A stretch of DNA of 64,000 nucleotides from Polytrichum commune. Lineage: Eukaryota; Streptophyta; Polytrichopsida; Polytrichales; Polytrichaceae. The translations under genes were made by a program, and so were the position numbers. The stretch lies in NCBI GenBank assembly GCA_950295325.1, contig OX485809.1, forward strand, positions 39,837,081 to 39,901,080, read 5' to 3'. A model generated the notes under the pieces. It was given only the letters and a program-made list of their open reading frames with translations, searched no databases and was not told where the DNA came from. Shown piece after piece: positions 1 to 64,000 of the stretch (its first letter is position 1; each line of letters starts with the position of its first letter).

Positions 1-528
1 CCTGACAGAATTCCCCGTTTTCTGTTTATTGTAGAAAATGCGCATCTTTCAATGCCCCTCTCATACCCCAGCCGTCATATGTCTTAGTCTATGATATTTA
101 ATATTTTTTTGGTTTTGTGTGTATATGACATACGACATTGGGAGGAAGGGTGGCGGCCACATTAATTTTTTCAAGTGTCACAACGGTATATTTTAACCAA
201 TATGTATACCCAACCACAACTCCATTCAATGCTTTCAAGTGCAAACCTATTTAGGTGGGGTTGGGGCCATTTGGAGGTTGCAATTATGAGAGAGTTTCCA
301 AGGCTTGAGGCCATTGTCATGATGAATAAAATTATTTATTTGTCTCCCCTAAACCCTAAACCCTAGAACATTGCGGCTCTGTTATCTCGCATGGAAGTGT
401 GGCAATGATAAACGTATGTGGACGTTGTTAAGGGGATACTAACTAGCAATGTCGCTTTTTGGTTCAATCTTTTAATGTTATTTCAATCCATCCTCAAGTT
501 CACTTCAAGTTTACTAATGTGTGTGACC
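1..528. other. AT-rich non-coding DNA
   Basis: No credible gene is visible. A short plant telomere-like tract (two CCCTAAA units) lies near 347-363. The small open frames here start with non-ATG codons and resemble nothing I know. Confidence 0.5.
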
Positions 529-1363
529 AAAACATCCAAAGTTGGACCCTAAACCCTTATAACATCCACAACATGAAATACGTATTGACAAAATACAAAA
601 CCAATTAGTATATCATGTTTAAACGTCCCAAATAACATATTAACATGATCAAGATTGTATTTACTATAACCTTCCTATTAGACTCTTCTTCATATTATGC
701 AAACAATATCTGTTATATCTTTCTCCATTATCCAATACATGTGGAGGGAACAATGAATAAGAACATGATTGCGTGAATGGCTTCATTTGATGTTGTGCTT
801 CTCTTATTTACTTTTGCATCACATTCCATATATTAAATACATCATGAACCATGGTTTATTGGCGACTATGTGATTCCCTAAAGTGAGCAAAACATCCAAA
901 GTTGAACCCCTTACCCCTAATAACATCCACAACATTTCATGTTATTTGAATAAACACAAGACCATTCACTATATCACGTTTAAACGTCCGTAATAACAAA
1001 TAAACATAATCAAGATCGTCTTTTCTATTACCTTCCAGTAAAAACCTATTCTCACCAGTAAGTCAATGTTATATGTTAATATTGGATAGATTAATATGTT
1101 ATAAACCTAACTCCTAAACCCTAAACCCTAAACCCTAAATACAAAAATTCGTAGTTGTTCACTGCTACCTCCACATACAAACAACATGAACTTTATCTTG
1201 CGCCATTATGTAATATACGTGGAGGGAACATTCAATAACAACATGATTGCGTCAAAGGGCTTCATTTGATGTTGTGGTTCTCCGATTTACTTTTATATCA
1301 CATTCGAAGTACATATATCACGATCCATGGTTTATTGGCGACTATGTGATTCATTCAAGTGAG
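529..1363. repeat. Diverged tandem duplication (about 365 and 475 bp)
   Basis: The block at about 529-890 is repeated at about 888-1363. Landmarks shared in the same order are AACATCCAAAGTTG, CATCCACAACAT, GTTTAAACGTCC, GTGGAGGGAAC, GCTTCATTTGATGTTGTG and TGGTTTATTGGCGACTATG. The copies differ at many sites, so the duplication is old. The second copy carries about 110 extra bp (roughly 1050-1160) that include the telomere-like tract. Confidence 0.8.
1108..1138. repeat. Interstitial telomere-like repeat
   Basis: Three to four CCCTAAA units sit in the middle of the extra segment of the second duplicated block. This is the plant-type telomere unit. Because it is internal and short it is an interstitial tract, not a chromosome end. 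Confidence 0.75.
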
Positions 1364-1799
1364 TATGTAAGGGATTTACTAAAAACTTGAGCATGTTAGC
1401 ATTTCGACATAAGGATCATGCAATTCCAAACCCTAAGAAAATGCTCTTGGGGAAGGTATACATTTAGCAAACACATTCAAATATCCTAAATTTCCGAATT
1501 TCATGTTGGGGGACGGGGGTTATATTTTTTATTCATTGCATATTGTGTGAGTTCTTGGCATCATTGGTAAAGTCTAAATGTCAACGATTACATCGTTAAA
1601 TGTCACGCAATTGTATTATTTTTCTAACTTGCTCAAACAAAAGAGAAACCAATGATTTCAACTTGTTTGGGAAATTTAGGTTATGGTGTCATGTGAGTAG
1701 GGGTTAAGTCTTAGTTTTAGCATAACGTTGCGTTGTAAAAATGCATTAGTTGTATAAATGGTTTCATTTTGTAGAATACCGCATTTGATGTGCACCTTA

Positions 1800-2330
1800 T
1801 GGGGCATTCCCACTTGACATTAGTTAGAAGTAGTATTAGTCTAAATGCGGTTTTAGTTATCTAGGTTTCACACATATGGCTCTTTTTAGTGCCGAGCCTA
1901 GGTGGCAAATGATGTGGCATGGCTTAAAAGTGGAGGTTTTAAGCCTCAACCACCGACGCTCCCATCGGTACCTAAACATTAGGCAAGAATATAGGAATTT
2001 TAAAAGTGTCGCCTCCCACCCTTGTGATTGGTTGCTTTTTAGTCTTAGCTATGAGGGCACGAGGAGCTTCATTAACAAAAACCGATGGTAAGATAGGTGA
2101 GTAGTAAGGCATTTGGGGATGGGACAAAAACTACCCAACATTCATTGCTTGGTAGATAAAACCATGAACATGTGTGAAAGCTACTTAACTAAAACCTACT
2201 TGAAAATCTCCGGAGCAAGTTCTTGTAGGTGCATTGGGATAGTTGGATGCCTCCGCTATAACCGAGGGAGCTTTACCCGGTCTTTATAAAATAGTGAGGG
2301 TCTTAACTAAAGTCAAGTGGGAATGCCCCA
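1800..2330. mobile_element. PIF/Harbinger-type (Tourist-like) MITE
   Basis: The left end TGGGGCATTCCCACTTGAC (from 1800) is the exact reverse complement of the right end (2312-2330), and similarity continues a further 8-10 bp inward. The element is flanked by the 3-bp direct duplication TTA at 1797-1799 and 2331-2333. A TWA duplication with G-rich termini is the hallmark of PIF/Harbinger. It has no transposase. The 71-codon open frame inside (1876-2091) is not recognisable and is probably chance. Confidence 0.85.
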
Positions 2331-2384
2331 TTAGGGTACTCCGAAGTGTCTTGAAAATACTAATGCCCGCTAAGGGTTTACAGT

Positions 2385-2900
2385 TTGGCTTTAGGATTTA
2401 GGGTTCCCCGTAATCCTAATTCCGTTGGTGCCCTAATCCCGTTGGCACCCTATTCGTGCGGTTGGGGGCCAATTCCCGAGGCATACAAAACCCCAGCCGT
2501 CACAACTTTTCGCTCTTTCTCTCTCTCTCCGCGCCAAGCATTCGCTCCGCGCCTCTTGTGGAAGCGCCGCCTCTCCTGAAGCGCCGCTTTCGCGAAGCGC
2601 CGTGGCGATTCAGGGTGGCGATTTTCTTCTCTTCCCTCCCTTCTTGTTGCTTTGGCGCCTACTGATTCTTCTCCTTCCCTCCCTTCTCTTGCTGTAGAAG
2701 TTAGGAAGTGTTTGCAATAGAACAGAAACCTAAGGAGAGAGTTTTAGAGTGCGTGAGAGTTAGTAGAGTGATTGTTGTAGAGTGAAGTAAGTAGAAGATT
2801 GTTGAAGGGTTTTCCAACATTCTAAGCTTGCGGGTTTTGGAGGCTGTATTGTAGTTGGAGAGTTTGTGAGATTTAGGAGTTCTATAAGATAATCAGGAGG
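2385..2900 (+). promoter_or_regulatory. CT-rich and GC-rich leader-like region
   Basis: Base composition changes abruptly to a CT-rich and then GC-rich stretch (CTCTCTCTCTC near 2516, repeated GCGCCGC motifs at 2560-2605), followed by purine-rich GAGAG sequence. This looks like the 5' leader and first intron region of a plant gene. It lies directly upstream of the gene island beginning at 3945. A TATAAAATA string near 2285 lies inside the upstream MITE. No start site can be fixed. Confidence 0.3.
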
Positions 2901-3297
2901 TGTTTGAGAGATACAAAAGTCATTTGAGAGAGTCAGTCATTGTTTTGAGAGATTCACTTGTTCTTGGGGATTCAGAGGTTGTTTGAAACACTCAATTGTT
3001 GTTTGAGAGATACAAAAGTCATTTGAGAGAGTCAGTCATTGTTTTGAGAGATTCACTTGTTCTTAGGGATTCAGAGGTTGTTTGAAACACTCAATTGTTG
3101 TTTGAGAGATATCTAAGTCATTTGAGAGAGTCAGTTATTGTTTTGAGAGATTCACTTGTTCTTAGAGATTCAGAGGTTGTTTGAAGTATTGAATTGTTGT
3201 TTGAGAGATTCAAAAGAGATCTAGGAGTTGTATGAGAGATTGTGGATTTGTGTGAGAGGTTACATTCAACTGTTTCTGTGTTATTGGAAGAAGAACA
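2901..3297. repeat. 99-bp tandem repeat, four partial to full units
   Basis: Units begin with TGTTTGAGAGAT at 2901, 3000, 3099 and 3198, a spacing of exactly 99 bp each time. Each unit has GAGAGAGTCAGT, TTTTGAGAGATTCACTTG and ATTCAGAGGTTG in the same order. The last unit is truncated and diverged. The unit is a multiple of three, but every frame I checked on the plus strand meets a stop, so I treat it as non-coding leader or intron sequence. Confidence 0.85.
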
Positions 3298-3462
3298 CCT
3301 GTTCTAAAGCAACTGTTTACAACAACTGCTACATACAACAAAGGTATTTTCTTTTATTATATGCAATAAGTGTTTGTCAATTGAAGGTATTGTAGCATAC
3401 ACAACGCATAAGCATTGTATATGCTACGTGCCAACTTTTAAAAATTACATTAAAATAGGAAA

Positions 3463-3657
3463 GTTTGGGGAGACGACCCAAACACGGCCACAGGTTTGGG
3501 TCGGTCGACCCAAACACAGCCTCTTGTTTGGGTCGACCGACCCAAACACAAAACAAAGCATCATGTTTGGGCCGAACGACCCAAACACAGCCTCTTGTTT
3601 GGGTCGACCGACCCAAACACAAAACAAAGCATCATGTTTGGGCCGAACGACCCAAAC
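3463..3657. repeat. Palindrome array A: six copies of a 22-bp inverted repeat
   Basis: Six 21-22-bp copies start at 3463, 3494, 3526, 3565, 3597 and 3636. The left half is GTTTGGGTCGA-like and the right half CGACCCAAAC-like. The copies at 3526 and 3565, with their spacers, are repeated as a 71-bp block at 3597 and 3636. A seventh, lone copy lies at 3897-3918, 26 bp before the first ATG of the gene island. The array sits in what looks like the intron or leader upstream of 3945. Confidence 0.95.
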
Positions 3658-3896
3658 AACGTCTTCTAATTATAAACTCATAAAGAAATCCATGATTTTT
3701 GCATCAATATAAAATTCACATCCACTAAAAAATAATAATCAAGGAATGTATTAAGGAAAAATATCAAGTAATCCTGCATGTCACAAACAATATAAAATGC
3801 AAATCCACCCAATAATCAAAACATTCTTATTATCAATACAAATGATGCTGAAATATATAAATATACAATCCACCTAAACCTATTCATGTCGTAGAT

Positions 3897-3918
3897 GTTT
3901 GGGTCGAACGACCGAAAC
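3897..3918. repeat. Single 22-bp palindrome copy next to a splice acceptor
   Basis: The half-sites are GTTTGGGTCGA and ACGACCGAAAC, with a mismatch in the right arm (CGAAAC for CCAAAC). It lies just before the pyrimidine-rich acceptor TTTTCTTACAG at 3934-3944, which immediately precedes ATG at 3945. Confidence 0.9.
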
Positions 3919-3944
3919 TAACATTGCACATTATTTTCTTACAG

Positions 3945-5270
3945 ATGGCTCCAAAGAAAAGACCCGGCGAAAGGTGGTTCATGCCTGCGCCGGACATGTT
4001 GTGGCAGGAGCACGAAACCCCGCAGGATGACTCCTATTCCCCTAAGGACGGGCTTGTCCTCGCGTGGTCTATACAAGTGGTTAAGGGTTCGCAATACAAA
4101 ATGATTTTTGTTGTGAAGGTTGGGACCGTGGAGAAGCACACATGGGCTACTCTTACGGGGTGGGAGGTGGCATCGGTTTAGTCTCTTGGAGACTACGTGG
4201 ATGTCATCATCGAGAACAACGCTGTCCAGAACGCGCATATGTTTATGCACCAGTTCTCCGAACCCTTTGACGCTATCTATGCAAAAGAAACATGTGTAGA
4301 ACCAGACGTCATCAAACCGGAGTCCATATTCATCGATAACAGTACATCGAACACAAAGGTGTCGAGCAGATTCACGAAACTAAAGCATGCAATCAGCGTG
4401 CTCAACAAAGCCCTGCAGAGCAAAACCAAGTCTCAGCAACCCGTGAGGCGGAAAGCAACCACAGAGGAAGGAGCAGGGTCGTCAAGACCTCAATCGGTGA
4501 GGAAGCCGCGACCAGTACCGGCTGACTCGCGGAGGACCACTCCCTCCCAAACACCTGCGGATAGCGAGACGCCTACACCTTCTGGGAGCCGTCAAACAAC
4601 TCCATCCAAGAGGGGGAGAGAGTCATCTGTGATGACTGACGAGCCAGTCTCACCGGAGTTGCGCATGCCGAAGCCCGGCGAAGAGGTGGATGCAGGGGAG
4701 CTGCAGAAAATCGTGAACAATTTCACGACGAAATGCTCCCACTGTTTTTTCATGGGCAGGGATTTTAAGTTCGACGTGAACATCAGCCAGTGCCATCTAG
4801 CGCCACCGGAGAAGTGTGTCCGGGCAAAGGAGGACGCCTACGTTGACTGGATAATCGCGCAGATCGTTTGCGAGCAGTTTAAAGACGACAGGCAAACGAT
4901 AGTAGTGATGCCACAGGGTCTCAAGAAAATGCCTACACCTGAAATGTGGCCCACAATTCAGAAGGGCGATTTTTGGCTCATAGACGGCCAGCACAGCGTG
5001 GAGGCATCCAAGAAAATCCAACTCATGAATGAGTGGGATGATCCGAACAATCAGAAGGAAAAGCTGAAGGTTTGGAAGGCACTAGTGGTGTGGTCTGACG
5101 ACGAGACCAAGCTCAGCGACATCTCCCGGTACTTCAATATGGGAAATAAGAAGAGGGCCTACCAAGCTTCTTGGATAAGGAATATCATGGCCTCGCGGGA
5201 GGTGTGGGAGTTCTATGGTAGGCCTCCCAAGGAGAGGGAGAATGCGAAGGACAAGAATCCCAAATGGGAG
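3945..5270 (+). CDS. ParB-like domain protein, exon block 1 (in-frame TAG)
   Basis: The frame opens at ATG 3945, directly after an acceptor (TTACAG), and stays in one frame to a GAG|GTGAGT donor at 5270/5271. It is broken once, by TAG at 4179-4181. The N-terminal part is not recognised. The middle (about 4400-4680) is Ser/Thr/Pro/Arg-rich and probably disordered. The C-terminal part contains FWLIDGQHSVEASKK (about 4970-5015), which resembles the ParB/sulfiredoxin-type box (hydrophobic-IDGxHR-xxA). It follows an acidic-aromatic helix region (YVDWIIAQIV) and precedes DISRYFNMGNKKR. Members of that fold bind nucleotides or cut DNA, but the function here is unknown. The usual Arg after the box His is Ser. 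The exon is markedly GC-richer than the flanks. The 442-codon length counts read-through of the TAG, which is either a nonsense mutation or the boundary of two short proteins. A track-style start at 4197 would be GTG and is not convincing. Confidence 0.6.
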
Positions 5271-5573
5271 GTGAGTATTGTTTAGGTCGACCGACCCAAA
5301 CTCCTGATGCAGCCTTGTTTATTTAGTTTGGGTCGACCGACCCAAACTCCTGATGCAGCCTTGTTTATTTAGTTTGGGTCGACCGACCCAAACTCCTGAT
5401 GCAGCTAGTTTATTTAGTTTGGGTCGACCGATCCAAACTCCTGATGCAGCTAGTTTATTTAGTTTGGGTCGATCGACCCAAACTGTTGTTGCAGATGTTG
5501 GTCATGATATGGGTTGGAAATCACATGTACATATCTAACACGCATTCAAATGTTCTGTTTTGTGGACGTGCAG
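5271..5573 (+). other. Phase-0 intron filled by a palindrome array
   Basis: The donor is GAG|GTGAGT at 5271 and the acceptor GACGTGCAG ends at 5573. The frames on both sides meet at codon boundaries. The first palindrome begins only 9 bp inside the donor. Confidence 0.75.
5280..5483. repeat. Palindrome array B: five copies, 45-46 bp period
   Basis: 22-bp copies start at 5280, 5326, 5372, 5417 and 5462. The spacers are near-identical (TCCTGATGCAGCC... TTTATTTA), so this is a local tandem amplification. Centres vary between CGACCGA and CGATCGA. The first copy has TTTAGG for TTTGGG and the fourth has GATCC for GACCC. The spacer differs completely from those in arrays A, C and D. Confidence 0.95.
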
Positions 5574-6905
5574 GATTTCAAATACCAAATGATCAACAAA
5601 TTCTCCTCCATTGATAATTCGAGCCACAAGCAGAAGAAATACAGCGACCTCAAGGGGGAGATTTACTTGATTATAGCATCTGACTCAGTTTGGAGGAAGT
5701 GGAAAACCGTGTTTGAAAAGCACGAGACGGGGGATTTGATCGACCCCGACACTGGCATTTTCTTCAGCCAAACCTCGCGCTTCAAGCAGATGAAGCCTCT
5801 CGTGAGAGAGTTCTTTAGAACTCTTCAAGGGCTGTCAGAGACGGAGGTGGAGAAGGCGGCATCTCACATCCTGCACGTGGCACCCACGGCGAAGAGGTGT
5901 TGGGTGCACCCGAAGATTGTCTTCTAAAAGCCCAAATCCTTCGTTCCTTCATGCTACACCATGAAGGAATGGACGGATAACAGGAAAAAGAAGACGACTA
6001 TCGTGCAGGAGCTGTATAAACTAGTGCCAGAGAGGAATATTGTCGTGGACGGCGAGGTCCATGAGGCTAACTGGAGAGCATTCAAAGCTGAATATAAGTT
6101 CACCAGTGCCTCCATGGCGGCTCTAATAGGGGAAGCGGGGGACGACTTCTTGCGGGCCAAGATGGTGAAGGGTGGGAAGAACCGGGCGCTTCCGGATCAC
6201 ACAGCGCGTGCGTTCTCGAACTTCATCAAGGAGAAGAAGATTGTCCAGTTTGAAGGGGAAGCGTACTTCAACCTTGTCACCGCCGACCCGTTGAAAATTC
6301 AGGGCTGGCCAGGTCAAGACGCCAGAATGGCGATAAGGACGAAAGTAAGGGACCGCTTTCCTTTTGGGATGATTGATTTCAGGAATATTCTTGGAAGCTC
6401 ATTTGAGGGCACGATGAGCACCCTCTTCTATGACCCCTTCCTATCTAAGTTCGTCGATTATGCAAGCCCTAAGTTCAGGGAGGTAGATATCTGGCTTTGG
6501 ATAGTCGAGGATAGGAGGGCGGAGCAGGTGTACGAGCTTGTCCGGAAACTGCAGCCGGAGTATGCAGTCTCCAAGTCTCACTACATCGCCACACCGGCGG
6601 AGGGAGCTTACACGACGTTGAGGGACAAGAAGACCAAGTTCGTCAACGTCTTGTGTTTGTACTTCGTGTACAAAGCGGAGTTGCTGAAGGTGCCGAACCA
6701 CCCTATATCCCGGATGGACAAACTCTTCCAAGTTCCAGAAGGGTTGGGTGTCAACAAGTGCCTCTACGACGAGGCTAAATACGCGAACTATCCTTTAGAT
6801 GAGCTGCGGATGGAATTTTACGTGAGAATGATGAGGACGCTGACGAGGAGAGGGGATTGCATCTTCAACGTCTTCGGAGGCTCTAAACCTATCTATGCTG
6901 CCATG
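5574..6905 (+). CDS. Uncharacterised protein, exon block 2 (in-frame TAA)
   Basis: This block is joined in phase 0 to the preceding exon (acceptor CAG|GATTTC) and ends at the donor GCCATG|GTAAGC (6905/6906), also phase 0. One frame runs the whole way but is interrupted by TAA at 5925-5927. ATG at 5961 reopens the same frame 33 bp later, so this could be two proteins or one with a nonsense change. The protein is mixed alpha/beta with many aromatic and charged residues (WRKWKTVFEKHETG, WLWIVEDRRAEQVYELV, DELRMEFYVRMMRTLTRRGD). I see no transmembrane segment and recognise no family. High GC matches the neighbouring exons, supporting one transcription unit. Confidence 0.55.
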
Positions 6906-7169
6906 GTAAGCGACTTTCTATAACTCGTGCGCAGTTTGGGTCGATCGACCCAAACTAGGCTCTGTGTTGGTTTGGGTCGATCGACCCAAACTAGGCTCTT
7001 TGTTGGTTTGGGTCGATCGACCCAAACTAGTCTCTTTGTTGGTTTGGGTCGATCGACCCAAACTAGGCTCTTTGTTGGTTTGGGTCGATCGACCCAAACT
7101 ACACATTGTACTTGGTCTTGTTTATGTCCCTCGCCTAATTCTAATGTCTATATAACTTGGATTGTGTAG
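6906..7169 (+). other. Phase-0 intron with palindrome array
   Basis: The donor ATG|GTAAGC at 6906 and acceptor ATTGTGTAG ending at 7169 join codon boundaries. More than half of the intron is the palindrome array at 6934-7099. Confidence 0.75.
6934..7099. repeat. Palindrome array C: five perfect palindromes, 36-bp period
   Basis: Copies start at 6934, 6970, 7006, 7042 and 7078, exactly 36 bp apart. Each is a perfect 22-bp palindrome with half-sites GTTTGGGTCGA and TCGACCCAAAC. The 14-bp spacer (TAGGCTCTTTGTTG and close variants) is itself repeated, which rules out a CRISPR-like array. Confidence 0.97.
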
Positions 7170-8654
7170 ATGTCGGGGCTGAGTATATACTCCTACATAG
7201 AGGATGGCGATCTGCCATTTTACAGGACGCAGAGATCGTTGGCGAAGAAGATGGACATCCTCGATTGGATCCCGGGTAGCTACGTCGACGAGGTTGTTCA
7301 GGGGGGCGAAAACCCTCTTGATAGGGTGAGGCGGATCAACCCGGAAGAAATGGCCATGAGGGCCACAACCCAAGAACCCGAACCTCTTGTCGGGTTGCAT
7401 CCGGGCAATCCGTCCCGCACAGAAGGTGGCGATGTCGAGGAGGAGGAGGAAGAAGAGGAGCACGAGGAGGCGGAGAAGGAAGGCGACGTGGAGGAAGGGG
7501 CAACGGGCTTCACGCAAGAATCCGAAGCCCCTCAACGGAAGAAGGCGATGCGGGCGGCAACCCCGCAAAGTAAGCTCGTGCCCGTCCTGACGGTGGACGA
7601 TGCACGGGACATGTACTCCAGGGACGCGACCGCCACGTTCAGGGAGAGGAGGAAGATGAAGGGGAAGAAGCTGTATGGCGACTACTCCGTGGAGGAGACC
7701 ATTGCCATAAGCAGCGAGGACGACGATGACATTGAGCTCGCCAAACGGCTAAGATCAGATCCCCCGTCCCCGACAGCGTTCGCTGGCATGGTTAGGGTGA
7801 AGCCCGAGGTCCTGACTGTGGAGGAGGCGAACGAGAAGATGAGGAGGGATGAGGAGCAGCGAGTCCGCCTGCAGAAGGCTGCCGCGGAAGAACCCTCAAT
7901 GCGGAACGAGGTAGCAGAGCTAAGGGCTCTCCTGTTGGAGCAGGAACGACAGAGGGCGATGGCCCAACCTCCGTCCCACGCCGAATTGATATCACAAGTG
8001 ATACAAGGAATGTGGGCGCAAGGTTTGGTGGTGGCTCCCTCCAGCTCCTTCCCGCACTTGCCCCCCGGCTTCCCTCCGCAGAGCATCCCTCAGCAGCCTG
8101 TGCCGCAATCGTCTTTCAGCTTCCAGCACTTGATTCGGCCCCACCAAGTTCCGTACGCGCCGGTCCAGCAAGTGGATGACCCCAACATCTGGCGCGTCTC
8201 TGGAGCCTCCTCCCCTTTGGGCCCTCCACCACTTCGGCCCCCGATAGTCATGGCGCCCCCTCACCAATCGGACGACCCCAGGATGTTTGGGTCGACCGAC
8301 CCAAACCCACCATCCACTGGAGTGTCCGAAGGGCCCTCTCCAGATGCAGGACAGTTTGGGTCGCCCGACCCAAACCCCGTTGCAGCGCAGTCCTCCCTTG
8401 ACCAACATGGGTGTCAACTAGACACGGCCATGCTAGATGTTGAAGGCTTGCAAGGGCCTGGTGATACCTCTACTCCTAACCAAATCGATGAACCCATGCA
8501 TGATGCAAATGCGGAGATTGGTTTAGGACAAGGGCCTGATGCCGATCGTTTGCAGGAGAAGGTTCCTGACGTCGTCGGAGAAGGCGGTGGCGAGAGAGGC
8601 GGGGCAGCGGGGACGGTGGAGGCTTCCACATCGTCGAGACATGACCAGGGCGAG
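7170..8654 (+). CDS. Acidic and proline/glutamine-rich linker exon block 3
   Basis: The exon is open throughout, phase 0 at both ends (acceptor TGTGTAG|ATG, donor GGCGAG|GTAATA). Features in order: a short hydrophobic/aromatic start (SGLSIYSYIEDGDLPFYR); an acidic run of glutamates at about residues 90-105; a second acidic patch (SSEDDDDIELAKR) near residue 180; a charged, possibly coiled-coil stretch with MRRDEEQRVRLQKAAAEEPS and LRALLLEQERQR (about residues 225-265); then a Pro/Gln-rich tail. Two 22-bp palindromes are read here as coding sequence, giving FGSTDPN and FGSPDPN (near residues 374 and 397). It looks like a disordered regulatory linker. No family is recognised. Confidence 0.55.
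8285..8375. repeat. Two 22-bp palindromes inside coding sequence
   Basis: The copies are 8285-8306 and 8354-8375 (centre CGCCCGA in the second). The palindrome contains no stop codon in any of six frames, so it can sit in an exon without breaking it. Both copies are read in the same frame. Confidence 0.9.
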
Positions 8655-9150
8655 GTAATACACTGAGCCCTCCCCAGTTTGGGTCGACCGACCCAAACTT
8701 GCTGGGTCATTGTCTTGTTGGCGTGGTCGTGTCCCCCTTGCTAGGAGGAAATGCACACCCCCTGCCCCCCATGCTCTACACTTGCTCCCCCTCCCCCCAA
8801 CGTGCCCCCCCGCGATCCCCTTCGTCTCACCTGCACTCGACTATGCTCGACCTTGGCGGCGCGCAACCAATTTTGTAGATGTAGAATTAGGATAGTGTGA
8901 ATGCCCTCGTTCACCGCGGTCCCCCCCCCCCCCCCCAATCAAATTGTACATAGAGATTTGTAAAAATAAAATTATTATTTTTGGCGCCCATATGTTTGCA
9001 TCCGTGTCCCAATGTATGTTGTTCCCCTTGTATGTTTTTGTTGCCACCAATGGTCCAATTCTTCTTGTGTTTGCACAAAATTTCCGTTCTGCTTGAGATG
9101 GACATAGCATAACATAGTCCTCGTCCGCCTTCTCTCGCTCGTCGCCGCAG
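8655..9150 (+). other. Intron with one palindrome and a 16-C tract
   Basis: The donor GAG|GTAATA (8655) and acceptor GCCGCAG ending at 9150 are both phase 0. The intron contains a 22-bp palindrome at 8677-8698 and a run of 16 C at 8921-8936. The splice join is inferred from phase and sequence only. Confidence 0.55.
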
Positions 9151-9957
9151 GGTTCGGAGCATAGCGTCGCAGCTCCCCACCGATCCTCTCCGAGGAGTGT
9201 GGAGGACAGCGCGGTGGTCCCCCCGATTTTGCCCTCGCCACCTTCGCCTCCCAAGACCCGGTTCCTGGTGCTAGACCTCAACGGGGTCCTTGTCCAGTGC
9301 GTGCATTGTCCGAGGGTCCCCACGGTGCCTTTCTGCAAGCCCGAGGACGCCAACTACGATGGTCCCCCCGCGTACATCAAAAGCAAGCTAGTGTACCTCC
9401 GCCCGTGGCTTCGGCGCTTCCTGCAGGTCGCCCTATCCAAATGGTGGGTGATTGTGTGGAGCTCATCCGAGAACACCCAGGCCGTCGTGGAGTTCATCTT
9501 CAAGGGACTCCAACCCCCGTGCTTGGTCCTAGGACAGGACTCTTGTAGAACGTTATACACCCCCGAGGGCAGGGTTGTGAAAAAGCCCAACAACCCCGCC
9601 GTAAACCAATTTCTTAAGGTCTTGAAGCCAGTCGTATGGGACCAGCGTCCGACCATGGTCGGCTGTCCCTACGACGTTCGCCCCACCCGTGACAACACGT
9701 TGATGGTGGACGACAGCGCTTCCAAAAACATTTTGAACCCGACCTCGAACTTCATAGTTTGCCCCACGTGGACGGTCGAGAAGGTCCGAGACCGCTTTTT
9801 GTTAGACCTACTTAAGTACATTCAAACGCTCGTGGGGAGCGGACTACCCGTGCCCCGGTTCCTTAGTTGTAATCCGATAGGCGAAAGATACATGGATCCG
9901 AAGGACTATATGTACAGAGAGTTGTACGCTCACGCGAAATATAATAAACTCATTTGA
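9151..9957 (+). CDS. FCP1/NIF-type HAD phosphatase domain, exon block 4
   Basis: From the acceptor at 9150 the frame is open to TGA at 9955-9957. The domain opens with FLVLDLNGVLVQC (about 9260), the HAD motif I in the DLNG variant seen in plant NLI-interacting-factor-like proteins. KWWVIVWSSSENTQ is the motif II region. A Lys-rich KKPNN patch follows, and NTLMVDDSASKNILNP (about 9694-9740) is the motif with the second acidic pair. FCP1/SCP-type domains remove phosphate from Ser/Thr, classically on the RNA polymerase II tail. Here motif I has Asn in place of the second Asp, as in many plant relatives, so activity is uncertain. A GTG at 9199 is not needed as a start because the frame continues upstream to the acceptor in phase 0 with block 3. 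The TGA may be the true end of this gene. Confidence 0.75.
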   Translation, partial: GSEHSVAAPHRSSPRSVEDSAVVPPILPSPPSPPKTRFLVLDLNGVLVQCVHCPRVPTVPFCKPEDANYDGPPAYIKSKLVYLRPWLRRFLQVALSKWWVIVWSSSENTQAVVEFIFKGLQPPCLVLGQDSCRTLYTPEGRVVKKPNNPAVNQFLKVLKPVVWDQRPTMVGCPYDVRPTRDNTLMVDDSASKNILNPTSNFIVCPTWTVEKVRDRFLLDLLKYIQTLVGSGLPVPRFLSCNPIGERYMDPKDYMYRELYAHAKYNKLI

Positions 9958-10076
9958 GATACTACATGGTGTGCCATTGTGTGTGATATATTATGCCTCA
10001 ATTGTATATCGATTTTCACATGCTCCCCCCTCCCCCCCTCCCCTTGGGTTTTGTTTTGTTTCCTTTTTTGCGCCAG
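9958..10076 (+). other. Possible intron with strong pyrimidine tract
   Basis: A long C/T tract runs directly into CGCCAG at 10076, a good acceptor. I found no convincing phase-0 donor before the TGA at 9955, so the join to the previous exon is unresolved. There is no palindrome in this gap. Confidence 0.35.
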
Positions 10077-10430
10077 CGTTTGGAGCCCTCGATTGAGATT
10101 GTCAGCGAATCAAACTTGGGGAGCTTCTTCTACGAGACCGTCTACGATGCCGCGTCCACCATCGACTACTCCAAGGAGCCTATCGACGCCGGCGTCGTCG
10201 ATAGCCCCCCACCCAAGCAAATCTTCCGGCCATCTCCGTCCCCGTCGCCGCTCAAGGGCATAAATCGCAAATGCGTCCGGACGTCCCCGTCTCGGCCCGG
10301 CGGCAGTAGTACACCTCAACGGCGGCTGCGGATGGACGCTCGGCCTACGAAGAGTGGCACCCTTCCTATTCCTTTGCGGGACGCATTGCCCCTCCTCGCC
10401 GACTCCGACGGGAACGCCCCCGGTGACAAG
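10077..10430 (+). CDS. Uncharacterised exon block 5
   Basis: The block is open from the acceptor at 10076 to a GACAAG|GTGAAC donor (10430/10431), phase 0 at both ends. The encoded segment starts LEPSIEIVSESNLGSFFYETVYDAA and becomes Ser/Pro/Arg-rich (SPPPKQIFRPSPSPSPLKG). It is probably disordered. Composition matches the upstream exons. It may be the C-terminal part of the phosphatase gene if the TGA at 9955 is a mutation, or part of another gene. Confidence 0.4.
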
Positions 10431-10564
10431 GTGAACCCCCCCCCCCCCCCCAAACATGGTTAACCGCGCATTACAATCATCCGGCACTTAAAAAATGAAC
10501 GTGTGACACGTTTGGGTCTTCCTCCCTAAACTAACACGTGTGTTCTTGCATTGACGCGTTGCAG
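10431..10564 (+). other. Intron with 16-C tract and degenerate palindrome
   Basis: The donor is AAG|GTGAAC and the acceptor GTTGCAG ends at 10564; both sides are phase 0. It holds a 16-C run at 10436-10451 and a 22-bp degenerate palindrome at 10510-10531 with half-sites GTTTGGGTCTT and CCTCCCTAAAC. Confidence 0.5.
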
Positions 10565-10879
10565 GTTGCTCCCACCCGTAAACCTATGCGGGCTAGTGCG
10601 TCCGTCGAGTTGGAGCGTTTCTACTCCATGACCAGAAATGCAAGACAGTCCACTTCATCGTATTCGAATTCTTCGTCGTATAATTCGGGCGGCCGACGGA
10701 ATCCAAAATGTGTTTTTGATGGCGGTCACCCCAAGAATGGCTATAGTCGCGGGGCGGAGATTTTCAGGAATGTTGAAGCAATGCGAGCAAAAGAAGCCAC
10801 AGCAAAAGAAAAAGAGGCAAAAGAAAAAGAGGCAAAAGAAAAAAAAAGCAAAAGAAAAAGAGGTAGTCTCCGAGGCTAG
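10565..10879 (+). CDS. Basic C-terminal exon block 6
   Basis: The exon runs from the acceptor at 10564 to TAG at 10877-10879. It has a Ser/Tyr/Asn-rich segment and ends in a strongly charged Lys/Glu/Ala repeat (AKEKEAKEKEAKEKKSKRKR), which could be a nuclear-localisation-like helix. The repeat is simple at DNA level (AAAAGAAAAAGAGGC units at about 10803-10860), so its length may be unstable. No family is recognised. Confidence 0.45.
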   Translation, partial: VAPTRKPMRASASVELERFYSMTRNARQSTSSYSNSSSYNSGGRRNPKCVFDGGHPKNGYSRGAEIFRNVEAMRAKEATAKEKEAKEKEAKEKKSKRKRGSLRG

Positions 10880-11421
10880 ATAGGCCATAGTAGGCGTAGG
10901 GTTGTGGGCCATAGGCAAGAACATTTTGGGTCGCACTATCCAATGGATGTGTGGTGTTAGCATGCTATGCATTTTACATGCCACACTTTGTATGTTTTTT
11001 TTGCAATAATATAAGTGTCACATGATTTCCCCTTCCATATGGTCTAAGGTTTGGATTGCCCTACCTAAACCATCACAAATATGAGTTTGGAATATTTTGT
11101 ATGTTATATTATATTGGTTGACATATTTCCCCTTCAATATGATCTATGGTTTGGATTGCCCTACCTAAACCATATTCATACAAGTTTTTGTGCGATAATA
11201 TGAATGTTTTAAGATTTCCCCTTCAACTTGGCCTAAGGTTTGGATTGCCCACCCTAAACAATCCCAAATATGAGTTATTAATGGGGATCTTGTTCTAAAC
11301 ACCCGCTTCAAAGTGTTCGCATCTTACAACTTTCTCCAATATGTGTTCCATTTATCCTTGTTCTTATTTTTGTGAATGTCTCAAAATGCCCAAAAAGTCT
11401 CAATTTAACGAATATAGTGTT
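10880..11421. repeat. Downstream array D of degenerate palindromes
   Basis: Three 22-bp copies at 11049-11070, 11149-11170 and 11238-11259 keep the outer GTTTGG...CTAAAC arms but have a different centre (ATTGCCCTAC or ATTGCCCACC). Each is preceded by TTTCCCCTTC and a conserved stretch, so the units form a tandem repeat with 100- and 89-bp spacing. A further decayed match (TTTTGGGTCGCACTATCCAA) lies near 10925-10945. No gene is seen here. Confidence 0.8.
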
Positions 11422-13337
11422 ATTGGGAACGTTCGCTATCTCCTTCCCATCGGTTTTCAACCACATTTGCTAATGTGTTATGCAAACGATATCTGCGGAA
11501 TGTATTATGCATCAAAATCTCTGGAATGTGTTATACGCCAGTCTCAAATCCAAAAATGTGTTATGCACTAAATCCAAATTTACAAATGTGTCATCCGTCA
11601 TATTCATGTTTACGAATGTGTCATGCACTAGATCCATATTTATAAATATGTCATGCGTCATATTCATATTTACAAATGTGTCATGCACAACATCCAGATT
11701 TACAAATATGTCATGCGTCATTTTCATATTTACAAATGTGTCATGCACAAGATCCAGATTTACAAATGTGTCATGCGTCATATTCAAATGTGTCATGCAC
11801 TTGATCCAAATTTGTGAATGTGTCATACATCATATTCAAAATTTCAAATGTGCTATGCACTACATCCAGGTGGAGGACGTTAAGTACCCCCCCACGAACT
11901 TTTTGGGGGGGGGGGGAATATTCTGTTAGGGGCAACTGCCCGTCAATTTTTCTGCACCCGACCGAAAATTGCTGCCCGCCCGCCCGACTTCGAAAAAACT
12001 ATTGTACTTGCATTTTTGAAGGCTACTTGTCCACAAATCCCATATTGAGTGCACTTCATTTTCAAGGTCTCAAATCCAATATATATGTTCACTTTCATTG
12101 AGTAAATAAGCAATTGACTGGATTTCATTTTCAAAGTGAAACCGCCAATAAAGCATGTAATAAACTTGGAAGTCAAAAATATTACAAATTCCTCATTATC
12201 ATTGAGGTTATAATCTTTGTCACTTACAATTGAAAGGGACTTTGTCATTCTAAAGTGAAACTCAAATTGAAGATTTTTTAAATTTGTGAATAGTTTAATT
12301 ATATATATATATATAAAATATAGTTAATACCGACTACTATCACAAATTTTTCATACGCATTTAAACTAGTTAAGTAAGATTGCATGCAACTAAGTCTAGT
12401 AATTTTTGATTTATCACAATGCTGATTTTAAAAGGCTTAATTAGGATAAATCAGAAATTACTAGACTTAGTTGCATTCAATCTTACTTAACTAGTTTAAA
12501 TACGTATGAAAAATTTGTGATAGTAGTCGGTATTAACTATATTAACTATATAGTTAATATTAAATTATTCACAAATTAAAAAAATCTTCAATTTGAGTTT
12601 CACTTTAGAATGACAAAGTCCCTTTCAATTGTAAGTGACAAAAATTATAACTTCAATGCTAATGAGGAATTTGTAATATTTTTGACTTCCAAGTTTATTA
12701 CGTGCTTTATTGGCGGTTTCACTTTGAAAATGAAATCCAATCAATTGCTTATTTACTCAATGAAAGTGAACATATATATTGGATTTGAGACCTTGAAAAT
12801 GAAGTGCACTCAATATGGGATTTGTGGACAAGTAGCCTTCAAAAATGCAAGTACAATAGTTTTTTCGTAGTCGGGCGGGCATGCAACATTTTTCGGTCGG
12901 GTGCAGAAAAATTGACGGGCAGGATCAAGTGCATGACACATTTGAATATGACGCATGACACATTTGTAAATCTGGATCTTGTGCATGACACATTTGTAAA
13001 TATGAAAATGACGCATGACATATTTGTAAATCTGGATGTTGTGCATGACACATTTGTAAATATGAATATGACGCATGACATATTTATAAATATGGATCTA
13101 GTGCATGATACGTTTGTAAATTTGGATCTAGTGCATGACACATTCGTAAACATGAATATGACGGATGACACATTTGTAAATTTGGATTTAGTGCATAACA
13201 CATTTTTGGATTTGGGACCGGCGTATAACACATTCCAGAGATTTTGATGCATAACACATTCCGCAGATATCGTTTGCATAACACATTAGCAAATGTGGTT
13301 GAAAACTGATGGGAAGGAGACAGGGAACGTTCCCAAT
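11422..13337. repeat. About 1.9-kb inverted repeat (foldback element, copy 1)
   Basis: The left arm (11422-12415) is the reverse complement of the right arm (12445-13337), with a 29-bp loop at 12416-12444. Matching landmarks are ATTGGGAACGTTC at the outer ends, CCTTCCCATC, AACCACATTTGCTAATGTG, and AACTAGTTTA near the loop. The left arm has about 130 bp extra (roughly 11800-11935), including a G-tract. Outer arms contain a 30-bp tandem repeat (ACAAATGTGTCATGC units). No transposase is encoded. The long open frames on both strands are mirror images produced by the 30-bp repeats. Confidence 0.9.
11575..11800. repeat. 30-bp tandem repeat inside left foldback arm
   Basis: Alternating units read TTTACAAATGTGTCATGCACAAGATCCAGA and TTTACAAATATGTCATGCGTCATATTCATA style sequence, giving a 60-bp higher-order period. 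The mirrored array is at about 12945-13200. Confidence 0.8.
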
Positions 13338-14213
13338 GCTCGAAAGAGGATCCATGGCTCGAAGGATGACTAACGTCGTTGGAGCTAACTCCGTCCAAGG
13401 TTCCATCCGGTCTGGCAAGGTGCGGGCAACAACGTGGGCAGGTCCAGAAAGTTATGGTTTGGGCACTGACACGTGGGCCAGGGGACGCGGATTTCTTAGG
13501 CGCACAGAGCTCGATAGGTGTTCTTTAGCGTCCGCCATATGAAACCCACACACCTATTGTCAATTTTGTACATCTACCTTTATTTCAAAATTTCTTAATA
13601 AGCATTTTAGATGTACACACTAGAGAAAAATAATATATGAGCTTCCTTGTATTTGTTGTCTGTGATTTTGCCTCAAATAATACCCCTTTCTACACTCGTG
13701 TTAGTTCGTACATGGTCTAAAGAGTCCACCCCTCGGGAGCAAGGCAAACAAATTAGTCACACTAAATATAATATTTAGTAGTTAAGCTAGTAATGCCATG
13801 CCAACGCTAGGGCCAGTAGTTGCTACTTGGTAGTAGGAGTCCCTCTTGATAGGGAAAATTCACTTTATTTATTTATTTTTAATTGCTATCAGTAAGGATT
13901 TTTCATCCCACTCACAATAATCTCACTAGATGCAATGTATTGTAGTTTCACCCATGCACTTTGTTGCATACAAAAACAAAAACTTATGTCAATATGAAAA
14001 CTCTCCCACACCTGAGGACCAATTGTTTGTCCTAATGTAGGCATGCTATAAGTTAGTAGAGTTTCTGAAATGCAAGATGAGTGGGTTCATTACTTGCATC
14101 TGCATTTGCATCCCAGAGAGAGGCCACTTTCTATTCCCAAATGTAGATAATGAATCATCATTGGGCTTGCTACCATGGAGCAAGACACCTTGCCGAGCTG
14201 CATTTAGCCATTG
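13338..14213. other. No recognisable gene
   Basis: The stretch is AT-rich. An ACACTAAATATAATATTTAGTAG segment near 13758-13780 is related to the terminal repeat of the MITE-like element at 18066-18287. The frame at 13309-13542 is not recognisable. Confidence 0.4.
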
Positions 14214-14221
14214 CTTTTGTG

Positions 14222-16326
14222 CACGGGGGGATCACACCCCCTTACATTTTGTAACCACGTGTGATAATGGGGTATTTAATGGGGGGGTATTTATGCACCT
14301 CTCAATATTTTTTCCCTCCCTATATGTAGATATAAAGCTACTTTGACGTATTTTTTAACACCCTATATTTATTTGTAATTGTTTAGAAAGGCTAATTTTT
14401 GGCATCATATTTTATATTATAAATTGTACAGGTACCAAATAGTAGACGGAATACTATAGCATTGCAAAATTGACTATGTGAGCAACAAACGTTCCATAAT
14501 ATCCATCTTGTCATTCAATCGGTTTTAATTAGTTTTACCAATGCTAAACCGTTCAAAATGCTGTTCAAAACACAATCAATAACACTTGGATATTATTTAA
14601 AAGGTTACCAATAAACATGGAGATAACAAAATGTACAAGCTAACATATACAAGTTGTAAACACGGATAGAATAAAACAAGAAACACAATCAATTATCACA
14701 AAACATGATTTTTTGCACAACTATGTAAGTACTCCAAAAACAAAAGATTGCATTCAACGAAAGAAAGCTAAATACACAAATTGAAAACATTTACTTCAAT
14801 TGTGTTCACAAACACATTCAACCTTGTACCAAATATTTACAAAAATGTGAAGGGTTAGGATATAACTATGCACCCTCCAATACATGTCAATATCCTCTAC
14901 AATGTCATGATAAGACTAAATTTTTTGGAGAGATTTGCTTAACACCAATGATGACGAATAACTAAAACTAATTGATGACATGAGGCGGACAACCTTTGAA
15001 GTCTCCAACCACTCCACCAAGTCTTCCTCCAAGGCAGAGTGCAAGGCAAAGTGCAATCCTCTACGTCTACCACAGTGACGTTGCCAAATGTTGTAGCGCA
15101 TCATCGATCATCTACAAAAGATTGTTGTAGCAAAAATACAATCAATAGAATATTGGCATATTGGACACTACTAGCATTACTAGGATTTCATAATGGAATT
15201 TGTAATTTTATGTTTGAAATCTTCGAAAGAAACCTATAATTCTAGGGTTGAAAAGGGTCATATGAGAAAAGTTGGCTCACATTTCCGAGATGATCCCAAT
15301 ATCGGCCTTTCTAGAACCCAATTCCAACCTCACGAACTTTCTTAATTTCTTTTTCATCTGAGTAATCTCCTAGTTTCCACGACATTAGTTCCAGTTCTAT
15401 GACAAAATTGGCCTCTCATGGAATGGCACTGCAATCTCCAGTAGGACCTCATCCTCTGACTCCGAAACCACCTGTTACACAAAATCCGAATGACACATCT
15501 CATCAAAACGTACACATTTTTACAACTATTGGTAGCGACATCAGAACATCCCACTTGAGGTAGATGTCTCAAAGAACAAGATACAAGTACATAATAACTT
15601 GGAAAACATCTCATCTTTCTACGCTCACATTCAAGTTTTGTAACTCTTCATTCTTCTACATCTCACATTTAGGAGGGCGTCGAAAATCAATAGCATGTCG
15701 TCAAAAAACGGACAGTGAAAGGGAAAAATCAAGGAGTTGGAGTTTGAAATCAATTCTTATCGCATGTAAGCGGAGCAAGCTGAATTTTTGGCGCTCATGA
15801 AACACCTTGTGTGAACGTTATGAAGAAAATAAGAAAACTCCAAAAAATGTGTCTTACCTACCGCCTATGCGCCACACTTCACCAATGCAAGACCTCCTAC
15901 CCGAACGCTTCACCGCCTTCACGCCACTGTGCTTGCCCAACCTTAAGCAAGCCAAGGGCCATTGAGAAGTCACAACATTCCTTCCCCCAAAAAAATCTAC
16001 AACATTTCCCTCCATTCTAATGCGTTTCATTCAAATTTGGACAAAATTTACACAATTCTTCATCCAAGTAGTCAAACCCATAATTATTCTATTGATCCTA
16101 CTACACACATTTGGGGGGATCCAATATCTAATACCCTATTTTTTTCTATTGATTACTAAAATGGAGGAATTATTCACCACCCTATTCTACAAATAATCAT
16201 GTAGAGGACATATTTCCAATGCTATGGTAGATCTAACGAATTTGTAAAATTTACCCTCGATGAATTAAATTGACCTTATTTTTTATCTCACATGGTTTCT
16301 AAAATTTCAATAGTCACCTCCCCGTG
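14222..16326. mobile_element. hAT-like non-autonomous element
   Basis: The left end CACGGGGGGATCAC (14222) mirrors the right end, which on the complementary strand reads CACGGGGAGGTGAC (ending 16326). An 8-bp direct duplication CTTTTGTG flanks it at 14214-14221 and 16327-16334. An 8-bp duplication with C(A/G)-type termini is characteristic of hAT elements. The 2105-bp interior has no transposase that I can recognise, so it depends on another element or is dead. Confidence 0.75.
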
Positions 16327-16419
16327 CTTTTGTGCCCAAACCCAAGTTGTTGGGGGACACTAGACCTTCCCCAACGAGTTGTTTTTGTGGAGGGTTATTT
16401 AACTAGAAAAGGGTTGGGC

Positions 16420-17390
16420 CCACGACCCTTGAGCAACCCTTGATAAAACTTTTCTAAACCCAACTGGAAAATGTTGTCCGCCCCACCCGACTTCAAAAAA
16501 GTCGCCCTTACATTCCTGAAGGTCATCTTGTCCACAAAACTCTTATTGAGTGCACCTCAACTTCAAGGTCCAAAATCCAATATATATATATATATTCACT
16601 CCCACTTAGTAAATAAGAAATTAATGATGATTTTATTCCCGAAGTGAAATCGCCAATAAAGCATGTAATTAACTTGGAAGTTCAAAATATGAAAGATTCC
16701 TCATTAACAATAAGGTGATAATTTTTGTGATTCACCATTAAAAAAAGGCCTTTGTCATTTTAGGATTAAGAATTAATGTGCTAATTTTATCTTATTCATA
16801 TAATACTATTTACATCCATGTCTTCTCCTTTCACAAGTAAAATTTTACAAGTACTCATACACATAAACCTATGTAAACACAACTTAACATAATTAAGCGC
16901 CAGGCCTAAACCTAATTCGGTGTTTGCTTTGTTATCTATTATCTGGAGTGTAATTAATTTAGATTTTTCAGATTAACTAGTTTATATGTGTATGAATACT
17001 AGTGAAAGGAGAAGGCATCAATTGAAACAATATAAACTGAATTAACTAAAATTAGAACATTGTTTTAAATGCAATTTGAAAATGACAAAGGCCCACCTCA
17101 TTGCTAATGAGGAATTTTCTATATATTGAACTTCCAAGTTAATTGCATGTTTTATTGGTGATTTCACTTTGGGACTGAAATCCCCATAAATTGCTTATTT
17201 ACTAAGTGAACTTGAAAATATACATTGGATTTTGGACCTTGAAGTTGAGGTGCACTCAATATGGGTTTTGTGAACAAGATGACCTTCAAGAATGCAAGGG
17301 CGATTATTTTTGAAGCTAGGCGGGGTGGGCAATGTTTTCTAGTTGGGTTTAGAAAAGCTTTTCTCGGGCTACCCAAGGGTTGCAGGTTAC
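16420..17390. repeat. Foldback element family, copy 2
   Basis: The left arm (about 16420-16775) is inverted in the right arm (about 17075-17390). Shared blocks are AACTTTTCTAAACCCAACT, ATTGAGTGCACCTCAACTTCAAGG, GAAATCGCCAATAAAGCATG and CTTGGAAGTTCAA. The same inner blocks occur in copy 1 (near 12010-12170), so this is one family. Copy 2 lacks the 30-bp outer tandem repeats and has a longer, unrelated loop. Confidence 0.8.
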
Positions 17391-18040
17391 GAACTGCGGG
17401 ACCTGGCCCTCAGGGTGAGTTGCCTTGTAGGCTGCTCGCCCACTAGATTCTAGATAATAATGAGTTGGATGTGTTTGCATGTAGTTAAGCACAAGCTGCC
17501 ATCCAACCATATTTTGGAGGGCCGTGGGCACGGGCCGCTAGACTTCTAGGCGCTCATTAAAGAATTTTAAACCTACAAGTGCTAGTCATAGAAGGATTGA
17601 AGACCACTTTGAGGAGGAAGAGGAGGTTTTTACCAATGTTGGACTGGTATATAGATCAATGCATGGTCTCAATAACAACATCAATAACGGTATCAAAGAA
17701 CCTACCTGTGGGTATCAAAATTGTAATACCAGTCAAATATTGATATTTGGTGGGTATGTCAAGGTGAGAGAATCTTTGTACACTTGAGTTATCATTTTGG
17801 GCAATAACATCCTAAACCATATTGATACCAGGGTGATTTTATCTAGGTATGAAATTCCTTGCATGGTATATAAAACATGAGTGGTATCGAAAACAAAAAT
17901 TTTGCCAAATACCCATACTATACTAGTATCAAAAAGTGTGAATTCCTCATTATAGATAACCAAATGGCATAATAAAAAAGATGATACAATTTAATATGGG
18001 TTTCAACTTGGAGGAGGAGGTTAGTATTAAGTAAGTGGGC
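17391..18040. other. Non-coding, dispersed repeat fragment
   Basis: About 17440-17555 is a diverged copy of sequence at 38746-38885 (CCCACTAG..TCCTAGATAAT, GTTGGATGTGTTTGC, CCATTAGACTT-type landmarks), so it is an interspersed repeat. The rest shows no gene. Confidence 0.5.
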
Positions 18041-18065
18041 CCATATTTGAGAAGACGGAAGTAGC

Positions 18066-18287
18066 TACACTAAATATGATACTTAATGTCACTTACTATT
18101 TGGAAATTATGCAACGCTATAACTGTTTACTGTACATCTCATTTCAAACTAACAAAGGCTGCATTGGTTGTTTGGACATCATAAAACATTGACAACTTTA
18201 CTAGGTCCAAAAATAAATCAATAGTAAAAGGATATAGAAATGTGTAACTCTGAATAGTAAGTGACACAAAATATCATATTTAGTGTA
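18066..18287. mobile_element. MITE-like element with imperfect terminal inverted repeats
   Basis: The left end ACACTAAATATGATA...TGTCACTTACTAT (18067 on) is mirrored at the right end (TAGTAAGTGACA...ATATCATATTTAGTGT, to 18287). The arms are about 40 bp with several mismatches. Target duplication is unclear. No coding capacity. Confidence 0.6.
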
Positions 18288-18322
18288 TAGTCTAGCCTTG
18301 TTAATGTAACAATCACTTATAC

Positions 18323-19071
18323 AACACCCTCGATATTATGACACATTTTTGTGAGACCAAACTTTTTTGTTCAAAACTCCCTCTTTTATACGACTACGAC
18401 ACTCAATAATGCGACATTTAAAATCTCCATTTTGTCTTATTAAAGAGGTAGTTCATGCTAAAATTCCTTTCATCTATGTTATGTACATCTAAAATACATC
18501 CATTTTCATTTGGAAACTACTTGGGAAATTCACTTATCATTGGGAACTTAATAATAATTAGGGTTACTAGTGTAGAATGGACATGGTTTGGAAACCAATT
18601 ATGCACAAGACTTTGATCTTAATTTTGATTTACATTCAATAAATGTAGATGATGTTGCTCCACCTACAATAAAGCTTAGTGATGTTAAATATCATGCATC
18701 ATTATTGTCTAGTTTCTTATTAGAGAACTCTTTGTATTTTGGTGTAAATGAAATGATTAGTTTTCAAAAGTTAGTAGGAAATTTAGATAAGATGATAGTT
18801 GCTAACTTGGGTAGGCAACACCAGAGACCTTTGGACTCCTATTTCAAGAGTTCTTGAACGTATTTGTATTTGTTTGGAGTTATAAGTTAGTATTTCATAC
18901 CATCCATATTGCTTAAACTCGTTGTAGATATTTTTAAGCTCATATTACTTATGTTTTCGTACTCCCTCAATAATACAACTTTATGCCATTTGTCATATTA
19001 ATGAGAAAACGACACCTCGATAATACGACTCTTTTTGTGGTTCTCTAAATGTGTCATACTAAAGAGGGAGA
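18323..19071 (+). mobile_element. pogo/Tigger-like element, internally deleted
   Basis: The terminal sequences are inverted: ACCCTCGATATTATGACACAT at the left, and at the right the complement of CTCCCTCTTTAGTATGACACAT. Subterminal TACGAC motifs occur on both sides. Only the C-terminal part of a transposase remains (18588-18857), so most of the gene has been lost. The original TA target duplication cannot be seen clearly. Confidence 0.7.
18588..18857 (+). pseudogene. Tigger/pogo transposase C-terminal fragment
   Basis: The fragment encodes about 89 residues ending in NSLYFGVNEMISFQKLVGN, LDKMIVANLGRQHQRPLDSYF and a stop. I recognise this as the C-terminal tail typical of plant Tigger/CENP-B-related pogo transposases. 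The DDE catalytic core and DNA-binding HTH are absent, so it cannot be active. It lies between the inverted ends of the element. Confidence 0.7.
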
Positions 19072-19075
19072 ACAA

Positions 19076-21588
19076 TAATTGGCACATACGAACCCTACCC
19101 CACCAGCCAGATTCCCTTTGCATTTGAGAGGGTTTGTCCTTAGTCACACTAGAATCTGGTGGGCAAGCGGCCTACATGGAAACACGCCCTCATCCTACCA
19201 GAGATCCATCCTCCCACCAAAAAGCTCGTTAGGGAAGGCCTAGCGTCCCTGTGCGGCAGAAGTTTCCATTTCGGGGAAGATCGGATTCACTCCATGATCT
19301 GTCTAGCCGCTTTCTTCGGCCAACTACCCACGGACTCATACGGTTATGATCCAAAGTTTCATAATTCTTGTAAAGGACTCTTTCCGGATGGAAAGTGATG
19401 ATAGTCACTCAAAAGTTGATTGCACGTGGGGCCAGGTGCTCAAAAGTGCAAAGCAGACTATGGAGCGAGGTCAACTATGAGCAAATCCAGGCTCCAGCCC
19501 AGGAAAGAGATGTGGTCTATTAACTGATATAATTGCTGCCAAAGGTGGAGCATCTTATCAGGAAGCCAAATCTGAGTTAGTACGTCATTCAGTGACATGC
19601 AGGAACATCAAGAACAATGACATACATAATAAGCAATTTGAACCTAAAGCTACAGTGACAACACTCTGAATCATTCATAAACATGCCCTGAACGGACTCC
19701 ACCATGGAATAGTAGACTTACGAGGATTGGGATCCAGGTGACACTCTTATTCAAGACTTTCGATGATGATGCAGTTCAATCGATCACATGATATGTTGAC
19801 TACTGCATCCAAATCACAACGCAGTCTGAGCTTCAAAGCAGCTCGACGGAGCTTGGTGTTTGAGGAAGATCTCGATGCAGCTTTAAGTTCCAAAGAAAGG
19901 GTTAAGTTCTCCCACACCTGCTGAATCGAAGTCACACTCAGCAGAAGGCTAAACAGGAATCATTAATAAGTTCCACGGATTGGCGACGGTAGGTAGACAT
20001 CATCAAGTCGGTGACCATTTCTGCCACGAAAGGACAGAACAAATTTCGTTCGATATGTCAAGAATTGAACGAGTCACTTGAAACCTTTAACTCACAACCC
20101 GGCAAACTAGAGTAGTATTGCAATGCACAAATGGGAATTGCGTGCGGTCAAGGCCGCTGCAATACATGCATATGCTCCTCTCAATCATCGCCCTGATTTG
20201 ACAAGTCTTGTTAACCTCTCATCATCACTTCAAACTTTCTAACTTCCGCTATTGAAAGTGCGAACCCTGCTGGATCTGGACCAGATTCTTCGCATTTAGT
20301 TCAGTAGAGTAGGACATGCATCGTTCCAAGCTTTCCTCAGGACCAGCTCCGACCAGCGTGGCAATGTCCACGTAGGACTACATATGTGTCCAACTAGGAA
20401 GAAAAGGAAGTTGGGACCCTACAATTAACTTAATTAGCCCATAAGCCATAGCTGCTATTAAGTTCGCCATGTAATTTGGAAGGCCTGGATCAAGGACCTG
20501 CTGCAAACTGTCATGTGTAGAGTAGAGGGGCCATAACTGATCACATAAGAGATTCTGCACCAGGTTTGGAGAAGTATAAGGCGGTGCAAAGTTTTCCCAT
20601 GTAGGAAGATAGAAATTACGAGGAATGCAGGTTTTTTTTTGATAATTTTATTTGAAACCAAAAGTTGGCTTGAACATATTGCCAGTGTCTGGAGGCTGCC
20701 ATAACCACTTATTCAAATCGCTCATTCTTCCTCATTTCAACACTCAAAACCATGACATGTGTCATGGTACTAATGGTTCCGCCTTCATCGAAATTGAGTC
20801 CTAGCTTGATTGAAATTATGGTATCCTGTAGATTGCCGATGGAGTCTAGATTGGGAATAGGCGCCTCTATTATACATATGCAAATGTTGTTCAATTCCCT
20901 AACTTAACCGGACACCTATACTTAATTGGCGTGTGATTAAGTGAGGATCAAAAAACAAACATCATAAAGACAAATGTTCAATAGAAATTGAGCTACAATT
21001 TCAAATTTTATTACTTACTTTACACTTTTTCAATCTAGTTTTGTTGATGTTTCATCATAGATTTGCTAATGCAACAGAGATTTGAAGATGTAAACCTAAT
21101 CAACAGAAGATGGAGAGCAAGAAAAACCAGCCACTTCAAAACACCCTGTTACCTTATTGCAGGGACATAGTATCCACGTATGATTCAAGCGGGTGTCAGC
21201 CAATCTAGTAACGGCACATAGCTTCGGAAGAGGGAACCCTAGCTTCTTCAGTAACCGCAAATCATGCAGCCCTAGCTTCTTCCTGGGAGGTTAATTTGAT
21301 TGAGGAGAAGGATAGTACCATCCATTTTCCATTCTAAGACATCTCAATTAACCAATACCTCAACTATACAACACATTTCCTGTCAACCAAACTTTCGAGT
21401 GTTAATTTACCTTGGACATACTATGGCTACAACGCTTGTAATACGACATTTCTTGGGCCTAGTTTGTCATAGAATAGAAGTAATAAATGTGAACACGTGG
21501 TGGGATCCACATGTATATCAAGGTTCAAATGTGATCAATGATTTGAAACATGCATGTGGAATCGTGGGGAATGTTGTAAGCATTGAGG
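19076..21588. other. Large region without a recognised gene
   Basis: The stretch has more balanced base composition than the surroundings. One plus-strand frame (19159-19398, non-ATG start or partial) encodes LILPEIHPPTKKLVREGLA and AAFFGQLPTDSYGYDPKF-type sequence that looks protein-like but is not recognised. It may be an exon remnant. The rest shows short chance frames only. Confidence 0.35.
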
Positions 21589-21660
21589 AACCTTGAGGAA
21601 GATTGCATGCAATGGGGAACCTTGAGGAAGATTGCATGCAATGGGGAACCTTGGGAAATA
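21589..21660. repeat. 30-bp tandem repeat, about 2.4 units
   Basis: The unit GGAACCTTGAGGAAGATTGC plus ATGCAATGGG occurs twice in full, then a partial third unit follows (GGGGAACCTTGGG). Confidence 0.85.
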
Positions 21661-21889
21661 TTGTGAGCATGATATTTCTTCAATACAAATGTTCTTTCAT
21701 ACTTATGTATCTTATTATATATATTAAATGATATTTTACATTCAAAACATTACTCAACCATATGGTTGACTTCACTTTTCTATATGTAGCATTTGAACGG
21801 GCCTTCATTGCCTCACCTTCATGGGGTTCTTAGAAGCGTAATAGGAGAAGGTATTAAAATGTTTAAAAATAAATTATCTAAAATTAATA

Positions 21890-22470
21890 CATTATTTTAA
21901 ATTCAATCTTGATATGACAAAGGCCCTTTTAAATAGTAAATCACAAAACTATGACCTATAACCTCATTTGTTATGAGATTTTTCTTCATATCTTTACCTT
22001 CCAAGTACATTACATACTTTATTGACGGTTTCATTTTGAGAAAGAAATCCCAATCAATTGCTTATTTACTAAGTGGAAGAGAACACAAATATTAGATTTT
22101 AGGCCTTGAAGTTGAGGTGCACTCAATAATGGATTTTGTGGACAAGGCAACCTTCAAGAATGCAAGGGCAACTTTCATAACATTATTCAATTGAGTTTGT
22201 ACATTGAGTGGGGCTGGAAATAACCGAATTCTATTTGGAATTATACTTTGTTTACTCTTTTAGTAGAGCATTGCATTGGCAGATTCAACATGATAAACTC
22301 GAGTGAAGCAATGTCACTAATATTATTAGAATGGAACGGCTTATACTGGCTAAGTAATATAATGTTTTTTTTAAGGTCGGACAAGGGGGCAACATTATTT
22401 AGTCAAGTTCATAAAAAAAACCAACTTTCTCGGGCTACCCAAGGGTTGCAGATTGCAGTCCAATCCATGT
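21890..22470. repeat. Foldback family copy 3 (single interrupted arm)
   Basis: The sequence from about 21905 to 22165 matches the right arm of copies 1 and 2 (TATGACAAAGGCCC, CTTTATTGACGGTTTCA, GCTTATTTACTAAGTG, TTGAAGTTGAGGTGCACTCAA). It resumes at about 22372-22460 (CAACATTATTTAG, TTTCTCGGGCTACCCAAGGG). About 200 bp between them is an insertion or divergence. No opposite arm is present. Confidence 0.65.
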
Positions 22471-23135
22471 CCTATAAGTACCCCCCCATTATTATTATTA
22501 TTATTATTTATAGAAAAAAACACTCAATGGGAATGTTTTAGCATCTTGCATTTCCAAGTGTCAACTTCTGTATCTTGACAATAACTGAACATTACTTCCT
22601 TGTTTTGGAAGAACCACACAATATACTCAAGGATCCAATGAATTGACCCACATGACCGAGTTTTTCAAGTTGAAATAGGACATTTAAGGCCACAATAGAG
22701 TTATTTGTAAGTAAAGAAGATGAAACTATGGGCTTAGTCTCAAACCTTGAATTTATGAGAATCAACATAAAGTCACCCAAGTTGTTACTAATGCTCAACC
22801 TGTCATATACTAAAAGAGTGGTGTTGGGCTATTAAAAACTGGCTTTCTAGCTTGTCCTACTAGGATGGGCATGCCAAGCTAGACTTACACATGCCAATCC
22901 GGGATTCAAGATAGCGGGCCGGGTCCCATGCATATATCCTATTTTAGATTCTAAAATGCTCTCAAAATTGAGAGGTGGAAAGAGGAGGTCTAAAACATTT
23001 CACCAAACTTTTGAAATAGGCTCCAATGTACAATGCACTAACAAGCTCTTAATAGAATGTTAGCTCGATGAAGGATCAAACCCATGATTTCATCCCTTTT
23101 TGAGGGACTATATGGATAACTCTAATATCATATTA
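22471..23135. other. Non-coding
   Basis: An ATT trinucleotide run (about 22490-22508) is present. A fragment at 22612-22668 is related to repeats at 46.65-46.85 kb (AATTGACCCACATG). No gene is seen. Confidence 0.45.
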
Positions 23136-23205
23136 TAGTTGGATAATGTGACACTTTCTTGTGTGACCAAATATGTCTTAATAAAGAGGGAGAACAAGTC
23201 TATAA
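23136..23205. mobile_element. Solo pogo/Tigger terminus
   Basis: ATAATGTGACACTTTCTTGTG and AATAAAGAGGGAGAAC match the right end of the 18323-19071 element (ATGTGTCATACTAAAGAGGGAGAAC). No opposite terminus is found nearby. Confidence 0.5.
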
Positions 23206-23217
23206 GATACTAGGTTA

Positions 23218-23548
23218 GGGCTGGTTCACATGAGGTCAATCCATGCAAGCTCAACTATTGAGAGCATGGAAGTTGGGATTTATCACTTCACGCAGGTCTC
23301 AAGTCCTAAGTCCCAACTATAACATGAATACCTACATGACAACACTTTTTAGAGGTGAGGCTTTGAGACTTGTGTTACGAGTAGGGTCGTGCAAAAAGCT
23401 AGACCCAAGTCTCAACCCAAGTCTCAACCCAAGTCCCTTAAATATTTTTCATAAAATAATCCCACAACCTACTTTAATGATAATTAACCATAGTTTAGTA
23501 ATCCCTCCATGTTGGGACTTGGAACTTGGGACCCGTGTGAACCGGCCC
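23218..23548. mobile_element. PIF/Harbinger-type MITE
   Basis: The left end GGGCTGGTTCACATGAGGTC is inverted at the right end (complement GGGCCGGTTCACACGGGTCC). A TTA direct duplication flanks it at 23215-23217 and 23549-23551. The 331-bp interior is non-coding. It abuts the large Harbinger element, whose left end is 23556, but has different termini. Confidence 0.8.
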
Positions 23549-26500
23549 TTATAATGGGGGGGGGGGGGCCGCACAGGGGGTTGGGTTGAAAAAAATGAGG
23601 GGTTTGGGTTGGAATTGAGTTCAACCGGTGGCCGCACAAGGAGAAAAATTTCAACCTAAAGAAAAATTAGGGCAAGTGGTCCCCCCCCCAATCCTAAAGT
23701 TTCTCCAAGTGGTCCCCCCCAATCCTAAAGTTTCTCCACCGTGGTCCCCACATCCGGTTGAAATTTTAACACTAGTTTGCTCAAATAAGCTCAACGGTGG
23801 AATTAGTACCGTTGAGCTTATTTGGCCAACTTGGGTTGAAATCTCAATCCACATTCAAGGATGTGAATCAAACAATAATACATTCATCCTCCCTATTTTG
23901 AGGCGTTTAAGGGGTTAAGGTTTCTTGGTAGACTTCACAAGTTTACACCTTTTGAGTTTAACCCCTAAAGGCCCAAGGGGTTTGGGAAAACCCTTGTGTT
24001 ATAAATTATGCATTTCATGACAGTTATGAAATTTTGCTCAGATTAGTATGAAGACCTTAATGCCTAAATTAGATCAATGCGGTCAAAATTCTTAAAATAA
24101 ACATCATTTATTTTATAGTAAATTAAAGAGACTATAAATTTGAAAATCAATAGAAAATACACTTTATTATAAAATCATTTCTTGTACAATCATTTGGCCT
24201 TTCATTATTCAATTTATGTATTTTAGGCTCTACCTGAAAATTTGATGTAGTCCATGATGCTCTCTCTATTCAATCGAGCACTATACATATGCGTTTCCAT
24301 GGTCTCCACTACTTCTCCACCTAAGAGGACGCCTTCACTTTTAAGATCATCTGGAATGCCTAAATATGCTTTAATTTCAGTTAAAGTCTTATCTTTGCTC
24401 GCAATCAAAAAATTGTGAAGGATTGCACAACACTTACTTACGTCCACTAGAAAATCAACTTTCAATTTAGATTTGCAATTTAACTCTTTGAACCTTTCTT
24501 TTAAAATTCCAAACGCTCGTTCTACAACGACACGTGTTTTACTATGATGTGTATTGAACATCACATAATCAGTAGTAAGCCGCATACCCGGATTTGGCTT
24601 AAAATGTGTTATAAGCCATGTTGTTAAAGGATAAGCTTTATCTGCAATTATATAGGGATGTATGTTTACGTGCGGATTGAAAACATTGGGTGGGCAATTA
24701 AGTCCATTTAATTGCCCATTTACAGCCATATTGTAAAATTCAGTTTGCCGAAAGTAAGAAGAGTCATGATTTCGTCCTGAAAGTCCAACATGAAGATAAG
24801 TGAAGCAACAATTTGCATCCACTACAGCTTGCATGATAATACTATAATGTCCTTTTCTGTTTTTATAATCTTCTCGGCGTGATTTATGAGGAGGTCCTTG
24901 AATTGATATATGTGTTCCATCCAAAGCTCCAACACAATTAGGCAATCCTTGCAAAGCCTCAAATTCCTTAGCAGTTTCTTGAAGTGTTTGTAAACTTGGC
25001 CAATCTACCATGTATGATAGATTATGGTTCACAGCTTCAACGAACTCCCTCAAAATTGAATGAACAGTTGATCGACCTATTCCAAATATGTGGGATACCA
25101 ACTTCACTCTTGCTCCACTCATTAATTTAAACAATGCGCATGCAACCCTCTTCTCCACACTAATTGGCAATCTTCAGTTTGTATTTTGCTTCTGCAAACT
25201 TCTTCTAAGCATATTGCACAAATTTGTGAAGGTTTTTTTTTTACAATAAAGCAAATCAAAAAATAAATCAGGAGGATAGTCGTTCATCAAAAAATTGGTG
25301 AACCATATCATACATCTTGGCTTAACATACCAACGATTTGCCCGCTCAAGCAATGGCTTCTTCATAAGAATAAGGAGTTGCAAATATTCCATGACTATAT
25401 GGTTGAAGGTGTCTTCTTGGTCACAGTCGATGTAAAAATTGTCCATTAGTAAGTTTTCATCATTATAATGATGAAGAAATAGTTCACGTGATGAAGTTTG
25501 TTCCATAATATTTGGTAAAACTTCATTCATTTGAAGCAAAAATGTAGAACACGAAGCTCTTATTAATGTCAGAGGTATCTTCATTTCTTTTTTTTGTTGA
25601 GGAGACATATTCAATATAGGTACTGGAACATGGTACGGCTCATCCAAAGGGTTGAACTCTGTTGTTTGAACTGTACGTGAAACACTTGGTGTTTCATCTT
25701 CAATTTCCATGTCATCTACCATACGATGAGCTCCATGTCTTTCGAACTCTTCATTGTAAATTTGTATTGGAGTTGGTTCATATTCTTTTGGTGGACTATT
25801 TGCATTCCTCAATGTGTCAATAGTATCAAGTATAATTCTTCGCTTCATAACTATATCAGATGCTGAGAACCAATGCCGTGAAAACTGCAACCAATAATGA
25901 CTATGTTATGAAATATAAAATTACAAAAAACATTGTACCGTGTATACATTACAGATTAACTTGTACATGTTGCTATGCATTTTTATAAATTTTATGGAGA
26001 ATGTACAAAAGTTATATAGAGCGCTTACAAAATATGGATATCCATCATTTAAGCTGAATTTCAATGGAGCTGATTGGAAAAAAAATTCTGCAAAATGAAG
26101 TACGTACAGTCCGCAATCATACCCATTTATTTGTTGAGGCACCTGGAAACATTATAATTAAGTAAGTTCATTGGTACCACATTGCAAAGTAGAAATACAT
26201 TGTAATTTAAGGTTTTTCAAAGATTTCACAGTGTTTTAATCACAACGCACACTTACTTACCTCAACTGTAATAAATGGTATACTAGTGATTGCATTCGCC
26301 AAACGATCACTTGGCAAGCAATTCATTTCTTCTATATAGTGTTGAATATACCTACAATAAAAAAAAACTTGTTGATTCCTTGGTACTTACAAATCAATGT
26401 TGAGCAAAAAAATGGTTAAGGGGTAATTTGTGGTAAGCAAAAACAAAAAGGGAAGATAACCCAAATCAATGGTCAATAGAAAAATACTTAAGGTAATCCA

Positions 26501-27252
26501 AATCTTTTTTTAAAAGTCAGATTCAAAGTTGCGCACCTTCGCATTGGACCTTCTATGCCTGATGTATGCATTGTTTGTAAAGAATTTAGATGTAAAATGC
26601 AAGGGACGCCACCTTCATTGTATTCTGCACATTTTTTAAAACAACATCTTATTTATATAGAATATTTTCCAAATATTAATGGAATATACTTTAGTTGTAT
26701 GATATTACTTATGTACATCAAATTTTTTTTTAAATGATTATGTAACGTACGTGTTGGATTTGCAATGACACCAATATTACATATAATGATAAGGCTCCAA
26801 TGCTCCCTGAAATAGAAACAATGACAAATTTAGTAAAAAGTGAAAACCTTAAAAACTTATAAATATAATTTAAAAACATGTATAAATAAGTTATTACAAA
26901 TGGAAGAGACAATGAAATATTAAACTCTTTAATAAGAGTACCTTATTTTGTGATGGAATTGCAATTCTTTAATTTGATACCAAAAACAAAAAGAAAGTTA
27001 TAAAATGTACCTTTGATTAATTGGGATGAAAATATATTATTTTTCTAACAAATTCACTGTACGAGTCCACCTATGTAGCGATGAATACGACTCCACACTA
27101 TTTGAGACTTGGACAATTTTTGGGAAAAAGAAGCATGAGAAAATATATATTTTTCTTTTTGTTGTTGAAGGCAACTTGCTTTGCATATACCTGCGATGTT
27201 TCATACGATTTTAGAAATTAATCAAGAAAACGGTAGAACCATGAAGCTCTGT

Positions 27253-27976
27253 CTCGGGGGGTGCACTGTACTAAACATGTACGAGTATACATGAGTGCAC
27301 AGGAGGGGTATTGATTTGGACCTTGCCGTATTACATATACATATGGTATACATGTTATAATTTATAGTTACGTACATATATGGAAGGCCTTTAAAAAATA
27401 TACAATAATTGTATTTGTATGGTACTGTTACTATACTACATATCATAAGTTTTCAGATTGGATGAAATCGTTTGGAAATCGTTTGGTAATCATTGGGTGG
27501 AATATAGGGATCCAATTGACTTGATGGACCGTCCATCAAACGTGGAGATTGGTTTATGTTGGTATCAAAAAGGGGCTAACAACAAGTGGACATATGATCT
27601 TACTGATCATTTGATGATAGACTTAGAGACAATAATTGCATTGGCTACAATGACATATATTGGTGAATCAAAAGTTTATGAATTACATCCAGGAGATGAA
27701 ATTTTTTTCAACAACTTTGTTGATGAAAGCTAGGATATTTTGTTATACATATTATAGGGGTTGATTATTGTTCAAAAATATATTTGTATACTTATGTTAA
27801 TGACTATATATGAATGGATGTTTTTTTGTGTATACATATTGTCACTTGTATATTTATTGTTGCAATTGTATGTGTATTACTTCATTTCACAAAAAATAAC
27901 TTGTATATAGGGGGTTTTTAGAGTATGCAGTGAACGCACGTGATTCTAGGTTTTAATGAAAGGTGCACCCCCCGAG
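27253..27976. mobile_element. hAT-like insertion in the Ulp1 gene intron
   Basis: A perfect 14-bp inverted pair CTCGGGGGGTGCAC (27253-27266) and its complement (27963-27976) bounds 724 bp. Flanking 8-mers are AGCTCTGT and GGCTTTGT, matching at 6 of 8 positions, so an 8-bp hAT-type duplication is likely but eroded. It lies wholly within intron 1 of the minus-strand Ulp1/transposase gene and carries a plus-strand open frame. Confidence 0.65.
27457..27733 (+). CDS. Small hypothetical exon-like frame
   Basis: A frame of about 91 codons follows TTTTCAG at 27456, which looks like an acceptor, and ends at TAG 27731-27733. It encodes WKSFGNHWVEYRDPIDLM, GLCWYQKGANNKWTYDL and YELHPGDEIFFNNF-type sequence with a protein-like composition. 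No start ATG precedes the first conserved-looking residues, so it is probably the last exon of a captured or decayed gene in the hAT-like insertion. I do not recognise the family. Confidence 0.4.
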
Positions 27977-29013
27977 GGCTTTGTCCTTTGCTAGGAAAGA
28001 CTACAATTATAGATGTCCACTTTGCTCATGCGAATCCATGGCTATTCACTATACCAAACCTTTCTTGGATTTTGTGCACCTTCTATTCAAATACGGGTCA
28101 AGGATTGAAGTTACTCATTTATCACCCAAAAGTTTTAAAATAAATAATCAAGAACTGCTGAAATAACTATAGTTAACTAGATTTCTTTCAATGCATTTTG
28201 GGGAGCACTTGTGTACATATATATAAAAACTATAGTTAACATCCACATTACTTAAAGTGGACCAAAAATAACAAGAACAAGTAACGTCTAGGTGTGAACA
28301 CAAAGTGGTTAGGAAATTTGCTCTTGAAACGAAGAAGTTGATGCATAGTCTCTTTCCTACAGACAGAGCCAATAATTAATTAAAAAAAACAATATACTTG
28401 CATGGAGCTAATGGAAGAAGATTAGTGGTACTTACTGCATATAAAAATCAATGATACAGTCATTGAGATATATTTCTGGTTGCAATCTATGAACATCATC
28501 TTGTTTAATTTCAATCTCAAAATTGGTATCTGGTGACTTATAAAATAGTAAAGTTGAATTTGATGTTGAAGCCATAGTTGATCAGTGTATGTTATGAAGT
28601 CTACTTCATAACAAGGGTGAATCTCTATGTCTATAAAATACATATACAAATTACAATTTTTAAAGGCCCTCTTTACCATATATAATGTATATCTTTCTTT
28701 TGCTTTAAAGTAAAAGCTTTATGTGTGAAAAATAGGAAAGTCTTATAATTATAAGTGCATTTTGAGTTTCATAAAATATATATACATGATGGCATTACAT
28801 TTTTAGAGAAGTGAATGATAACTATCAGACTTTACGTTTTATTTTATTTTATTTTAAAAAGAAAAAGATAACTATCATAAAGGTATAAATATATCCATAA
28901 ACATGTTCAATGTATATGTTATTAAACCAATTTGAAAGTGTTATTTTGAGTTCTTAAAATTTTTTATTATATTTGAAAACTCCAATTTTTTCATAACCTG
29001 TCAATTAGTAAAC

Positions 29014-29992
29014 ATGGACAAAGAACCAATAAGTCCTAAAGGTGAAGTACATGTGGATTTAGGGGGGGCCGAAGATACAGAAGAGCATGAGGTAAAAGGA
29101 CCAAAACAACTTGAAGAAAAAGGAAAAAGATTTGTATGGAATAAACAACAAACTATGGTGTTGATCCAATGCAAAATCCGTGAAGAGAAAGGAGAAAAGG
29201 TGGAAACTGGAGATAGTAAATTCAGGAGTCGGAATGAAAAATGGGGTGAAATTATAAGTCACATGAAATCACTTCCAATGTTTATGGGAATTGATGTCAC
29301 CGTAGACAGACTAGTTAACAAATGGGACAATTTACAGAAGCAGTACAACAAGTTCAAAAGATATATGGATCACACATCAGGGGGTGGAGATCCGTGGCAA
29401 TTAAATCCGAAAGATTTGAAAAAAGTTGGCCTTCCTTCAGGTTTTACCAAAGATATGTATGATGAAATGAATGAATGGTACGGTAAATCAGGAAAGTTTC
29501 AAGAGAATGTTCATACGCTGGATACGTTGAAGAAGCCTGAACATGTTGATGTTGGAGAAATTTCAAGGCGTGAAAGAAATGAGGACAATGACAAGTCAAA
29601 ATTAAAAGGGAAAATTGAGACTATAGATGTTGGAGAAGGTATTGAAAGGTCTAAATTGAAGCGAAAAGTTGAAACTACAAATATTGGAGAAGCTTCAAGT
29701 GGACGCAAAAAGAAGATTGATCCAGAAGTAGAAGAGACTTTGTATCTTTTAAAACAAAGAGATCAAACACTAAGTGAAAATCTTGAAGCTCAAGCAAGAT
29801 TTCGAGACACAATGCTTGCAAATCAAAATGAGAGACACCAAAGTTTCAGTGGATTTGGAGAGAAGACGTTTGGACATTGAAGAGCAAAGGAACAATATAA
29901 TGGTGACACAAGTTCAAAGTCTTTTAGCTATAGCAAATAATTTGGCGACGTCTTTGGGTGTAATAGTAGATAGTTTGAAAGAAAAACCTTAA
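29014..29992 (+). pseudogene. Harbinger Myb/SANT-like DNA-binding partner (frameshifted)
   Basis: The frame begins at ATG 29014. Residues about 36-125 form a Myb/SANT-like (trihelix) domain: KRFVWNKQQTMVLIQC, then RNEKWGEIISHM, then VDRLVNKWDNLQKQYNKFKRYMD, with conserved Trp spacing. A Lys/Glu-rich region follows. Around 29832-29850 the reading shifts by one base. Frame 1 stops at 29880, while frame 2 continues as VSVDLERRRLDIEEQRNNI, QSLLAIANNLATSLG and stops at 29990-29992, which looks like the natural helical C-terminus. In PIF/Harbinger elements this protein binds the element ends and brings the nuclease to them. It is transcribed away from the transposase gene. Confidence 0.8.
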
Positions 29993-30367
29993 ACAAATTA
30001 GAATTGACAAAGGGATTGCAAGTATTGCACGACCAATTTATATTTACTTTCAATAGCATTTTTTTGCACAATATCATGTACTATATGCACACACTAATTT
30101 ATATTTCCTTTGGATAGTTTGTTGCCAAGTGAATGAGGTCAATTCTTCATCCATTCTTTGTATACTCAACCAATGGCCCTATGCGGCTCATGGTTGAGTT
30201 TTTGTTTCAACCGGGTTCAAATCTCAATCCACATTCAATCCAAACTCAACCCAACTCAACCACAAGCATTTGGGGGGCCCACAAAAAGTTTGGTTGAACT
30301 TTCCTAAACTAGTTGGAAATTCAACCCAACCCAACCCAACCCAACCCCCTGTGCGGCCCCCCCCAAT

Positions 30368-31693
30368 ACTAGGCTGCAAATTAGCGTGGGGAACGTGCAG
30401 TTTAGGAGCCAAGTGGAGCCAGTGGCGGAGAATCTGCTGCCTAATGGTCCCCGTCATTCAACCACCTGTCTATTCTATTTATATCCATCGCCGAATGAAG
30501 AACAAGTGCCAAGTTTCAACTTCTTGCAGGCTGGATGGACCGGTGCAGTGTCCCGGGATGTTTTGGGGCTTAATTGGTAGAGATCCTAGTGTTTCCAAGC
30601 CCAAACGGTTCAAACATGTTGATATCTTTCGTTTTTTCTTTTATTAAATTGAGGTATAATCTGTAAATGCCTCGAAAACGATCGGTAATTTTCCTGAAGT
30701 CTTGAACTACAACCGGACATTTCTCAAACTCAACCGGTTCATCTGTAACTAGCAGTCGGTCCTCCCCGTACATTGGACCGGTGAATCGATCCACCCGAAA
30801 AAAAAACACAAACCTCGGTCGAGTATCTAGGATATCTGTAGATGGCATCATTACCGAGGAGTGGTGCATCTACTATAAGCCCAGATATTGGGACTTTTGG
30901 GGCCCATGTTGAGAGTCGGGACGCAGGTGCACTTTTCACGATTCACGTCTGCACAGGTGATTGTGAGGAAGAGATCTAAAGGCATCCCCTCCATGGCCAA
31001 ACTTGGCAATGCACCGCCTAGAATTGTGGAGATGCTCTACGTAGTTGGCAGTGTGAACAGGAAGGGTCATCCTATCTCAAAATGCGGATATAAGTAAGGT
31101 AGCCGCTCCTCATCAGAAACATCAAAAAGGTTGCTTCAAGCCTCTGGAGTCTGGATAAACCCCCATAGAAAGCATTCTATTATTAGATTACACAGCTGTC
31201 CTTCAGTAAACCCTGAAACATGTGCTTCAATCCCCATTTCCTGCAAACCTAAGTCTCGGAAGATACTGATTCGATGGTTTGAGACAGCGGAGTTTTGAGT
31301 AACAAGTTTCTAGCATCCGTCATCTAATCTTCGACTCCTGCGGCTTGCGGTGAATATCTCTATCTGTTGTCCAACCATTTGATTGTCTATGTGCTCAGCG
31401 ACCGGCTGGTTTCAACCCCCCGAACAGTACTATCCATTCCTATTGGTACTTCAAGAGCTAGTACTGCAGCTCTGGGAGTCTCTTTCTCTATCAGATTCAG
31501 AAGAAAGTTGTGACTAAGTAGGTAATTAAGTTGCAGGATTAACTTTACACGACATGAGAATTGTTGCGAGAACACAATCTTATCAAGTCCATGTAGGACT
31601 ATGTGTGTGTGCAAGTTGATGATCTTTAACGATGTACATGAATAAATATGTGTGTGAGCTTCGTAGGTGGGAGGTGAATCTGCAGCAGCATTT
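30368..31693. other. Region upstream of the methylesterase-like gene
   Basis: No recognised gene. The minus-strand frame 30570-30869 is not recognisable. The last few hundred bases would hold the promoter and leader of the gene starting at 31694, but no firm TATA box or initiator is evident. Confidence 0.35.
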
Positions 31694-34600
31694 ATGATCA
31701 TGAATCGGTCACTCTCCAAGAAAGGATGGTGTCTAGCAGTGTTGATCATGACTTTGTTCGCTCAAATGGCCATGGGCCACAGCGAAATGGACTCATGTAA
31801 ATCGGATGTAAGTATTGCAACTGAAAATGTACTTCAATATCTCAAAGTTTCGATTATGGGTATGGTTGGTTCTAAAATGTGGGCTACAGATCTATGCTAC
31901 ATGTACTTTGTAGTTGTGGATGCGCACAAAAAAGCTCCGAATGACTCTCTTTCTATTTTTGTCGAAGATCATGTGCTGTTCAAAGTATTAGGTGTTCTCA
32001 GATTGCAGGAATATATTTGCTCACATCTGCTCAAATGTTTTTCATACCACAAGACTTTGAGACCACCATCAAGTAATATAGAAGCTGGGGAATCGTCTGA
32101 AACAACTTGTGAACCTTTTAAAAAGTTGCAGTAATCGGGAAGGGTAGTGTAGTGACGTGAGCCTATCACTAACCGTCTAGAAAAATTCTGGGTAAGGCAT
32201 GGGTCTTGTAATCTTCTTAAGTCTGCGTAGATTACGCATCATGTGCGACATATATTTTGCAGTTCGGGATGGAGATATTTTGCAGGAGAAGCTCCGAATG
32301 AATATATTTATTTTTTTGGGGGGGCGGGGGATTCTAGATCAATTGTAACTGCTCAAAGTAATAGGTGAAGATTGCAGGAGTTTACCTGCTCACATCTGCT
32401 CACTATCTGCTCATGTCACAAGAAATTGCGTAATGTAGAAGCTAGGGAGTCCTCTGGCACAACTTGCGAATCTTGAAAGTTGCAGTAAATTGGTAAAGGT
32501 GGTGTAGCAGTGTGCTATCGTTATGAATCATCTAGAAGATGATTCGTGTGCTGTCGAATCATTCATGTGCAGGTGAGACTATATAAACCCAAACATTTTG
32601 TGTTCGTTCACGGTATGGGTGGAGGAGCCTGGTTCTGGTTTGAAATCCAAACTTTACTGCAAGGAATCGGCTTCAACTCCACTGCCGTAGATTTGACTTC
32701 TCATGGAATCAACAAAGCGATTGCAGACAACGTCACCACTGTCGCCGAGTACACCAAGCCCCTTCTCGATGCCATCGCTGAGATTCCTGGAGAGGTACAG
32801 TAACTAAGTAACATATCTGCAATTTTCAACATGACTCAGACTAGAGGAGATCCAGTCTCTGTTGATTGTCATGCTTTTCCCAGGTATATATCCGAGAATA
32901 ATTTGTTTGCCAACATTATATGAGTCACTGTAACTTGGCCTGCAGGATGATCATGTTGTAACAATGATTTTTGGGTTTTTTTGTAACGAGCAGGTCATCC
33001 TTGTGGGCCACAGTCTTGGAGGAGGGGTTGTTGCGTATGCCTCTGAGATATATCCTCACAAAGTCTCCAAGGCCATCTACGTTTCAGCTTGCATGCCCAC
33101 CTACCATCAGAGCATGTTTAGTGCCTTCCCCAACAATGTGATTATCACCCTTACCATCATATTCCTGCAGTCACTGCTCTGAAGTTTGTTTTTTGAAATT
33201 GAAGAAGTTGATATTTAAGATAACATCTCCTGCAAGTTATCTAACTTACTACTGATAGTGGTAGGGGTCCTGCAGTAAATCTGGTGTTCGGGTAGAACTT
33301 GATAAAGGATACTCTCTTGATAGTCTGTATATCTGATTGGATTTTCCTGCAATTTTGTTTCAACTTGTGCTGTCGTAAAGAACGGTTGATTGATGAAGTC
33401 AAAGAAATTTTAATTGTTTTTACAAGGTTTCCCTGATGATTCTGTCTATATGGGGAGCTGGACGAGGACATTGCTACTACCTATTTAATTACTGGTGGCT
33501 TGGTATTTTGTGGTGGCAGACATTTCCAAGGCTTCTGAATGCAGGCGATTTATTTCTCCACTTTGCATTCGGTCCACCTACCCCAAGCTCTGCGGTCTTG
33601 AACTTGTCTAAGTTGGATATGTTCTACATGAGCAAGACACCCAAACGAGTATGACATTTCTTACCACTGACCGTCTCTTATTCTTTTCTTTGAGACAGAA
33701 GGCCAAAAATCGTCTCTTATTCTCATTGCTTGATGTATTCAGATCTATTCTTAAACTAACCCTTCCAGTTCTAGGAAATTCGGGATCCGGTTTTAGGAAG
33801 GGGTTATGCTGTTTATCTCAGTTATCTGGACAGTAAAGGCAAGTTGGGGATTCTATATGTAACTTGTGTAGGCCAAATCTTGGATCCTCTTTTAAAGTTC
33901 GAATAACAAGATCCTGGTGACATCAACTCGACCCAATAATGTCACCACGTGGAGGATGGTGGAGTCTATTCAGGGATCGGTTCATGGACTTAAACTCAAG
34001 ATTGGACCCAAACTCATGAATCCTCTCTTCTTTTTCCAAAACTCAATCTGTCCTCAGTTGTTATTAAAGACGTTAACTACAAGGGATACCAAAAAATTTG
34101 ATTTAGCGAAGATTCTCCTAAAATTCATGGTTTGAGCCCTCTCTTTTCATAACGTTGCTATAACGCCTCATGCTCTCTAACCCTAGGCAGGATACTAATA
34201 TGGTCAATGACCGGGAATTCACATGCTCGTCTCTAAAAACGACCGCCTAAATTTTAGACTAATATTAGACTAAATCCAAGGTCCCCATGGAACATGAAAT
34301 CTCTTGTTTATTTTTTATTTAAAAAGAGCAAGAGAGGATCAGGCAAGTTAGCAATGTTATGTTGCTATTTCACGATAACTTAATCAGCCAAAAGTTCTAT
34401 TTGTGTAACCTTGAAAATCTGACATAATTATTGCTGATGCAGCTTAAATTATGTTTGAAGCCCATCCATCTCATAATTCCCGTGCACTCATTCAGATATG
34501 GTTTTGAGTATTGTTGTGACTGCTGCAGTATGTGAACCTGGCGAAAGTAGTGATGACACCAACTCCTTATCGTCCTGGCACGGAGATTCTGCCACTCACT

Positions 34601-34798
34601 CCTTCCAAGTTCGGAAAGGTGGACCGCTATTACGTTAGGACAGGGGAAGACCTGGGAGTCCTCACTGCCGACCAAGATCTCATCATCGCCGCTAACCCAC
34701 CCAAGCAAGTGTTTCACATTCCAGATGGTGATCACGCAGTTTTCTTCTCTGCACCCTACAAACTTTTTAGAATCCTCCTTTGCATCTCCAGTCTGTAG
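31694..34798 (+). CDS. Methylesterase-like alpha/beta hydrolase, five exons
   Basis: Exons are 31694-31807, 32573-32794, 32994-33137, 33520-33648 and 34529-34798, all joined in phase 0 with GT-AG sites, giving 292 residues. Exon 1 encodes a basic start and a hydrophobic stretch (WCLAVLIMTLFAQMAMG), a likely signal peptide. Exon 2 carries HFVFVHGMGGGAWFW, the oxyanion-hole strand of the plant MES/hydroxynitrile-lyase family. Exon 3 has GHSLGGG with the nucleophile Ser. Exon 5 has TADQDLI (acid Asp) and IPDGDHAVFFSAP (His). The full Ser-Asp-His triad is present with no stops. MES proteins hydrolyse methyl esters of plant hormones such as salicylate, jasmonate or auxin. Substrate cannot be told, and a secreted form is unusual because most MES lack a signal peptide. 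The AAT|GTGATT donor of exon 3 is the weakest junction. Confidence 0.85.
31935..32530. repeat. Diverged tandem duplication inside intron 1
   Basis: The blocks at about 31935-32170 and 32288-32530 share GCTCCGAATGA, CTGCTCAAA-type sequence, GCTCACATCTGCTCA, TAGAAGCT-GGGGA-TC, CAACTTGTGAA and AGTTGCAGTAA. They are the remains of an intronic duplication. The frame through the first block is chance. Confidence 0.7.
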
Positions 34799-35045
34799 CA
34801 GGTTGGAAGGAGGCGAGTGCAGTTTGAGAATAGATTCATATCAGTGGAATACTACTGTGTTGCAACTGTGACTAGATATCCTGTTGGGAGAAAATAAGTA
34901 CATTCATTTGTTGTTTCACTCCTAATTCTTTTGATCATAAGATGTAAGTCACACCTCGATGACATCATAAGTAATAAGGTAGACGTGTGTTATTTGGAAA
35001 CTTTTCTCTTTGCGCTCACCTCTTGTAGGAGATGAAACGTGTAGT
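34799..35045. other. 3' flank of the methylesterase-like gene
   Basis: Probable 3' untranslated and downstream sequence. No canonical AATAAA is clear; AGAAAATAAGTAC near 34889 is a weak candidate for a poly(A) signal. Confidence 0.3.
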
Positions 35046-35204
35046 TAGTGCGAGATAAAACACATAGTTGCAGTAATCTCCCGCTTAAGTATGCACGTTG
35101 AACCCGTTGGTGCACACTTAGTTGGTAGGTGCGTACTTTACTCAAATCGCTTATTAGACCCTTTGATTCGATGAATCACATTGGGAAACAAATGAAACTT
35201 GAGG

Positions 35205-35560
35205 CAACCCGCTTGACTGAAGCCCAATGATGTGAAATCATTGTAAAGTTGAGCAAGCCGAATGCACTGAGCAAGCGGACATTGGGCCAGGAGTATGAAA
35301 TCGGTGAAGGTACCATCTTGAAAGTTATGGAAATGATGTGAATTGAAGAAGAACTACCTATTGATGATGAAATCTAGCCTATTGAGACATTTGCTGAATC
35401 TGAAAGTGCTACTGACTTCAAAGGCTTTGAAACTTTGCTATCTTTGGCATTGACAACCAACTGCTTTGCTTCGATGTTCAAGCGGAAGCTGGACATATGT
35501 ATGATGAACTATGATGATCATTTGAGACGTTTCAGCAAAACGTTAACAAATTAACTAGGA
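35205..35560 (+). pseudogene. pogo transposase N-terminal HTH remnant
   Basis: In one frame the DNA reads RLTEAQ, a TGA, then CEIIVKLSKPN and SKRTLGQEYEIGEGTI, which resembles the first helix-turn-helix of CENP-B/pogo transposases. Further in-frame remnants (LPIDDEI, stop, PIETFAESES) follow. Several stops and missing core regions make it non-functional. Confidence 0.6.
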
Positions 35561-35593
35561 ATGTCGAGCATAAAAAATTCATGCATTTATGGA

Positions 35594-36895
35594 TAGATAG
35601 ATAGATAGATAGATAGAAACTCCGGTCCCTTTTTAGCAAGGGGCCGGCGTGAATAAAGTGTCCGTTTGTAATGTCAATGACCCGATGCCCACTAGACAAG
35701 GGGACATTGGGGCAATACTACTCTCCCCTTTCGAGGATGGGCACTATAGTGACACACTATACTAGTTCCTAGCTAGCCACTAGTGTCTTGAAGATACTGG
35801 ACATGGTATCCCCCCAAAGGGCTTTGAGCCCGGGGAGGGCACTCATACATGTATTTAATAACCCATCTGCGACGGAAGGGTATTTATCATGGGGCTATTT
35901 ATGTAAGAAATTGAAATTCTTTACACCCTATCAGTACAGATAAATCTAAATTTTGTCATTTTAGATGACCCTATTTGTATTTATAAAGTCGCAACTGAAC
36001 TAGTTTCTAGTACCCTATGTTTCTTATAATTTTTATATTTGACCCCATGAATGACAACTCATAGGACTCTTGAAAGTTTGTAGTGAAAATTCAATAAACC
36101 ATGTCTAGATTGAAGACATCAAACAATGTACCAAAACATAAAAACTTGAAGCATTATTAGGACCTCCTATTGTTCCAAAACATACATCAAACAATGTTCA
36201 AATCAAACAAATTTGAAGCAAGTAAACTTGAGAGAAGCACCAAAATAAAACGAATGAAGACAAGATTCTACTACTAGAACTCCGAAAACCGCACACAACC
36301 ACAAAATGCACGTCAAGAACTTCAACACCAAATCCTGCCTCACAAGCAGCGCTGCATTGGCGCAAGCAACCCTAGGCAAAAATCAAAGATACAACGCACA
36401 AAGCAAAGAACACCAAAACCCTTGTCATCCAAATTTTTCATTCGGGAATTTGGATTGAAAATGGATAGTTTTTCATCCATTGACCACCATAAAATGCATT
36501 ATATACCTCTGCCTCAATATATTTTTCTCTACCTACTATTCCCAACCCTATTTTAGATTGAAAGAATTAGATAAACTGATGCATTATATGGTACCCTTAT
36601 TTTTTTATACACACAACTTTGTAATTGAAGAGGTGCTTCATTATATCGAAGAATTGTATAAATTTTATCACAAATGAATAAAAAATACCCTACATTCTTT
36701 CTCACAAGGTTTAATAAATTTTTGCGAGTGCCCTCCCCGGGGCTTTGAGGTACCCATACAACAAGGTCCAAGGACCCCCCACCATAGTTGGGTGGACTAA
36801 GGTGGTGAGCACCATGCCGGCATGGGGAATAGAACCCACAACCTCCTCATTGGGGGCCATGAGCCTTAACCACCAAGCCAAGGCCCGTGGTGCCT
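35594..36895 (-). mobile_element. tRNA-derived SINE, copy 1, split by insertion
   Basis: The head lies at 36895 with a Pol III A-box-like TGGCTTGGTGGTTAAGG and B-box-like GGTTGTGGGTTCTATTCCC on the minus strand. The tail is a GATA repeat (35594-35616 on the plus strand). A 14-bp direct duplication CATGCATTTATGGA flanks it (35580-35593 and 36896-36909). The body is interrupted by the element at 35829-36741. It is the same family as the copy at 38030-38399. Confidence 0.9.
35829..36741. mobile_element. hAT-like element inserted in the SINE
   Basis: Perfect 16-bp terminal inverted repeats, CCCGGGGAGGGCACTC (35829-35844) and its complement (36726-36741), are flanked by an exact 8-bp duplication GCTTTGAG (35821-35828 and 36742-36749). 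At 38.2 kb the intact SINE has a single GCTTTGAG at this position, which confirms the insertion. The 913-bp interior has no recognisable transposase. Confidence 0.92.
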
Positions 36896-37049
36896 CATGC
36901 ATTTATGGAAAATGACTTTCCATCACATGTGCAAACAATAAAGTATGAACCCTCATTTTTTTCAAAAAAATTGCACACTTAACAGGGATGAGTACTTAAA
37001 CAGGTGCGTAAGTGGGAGTTTACTGTAGTGCGAGATGAAATACGTAGTT

Positions 37050-38017
37050 CATGCGAGATGATTAGCAAATCCAAATTGGGGTGGTTGCCATTTGCCTCAT
37101 AATTGAAGCTTATTTGAATACTTCTTTATTTGCAAAGTGAAGTTTCTTGTGCTCATTGAATGATCATATAGGATTCTCCCCAATCATGTTCATTATTGAG
37201 CCTACAATAGTTAGCATATTTTGAGAACAAAGTCCAATCTTCTTGTCATTTTGATGTGTGTTCTTATTTGCACACCCAAACATATACCATTCAAACATAA
37301 GTGTCTAGATTATTGCCATGTTAAAATTAAGCACATCTACCTTACTGAAGGATTAGAAACTACATTATTTTGTCTAATTAGTGTGCGTTACCATATGGAG
37401 TGATGTGTTCCTATAATTTTTTATTATCATTTTCTACCCAAGTAACATAAGTAGTTAGTATGCACACTAAAGAATATGATATAACTTAGTTGGTAAAAAA
37501 CAATAATATCGGTAAAGCGTTATAGCAACACGTACCTCTGAATGGTAACCCACTCTAGTGAAGACAAATTAGGGCCCTGGAAATCAGAAACTGATCATGT
37601 TGCAATCCTGAATACTTAGTGACACCTTGATTTTACCAACCTAATGGTTGCTGAGTTGAATTACTAATAAGTTCTGTATGTGCTAAAGTATGTGGTTCCA
37701 TTGTGGGCACTTTCAAACTCCGCACACTCTTGTGGCCACGGGATCAGGTTGGGAGTTGTCTCATACGTGGTTTTGAATCACGAAGATTGTCAATTCAAGT
37801 TTCAGAATTGGAGTTGAGATGTAAAAGTTACAAGTGGTCAAAGTGAAGATTCTTTCTCTCTTGAAATAATTATATAGGCCATCTCATGTAGTTTTAATTG
37901 TTATACCTTGTCACTTGGATGGTGTCTATAATTTGAGCAAATAGTTCAATCTCATAATGACATGGGCATGGCACATGTCTTTTTTTTTATGTTCATTTTG
38001 AACAACAAGCTTTGCCA
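37050..38017. other. Non-coding repeat-derived DNA
   Basis: Segments at 37190-37420 are diverged relatives of 43.68-43.83 and 44.15-44.21 kb (CTAATTAGTGTGCGTTACCATATGGAG-like landmarks). No gene is seen. Confidence 0.45.
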
Positions 38018-38029
38018 TAAGGCTCACCA

Positions 38030-38399
38030 GATAGATAGATAGAAACTCCGGTCCCTTTTTAGCAAGGGGCCGGCGTGAATAAAGTGTCCGTTCGTAATGC
38101 CAATGACCCGATGCCCACTGGACAAGGGGACATTGGGACAATACTACTCTCCCCTTTCGAGGATGGGCACTATAGTGACACACTATACTAGTTCCTAGCT
38201 AGCCACTAGTGCCTTGAAGATACCGGACATGGTATCCCCCCAAAGGGCTTTGAGGTACCCATACAACAAGGTCCAAGGACCCCCCACCATAGTTGGGTGG
38301 ACTAAGGTGGTGAGCACCACGCCGGCATGGGGAATAGAACCCACAACCTCCTCATTGGGGGCCATGAGCCTAACCACCAAGCCAAGGCCCGTGGTGCCT
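38030..38399 (-). mobile_element. tRNA-derived SINE, copy 2, intact
   Basis: A 370-bp element is flanked by the 12-bp duplication TAAGGCTCACCA (38018-38029 and 38400-38411). On the minus strand it starts AGGCACCACGGGCC, followed by the A-box-like TGGCTTGGTGGTTAGG and B-box-like GGTTGTGGGTTCTATTCC, so it derives from a tRNA gene and would be transcribed by Pol III. The 3' end is a CTAT (GATA) repeat instead of poly(A). It is close to copy 1 in sequence and serves as the empty-site reference for the hAT insertion there. Confidence 0.93.
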
Positions 38400-38411
38400 T
38401 AAGGCTCACCA

Positions 38412-39393
38412 AAATTCAAGGGTATAGTAGTTTTGATGTGGAGTAGTTCAAAAAATCTGGAGATGTAATCCAATATGTTGCAAACATGACATGTCTTTAT
38501 GATGTTTGTTCTTGGATCCTCACCTAACCACACCAATCAAATATATAGTTGTCGGGTTAAGAAAAAATTATTGAATAACACCCACACATGCTTTGACCAT
38601 TCAAATATAGGTGTCCAATTAAGAAAATTGACCTCATAAGATACATGTCATGCTCTTGGTGGCCCTTGTGTTTCAAGTTGATTAGAGCATAATGTGTTGG
38701 ACTCCTACCTCGAGCCACTAAGAGTAGGTTTCCATGTCTATCATTGTCCCACTAGGTCCTAGATAATATTGGGTTGGATGTGTTTGCTTGAAGATAACAA
38801 AAGCAATCAACCAACCACATTCTCCTTGCGTACTAGAATATGAAGGGTTGTGACCATGGGCCATTAGACTTTCAAGCACCTAAACTCGCACCTGTATACA
38901 TAAGATAATTTGAGGAATTTATTCAAATTGGCAGCAAGTGGGGTTTGGTAAGGCGTTCATGTGACAATGAGGATGTCCCATGTTTGAACCTTGGGTTGTG
39001 CAATTAAGCTTGTTACAACATGCCTTGTATAATCCACCATGGACAATGCACTGAGATTAGACGACTTAGATGTTCAAAGTAGAGGGTGCCCTACCTCCAA
39101 CGAGCTTTCGAAAACCCCCCTCCACGTTCCAGCATGGCAAAAAATTCACAAAATAATAAGTTCTTGGAAATAGGTTTGACACCTAACATTTTTTGGATTG
39201 TTGGGGCTTAGCAATAGACCACTTGCCAATAGTCATTTCAGTGTCATGACCCCCCCCCCCCAATTTCCTACTTGTAAAGTGACCAAGATGATTGCACATC
39301 TGACACTAAAATTGAAAACTTGAACCTCATTTGACTTGGGTCAAAGTGGCCCACACTCAGTCATAATACAATCATTTTGTAGTCGTATGAAGA
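38412..39393. other. Non-coding repeat-derived DNA
   Basis: The stretch contains the 38746-38885 dispersed repeat (relative at 17440-17555), a 13-C run near 39249-39261, and a repeat at 39281-39390 (relative at 45.26-45.35 kb: GACACTAAA-TTGAAAACT, TTGACTTGGGTCAAAGT). Confidence 0.5.
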
Positions 39394-42300
39394 CCAACCC
39401 TTTCTTTTAGGCGAATTTTAGCTAGAAAATGAAAAAAAAATTGGGTGGGTGACACCTACATCTTAATAAATGGGATGGAACGAGGCCTAAATCACCAAAT
39501 TCCATCTATCAAGTGTGGCCATGATGCCATATCCCACCAGTCCTAGCACTGAGTGGCACCAGCTACTACCTATCAAATCCGATTGGATTTGGTCTTCATT
39601 TGCCGCCACAAAGATGTCTCCCTCTCGTTGCCTTCCATCACGTTGCCTCCACCTCCTTGCCACTTACCATTGTGTAGAATTTTAGGAGTCGCCAGCATTT
39701 CCCTCCTTTATCACTCTTTGTCGCTCGCCTTCTTCCTCCTTCATCACCCTATAATATGAAAAGAGGAGAGTGGTATATGGCTACGAACTCAAAGCACAAG
39801 AAGAATGTGGCTTTGTTCAATGCGAGGGCTCTTGATACTATGCTGCAGCAAATGAATCAATCTAATAGGTTAGAAAGGAAGAAAAAGATCCTATTCGCAA
39901 CCCTATTCCAAGTTTGTCTGATGGTCGTCCTATGTTGGAGTATGAGAGTAGGACAGGGTTGTATGAGTTTCTGAATGTGCCAAACTTCCCTAGGATGCAT
40001 CGGTCAGACAACTCTAGTTGGATTATGGCTAGATTTAAGTATTTTGAAATGAGGACTGCCATTTCGAAGGTCCTTGCTGGTGCTAACTATGTGGCACTCA
40101 CATGTGACGAAGTTAGCATCATTGACAATGGGTCATGGATATCTATCCATGCTTATGTGATCTAAAATTGGAGCCATGTTCCCTATATGATCTCACTTCA
40201 CAAGGTTTTGAAGGGATCTTGCTTGGACAACCTAACCCAGGTAATCATAGATGCCTTGAGGGGTGCTACCAAAATGGAGAGGCTTGCACTGGCAAAATCC
40301 TTGTTTTGCTTTGGTGCAGATGGTGTTATCGCTTTCCAAGGCCCAAAAACGGGAGTCACATTGCAGTATCAAATTAAGTACGCTCCATTTGCACTTGGTG
40401 TGCACTGTATGGCCCAATGTTGTAACCCAACCTTCAAAACCTTGTCTCAGCTTGATATCATGAGCCATATTGAGGGTTTGTTGAAGAGCTCTCATGCTTA
40501 TTTCAAGCATTCACCTAAGAGACATCTTGAATTCGTTAAACTTGTTGAATTGATGGAAACAAAGGGGTTGAAACTCTTGAAAAATGTGAAGACCAGATGG
40601 GTCTCTTTGATTGAACCTTTGAGATGCATAATACAAGAGTACAAGGTTCTCTTTAGCAAAGATGAAGGTGGACAATAATTCCAAGGAAAGATCCGCGCAG
40701 GTAACTTGCTGCCTCGTTTTGTTTCTTAGGGTTCAATTATGTCATGTTTCTTAGTTCAATTTTCATTGCCATCCTTGTGCTACTTTCTGATGCTTAGTGG
40801 TCATGCATGTGTGCAGGTTGTCCTCGATGTGTTGTGCGACCCAACGTGCCTCTTGGGGATGGCAGCCTTGGTGTCGCTTATTGAGTCCCTGGATTCCCTC
40901 ATCATTTTCTCACAAATTTGCGATGTATTCATCTGCGATTTCATAGGTGCAGTGAAAGTGTGCAAGGGGCAGTTGTATAGCATGTACAATTGCCACTCAT
41001 GTGTTTTTTCTACTGATGAGTTCTTTGTTTTCAAAAGCATCATTGAAGGCACCCATGACCGCATTCACACCTATTGGGTGTTGAATGATCCGGAGAACCC
41101 AACCATGTTTGATTTAAATTGTGATGCAAAGCATCTCGCCTTTGTTGTCAATGGCAACAACTTGTATGCCAAAAGTAGGAATGAGGAGACAAGTAGAATG
41201 GAGCCCATCACTCGCGAGGCATTTGCAACAATTGTCGAGGATGTGAAAACTCAATGCTCAGGTATCCTCGCCTTACCCCACTCAGTCCATTTGGTTGTTT
41301 GCATATAAGGGCCACTCAATGCTTATGCTAACTACATTGTTATGTTGTTCTGACAAGAGCTACCGCCCAGGTTATACAAGAGCTCCAACGGCGTTTTCTT
41401 GAGCACGCAGTTTTGGATGCGCTTGGCATCATCTACCCATGGTATTGATTGCAACCGGATGTCACCTTTGCAAAGCACTTAGACACTCTGAAGAATTGGT
41501 ATTGCAATGTCAGAGTGATTGGAATTGGGATTGATAAGTAGGTTATTCTTGGCCTCCTTGATCGATGGTCGTTAGATTCCCAGCAAGGATACTTAATTCA
41601 AGATCGCAATGAAGAGTAACGCCCCTACCACCATGGAACCTCCTTATGACATCAACCTTGTCACTTGAATATAGCGTACCATTTGTGCTTCCAGGGCGCT
41701 TTGACATGGACTCCAAAAGTATTTGAAGCTTGCAAAAATAGTGTTGGTCCACGTGATCGGAAGTTTGGAAGTTGAGCATGTATTCTCGTCCCTTTCCTTC
41801 CTAAAGATCAAGCTCCGCAACTCTCTTGACCCCCACCTTGGTGTAGTGGTTGGCATGTATAGCCAAAACATATGTACCCTGCAAAATTTGCCTTATGATA
41901 CAGTCTTTAATAGTTGGACCATGGCCGCTATGGCCTTTTTGCATAGATTGCTCAAATGTGAGCACATCCTGCAGGTTGATATCAATTGTTCAATTGCCAT
42001 GTTTTGGGGCATCTCTATAAGCCCAATTTGTTTCCATTGATTTGGCAACTCTAATGAACTCAACAATTAATGTTGCTACATATTTTGAACTTGAGACTTC
42101 TACACTCTTGCAGTAAGTGCACTTATTTTTTGCATTGGAGCTCTTGTTTGGTGTTTGATGTGCAGGTTATGTTGCAGACGGCAATGTGAAGAAATCCATG
42201 GTCATCACACTTAGACCCTTATTATCTTTGTTGTTGTGTATATTTTGTACTCATTTCAGCATCGGAATGTGTGTTTGTGTGTTGTTTTGCAGGTACGATG

Positions 42301-42484
42301 TGGCAGGTAAGAGTTGGCACCACTCAGTGCTAGGACCAATAAGATATGGCATCATGGCCATGCTCGATGGATGGAATTTCGCGATTTAGGCCTCATTCCA
42401 TCCCATTTATCAACACACAAGTGTCACCTTCTTCAAATGTTTATTAGTTTCTGGCTAAAATTCACCTAAAAAAAGGGTTGGCTT
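39394..42484 (+). mobile_element. Degenerate hAT-type element with long inverted ends
   Basis: The sequence at 39394-39560 (CCAACCCTTTCTTTTAGG, TTTTAGCTAGAAA, GGGATGGAA, GAGGCCTAAATC, CTAGCACTGAGTGG) is inverted at 42315-42484. The arms are about 165 bp, roughly three-quarters alike, unusually long for hAT elements. The enclosed gene is hAT-like. No 8-bp duplication is visible, so the element is old or its ends are misassigned. Confidence 0.6.
39756..41925 (+). pseudogene. hAT transposase (ZNF862-like) pseudogene
   Basis: The pieces read in order on the plus strand. 39756-39950 is the start, with a frame change near 39910. 39914-40678 has LTCDEVSIIDNGSWISIHAY, then TAA at 40163-40165, then FCFGADGVIAFQGPKTGV and NVKTRWVSLIEPLR in the same frame. 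40817-41308 (after a GTGCAG acceptor) has DVLCDPTCLLGMAALVSLIES. 41723-41920 has the dimerisation-like EVEHVFSSLSFLKIKLRNSL. This order and the final EHVFS..K..LR.SL block fit the hAT family related to vertebrate ZNF862-type proteins. hAT transposases cut out and insert their element with 8-bp duplications. The stops, frameshift and gap at 41310-41720 mean it is dead. Confidence 0.7.
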
Positions 42485-42571
42485 GGACCCCTTATTCTCA
42501 TTGTTGTTGTATAAATTTTGAACTCATTTCAGCATCGGAATGTGTGTTTGTTTGTTGTTTTGCAGGTAGAC
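42209..42571. repeat. Direct repeat at the right end of the hAT-type element
   Basis: Sequence at about 42209-42306 (TTGTTGTGTATATTTTGTACTC, TTTCAGCATCGGAATGTGTG, TTTTGCAGGTA) recurs at about 42487-42571, just outside the inverted terminus. Confidence 0.8.
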
Positions 42572-43761
42572 GGGGCGTGTAGATTGAATGTGGCTGCTAC
42601 ATTGCTCTTTAAAATTTAGATTGGATGCCATATGACCACATGAAAGAGCAATTACTTGCCATATGACTACTTCAAACAACAATTAGTTGCCATTTTACTA
42701 GGCATAATTTTTAATAAATAGCTAGATTACCTTAATGCATGACAAACTGTCACCTACTTTTAACTATATTTCAGTAAAGACCATCGCCAACATTTTTCCA
42801 CATATTGTTTATGTTAGTAGCCAAATGTATGAAATCTTGTGAACATTGTCACCAAACAATTTAGCTTCAAACTCATCACAATCACCAGCGTTGAAAAACT
42901 TAGTCCTTGAGTTGTAGCCAGATGATAAGTTCAATAAAAACAAAAAAAATACAAAAACAAAAAGGGGCTGATTGAGACCCATTTTGTAGTAGGGAGTGAA
43001 TGTGCCCATTCACCATGTTGGAGACCGTGTAAGTTACATCCTCCATTCAATGTCCTAAACTTCCAGAAGGTCCTATTTGGACCTCAACGTGCACACAAAT
43101 AATATGTGCTTGGACTACATAATTTTATATTCATTACCTGTGTCAAACAAGGTCCTATCTAAGGCTGGTGTTTGACAATCATTGACAATCCATCCTCCCT
43201 ACATTTCAATGCAGCTTTAATTTGAGAGCACATGCAATTTGGCCCCAGTGCTGGCTCAAGTGTGGATTTGTCCAACAACTTGCAAAGATAACTTAACTTA
43301 TAAGTATAAAAATGATGTAGAGTTCAATTCAATCAGAGACTCATCATCACTACTAGCAGCAACGTACTTTCAGGACACCACCATGTGACAGCTATTGTTT
43401 CAAGTCAAAGTATTTCGACAACATTTTTGTAAATTTTTTTTTTGGAACACAGGATGCGTTTGACCACCTGGCTAGTTTTCCGTCAAGTAGAGAGAGACGA
43501 TATCACAGCCTGTTCACAATGATTTCTATAGCATTTTGGGAGGTCAATTGGGGTGGGTTCACATTGGTCGGAAATGGGTGTGATTTGTCACAAGAGGTTC
43601 GGTGACCTACTTCATAGGTTTGGTAGTTGCGACCGAGGCAGAGTGTTAGCTAAGTATTCCTTGTGCCGCCTACTTAACTTATGGGCAAGAGTTGAAATAA
43701 AACTTTGGCACACAATATTAGTACTTTTCATGCTACATTTCCATCTTAGCTCTACACTGGT

Positions 43762-43951
43762 TATCCCAATTAGTGTGTATTACTATTTGGAGTTATGTAG
43801 TTATGAGAATGTAATGTTTTACCATGCAAAGTCATTTATTCTATAATGTCCAAAGAACCTATTGAACTTTCGTTAGTAAAAATTGAGCTCCTAAGTAAGA
43901 CGTTATTACACTACATAACTCTAAATAATAACACACACTAATTGGGATAAT
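43762..43951. repeat. Inverted repeat, 39-bp arms
   Basis: ATCCCAATTAGTGTGTATTA at 43763 on, and the following TATTTGGAGTTATGTAG, are inverted at 43913-43951 with three or four mismatches. The loop is about 112 bp. A diverged single arm occurs near 37376. Confidence 0.8.
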
Positions 43952-44081
43952 CGGTGTAGCATCGTATATTTAACATCCATAAATGGGTGAAATGTTTCAT
44001 CGAGCAAGCAATTGCAAGTCACAAAAATTGTCATGTCAAGTTCACAATAGTAGTTGAGGTGGGAAAATTTATGGGAGGTGG

Positions 44082-44083
<2 letters not shown>

Positions 44084-44116
<33 letters not shown>
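44084..44116. repeat. TG microsatellite
   Basis: About 16 TG/GT units in an uninterrupted run. Confidence 0.98.
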
Positions 44117-44119
<3 letters not shown>

Positions 44120-45452
44120 ATACATATAAAAGTGATCATGTAGGTCTTCTCGACCATGTTCATTGTTGATCCTAGAATGGTCTTTATATTTTGAGCACAT
44201 TTTGATGTCAACCATTCCACTCCACTTTACATTCACAAGCTTTGGGGCTCAAGGAAGTTTGAATGAATGGACAACTACATGGACTCTATTACATAAAGTG
44301 GATAATGTGTCAAAGGTTACTACACTATTGTATTTAGTATCATATGTCAATATGGGTAGGTTTTCTAATGATACTTCTATGAATAAGTTTACAAATATTG
44401 TCATTCCAATTTGCTTTGAATTCATCCACTTTTGGTATATTTTGCATCCTAATATTTCTCGAATGAATTACCATCATGAAATATTGAAATTCTGATGAAA
44501 ACCCACTTAGTAAGTGATAGTATTTGCAGTTTTGTAAATCTATATTGTCCAATTTTCTGACAAGGAATGACAAATAACAATAGGTTTACATGTAGGGTTG
44601 GTGATACTACATGGGCGGTTCACCATTAGTGTTGAGCTAGACAAAATAAAATTGGTACTACTAAAGACAACATTTAGTGTGAATTTTGTGACAACCGCAC
44701 CGAAAAGAGATGGCTCTAACACAAAATCGAAAGGCCGTGGCACTTCAGTGAGAGTAAGGCTAATGTAAGTTGTTCATTAGATTGATCTTCATGAATCATT
44801 GTGCAAACACTAAATGTTACAAACACTAAATGCTACATGACATTCTTTCTAGGTTCCACCTACTTATTGCAACACTAATAATGTGGATGATAATAAATAA
44901 TGTGGCCAATGTAGATTAGTTGTTTAGGGCAATGGTATCTAATAATTATAAACTCTTATCTCTACATATCAAGTAAGCTTGGATGTGAAGTTGGCTAGGG
45001 TACTAAGCTCTAACGAGGTGATGGAAGGTTCGGTTCTTTGATGTGGCAAAGGATAGAGTGTATGGGTATTATCCAATAAGGTAAGGTTGTGAATAGAAAT
45101 ACCTTGTACTTTTTATAATCATGACATGATTTGGTTGCTATAAATTTTTATGATACAATTTATTCTTAAGTAATGATCCATCGGTGAGGCTCGGTATAGG
45201 TCTAGGAGATAGACATGACCTGAGTCATGGGTTTTGCACGACATGAACAAGTGACGAGGATGAATTGCACATTTGACACTAAACTTGAAAACTCAAGCCT
45301 CGTTTGACTTGGGTCAAAGTAGCCCACGCAGTCTTAATGTAGTCGTATTGAGATGCATTTCCTAGTAGTGATTGGAAATTGTGAAATTGTTTTCAAAATA
45401 GAAGATGGGTTCGCCATAGTGACTAGTACATATTATAGTCTACCGTAGTACC

Positions 45453-45705
45453 ATAGCTGGTTCGTTCAAAAATAATTCTAAAAATAAAAAACGTAAAAAT
45501 TATGAAATTATGAAATTATGAAGACAGAAAAACGAAAATAAAATTAATTAATTTTTGCAATCTTTTGGTGTTTCTAAGCCATTTAAGGTCATTTTTACTG
45601 ATTTTTTTGCTAAAAATGAAAATTGAGAAATTCAGTTTTTTGAGAGGCGAACCTTATTTTTTCAAAATAAATAAATATTCGTTCGCCAGGGGACGAACCA
45701 GCTAT
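45453..45705. mobile_element. Small MITE-like element
   Basis: ATAGCTGGTTCGTTC at the left is mirrored by GGACGAACCAGCTAT at the right (13 of 15 positions). The interior is AT-rich, about 220 bp, with no coding capacity. A TA target duplication is possible but cannot be separated from the palindromic ends. Confidence 0.55.
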
Positions 45706-47824
45706 TGTGTTACGGTATTAAGAAGTAGGAGTTTGAGCATAATGGAACTTAAATTTCATGTAACTTACTATTGATAGAATGGCAACATTTTAGGGAAGGT
45801 CATAACCGTACTCAACTATATGATTGAGTTATATGTATGTATTTAGAATTTGACAAGGGCCTCCACTGTCTTACCTTCATAGAAGGAACCTGAGATAATG
45901 TGAAGAAATTTATGCTAGTATAAGTAGTGAATAATGTCAGTATGAGTATTGTGAATATCATGAATAGTGCCAGTATGAATAGAGAATAAACAATGTATTT
46001 AGTAAATCTAGATTTATTCATAAATTTCTTGACATAATGAAAATCTACATGTTCACTTTTATTGGCGGACCCTATGATAGAAATGCGACCAATGGATTAC
46101 ATCTCTTGTTGTAGCACGTGTGAGTTGTGAAAAACTACACATCTAGAGGGGATATTTGATCATATTTCTTCTCAAAGTACTTATAATTGGGGATTTGTTG
46201 TATTCTTCTAGTTTCTTCCTCCAAATTATTTGTTTTGCAATGCACATTGTCTCAAATGTGTAAAATTTACTCTAAGTTGCATTAATAAATTTGACGAAGT
46301 CTTTTGTCCACATATAATTAACTCCTAGTTAATAGTGTTGCTATGAACAATGTTTAGAAAAACAAAATTACCAAGATGAACAATGCTTCCCATGAATAGT
46401 GCCAAGAATATAACTTCCCGCAAATCTTCAAGTGTCCATAATATTATTTAGCCTTATGGTTGGGTTTAGTTCCTATATTTAGCATATAATATGGGCCTCT
46501 ATTATTTTACCTTCTTGAGAATTAACTTAGATTATAAGACGCGGGTATGAACAATGCATCTTGTGAATAGTGTTGGGAATATAACTCCGCCCAAATTTCC
46601 AAATGTGAGCCTAAATGTATGAAGAATACCATATATTACTACTTTGTTTGAGGGGCCCATAGAATATAATTGTATTGACCCAAGGTCAAAGGAACAAACA
46701 ACTATGGTTGAGTAATGTTATGTTAGCTCGTGTGTATACACAATAACTAAATATTATCACTTTGATCATGGGGTCCACAAAATCAAATGATTTTATTCCA
46801 AGGTCCAGTGAATTGACCCACATGGATGAGTAATGTTATGGTCAAAGTGCTTTCACCAAGGCACTTTTAATGTTTTTCTTAAAGAATTCTACCAAATCCT
46901 TATCATGCATGACCATGCTTGACTCTTTTGGCAAGTGGTCAAGGAGATCTCAGAAAACAAATATCGTAGAGAGTCATAACCTCTTAGAGGATATGGACTT
47001 CATTGCTGCGGATATCTCTTTATGCATTAAATGTTTTCATGATTGGAGCCAAGGGAGTGCTATCATGTGAGTTGTAAGCAGTGAGCAATGAGCAATGAGC
47101 AATGAGAGGTAATTTTTGAGCGACGAGGAAGGAAAATCAATTGGAAATACACCCATTGGTATCCTATACTTGTGGTATTTTTTCCACAGATAGTAACAAC
47201 TTCTTTTATAATAGTATGAGTGTAAATGAATTCAAATATTGTTGTTAGATTCAAAATTCAGTTCCTCAAAAAAAAAGTAAGCACATTCCAAATGTCGAGG
47301 ATGCTTTATACGGAAAAAAAAAATTCATGTAGGTTTGAGAATGAATTGATGGCAACATTGTGGAAGAAAGGAACTTAAGCGGTGTTTAAAAGGAAGCCTA
47401 AAATCCAAACATTGTTTGAAAAATCCAAGTTATTATCACTTTAACTATAGGGAAATTACCACAACAAAGTTGTTTGAACACATGGATAAAATGGATATAG
47501 GCCACAAATGTGAGTGTAAACATAATATAATGGCCATTTTGTAGCCACAAAATAGTCATAAACTCACACACACACACCTATGTAACCACAAAATAGTCAT
47601 AAACTAGTTTAACCTAATCATGAAGATTAATGCACTTATCTACCTTATCATCTATGAATGGGTGACAAACAATTTGTTTAAACCTAGGCAAAAGACTGGT
47701 GTTGCTGACTCCGCCATGATTTGAGCGACACCCTCTGCACATGGAGGCAAAACCATAGAAATTAAAGGAGAAATTATACTTTTCATTTTTTTCCCTCCAA
47801 AATCAAATTGCAAATGTTAGACTT

Positions 47825-49435
47825 TGTAAGCCCAAACCTCCACCCTTATATGCGTCAGTGTCCGGGTGAAGGTTCTGAGCTCACATGTCTTAAATCAATT
47901 CTTCCCCACCCACCAATTTTTGTAATGCACCCTTGAATGGGGTTAATGTGCCAACACGCTTTATCATAAAAAGAGAACCGTACAATAGCATTTACTAATG
48001 CTTTTGATCAAATCACTACTTACTAAACTACACACCTAACCAATCCTCCTACCCTCTTAACCCTTGCGGCCACAGTAATGTCACCCATTCCCGCACAGGA
48101 TCAGTTAATTTCAACAAGAGTTGCCTATTGGCCTTGTCTACCGTTAGCAGCCGCCTTGTTCACATTCTGTCTTGCTACCGAAGGCATTCCCCCTTGACAG
48201 CCAACAGTCATCCACAGTCAGACCCTCCTTAGTTGCATCAAGTCCAACCAAGTTGTTGGCTTTCCTAGCGCCACACCAGTGTGAATCCCGAATGCCACAG
48301 CACCGCATTCTCTCCTCCTTGCGACCACTGTGGCTCCAATCTCAGCAAAACTCGATTAAACCTCTTCCCCTTGCTTCCAATCTGGACTTAGAATTCTCAC
48401 TTCTAGCTCATCGCTTGACCCACCCTGTTAATCCCAAAAGAGAGACCAACCATCTTCCCAACTCCTCCAGCAGCCTCTTGACAATGCAAATTCCCAAGAT
48501 AGCATGAGACCATGCCCTCCCAATTTCCCATAATTGCGGCTACAGCATCAGCCTCCAGCAACATCCCGTGGTGGCGCAACCGGATGCTCTCAATCTTCGT
48601 TTTTGATTGCCAATCCTTGAGCTTCTAGAATCGAAAGATGAGGGCGATGGCAATGCTCTGCCTGATGGCTCAATTTTGGAGTCATAGCCTCACCCTTCAC
48701 ACGATTGCGAGAATCCACTTCGGCAGCCTCTTTCCCCCACCCGTACAGACATCCGAGGCACATCCACACTCCATCTCTAGCAGGCAGCGAATTCGCTTGC
48801 TCCAGACCTGCTCCAACCCTCTCCTCTCAATGGGCTAATGTGGCCACCTACTCACTGATAAAATGCGGCTTGGTCTAATGCTGCCTCAGCGACCACGGCA
48901 GAAATAGAGGCCAACTCTCATGCAGCTGGTTCAATCCCACTCGGTGAATGCCTTGAAGCCCAAAACCTCGAAATCCAACAGCAACCCTCAGCTCCCAACC
49001 TTAACCTCCTTGCTTCAGACAGAGCTTTCGCGCTTTGCCTCGTGCCCTGATCCTCCTAGCCGCTCCCTCCTTAGTGTCCCGCCGAGAGAGAGAATGAGGA
49101 GACGCCTCCAGGGCTTCCTGGGACCCCTTCGGAACCACCTCTGCCTTTTTGCTCATTCCCTTATCCCCACATGTGGCATTCTCAACCAAAAGTCAACCCT
49201 AACTAAAACTCCTTGGTCCCTAAGAATGGATTGGGCCCTCAGTCACTTACTCTAATTCTTTTTTAGCTTTTTCTCTTATTCCTTCTAACCCTTTTTTCCA
49301 CCCTTAACTTAACTCCATCGAACTTTGGGATTTTAATCCCTTTTGGCTTTTTACTCACTCAAAACAAGTACAAATTCTAGGCTTCTTGATAATCCTACCA
49401 TTAGATTCAATTGGGGGCACATAATTGTGCTCACA
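47825..49435 (-). mobile_element. Solo LTR related to the Ty3/gypsy element
   Basis: It begins TGTAAGCCCAAACCTCCACCC and ends TTGTGCTCACA, matching the start (TGTGAGGCCAAACCCCCCACCC) and end (TTGGGCTCACA) of the LTR at 50050. Flanks are GACTT (47820-47824) and AACTT (49436-49440), a target duplication with one change. No internal domain follows, so it is a solo LTR left by recombination. The short frames inside are chance. Confidence 0.75.
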
Positions 49436-49440
49436 AACTT

Positions 49441-50049
49441 CAAGTGGGCATTTCCTAAGTTACAAGTGTCAAACAATCATGAAATTTGGAGAAATGGTTA
49501 ACTTATAAACTCAATCGATTTTCTCTTTGCCTTCTTGCCAAGATTTTTGTCAGAATTGCCGGAAGCTACATGTGCTAGAGTTCCACATGAACTAGATGTC
49601 GGTATAGTATCACCCAATGGTGATAGGATGGCATTGAATAGTGCAAAGCCTTCTTTGTATGTGACTACATGGTGACCACCATGGTTGCAAACATGAATGA
49701 ACACACCTAACAATGAAATGATGAGAAGTCAATAACCTTGCACATGTCATGAACAAAACCACGGTGAAATCATATAGCATGATACACATTGAACGTATGA
49801 AAAATACCAACATGTATACTTAAACATCAAGGACAATTGATCTAGGTGTTGTTGAGGCCTTAATTAGGATTTGCATTGATTGAAAATCTTTCTTTGTACA
49901 ATCTCTCTATGATACTTTGTTGTTCATGAGTTGTTGTATCATGAGCTCACCAATGTGTGATTAGTCTTTTGGAAACATCTTTCATCTTTACTTATACTCT
50001 ATAATTTTCTTTTTTAAAACAAAACTTTGACTTGAAATTTGAACATGAG
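49441..50049. other. Spacer between LTR insertions
   Basis: AT-rich. The minus-strand frame 49498-49713 is not recognised. The last five bases (50045-50049, ATGAG) are the left target duplication of the gypsy element. Confidence 0.5.
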
Positions 50050-51776
50050 TGTGAGGCCAAACCCCCCACCCTTAAGCGTCCGTAGTCCGAGTAGTGGGTT
50101 TGGGCTCACATTCCTCCGCGGTATTGGATTTGGACTTGGATGAGTCCATAGTGCAAGGTTCACCCTTCAAGTGGTCTTGGATTTAACTGGAATTTCACTT
50201 TTAACAACTCAATGTACGATTTCAATACGTATGTGGAGAATGCACAAGTTAACTATTTAACCTCCTTATGCTCGGGTGCTATTTTGTCTTTGTTTGCTTC
50301 TAACGTCCACCCAGCTTCTTAGCTTCTAACTAAACAAACCCAGGTCCTTCATAAACCCAGCTTCTTAGCTTCTAACTAAACAAACCCAGGTCCTTCATAA
50401 ACCCAGCTCTTTACTTTCTAACTAAACAAACCCAGCTCCTTCATGAACCCAGCTCCTCAGCTTCTAACTAAACAAACCCAGGTCCTTCATAAACCCAGCT
50501 CTTTACTTTCTAACTAAACAAACCCAGCTCCTTCATAAACCCAGCTCCTTCATGAACCCACAACTTTGTAGTTGTAATCCCCAACTACCTCACTAATTAT
50601 TCAAGCCCTTAACTAATCTTCCTACCTAATTTCCCTAATTCTACTAACAACCCCTTTCTAATCACACAATTCTTCTCTAATCCTAAAATCCTAAAATCCT
50701 AGAGAGGAGAGGGGGAGAGAGAATTTCCTAACTTCACTAAGACTAACTAATCCACACAAATATATTTTTGCACTCATCACAACATCAAGTGCTCAACTCT
50801 TAAACATGGAACTTGCAACCACGTGTATTCAAAACATGAACTTTAAGTACCACAAATTGGAATCATGAATTAACTTTAAAATCCTTCACGTCAACACTAA
50901 TTCTACCAAGAGGTCAAGCCCTCTTCAAGGCTAACAAGCCTTGGCTCTCAAACTAAAAACTAAGCACACACATGTGCTCCAATATGGCTTCCCACACCCA
51001 CACTTATAACTCGTGGGGTGCCTTGGAGCACAAAGGAAAGAGAGGATGAGTGAGGGAAGAATGAGGGATTATATAGTAAGCTTGAGGGGGTGAGCACCCT
51101 CAAGGCTCACGATAAGCCCTTGAGATTTCCTCCTACTTAGTAGGCGCCAATCCTATCTTCTAAGTCTTCCTCCCTCAAATGATCAACAAGGATCCTAATT
51201 CGAACATTTAACTAGCCTTGGCTTTCTACCTACCACACTTTACCAAACTTGGGATGCTTCAACCCAAACTTAGCCTCCTTCGCTTTCCGCCGCCATAACT
51301 TTCTCCCCTTACTTTCCCAAATCGTCGCTCACCACTTAATTCAAACCACGATGCTTAACTCGTGATTTGATTGGTGCTTTGAGAATTTGCTTATCCTCCA
51401 CCTTGCATTCTTCCTTGGGCCTTCCCCATTAAGTGGCCATGATGAGGTGGTCCACTTGTGCGCTCCATGTGATCCTCCATTCATCCCAATTCGAATGCAC
51501 TTGCCTTTTGAGTCACTTTGGTTGTCTCCATCCATTTGTACTAGCCTACTCACTAACTACTCAATCCAAGTTCTCCTTACCTATCCTCATTCACTCAAAT
51601 CCTTCCGAAGGTAAAAACACAATAACAACTCACATCCTAGCCTCTTACAACATGGTACTTCTAAGACTAACATTTCACTCTTTTTATATTTTTGTGAAGT
51701 AACATGCTACTTCAAAGTGCATCAACTAACGTTTCAAGGGTCTAAGACTAAATGTGGGCACCCTTTTGGGCTCACA
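50050..51776 (-). repeat. 3' LTR of the gypsy element
   Basis: It begins TGTGAGGCC and ends GGGCTCACA, with short TG...CA-type inverted ends (TGTGAG/CTCACA). It contains a tandem repeat of about 58 bp (CCAGCTTCTTAGCTTCTAAC, TAAACAAACCCAGGTCCTTC) at roughly 50308-50560. Short frames inside are duplicated in the other LTR and are not genes. Confidence 0.97.
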
Positions 51777-51837
51777 TAATTGGCGACCATCGGGGGATGA
51801 ATCCAAACATCTCTTGCTCCAAGGGTAAGTTGCCTAG

Positions 51838-54800
51838 TCAAGCTCGGTACTCCTTACATCTACTTCCCGATGTACGGGTAGGAAAGAGCTCACCATTCAA
51901 CGTTTCCAATTGAATTGAATTATTAGGAAAGACCTCATAGACAAGGTAAGGTCCTAACCATACCGCATTGAATTTCGCCGGAAATTCAAGCTTTCGTGCG
52001 TCTTGAATCATGACCATCATTCCCGGTGTTAGGGCCCTTCTCTTATGTCGTTTGTCGAAAGTAATCTTTCTCCTTCTTTGGATTGCCTCAATATGTTGAG
52101 CCGCCATTCTCCTCCCTTCGTCAAGTGCTTCCAAATCGGTTAGTCGATTTCGTAAGGATTGACTTTCGGTAAGTCTCGTACTCACGGCCACCCTAAGTGA
52201 CTCGACTTCATATTCGATTGGTAGTGTCGCTTCAAGACCATAGACTAAGGAAAATGGTGTAGCACGCGTAGTTACCTTATAGGTTGTACGGTATGCCCAA
52301 AGTGCCGCCGTTAGTTTCGTATCCCAATCCCGCTTCGAGTCTATAACCGTCTTGCGTAGTATACTCACCAAAATTCCGTTAACCCTTTCCGTTTGTCCAT
52401 TGGTTTGTGGGTGGTAGGGAGTAGTCTTCCGGTGATCAATTTTAAATTTCTTTGTCATCTCTCGAATCAAGTCATTCAAAAAGTGAGTACCCCTATCGCT
52501 TACTAGGATCTTCGGCACCCCGAACCGCGAAATTATGTTTTCGTACATAAATGTTGCCGCGTGTTCCGCCGTGTCGGTCTTCACCGCTTTGGCTTCCGCC
52601 CACTTGGTGAGGTACTCGGTTGCCACCACAATATATTTCATTCCTTTTGAAGATTGGGGATGGACCTCACCCACATAGTCGATGCCCCATTTTTCGAAAG
52701 GAATTAAGGGTAATGATACATGTAAAGGCATCTCCATTCTAAGGTCGTCTCGGGCATACCGTTGGCAAGCGTCGCATTTCCTTACATAGTCATGGGCGTC
52801 CTTAAATAGTGTAGGCCAAAAGTAGCCCGCTCTAAGTATTTTTTGCCCGGTGAGTTGACCCGAGAAGTGACCGCCGCAAGCGCTATCGTGGCAAGCGATT
52901 AAAATCGCTTCAACCTCCGTTTTTGACACGCATCGTCGTAAAATACCATCGGACCCCCTTCTAAACAACCTATGGCCCACTACAACAAATTGCCTACTAT
53001 TTACCCTCACCTTCCTTCTCTCTTCTTTTGTCCACTCTTTGGGCAACTTGTGGGTTGTTAGAAATTCCACTATGCCCGCATACCACTCCGGTGTAGAAGT
53101 GACCACAAAGAGGCTATCATCTACTAACATATCATTTACCGGATTTTTTCCTATCTCCTCCGACAACCTAGACAAGTGGTCCGCTTGTAAATGCATACGA
53201 CCCGGTTTATATTCCACCGTGTAGTCGAATTCTTCTAATAACAAAACCCACCTAGCTAACCTACCACTTAACTCCGCCTTGTTAATTAGATACTTGATAG
53301 CCATGTGGTCAACAAAAAATACAACCGGGTTGCACATGAGGTAATGCCTAAACTTTTTAACGGAAAACACCATGGCTAGGCACTCCCTCTCCGTTGTAGA
53401 GTAGTTTCTTTCGGCGGGGGTCAATTGCTTACTCGCATAAGCTATAGGTTGATCCTTCTCTTTTTCTCCCGTTGCTTGACAAAGCGCACTCCCTATTGCC
53501 ACATTACTAGCATCACAATAGACGTGAAAAGGTTTACCCCAATTGGGTGGTATCAACACCGGATAGGTGCTCAACCTATCCCGCAATTCCTCAAAGGCTT
53601 TTTGACAAGCATCCGTCCACTCGAATTTGACATCATTTTTGAGCAAATGGGTAATGGGCACCGCTATCTTTGAAAAATTAGGAATAAGTTCCCGGTACCA
53701 TCCCACATGTCCTAACAACTTAGAGATCCCCTTGGAATTGGTTGGAGTTGCCAAGTCGCTTATGGCCGCAATCTTATCCGGATCGGGTTCTCTACCTTTC
53801 TCACTAACAACATAACCCAACAACACTCCCTTATTCACTCCCAAAAATGTCTTATCCGGGTTCAATGCTAACCTCATCTTCCTACACCTAACCAATGCCT
53901 CCCTAACACAATGTAGGTGATCATCCACATTACTTTGTGTGCTAAAATCGTCCACAAAGACGGTCATGGATTTGAACAACAAGTCGGTGAAGATATACAT
54001 TACTAATCGTTGGAAAGTAGCCGGGGCATTACATAACCCAAATGACATCACTACCCACACAAAAGTACCCCAAGGTGTAGTAAAAGCCGTTTTATGGATA
54101 TCTTGGAGGGCTATGGAAATTTGATTATAACCCGCATACCCATCCATAAAGGTATATCGCGAATGACCTCCAACCTCCTCAAGCAACAAGGTGATAAAAG
54201 GTAAGGGGAAGTGATCCTTTTGTGTGCACGAATTCAATTTCCTATAGTCGACACAAACCCTTAATTTCCCATTTTTTTTCTTCACTAAGACCATAGGAGA
54301 AACCCAATCCGTGATTTCCACCGGCTTGATAAACCCGGCCTTCAATAACCTTTCCAATTCCGCTTTCACCAACAATTGCAATTGAGGATTCATCCTCCTC
54401 TCCTTTTGTCTAATTGGCCTCGCCCCCGGAATTAAAGGAATCCGGTGCTCTACCATTTCCCTAGGAATTCCCTTAAGCTCATCGTAGGACCATGCAAAAG
54501 TATCACTAAACTCATCCACCAAATTGCTATACTCCCTAACCTCTTTCTCCCCCAATTTGGAGCCCATCTTCATTTGTCGGGTTTTTCCATTCTTTAATTT
54601 CACATCCACGTACCGCCAATCCGCTTCCGACACATGTGCTTGTTCCTCTTTGTTCCGATACCAATCGGAAGGCACATTGGGGTAATCTTTCACATCTTGA
54701 CCTACAACTATCCCCGTAGACGTGGTCTTGAAATGTAAAGGCTCCTCCAATTTCGATGACTCAATAATCACATCCTCCTCTTGAGTCCCATCTACATGAA

Positions 54801-57800
54801 TTAAACTAACCTCACCCTCTTCCACGTCATCTACCCAAGGTGTTAACCCACCGCTAACCCACTCTTCCTCGGTGAGCACCTCACATGGCTCCAACAATGA
54901 GCCCTCTCCTAAACTAACACTAGGAAATTCACTCCCTAAGCCTACTTGGTGAAATGTAACCATTACATCAACCTCGGACTCGGGGTACTCCCTTAGCCAT
55001 TGGGCATAATCCCCATTATCCCCATAATTGTAAAAATTAGGACCTAGACTTCCCGAGCCCGAATCTATAACAACCCTTTGACCTTCGGGATGGACGACTC
55101 CCACCAATGCCTTGCCAATCTCATTATCGTTTAAGTCATCAATTTCCTTCTCCAATGGCAAATACATCTCCTTCTTCATCCATCCTTCTAATGAACCAAT
55201 GGACACTATGACCCTATTACCCTCCGGACCATAAGTGATGGATGGTTTAGGTCCACCCCAATTGACCATAGCATTCGCCATCCGCAACCAAGGCCTACCT
55301 AGCAAAATGGGGAAGGTGTCCTTGTTGGAGTGCATTTTAATGACATGGAAGGTGACCAAGTACTCCTCACCTCCCGTAGTCATTCTACAATCCTTGATCA
55401 TCCCCAAAGGCGTAGTCGAACTTTGATTTGCCATATTTATGACCAAAGGTGAAGGCCCCGTGAGTCCAAGTCCCAATTTTTTCATAGTATCCTCCGGTAG
55501 TATATTTAGACTACTCCCTCCGTCGACTAGCACATTAGGAACCACCTTATCTACTATAACAACTTCTATTTCTATAGCTTTCACGTCTCTTCCACCTTGT
55601 GATTGGATCCTAGCGGCTATTTTAGCTTTCACCTTCCTCATCCTCTTGTGTACCGGCATTCCCTCCTTTAATGTTTTCCTTGCCGTGGGTGAAATTTCCA
55701 ATAGTTGGCCGAAAGTAATATCCGCCTTGAGTGTACTAAGGTCCGCCCACAAGTCGTACCCGGTAGATCTTTCCACCTTAAAATTACCCACTACGTCGAA
55801 TTCGTCTACGGGAACCCCCGGTCCTTCCCATTCACCCACATCGCTATTATCCAAGTCATGTACCGCATTAGTCCTCTCCCTATCTTGTAAAATTATATTT
55901 TCCCTCTCCACATCCTTAGTAGCTCTTCTAGCTACCCTATCCAACTCGGAGAGATTAATCTCTTCATCCGAAGAGTAATTTCCTTGCTCTCCTATTCCTA
56001 CCTCCAACGGGGCATCCCCTCTCCTAGCCCTAGTAGTTACCGCTAGTGCAGGTGCTTCTTCAACCACACCCTTACCCTTCACTAACTCATATGTAATAGC
56101 ATTGGTGTGAGGAGGCCATTGACTTTGCTCCTCTCCAATTCTCGTTGGGAGAGGAAGCATGTCATCACATGTGGCCTCCAACACTCCATCCATGAACCTA
56201 ACATCTTGGGAGTTAGATGGTCCCGGATCCGTTGGAGGCGCTTGTCTCCCGTTACTACCATTAGGTGGAACTCCTTGTCTATTTTGTATTGGAATGTAAC
56301 CGGTTGTAGTTTGCAAGCCCGCCGGTGGATGAAAAGTTTGCCTAGCATTACTATGGTCATAGTATAAGTTAGGTGGCCTAAGTTCATTGGCCGGTACTCC
56401 TTGTGGCCTAGCACCTCGCATATTATCCCTTGCTTGTTGTTGTGGATTAGCCACCGGGTAAGGGACATTAATTATTTTGTCCGGTTGGCGACACGTATCC
56501 GAGGGATGACTTCCTCCACAATTGCTACAATTAAACTCTTGACCTTCGGACCAACATTGTCCTTGAGCGTGCCACCTTCCACAAAAGGGATGAAATTCCT
56601 TCTTCTCTAAATTTTGGCCACCTTGCCCTCTAGGTTGTGGTCCTCTATTGCTTCCATTTCCATAGTGAGGTGGCGCTTGACCTCGTTGATTTTGTTGAGG
56701 TGGGTTACCGTTTCCTCTTTGGTCACGGTTTTGTCCACTTCTACAAAATTGACGCGTGTGGCCCGGTTGGCCACATTGGACACACCATAATCCGGAAGAA
56801 TGCCTACCCGACTCAACCGGGGGTGGAGGCCCCGGTTGTTGACTCCGGATCATTAATGACATTTGATCCGTGAGGCTTTGCATTTGTTTTATCATAGCCT
56901 CTTCGAATCCTAGTTGGCTAGCACCTAGTCTTCTCTCAACCTCCTCCAAGTGTGGATCCGTTCTAGGGGCCGGTAGTGCCAAAAGAGGTGCCGGTTCCCT
57001 AACCGCTAAAGGTCGGGGACCGGTGTCCACAATGGCATATGGAATTTGGTTCTCATACTTAGCGGGTTCTACCGCTACCACCCTAGGGCGTATGGGGATG
57101 AATTGTGGGATCAATTCATCCTCCCTTCTCCATAGCCTTTCGTGATCTTTATCCAAGTTTTCAATATCTCTAGCCGCACGCTTGGCATCCGCCAAGGTCA
57201 AGGGATTCCTTTCTAGAACACCCCTAATAGTTCCGGACTTAAAAAACCCTTGAATGAAAAATTGCTTTAGCGTGTCGTCGTTGAGCATGGTACCCACAAA
57301 TCTAGTGCACACTAAATCAAACCTCCTAATGTAAGCCGAAATTTCTTCCTCCCTTCCTTGCTTCAATGACGACAATGCCCTTAATGCGGTACTTTGACCC
57401 ACTTCCGGCCTAAATTCGTTAAGAAACTCCCTTTGTAATTGTTCCCATCCCCTAAAATGTCCCTCGGCATGATCCCGATACCATTCATAGGCTTCCCCCT
57501 CTAGAGTGGTAGGAAACCACACTAACCAATAACCCGGGTTGGTTATGAGGAAGCTAGCCAACCGTTCGATATACCGTTCCATGTGCCGAGAGGGGTCCTC
57601 ATCCTTGGTCCCATAAAATTTAGGGAGATGAGATGGCATATCCATCGCCGCTAAATTTTGTGGAACCACAATTGGTAGGCCTCTTGGCCTAACCAATGGG
57701 TCTATTGGAGGTATAGGAGGTATGGGCGGAATTGGGGGTATGGGTGGTGGATCCATCCCCCGTTCCTCGGCCATGGTGACCGGTGAACTATTCAACAATC

Positions 57801-58077
57801 CCCTATCAACTTCTACCGGGAATTCTTCTCTAAGTGTGTAATTTTCCGAAGAAGTTTCACCACTCAATTTGGAGGGAGTGATCTCCTCTTCAAGTTGAGC
57901 TCCAAGTTCTAAGGTGTCTAGAATTGACCTAGTCCTAGGTTCGACGTTCAAACAACTCTCTATTCTAACATTATCTTGTTCTAATCTATCACTGATTTTA
58001 GAGGACCGCCTCTTTCGAGTAGATTTCTCTAGTCCTACTATCAAACTTGGTTTTTGTGAGCGAGTCCTACCTTGCAT
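51838..58077 (-). CDS. Ty3/gypsy gag-pol polyprotein, 2079 residues
   Basis: One uninterrupted frame starts at ATG 58077. Gag core, about residues 150-320 (WYRDHAEGHFRGWEQLQREF). CCHC zinc knuckle near 433 (CVQCGQPGHTRQFC) and a second Cys/His cluster just after it (NCSNCGGSHPSDTC). Aspartic protease near 852 with DGGSSLNIL, the plant-type DGG variant. Reverse transcriptase with CVDYRKLN and the catalytic FVDD near 1374. RNase H with YCDAS near 1520. Integrase with an HHCC zinc finger (about 1730-1773) and core GIDYVG (about 1798), SDRGTHF (about 1860) and an Asn-Gly-Gln-Thr-Glu stretch (about 1897) giving the D, D, E set. No chromodomain is obvious at the C-terminus. The protein copies element RNA into DNA and inserts it. 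gag and pol share one frame, so no frameshift is needed. All catalytic motifs look intact. Confidence 0.96.
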   Translation of the reverse strand: MQGRTRSQKPSLIVGLEKSTRKRRSSKISDRLEQDNVRIESCLNVEPRTRSILDTLELGAQLEEEITPSKLSGETSSENYTLREEFPVEVDRGLLNSSPVTMAEERGMDPPPIPPIPPIPPIPPIDPLVRPRGLPIVVPQNLAAMDMPSHLPKFYGTKDEDPSRHMERYIERLASFLITNPGYWLVWFPTTLEGEAYEWYRDHAEGHFRGWEQLQREFLNEFRPEVGQSTALRALSSLKQGREEEISAYIRRFDLVCTRFVGTMLNDDTLKQFFIQGFFKSGTIRGVLERNPLTLADAKRAARDIENLDKDHERLWRREDELIPQFIPIRPRVVAVEPAKYENQIPYAIVDTGPRPLAVREPAPLLALPAPRTDPHLEEVERRLGASQLGFEEAMIKQMQSLTDQMSLMIRSQQPGPPPPVESGRHSSGLWCVQCGQPGHTRQFCRSGQNRDQRGNGNPPQQNQRGQAPPHYGNGSNRGPQPRGQGGQNLEKKEFHPFCGRWHAQGQCWSEGQEFNCSNCGGSHPSDTCRQPDKIINVPYPVANPQQQARDNMRGARPQGVPANELRPPNLYYDHSNARQTFHPPAGLQTTTGYIPIQNRQGVPPNGSNGRQAPPTDPGPSNSQDVRFMDGVLEATCDDMLPLPTRIGEEQSQWPPHTNAITYELVKGKGVVEEAPALAVTTRARRGDAPLEVGIGEQGNYSSDEEINLSELDRVARRATKDVERENIILQDRERTNAVHDLDNSDVGEWEGPGVPVDEFDVVGNFKVERSTGYDLWADLSTLKADITFGQLLEISPTARKTLKEGMPVHKRMRKVKAKIAARIQSQGGRDVKAIEIEVVIVDKVVPNVLVDGGSSLNILPEDTMKKLGLGLTGPSPLVINMANQSSTTPLGMIKDCRMTTGGEEYLVTFHVIKMHSNKDTFPILLGRPWLRMANAMVNWGGPKPSITYGPEGNRVIVSIGSLEGWMKKEMYLPLEKEIDDLNDNEIGKALVGVVHPEGQRVVIDSGSGSLGPNFYNYGDNGDYAQWLREYPESEVDVMVTFHQVGLGSEFPSVSLGEGSLLEPCEVLTEEEWVSGGLTPWVDDVEEGEVSLIHVDGTQEEDVIIESSKLEEPLHFKTTSTGIVVGQDVKDYPNVPSDWYRNKEEQAHVSEADWRYVDVKLKNGKTRQMKMGSKLGEKEVREYSNLVDEFSDTFAWSYDELKGIPREMVEHRIPLIPGARPIRQKERRMNPQLQLLVKAELERLLKAGFIKPVEITDWVSPMVLVKKKNGKLRVCVDYRKLNSCTQKDHFPLPFITLLLEEVGGHSRYTFMDGYAGYNQISIALQDIHKTAFTTPWGTFVWVVMSFGLCNAPATFQRLVMYIFTDLLFKSMTVFVDDFSTQSNVDDHLHCVREALVRCRKMRLALNPDKTFLGVNKGVLLGYVVSEKGREPDPDKIAAISDLATPTNSKGISKLLGHVGWYRELIPNFSKIAVPITHLLKNDVKFEWTDACQKAFEELRDRLSTYPVLIPPNWGKPFHVYCDASNVAIGSALCQATGEKEKDQPIAYASKQLTPAERNYSTTERECLAMVFSVKKFRHYLMCNPVVFFVDHMAIKYLINKAELSGRLARWVLLLEEFDYTVEYKPGRMHLQADHLSRLSEEIGKNPVNDMLVDDSLFVVTSTPEWYAGIVEFLTTHKLPKEWTKEERRKVRVNSRQFVVVGHRLFRRGSDGILRRCVSKTEVEAILIACHDSACGGHFSGQLTGQKILRAGYFWPTLFKDAHDYVRKCDACQRYARDDLRMEMPLHVSLPLIPFEKWGIDYVGEVHPQSSKGMKYIVVATEYLTKWAEAKAVKTDTAEHAATFMYENIISRFGVPKILVSDRGTHFLNDLIREMTKKFKIDHRKTTPYHPQTNGQTERVNGILVSILRKTVIDSKRDWDTKLTAALWAYRTTYKVTTRATPFSLVYGLEATLPIEYEVESLRVAVSTRLTESQSLRNRLTDLEALDEGRRMAAQHIEAIQRRRKITFDKRHKRRALTPGMMVMIQDARKLEFPAKFNAVWLGPYLVYEVFPNNSIQLETLNGELFPTRTSGSRCKEYRA

Positions 58078-58989
58078 TCCATAAGAATCGATCGACCCTC
58101 ACTTGACCACACATAATCCTAGCAATTCCCCTCTTAATATTTTCACTTGTCTTGGTGTGGTTATAATTTTTTTTTTAGGAGGTGAGGAAAAGAACCTGCA
58201 AGCCCACTTAGGTGAAAGAATCCCAATAGGGGATAGGCATGTTCATGTTAATTTTTTGGTTAAGTCGGAGCATCACCTCCGCACCTTCCCGCAAATTAAC
58301 ACTCACCACAATACCGATTGTGAGGGGGTGACCTTCCGAGTAGATTATGTTAAAAGTCGAGGCTTCACCCTTCAACTTCTCACACCATCCACAATTTGGG
58401 AATTACCCTCTACAACGGATAACAACAATCACGAGTACAAAAGACATTCCTTAATTAGTTAATGAGTTCACTTTGAAGAAATAAACATACCTTGAGCAAT
58501 CGCATCCCCCTGTGAGTTAGCACTCCCCTCAATCGTGACTCAATGTAACAACACCATAAACTTTGTGAAATATTAATTTAATCTAGAGCATGAAATGACA
58601 ACTCCCAAAACTTTGAGACTCACCCCGAGGTAAGTGTCAAAGTTCAATGTCCTAAGGTGAATTTACCCTCTAATGTTTTAATGAGCTACTCGGTTATAGG
58701 TTCCTTTTAAGTTCTTAGCAAATCCCCAAAAAGGTTGAGGACGTACCTTCGCCGCGCTCCTTCCTCAAAAATGAATTTGCGTAATTGACAATGCAATTCA
58801 TTCCAAGGAATAGTTGAAATACAATGAATTCAAATGTAACCCAAAGAGAGAATACTTACCGAGTTTCGGGTGCTCCTTCCCTTCTCTCAAGTTTGTGTCT
58901 CCAATTTTTCCTAGTTGCCTCCAAGTCTCCTAGTCGCCTCCAAGTCTTGTAACTACCTTCCGCTTCGCTCCCGGCAGACGCACCAATTA
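58078..58989 (-). other. Gypsy 5' internal leader
   Basis: This 912-bp stretch lies between the 5' LTR and gag. It contains the primer-site candidate at its right edge and no gene on the coding strand. The plus-strand frame 58103-58462 is antisense and unrecognised. Confidence 0.6.
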
Positions 58990-60716
58990 TGTGAGGCCAA
59001 ACCCCCCACCCTTAAGCGTCCGTAGTCCGAGTAGTGGGTTTGGGCTCACATTCCTCCGCGGTATTGGATTTGGACTTGGATGAGTCCATAGTGCAAGGTT
59101 CACCCTTCAAGTGGTCTTGGATTTAACTGGAATTTCACTTTTAACAACTCAATGTACGATTTCAATACGTATGTGGAGAATGCACAAGTTAACTATTTAA
59201 CCTCCTTATGCTCGGGTGCTATTTTGTCTTTGTTTGCTTCTAACGTCCACCCAGCTTCTTAGCTTCTAACTAAACAAACCCAGGTCCTTCATAAACCCAG
59301 CTTCTTAGCTTCTAACTAAACAAACCCAGGTCCTTCATAAACCCAGCTCTTTACTTTCTAACTAAACAAACCCAGCTCCTTCATGAACCCAGCTCCTCAG
59401 CTTCTAACTAAACAAACCCAGGTCCTTCATAAACCCAGCTCTTTACTTTCTAACTAAACAAACCCAGCTCCTTCATAAACCCAGCTCCTTCATGAACCCA
59501 CAACTTTGTAGTTGTAATCCCCAACTACCTCACTAATTATTCAAGCCCTTAACTAATCTTCCTACCTAATTTCCCTAATTCTACTAACAACCCCTTTCTA
59601 ATCACACAATTCTTCTCTAATCCTAAAATCCTAAAATCCTAGAGAGGAGAGGGGGAGAGAGAATTTCCTAACTTCACTAAGACTAACTAATCCACACAAA
59701 TATATTTTTGCACTCATCACAACATCAAGTGCTCAACTCTTAAACATGGAACTTGCAACCACGTGTATTCAAAACATGAACTTTAAGTACCACAAATTGG
59801 AATCATGAATTAACTTTAAAATCCTTCACGTCAACACTAATTCTACCAAGAGGTCAAGCCCTCTTCAAGGCTAACAAGCCTTGGCTCTCAAACTAAAAAC
59901 TAAGCACACACATGTGCTCCAATATGGCTTCCCACACCCACACTTATAACTCGTGGGGTGCCTTGGAGCACAAAGGAAAGAGAGGATGAGTGAGGGAAGA
60001 ATGAGGGATTATATAGTAAGCTTGAGGGGGTGAGCACCCTCAAGGCTCACGATAAGCCCTTGAGATTTCCTCCTACTTAGTAGGCGCCAATCCTATCTTC
60101 TAAGTCTTCCTCCCTCAAATGATCAACAAGGATCCTAATTCGAACATTTAACTAGCCTTGGCTTTCTACCTACCACACTTTACCAAACTTGGGATGCTTC
60201 AACCCAAACTTAGCCTCCTTCGCTTTCCGCCGCCATAACTTTCTCCCCTTACTTTCCCAAATCGTCGCTCACCACTTAATTCAAACCACGATGCTTAACT
60301 CGTGATTTGATTGGTGCTTTGAGAATTTGCTTATCCTCCACCTTGCATTCTTCCTTGGGCCTTCCCCATTAAGTGGCCATGATGAGGTGGTCCACTTGTG
60401 CGCTCCATGTGATCCTCCATTCATCCCAATTCGAATGCACTTGCCTTTTGAGTCACTTTGGTTGTCTCCATCCATTTGTACTAGCCTACTCACTAACTAC
60501 TCAATCCAAGTTCTCCTTACCTATCCTCATTCACTCAAATCCTTCCGAAGGTAAAAACACAATAACAACTCACATCCTAGCCTCTTACAACATGGTACTT
60601 CTAAGACTAACATTTCACTCTTTTTATATTTTTGTGAAGTAACATGCTACTTCAAAGTGCATCAACTAACGTTTCAAGGGTCTAAGACTAAATGTGGGCA
60701 CCCTTTTGGGCTCACA
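58990..60716 (-). repeat. 5' LTR of the gypsy element
   Basis: It would carry the Pol II promoter, reading on the minus strand. Sequence is the same as the LTR at 50050-51776, including the internal roughly 58-bp tandem repeat (about 59248-59500). Confidence 0.97.
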
Positions 60717-60721
60717 ATGAG

Positions 60722-61062
60722 AAACATCATGTCTTACCGTTCAGAGGTGGTTGCCCGAAATCAATTCAACATTGCAACATATTCAAGAGGAGAACTCAAG
60801 ATAAGAAACGGATTAGGGTTTGGAAGTAGAGTTGTCAAAGATATGTCAAGTGGAGAACACAAGGACAACTCGTTGAAACACCACCGATCTTTTTCCAAGA
60901 CAAAATCATAGGAGGCCACAAACGTCCTTAAATCGTCTCTAACATCTTTTTTCTCCTAGACAAATAGAAGCATGGGGCCGTCATTGATGAAAATTACAAA
61001 AACAAATTCAAACATAACATCTGATTCAATGTTCTTTCACTTGTGATTGTTTCAAACATGGA
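60722..61062. other. Short spacer
   Basis: The non-gypsy flank begins with AAACATCATG after the target duplication. The frame 60657-60911 straddles the LTR end and is chance. No gene is seen. Confidence 0.5.
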
Positions 61063-62321
61063 TGTGAGCCCAAATTATGTGCCACATGTGTTTTTAAGCT
61101 TTGAGGTCATTAAAACTTAGGATTGGATTTTTTATTGATTATTTCTAAAATATAAAAAGAGTGGGGCTTTGAATTGGCTTGCAATTTAAACTTTGGGCTT
61201 GGGTGTTACTGCTTTAGTGTTGTATAATTAGTGGAAATTAGTTAGCAGTTAATTAGTAAAGGTTAGGTGGTACTTAGGCGAAGAGTTTGAATTCAGGGTT
61301 TTAGCGTTCGAATTAAGATCCTTGCTGTTAGTTATAAGGGGGGGGGGGGCGGGGTTTAGAGAATAGGTTCCGAATTATGTGCGGTAAGTTGGAGGGGGCT
61401 GGGGCTTCTGAAAGGGGAAGGCTCTATGTTTTCTCTCTCTCTCACTCTGGCTCTGGAGGAAGAAGGTTGCGGCGCCGCAGGGGGCAGTTGCGGTCCAGCT
61501 CCGAGGTCGGACTACAGAATTCGGGTGAGCTGCCATGATGGACAAGACACAACCCCACAGCTAAGGCAGTCGGCCAAGATCCAGATAGGTGGGGAGCAAC
61601 CTGGAAATGCAAGGTAAATCTGGAAGAGGAATCCGAGGCCCCAACGGCACACAGGGCCAGAAAGGGCCGCAGGACTCACATCGAACTGAGTGACTCGGCT
61701 GGAAATTACCGCAGCTGCAGGTCAAATCTGCTGCCTTGGCCGGCTGCAAAAATGTGGTGTGAACAGATGGGCCCAGGAGTAAGAGGTGACATTATTGGGA
61801 AGAAGGCTGAAAGTTTCAGCACAGGTTTGAATGCTAGCTGGGAGAAAAAACTGCTTGGGAGATCTAAGTGGGTTTGGGTAGTGCTAAGCTGAAGGTAGAC
61901 AAGGCATTATAGAAGGATCAACAATCCTCAGTCATTATTCATACGTCTGAGGATTAATCCGTGATCAATCAGTGATACCACCACTCTTCAGGGTTGGAGA
62001 GGAGAATTCCGAGGAGATCGAACATACATTTAGCAGCTGGATCAAGAACAGTATAATCCAGGGGAAGTTGAGGTATTACAGAGGTTACTCATTTAAGCCA
62101 ACAATCAGGCAGGGGAGTACTACCTGCTAGGTGGAGGTTCATATGGGAGCTGCGAGGTCCGTGGCCGGATTCGCAACAAGTGTTGATTGCCGAACATGGG
62201 AAAGGAAGGATGGGCGGTTGAGACCACAAGCTGCTAGCTTGAGGCTAGGCAGTTGGGTCAGAGGCCAGAGAGCTTCTACGGTCCTAGTTTACGGTGACGA
62301 GCAGTGACGGCCACGGCGTTG
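61063..62321 (+). mobile_element. LTR-like fragment in opposite orientation
   Basis: It begins TGTGAGCCCAAATTATGTGC, the inverse of the LTR-end sequence GCACAAAATTGGGCTCACA at 63881-63899. The following TTAGTTAG- and TTAATTAG-type stretches resemble the inverse of 63.70-63.75 kb. Its other end is not visible because the next LTR begins at 62322. The middle (61.43-61.75 kb) is GC-rich and unrecognised. Confidence 0.5.
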
Positions 62322-63899
62322 TGTCAGTCTCAAACCCCCACCTTTATGCGTCGTAATCCAGATGGAAGTTCAGGACTCACATGTGTATGACTAATCATCC
62401 TTGGTCTTTGAATCGTCACCCCCCCCCCTTTTACTTGTTACCATGTAAGGAATCAAACATCCAATTTATTTCGGAGCAAAGGTTTAAGCATTGAGAAATG
62501 CTATCACCCAATTGATCATTACATAATGATTCACACACAACATGAAGCCCCGGCCCATGGCCAACCGAGCTCCTCCCTCATCACCCTGTAACCATGTAAT
62601 GCCCATTATGCCCAGTGTCTAACCCTTACTTATAACCCCCCTCCCCTACCTAAGTCCTTAATTAGTCTAATTTAAGTGGTTGCGGTAATTGACCCAGTCC
62701 ACGTGGCCATCCCCTGCTAGCCCTGTTGGCTCGCTGGTTCTCCTTAGTTGCTGGAATTTGAGACGTTGTCCCGGTGGCCGTGAGTCCCAGCGCTCAACAC
62801 TGGCTGTTGGCTGCCCATGCTAACATTCGCTTGGTCCTTCCGGCGCAGGAGAATTCTAAGTCTAAAGTCAATCTGCATTACCCCCTCCCATCACAGCTGT
62901 GGCTGGGTAGGCCACAACCATGCTTGCATTGGTTCTCTACATTTGCCCTTCTCCTGAACTTAGTCGCCTCGAAGGATTACTCCCCATCCTCTCATGCTCA
63001 CCCTTGCTATGGCTACCGTGACTCGGTGGGGGCGGCTCCTATCCGTTCACCCCATTCCACTCCCCTCGCTGCATCTTCCCTCATCTTCCTCAAAGATTGA
63101 TGTCGGCACTTTTGCGGTTGCCGACCCTCACCTCCCCACTTGCATTGAATTTTGAGTGCGCATTCACACAGAATCATATGAGGCAGTCCAATCCACAGTA
63201 AAGGCGGCTCCTCCTCCCCTCAACCGTTAATTCCACCTTACCTTCTGGCCTCCCCGTGGTTGAGGACCTGCCTCTGAAATCCGTCGTTATACAATGTCCC
63301 GAAGTCGTGTGTGTTGCTACCTCCCCATCACCATTTGGCCGCTGGTGACTGGATCTCACCACCTGCTGCCACCGCGCTGCCTCATGGCCGGAAGCCCCTC
63401 AATCCCATTCCAGCGGCCATCTCCTAGAGTCCATCCACTACCAGAACCCTTCCTTCATCACCAGCAGTAGCATTCGCCTCATCCCTTCACCGCAGCTCCT
63501 CCGCCGTAACCCAACACACCGAGAGCCAGAGAGAGAGAGAGTCACCCAGAATGGGCTCAACCGAACAACCGAACGGCTTGAGTCCTGGCCTCCGGGTTTT
63601 TCTAGGGAAATAGTGCCAACCCCCCATAACGGACACCAACCTATCCTAATCCGGCCAATAAAACCATCTAACAAGGCCCAACCTTAATGCTTAAGGCCTA
63701 ACCCCTTAACTAACTCATTAATTAATTCTAACTAATCCTACCATCCCCCAAGCACTAATGCTTTGGCTTACACCTCAATTCCATCCAAACCTGAATTCAC
63801 ACTATTTTTATGCTTTTATATGATTGGTACAAAATCAAACCTACGTTCTAATGAGCTTTAAAGGTTAAGAACACATGTGGGCACAAAATTGGGCTCACA
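62322..63899 (-). mobile_element. Diverged LTR, element continues past the window
   Basis: It starts TGTCAGTCTCAAACCCCCACC and ends TTGGGCTCACA, parallel to the LTRs at 47825 and 50050. It is 1578 bp. The 101 bases that follow (to 64000) contain TTTGGTCATTAGAGCCGGG and could be internal-domain sequence, so a full element may lie to the right. Small frames inside are not recognised. Confidence 0.6.
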
Positions 63900-64000
63900 T
63901 GCTGACTGAGCCCCTTGGCTGTTGGTTGCTACAATTTGGTCATTAGAGCCGGGAAGCCCAGCAAGGCTGGCGGATGGGAAGGTTGAAGGGGAATGAGTAA

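Follow-up and report, generated by a model that had tools for sequence, protein, structure and literature searches.

Introduction

How selfish DNA evades host silencing without releasing all other transposons is the question addressed here, and to our knowledge VANC, which we take to be DUF1985, is the main worked plant example of such an escape. The portions available to us of PMC5735166 and PMC10398659 describe arrays of VANC motifs in the introns and upstream regions of VANDAL elements, which evolve by tandem repetition and differ between families; they also describe one non-VANDAL element that shares VANC6 motifs (PMC5735166). The promoter of the bacterial DndB gene contains TACG-N10-CGTA palindromes to which DndB itself, a DGQHR-motif protein, binds, according to the accessible part of PMC4507180.

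The locus studied here lies in a window of 64,000 nucleotides, the whole stretch of Polytrichum commune DNA that was analysed. As far as those portions describe VANDAL and VANC, it is similar in carrying arrays of short transposon-borne motifs, located upstream of genes and within introns, which evolve by tandem repetition and differ from family to family, also between related elements, and, like the VANC6 motifs shared with a non-VANDAL element, the window's palindrome is common to two transposon types. Unlike in VANDAL, however, the sites are 20-32-bp palindromes, the window element is a DUF7869 transposon with a 4-bp TSD and not a Mutator element, and no accessory protein here matches the Pfam family that would make it VANC. 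The CACTA (En/Spm)/TNPA system, for which the available text of PMC2613891 proposes parallel divergence, likewise combines a large element, an additional DNA-binding protein (putative here) and many motif copies, but CACTA ends, the 3-bp TSD and the subterminal placement are missing here, where the exact sites are internal. The likeness to DndB consists of a DGQHR-type motif protein and CpG-containing palindromes, those of DndB lying in its own promoter (PMC4507180, same part). DndB and the DGQHR/ParB-sulfiredoxin-like proteins are bacterial, whereas the plant proteins have no significant sequence match and, by eye, seem to resemble this group in DGQH/DGNHR and FxxxN-like motifs only (as the motifs are described in the available part of PMC4619093).

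Results

The palindrome in the window and in the genome

A sequence-only reading of the window had listed 24 copies of a 22-bp palindrome, and we found that 19 of them match GTTTGGGTCGATCGACCCAAAC within 3 mismatches, spanning 3494-8698, compared to an expectation of 0 from 100 shuffles. At 3463 the sequence is a degenerate 21-mer, and the four supposed copies at 10510, 11049, 11149 and 11238 are 6-7 mismatches from the palindrome: the first of these is a degenerate, palindrome-like site (10510..10531, 6 mismatches), and the other three have a distinct motif of the GTTTGGATTGCCCTACCTAAAC type (11049..11259). This is a separate subterminal motif, which lies about 160-360 bp from the 3′ end of the element in copies A and C and has an inverted relative close to the 5′ end in the same copies. 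The palindrome itself is real and has the form GTTTGGGTCG-NN-CGACCCAAAC, although the part that is conserved is not the whole 22-mer but its two fixed 10-bp arms. Since the central dinucleotide varies freely (the 175 sites with ≤4 arm mismatches, taken from five element copies, show 11 different dinucleotides), the half-site is 10 bp and not 11 bp. The array-specific spacings described earlier were borne out, at 32/39, 45-46, 36 and 69 bp.

We then examined the distribution of the sites. As had been claimed, they are absent from the rest of the window (0 sites with ≤4 arm mismatches in 11425-64000), so that their restriction to one gene island is true within the window; it is false genome-wide, with 9,231 exact-arm sites in the 407.8 Mb genome and 11,947 sites of the AT-centred form at ≤2 mismatches. 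The control, the reversed pattern, which is itself palindromic and of the same composition, gave 0 sites across the 407.8 Mb genome, which speaks against the possibility that the palindrome is no commoner than others of its composition. The possibility of an ordinary satellite was tested in part: high-copy elements carry the sites, some of which form local tandem arrays, and lone non-array sites are conserved too. A search of viral contigs for the window's palindrome gave 0 matches. The large transposon that bears it is present in hundreds of copies in the genome.

The sites lie in a DUF7869 transposon

What had been read as a gene island turned out to belong to a DNA transposon that starts upstream of the window. 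It makes up the 3′ part of this DUF7869 family 1 element, which covers 1..11421 on the + strand and was delimited by BLAST alignment with copies A, B, C, D and F and by its TIR, TSD and end. The first base of the window aligns with position 5428 of locus A, in which the element occupies A254-16706, and the 3′ terminus of the window copy reads ...AACGAATATAGTGTT, with the 3′ terminal inverted repeat, AAAAAGTCTCAATTTAACGAATATAGTGTT, at 11392..11421 on the - strand. The complete copies A, C, D and F are 16,453, 18,084, 16,707 and 14,429 bp long (14.4-18.1 kb), and all four have a 28-30-bp TIR and a 4-bp TSD (TTTT, AAGT, TATA and GAAG). Copy A encodes the DUF7869 domain (PF25273, 4.6e-42). By the domain of copy A and the TIR and fixed-length TSD of the four complete copies, the window element is a DUF7869-type DNA transposon. 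An identity as a CACTA transposon was rejected on the termini, which are AACACTATATTCG, the 4-bp TSD and the internal sites. A literature search on DUF7869 found nothing.

Palindrome sites precede both divergent genes of the family-1 element and also occur in introns and coding sequence. Upstream of gene 2, five 22-bp sites (3494, 3526, 3565, 3597 and 3636) and the degenerate 21-mer form an array with 32/39-bp spacing (3463..3657), and a lone site (3897..3918) lies 26 bp ahead of the likely start codon at 3945. The exon and intron limits of gene 2 were inferred by eye from the splice consensus. Exon 1 (3945..5270, +) begins MAPKKRPGER..., contains LIDGQHS, a DGQHR-like motif, and carries a premature stop in the window copy. 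It is followed by the inferred intron 1 (5271..5573, +), where an array of five sites at 45-46-bp spacing (5280, 5326, 5372, 5417 and 5462) begins directly after the 5′ splice site. Beyond exon 2 (5574..6905, +, inferred limits), which has a second premature stop in the window copy, the inferred intron 2 (6906..7169, +) holds five perfect sites at 36-bp spacing (6934, 6970, 7006, 7042 and 7078). The acidic, low-complexity exon 3 (7170..8654, +, inferred limits) contains the coding sites 8285 and 8354 (8285..8375), which read as the codons TTT GGG TCG NNC GAC CCA AAC, and a lone site (8677..8698) lies in the inferred intron 3. Exon 4 (9151..9957, +, inferred limits) encodes an NLI-interacting-factor-like phosphatase domain (PF03031, E=1.1e-11). 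In copy A, 11 sites fall in introns (955 bp) versus 2 in coding exons (about 7.7 kb).

The arms are conserved while the flanks diverge

Four non-array sites, two of them exonic (8285 and 8354), were compared between the window and copy C, which represent different subfamilies. Changes were found in 1/80 arm positions, 5/8 centre positions and 247/897 flanking positions (Fisher p=6.5e-10). The arm DNA of the exonic sites is identical in the window and in copies D, C and F, while the neighbouring amino acids diverge; their centre differs between the window and copy C, and in copy A a single arm position of the first exonic site is altered. The arrays, in turn, vary in size, the 36-bp array having 3 sites in C, 5 in D, 5 in the window and 7 in A, and the 78-bp array having 11 sites in F and 17 in C.

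A relative of the element carries a different palindrome

A second DUF7869 locus (family 2) has the same divergent gene order as family 1, with identities of 33-52% for pieces of the transposase, 27.5% for gene-2 exon 2 (copy A against family 2, 3.5e-18) and 33% for the phosphatase. The window's palindrome has 0 sites in this locus, which instead carries 21 sites of another 22-bp palindrome, CCCACGGGTG-NN-CACCCGTGGG, of identical 10-NN-10 geometry. This second palindrome is missing from copies A, B, C, D and F and the window (0 sites) and has 644 exact matches genome-wide, against 0 for the control. Its sites are placed as in family 1, preceding both genes and lying also within introns and the coding exon 3. 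The element ends were not found at this locus, and that the two family-2 genes belong to one element is inferred.

Among the options offered by the earlier reading, a binding site for a dimeric protein is the best supported, given the symmetric arms with a free centre, the retention of the arms while the flanks diverge, the occurrence of the site in upstream, intron and coding DNA and its replacement by one of the same geometry in a relative. A tiny mobile unit is not supported, as the sites examined ride inside multi-kb transposons and amplify with local tandem repeats.

Mutator-like elements and DGNHR-gene loci

Mutator-like elements carry the window's palindrome (palindrome A) and another one, and their relatives carry further ones. 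In one such element (L017; one copy checked), the ends consist of a 61-bp TIR at 87% and a 9-10-bp direct repeat read by eye, and the SWIM match of the transposase is below the cut-off (E=0.076). Thirteen loci with a DGNHR gene were picked by gene match alone and two more were found via palindrome A, which gives 15. L016, L017 and L018, the last lacking a DGNHR gene in the sequence covered and not counted among the 15, are not an unbiased sample, because they were chosen for holding palindrome A. Repeated palindromes of several different sequences were found in 9/13 loci chosen by gene, or 11/15 with the palindrome-A loci, counts that need an imperfect scan and a scan at ≤4 mismatches with motifs derived from those same loci. 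With exact arms alone (≥9), at least 3 palindromes were present in 6/15 loci (L016, L017, L020, L021, L022 and L030), and in 4/13 of the unbiased ones. Ten dinucleotide shuffles per locus left 0-1 palindromes. The 15 loci, which total 122 kb, contain the core TCGG-NN-CCGA 121 times, against none in 50.6 kb of other DNA from the window. The palindromes of L019 are decayed, those of L026 and L027 have a short core, with 6 TCGG-NN-CCGA cores in L027 but without the exact TCGGGCCCGA of L026, those of L029 and L031 are imperfect, and L028 has no clear palindrome. Titles and the opening parts of abstracts from a literature search for palindrome arrays in Mutator-like elements or moss transposons showed none.

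Candidate DNA-binding protein

The candidate for binding the sites is the gene-2 protein with its DGQH motif, which is NGQHT in the distant relative, together with a DGNHR-motif protein in Mutator-like elements. By eye, family 1 has DGQHS and FNMGN, family 2 has NGQHT without a clear FxxxN, and L017 has DGNHR and MHDIN. The DGQH/DGNHR proteins gave no convincing match in Pfam, NCBIfam or PDB: a phage tail domain (Pfam, 0.0003) in 1/13 DGNHR members was judged to be chance, and the other values were 0.033 and above. No Pfam match was common to at least 2 DGNHR members, and the only Pfam hit of the window's gene-2 exon pieces was UvrD_C_2 at 0.075, within the initial 80 residues. When the two candidate groups were compared by hhalign, they aligned around the motif only (probability 2.8 and 5.5%). 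A profile match to the DGQHR/ParB-sulfiredoxin superfamily was sought and none was significant, and a literature search for a ParB-like domain in plant or Mutator DNA transposons found nothing. A single-sequence AlphaFold model of the window:4182-5282 protein had a mean pLDDT of 36. The sites also accompany the transposase genes, so that the transposase could be the binder instead.

Discussion

The different tags on different transposons suggest that each may encode a protein able to locate and regulate the members of its own family. The reading that we favour, with a little more confidence than doubt, is that the 22-mer is a family-specific operator bound by an element-encoded protein, with a VANC-like anti-silencing role and a coevolving site and protein. 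Each 22-mer would be a putative dimer-binding site (10-bp arms, 2-bp spacer), present many times per element in upstream regions, introns and an exon, and the protein would bind in trans to the sites on all copies of its own family. By analogy to VANC, this binding would most likely keep the promoters and introns of the element clear of silencing marks and, hence, is proposed to keep the transposase and accessory genes expressed; the coevolution of site and protein is, in turn, proposed to give each family its own palindrome. The silencing signal of the sequence-only reading may have been the right idea inverted, an anti-silencing tag being likelier. Among the matches listed in a literature search for transposon-encoded anti-silencing with palindromic arrays, none was on the subject.

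The main rival is that the sites are bound by a transposase or a transposition helper, for excision and autorepression, like the TNPA sites in CACTA. The parallel divergence described for CACTA DNA-binding proteins and repeated motifs in the available text of PMC2613891 would fit this, as would the positions of the sites, on both sides of the DUF7869 gene and, for family 2 and the Mutator-like element, within an inferred transposase-gene intron. We nevertheless consider it unlikely, since CACTA motifs are subterminal while the exact sites here are internal, the element ends having a different motif, and since one palindrome is common to two transposon types with different transposase genes. 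This sharing could also mean that the palindromes are read by a protein of the host, whose DNA binding the transposons exploit, with no element protein involved; that the whole site set differs between two relatives of one element type makes this improbable, as does the coexistence of several palindromes in one genome, where a host factor would be expected to retain one site.

RNA hairpins, acting in intron structure, as a small-RNA source or in splicing control, would account for perfect inverted repeats of which many are intronic, including those directly after the splice donor of intron 1. This option, also raised by the earlier reading, is weakened because some sites precede genes and others lie within a coding exon; with a freely varying centre, and a different sequence in equivalent kinds of place in the relative, we give it little chance. 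Functionless, satellite-like tandem repeats, with the palindromes as chance survivors of repeat turnover, would explain why the 36-bp and 78-bp arrays grow and shrink between copies. Such turnover is very hard to reconcile with lone non-array sites kept against a 27.5% divergent background, with spacers that are unlike between arrays and with the 0-1 palindromes per locus after dinucleotide shuffling.

An extension of the favoured operator reading, which we offer tentatively and rather doubt as a whole, is that palindromes serve as a 'password' system common to two or more unrelated kinds of DNA transposon, in which each family would have a DGQH/DGNHR protein, possibly a eukaryotic relative of the ParB/DndB type, and dozens of cognate palindromes that protect every one of its copies from silencing. 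Families would diverge by swapping whole site sets, and some elements would carry the password of a second family to use its protein. On the favoured operator reading itself, the logic of VANC appears to have emerged in further transposons, served by different proteins.

As the palindromes are long and recognisable, the sites can be counted genome-wide. With about ten distinct palindromes and the related proteins proposed to bind them, a data set would be at hand for the code by which an uncharacterised protein family recognises DNA. Protein similarity correlated weakly with half-site similarity in Mantel tests, with r=0.26 (p=0.079) for 12 non-redundant loci, r=0.24 (p=0.067) with palindrome A for group 1, and r=0.36 (p=0.004) for 14 loci, where the L027 half-site was taken, unchecked, from L026.

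Conserved unit of the palindrome

The sequence-only reading had listed 24 copies of a 22-bp palindrome and confined them to one gene island and its surroundings. We recovered 19 of these copies within three mismatches of GTTTGGGTCGATCGACCCAAAC, spanning window positions 3494-8698 (0 in 100 shuffles), whereas the copy at 3463 is a degenerate 21-mer, that at 10510 is degenerate and those at 11049, 11149 and 11238 belong to another motif. The confinement holds in the window, where no site was found in 11425-64000 at up to four arm mismatches, but not in the genome, where 9,231 exact-arm sites were counted (407.8 Mb, 64 contigs) against 0 for the reversed pattern, itself a palindrome of the same composition. 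Across 175 sites (up to four arm mismatches) in the window and in copies A, C, D and F of the carrier element, the consensus letter was kept at each arm position in 152-175 sites, and only the two central bases were free, taking 11 different dinucleotides. The conserved unit is therefore GTTTGGGTCG-NN-CGACCCAAAC.

The carrier transposon

The carrier is a DNA transposon (family 1), of which five copies (A to D and F; B lacks its first kilobase) were read besides the window copy. The complete copies A (16,453 bp), C (18,084 bp), D (16,707 bp) and F (14,429 bp) have terminal inverted repeats (TIRs) of 30 (A) or 28 (C, D, F) identical bases beginning AACACTATATTCGTTAAATTGAGACTTT, and all four have 4-bp target duplications (TTTT, AAGT, TATA and GAAG, respectively). 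The genome holds 594 + 598 such ends at up to two mismatches (control 0), which puts the copies whose ends can still be recognised at roughly 600. The 3′-terminal 11.4 kb of a single copy falls in the window; the left part of that copy lies beyond the window edge. The leftward gene of copy A encodes DUF7869 (PF25273, 4.6e-42) and is likely the transposase; the rightward gene (gene 2), with exon limits inferred by eye from splice consensus and gene models drawn from DNA sequence alone, combines a DGQHS motif with an exon of acidic composition and a NIF-type phosphatase domain (1.1e-11). This NLI-interacting-factor-like phosphatase domain lies at window 9151-9957, within the DNA transposon. The window copy of gene 2 has two premature stops; among the 95 exon-1 matches scored out of 1,138 candidates, 63 are free of premature stops.

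Upstream of gene 2, 99-bp tandem repeats without the palindrome occupy window 2870-3227. A second, subterminal repeat (GTTTGGATTGCCCTACCTAAAC type) lies near both transposon ends in copy A (element positions 192, in inverted form, and 16081, 16181 and 16270) and in copy C, and occupies 11049-11259 of the window; it is likely a transposase-binding motif. Two copies at C1:26.48 and 26.57 Mb (L003+L004+L007 and L001+L002), one without its first kilobase, are 99.94% identical over 15.4 kb and oppositely oriented, with about 90 kb between them, reflecting either recent movement or local duplication.

Placement and constraint of the sites

Copy A carries 34 sites: 16 in one array upstream of the transposase gene, five upstream of gene 2, three in intron 1, seven in intron 2, one in intron 3 and two in coding exon 3; a wider threshold gives 38 by admitting four degenerate sites close to the 3′ end. 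Segments of copies C and F show 75-92% identity to copy A. At four sites outside tandem arrays, compared with 120-bp flanks, window and copy C differ at 1/80 arm positions, 5/8 central positions and 247/897 flanking positions (27.5%; Fisher p=6.5e-10). The comparison with copy F, which is not independent of C, gave 1/80, 5/8 and 252/900. The exonic codons TTT GGG TCG NNC GAC CCA AAC are identical in the window, D, C and F, and the flanking and centre residues vary among them; copy A is an exception, with one arm change in its first exonic site.

A distant relative with a different palindrome

Family 2, a second DUF7869 family sampled from a single 25.5-kb locus (L037+L036+L035) plus a near-identical partial copy (L034, 99.8%), shares the divergent gene order of family 1. 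Identities to family 1 are 40%, 52% and 33% for transposase pieces, 27.5% for gene-2 exon 2 (3.5e-18), 33% for the phosphatase (9e-24) and 22% for the exon-1 domain (3e-8), where family 2 has NGQHT; we infer that these genes form one element, its ends not located. A scan of this locus for the window's palindrome found none. It has instead 21 sites of CCCACGGGTG-NN-CACCCGTGGG, 13 with perfect arms, a pattern absent from copies A, B, C, D, F and the window and present 644 times in the genome (control 0). Both genes are preceded by such sites; others fall in putative introns, intron 1 among them, and a single one is part of coding exon 3, where the encoded peptide is unlike that of family 1. The same geometry and kinds of place with different letters are the strongest evidence for coevolution of the palindromes with a binder.

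Mutator-like elements and DGNHR-gene loci

The window's palindrome also occurs in a Mutator-like element at C1:475-478 kb (L016) and 2.154-2.160 Mb (L017). The L017 element (12.3 kb; 61-bp TIR at 87%; 9-10-bp direct repeat at its ends; SWIM match below cut-off) carries it both within a putative intron of its transposase-like gene and upstream of a DGNHR-motif gene, together with a second palindrome, ACCCTGTGCG-TTAA-CGCACAGGGT, whose NNNN form has 458 exact genome sites (control 0). Searching for relatives of this gene (150 of 1,189 and 150 of 1,187 candidates scored) led to further loci. Of the 15 loci with the gene, combined scans found repeated palindromes in 11 (9 of the 13 picked by gene match alone). 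They read GGCATCTCGG-AT-CCGAGATGCC in L020; GTGTCTCGG-NN-CCGAGACAC in L021 and L023 (997 genome sites, control 0); GGGTTTCGG-NN-CCGAAACCC in L022 (35, control 1), with the similar GGGTTTCGG-GA-CCGAAACCT in L025 and GTTTCGG-CA-CCGAAAC in L024; CTGTCGG-AT-CCGACAG in L030; GTGCTTTCTG-CT-CCGAAAGCAC, three times with one mismatched pair, in L029; and imperfect forms of GTAGGGCG-TTAA-CGCCCTAC in L031. Palindromes are decayed in L019 and reduced to a short core in L026 and L027, and combined scans of L028 found none. L031 is closest to L016 and L017 (48-49% identity; others 32-39%) and shares the CG-TTAA-CG core, which suggests that the TTAA palindrome is probably native to this Mutator-like element and the window's palindrome borrowed.

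After dinucleotide shuffling (ten times per locus), 0-1 palindromes had arms of at least 9, against 0 (5 of 15 DGNHR loci) to 18 observed; five blocks of 10 kb taken elsewhere in the window, other transposons among them, gave 0-3 and no repeated family. The core TCGG-NN-CCGA, first spotted in these same 15 loci, has 121 occurrences in them, 36 within a single array; the count for 50.6 kb of window DNA was 0. The array, in L026, retains just TCGG-GC-CCGA.

At L026 1177-7000 a 156-bp unit forms an array of 37 copies, situated upstream of the DGNHR gene. In L020, 7408-7563 holds imperfect copies of a second palindrome type, GGTATTGGCGG-NN-CCGCCAATACC, at a 65-bp period.

Candidate binder and parallels

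The palindrome system is real and, in being transposon-borne, ordinary; its implications are unusual. The sites are probably family-specific operators for a dimeric, element-encoded protein. Their anatomy resembles that of VANDAL elements, whose introns and upstream regions hold arrays of short motifs; VANC proteins are reported to bind these motifs and to cause methylation loss at the arrays, VANC-motif coevolution has been proposed, and VANC6 motifs also occur in an unrelated element (PMC5735166, PMC10398659). The candidate binder is the protein of the DGQH/DGNHR gene, the only type of gene for which the carriers share a motif; the transposase is another possible binder. The bacterial DGQHR-motif protein DndB is reported to bind a palindrome containing CpG within its own promoter (PMC4507180); the likeness is one of motif, and our comparisons did not establish homology among these proteins. 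Most palindromes contain a symmetric CpG pair (one CpG only in L029 and in 5/6 L019 sites; none in L028), which fits a methylation-linked role without proving it. What the palindromes imply is operator sets, each particular to its family, in no fewer than two transposon types within one genome.

To our knowledge, and on searches of one open-access library that lacks most subscription papers and all preprints, operator sets of this kind have no published description.

Other elements in the window

A foldback element, built as a long inverted repeat and containing 30-bp tandem repeats (11422-13337), begins at the base directly after the 3′ end of the family-1 transposon. A DDE_Tnp_4 transposase (24223-25905, minus strand) and a Myb/SANT protein (28936-29880, plus strand) make up the combination typical of a PIF/Harbinger element, and a Ty3-type LTR retrotransposon (51838-58098, minus strand) has a single open gag-pol frame of 2,086 codons.
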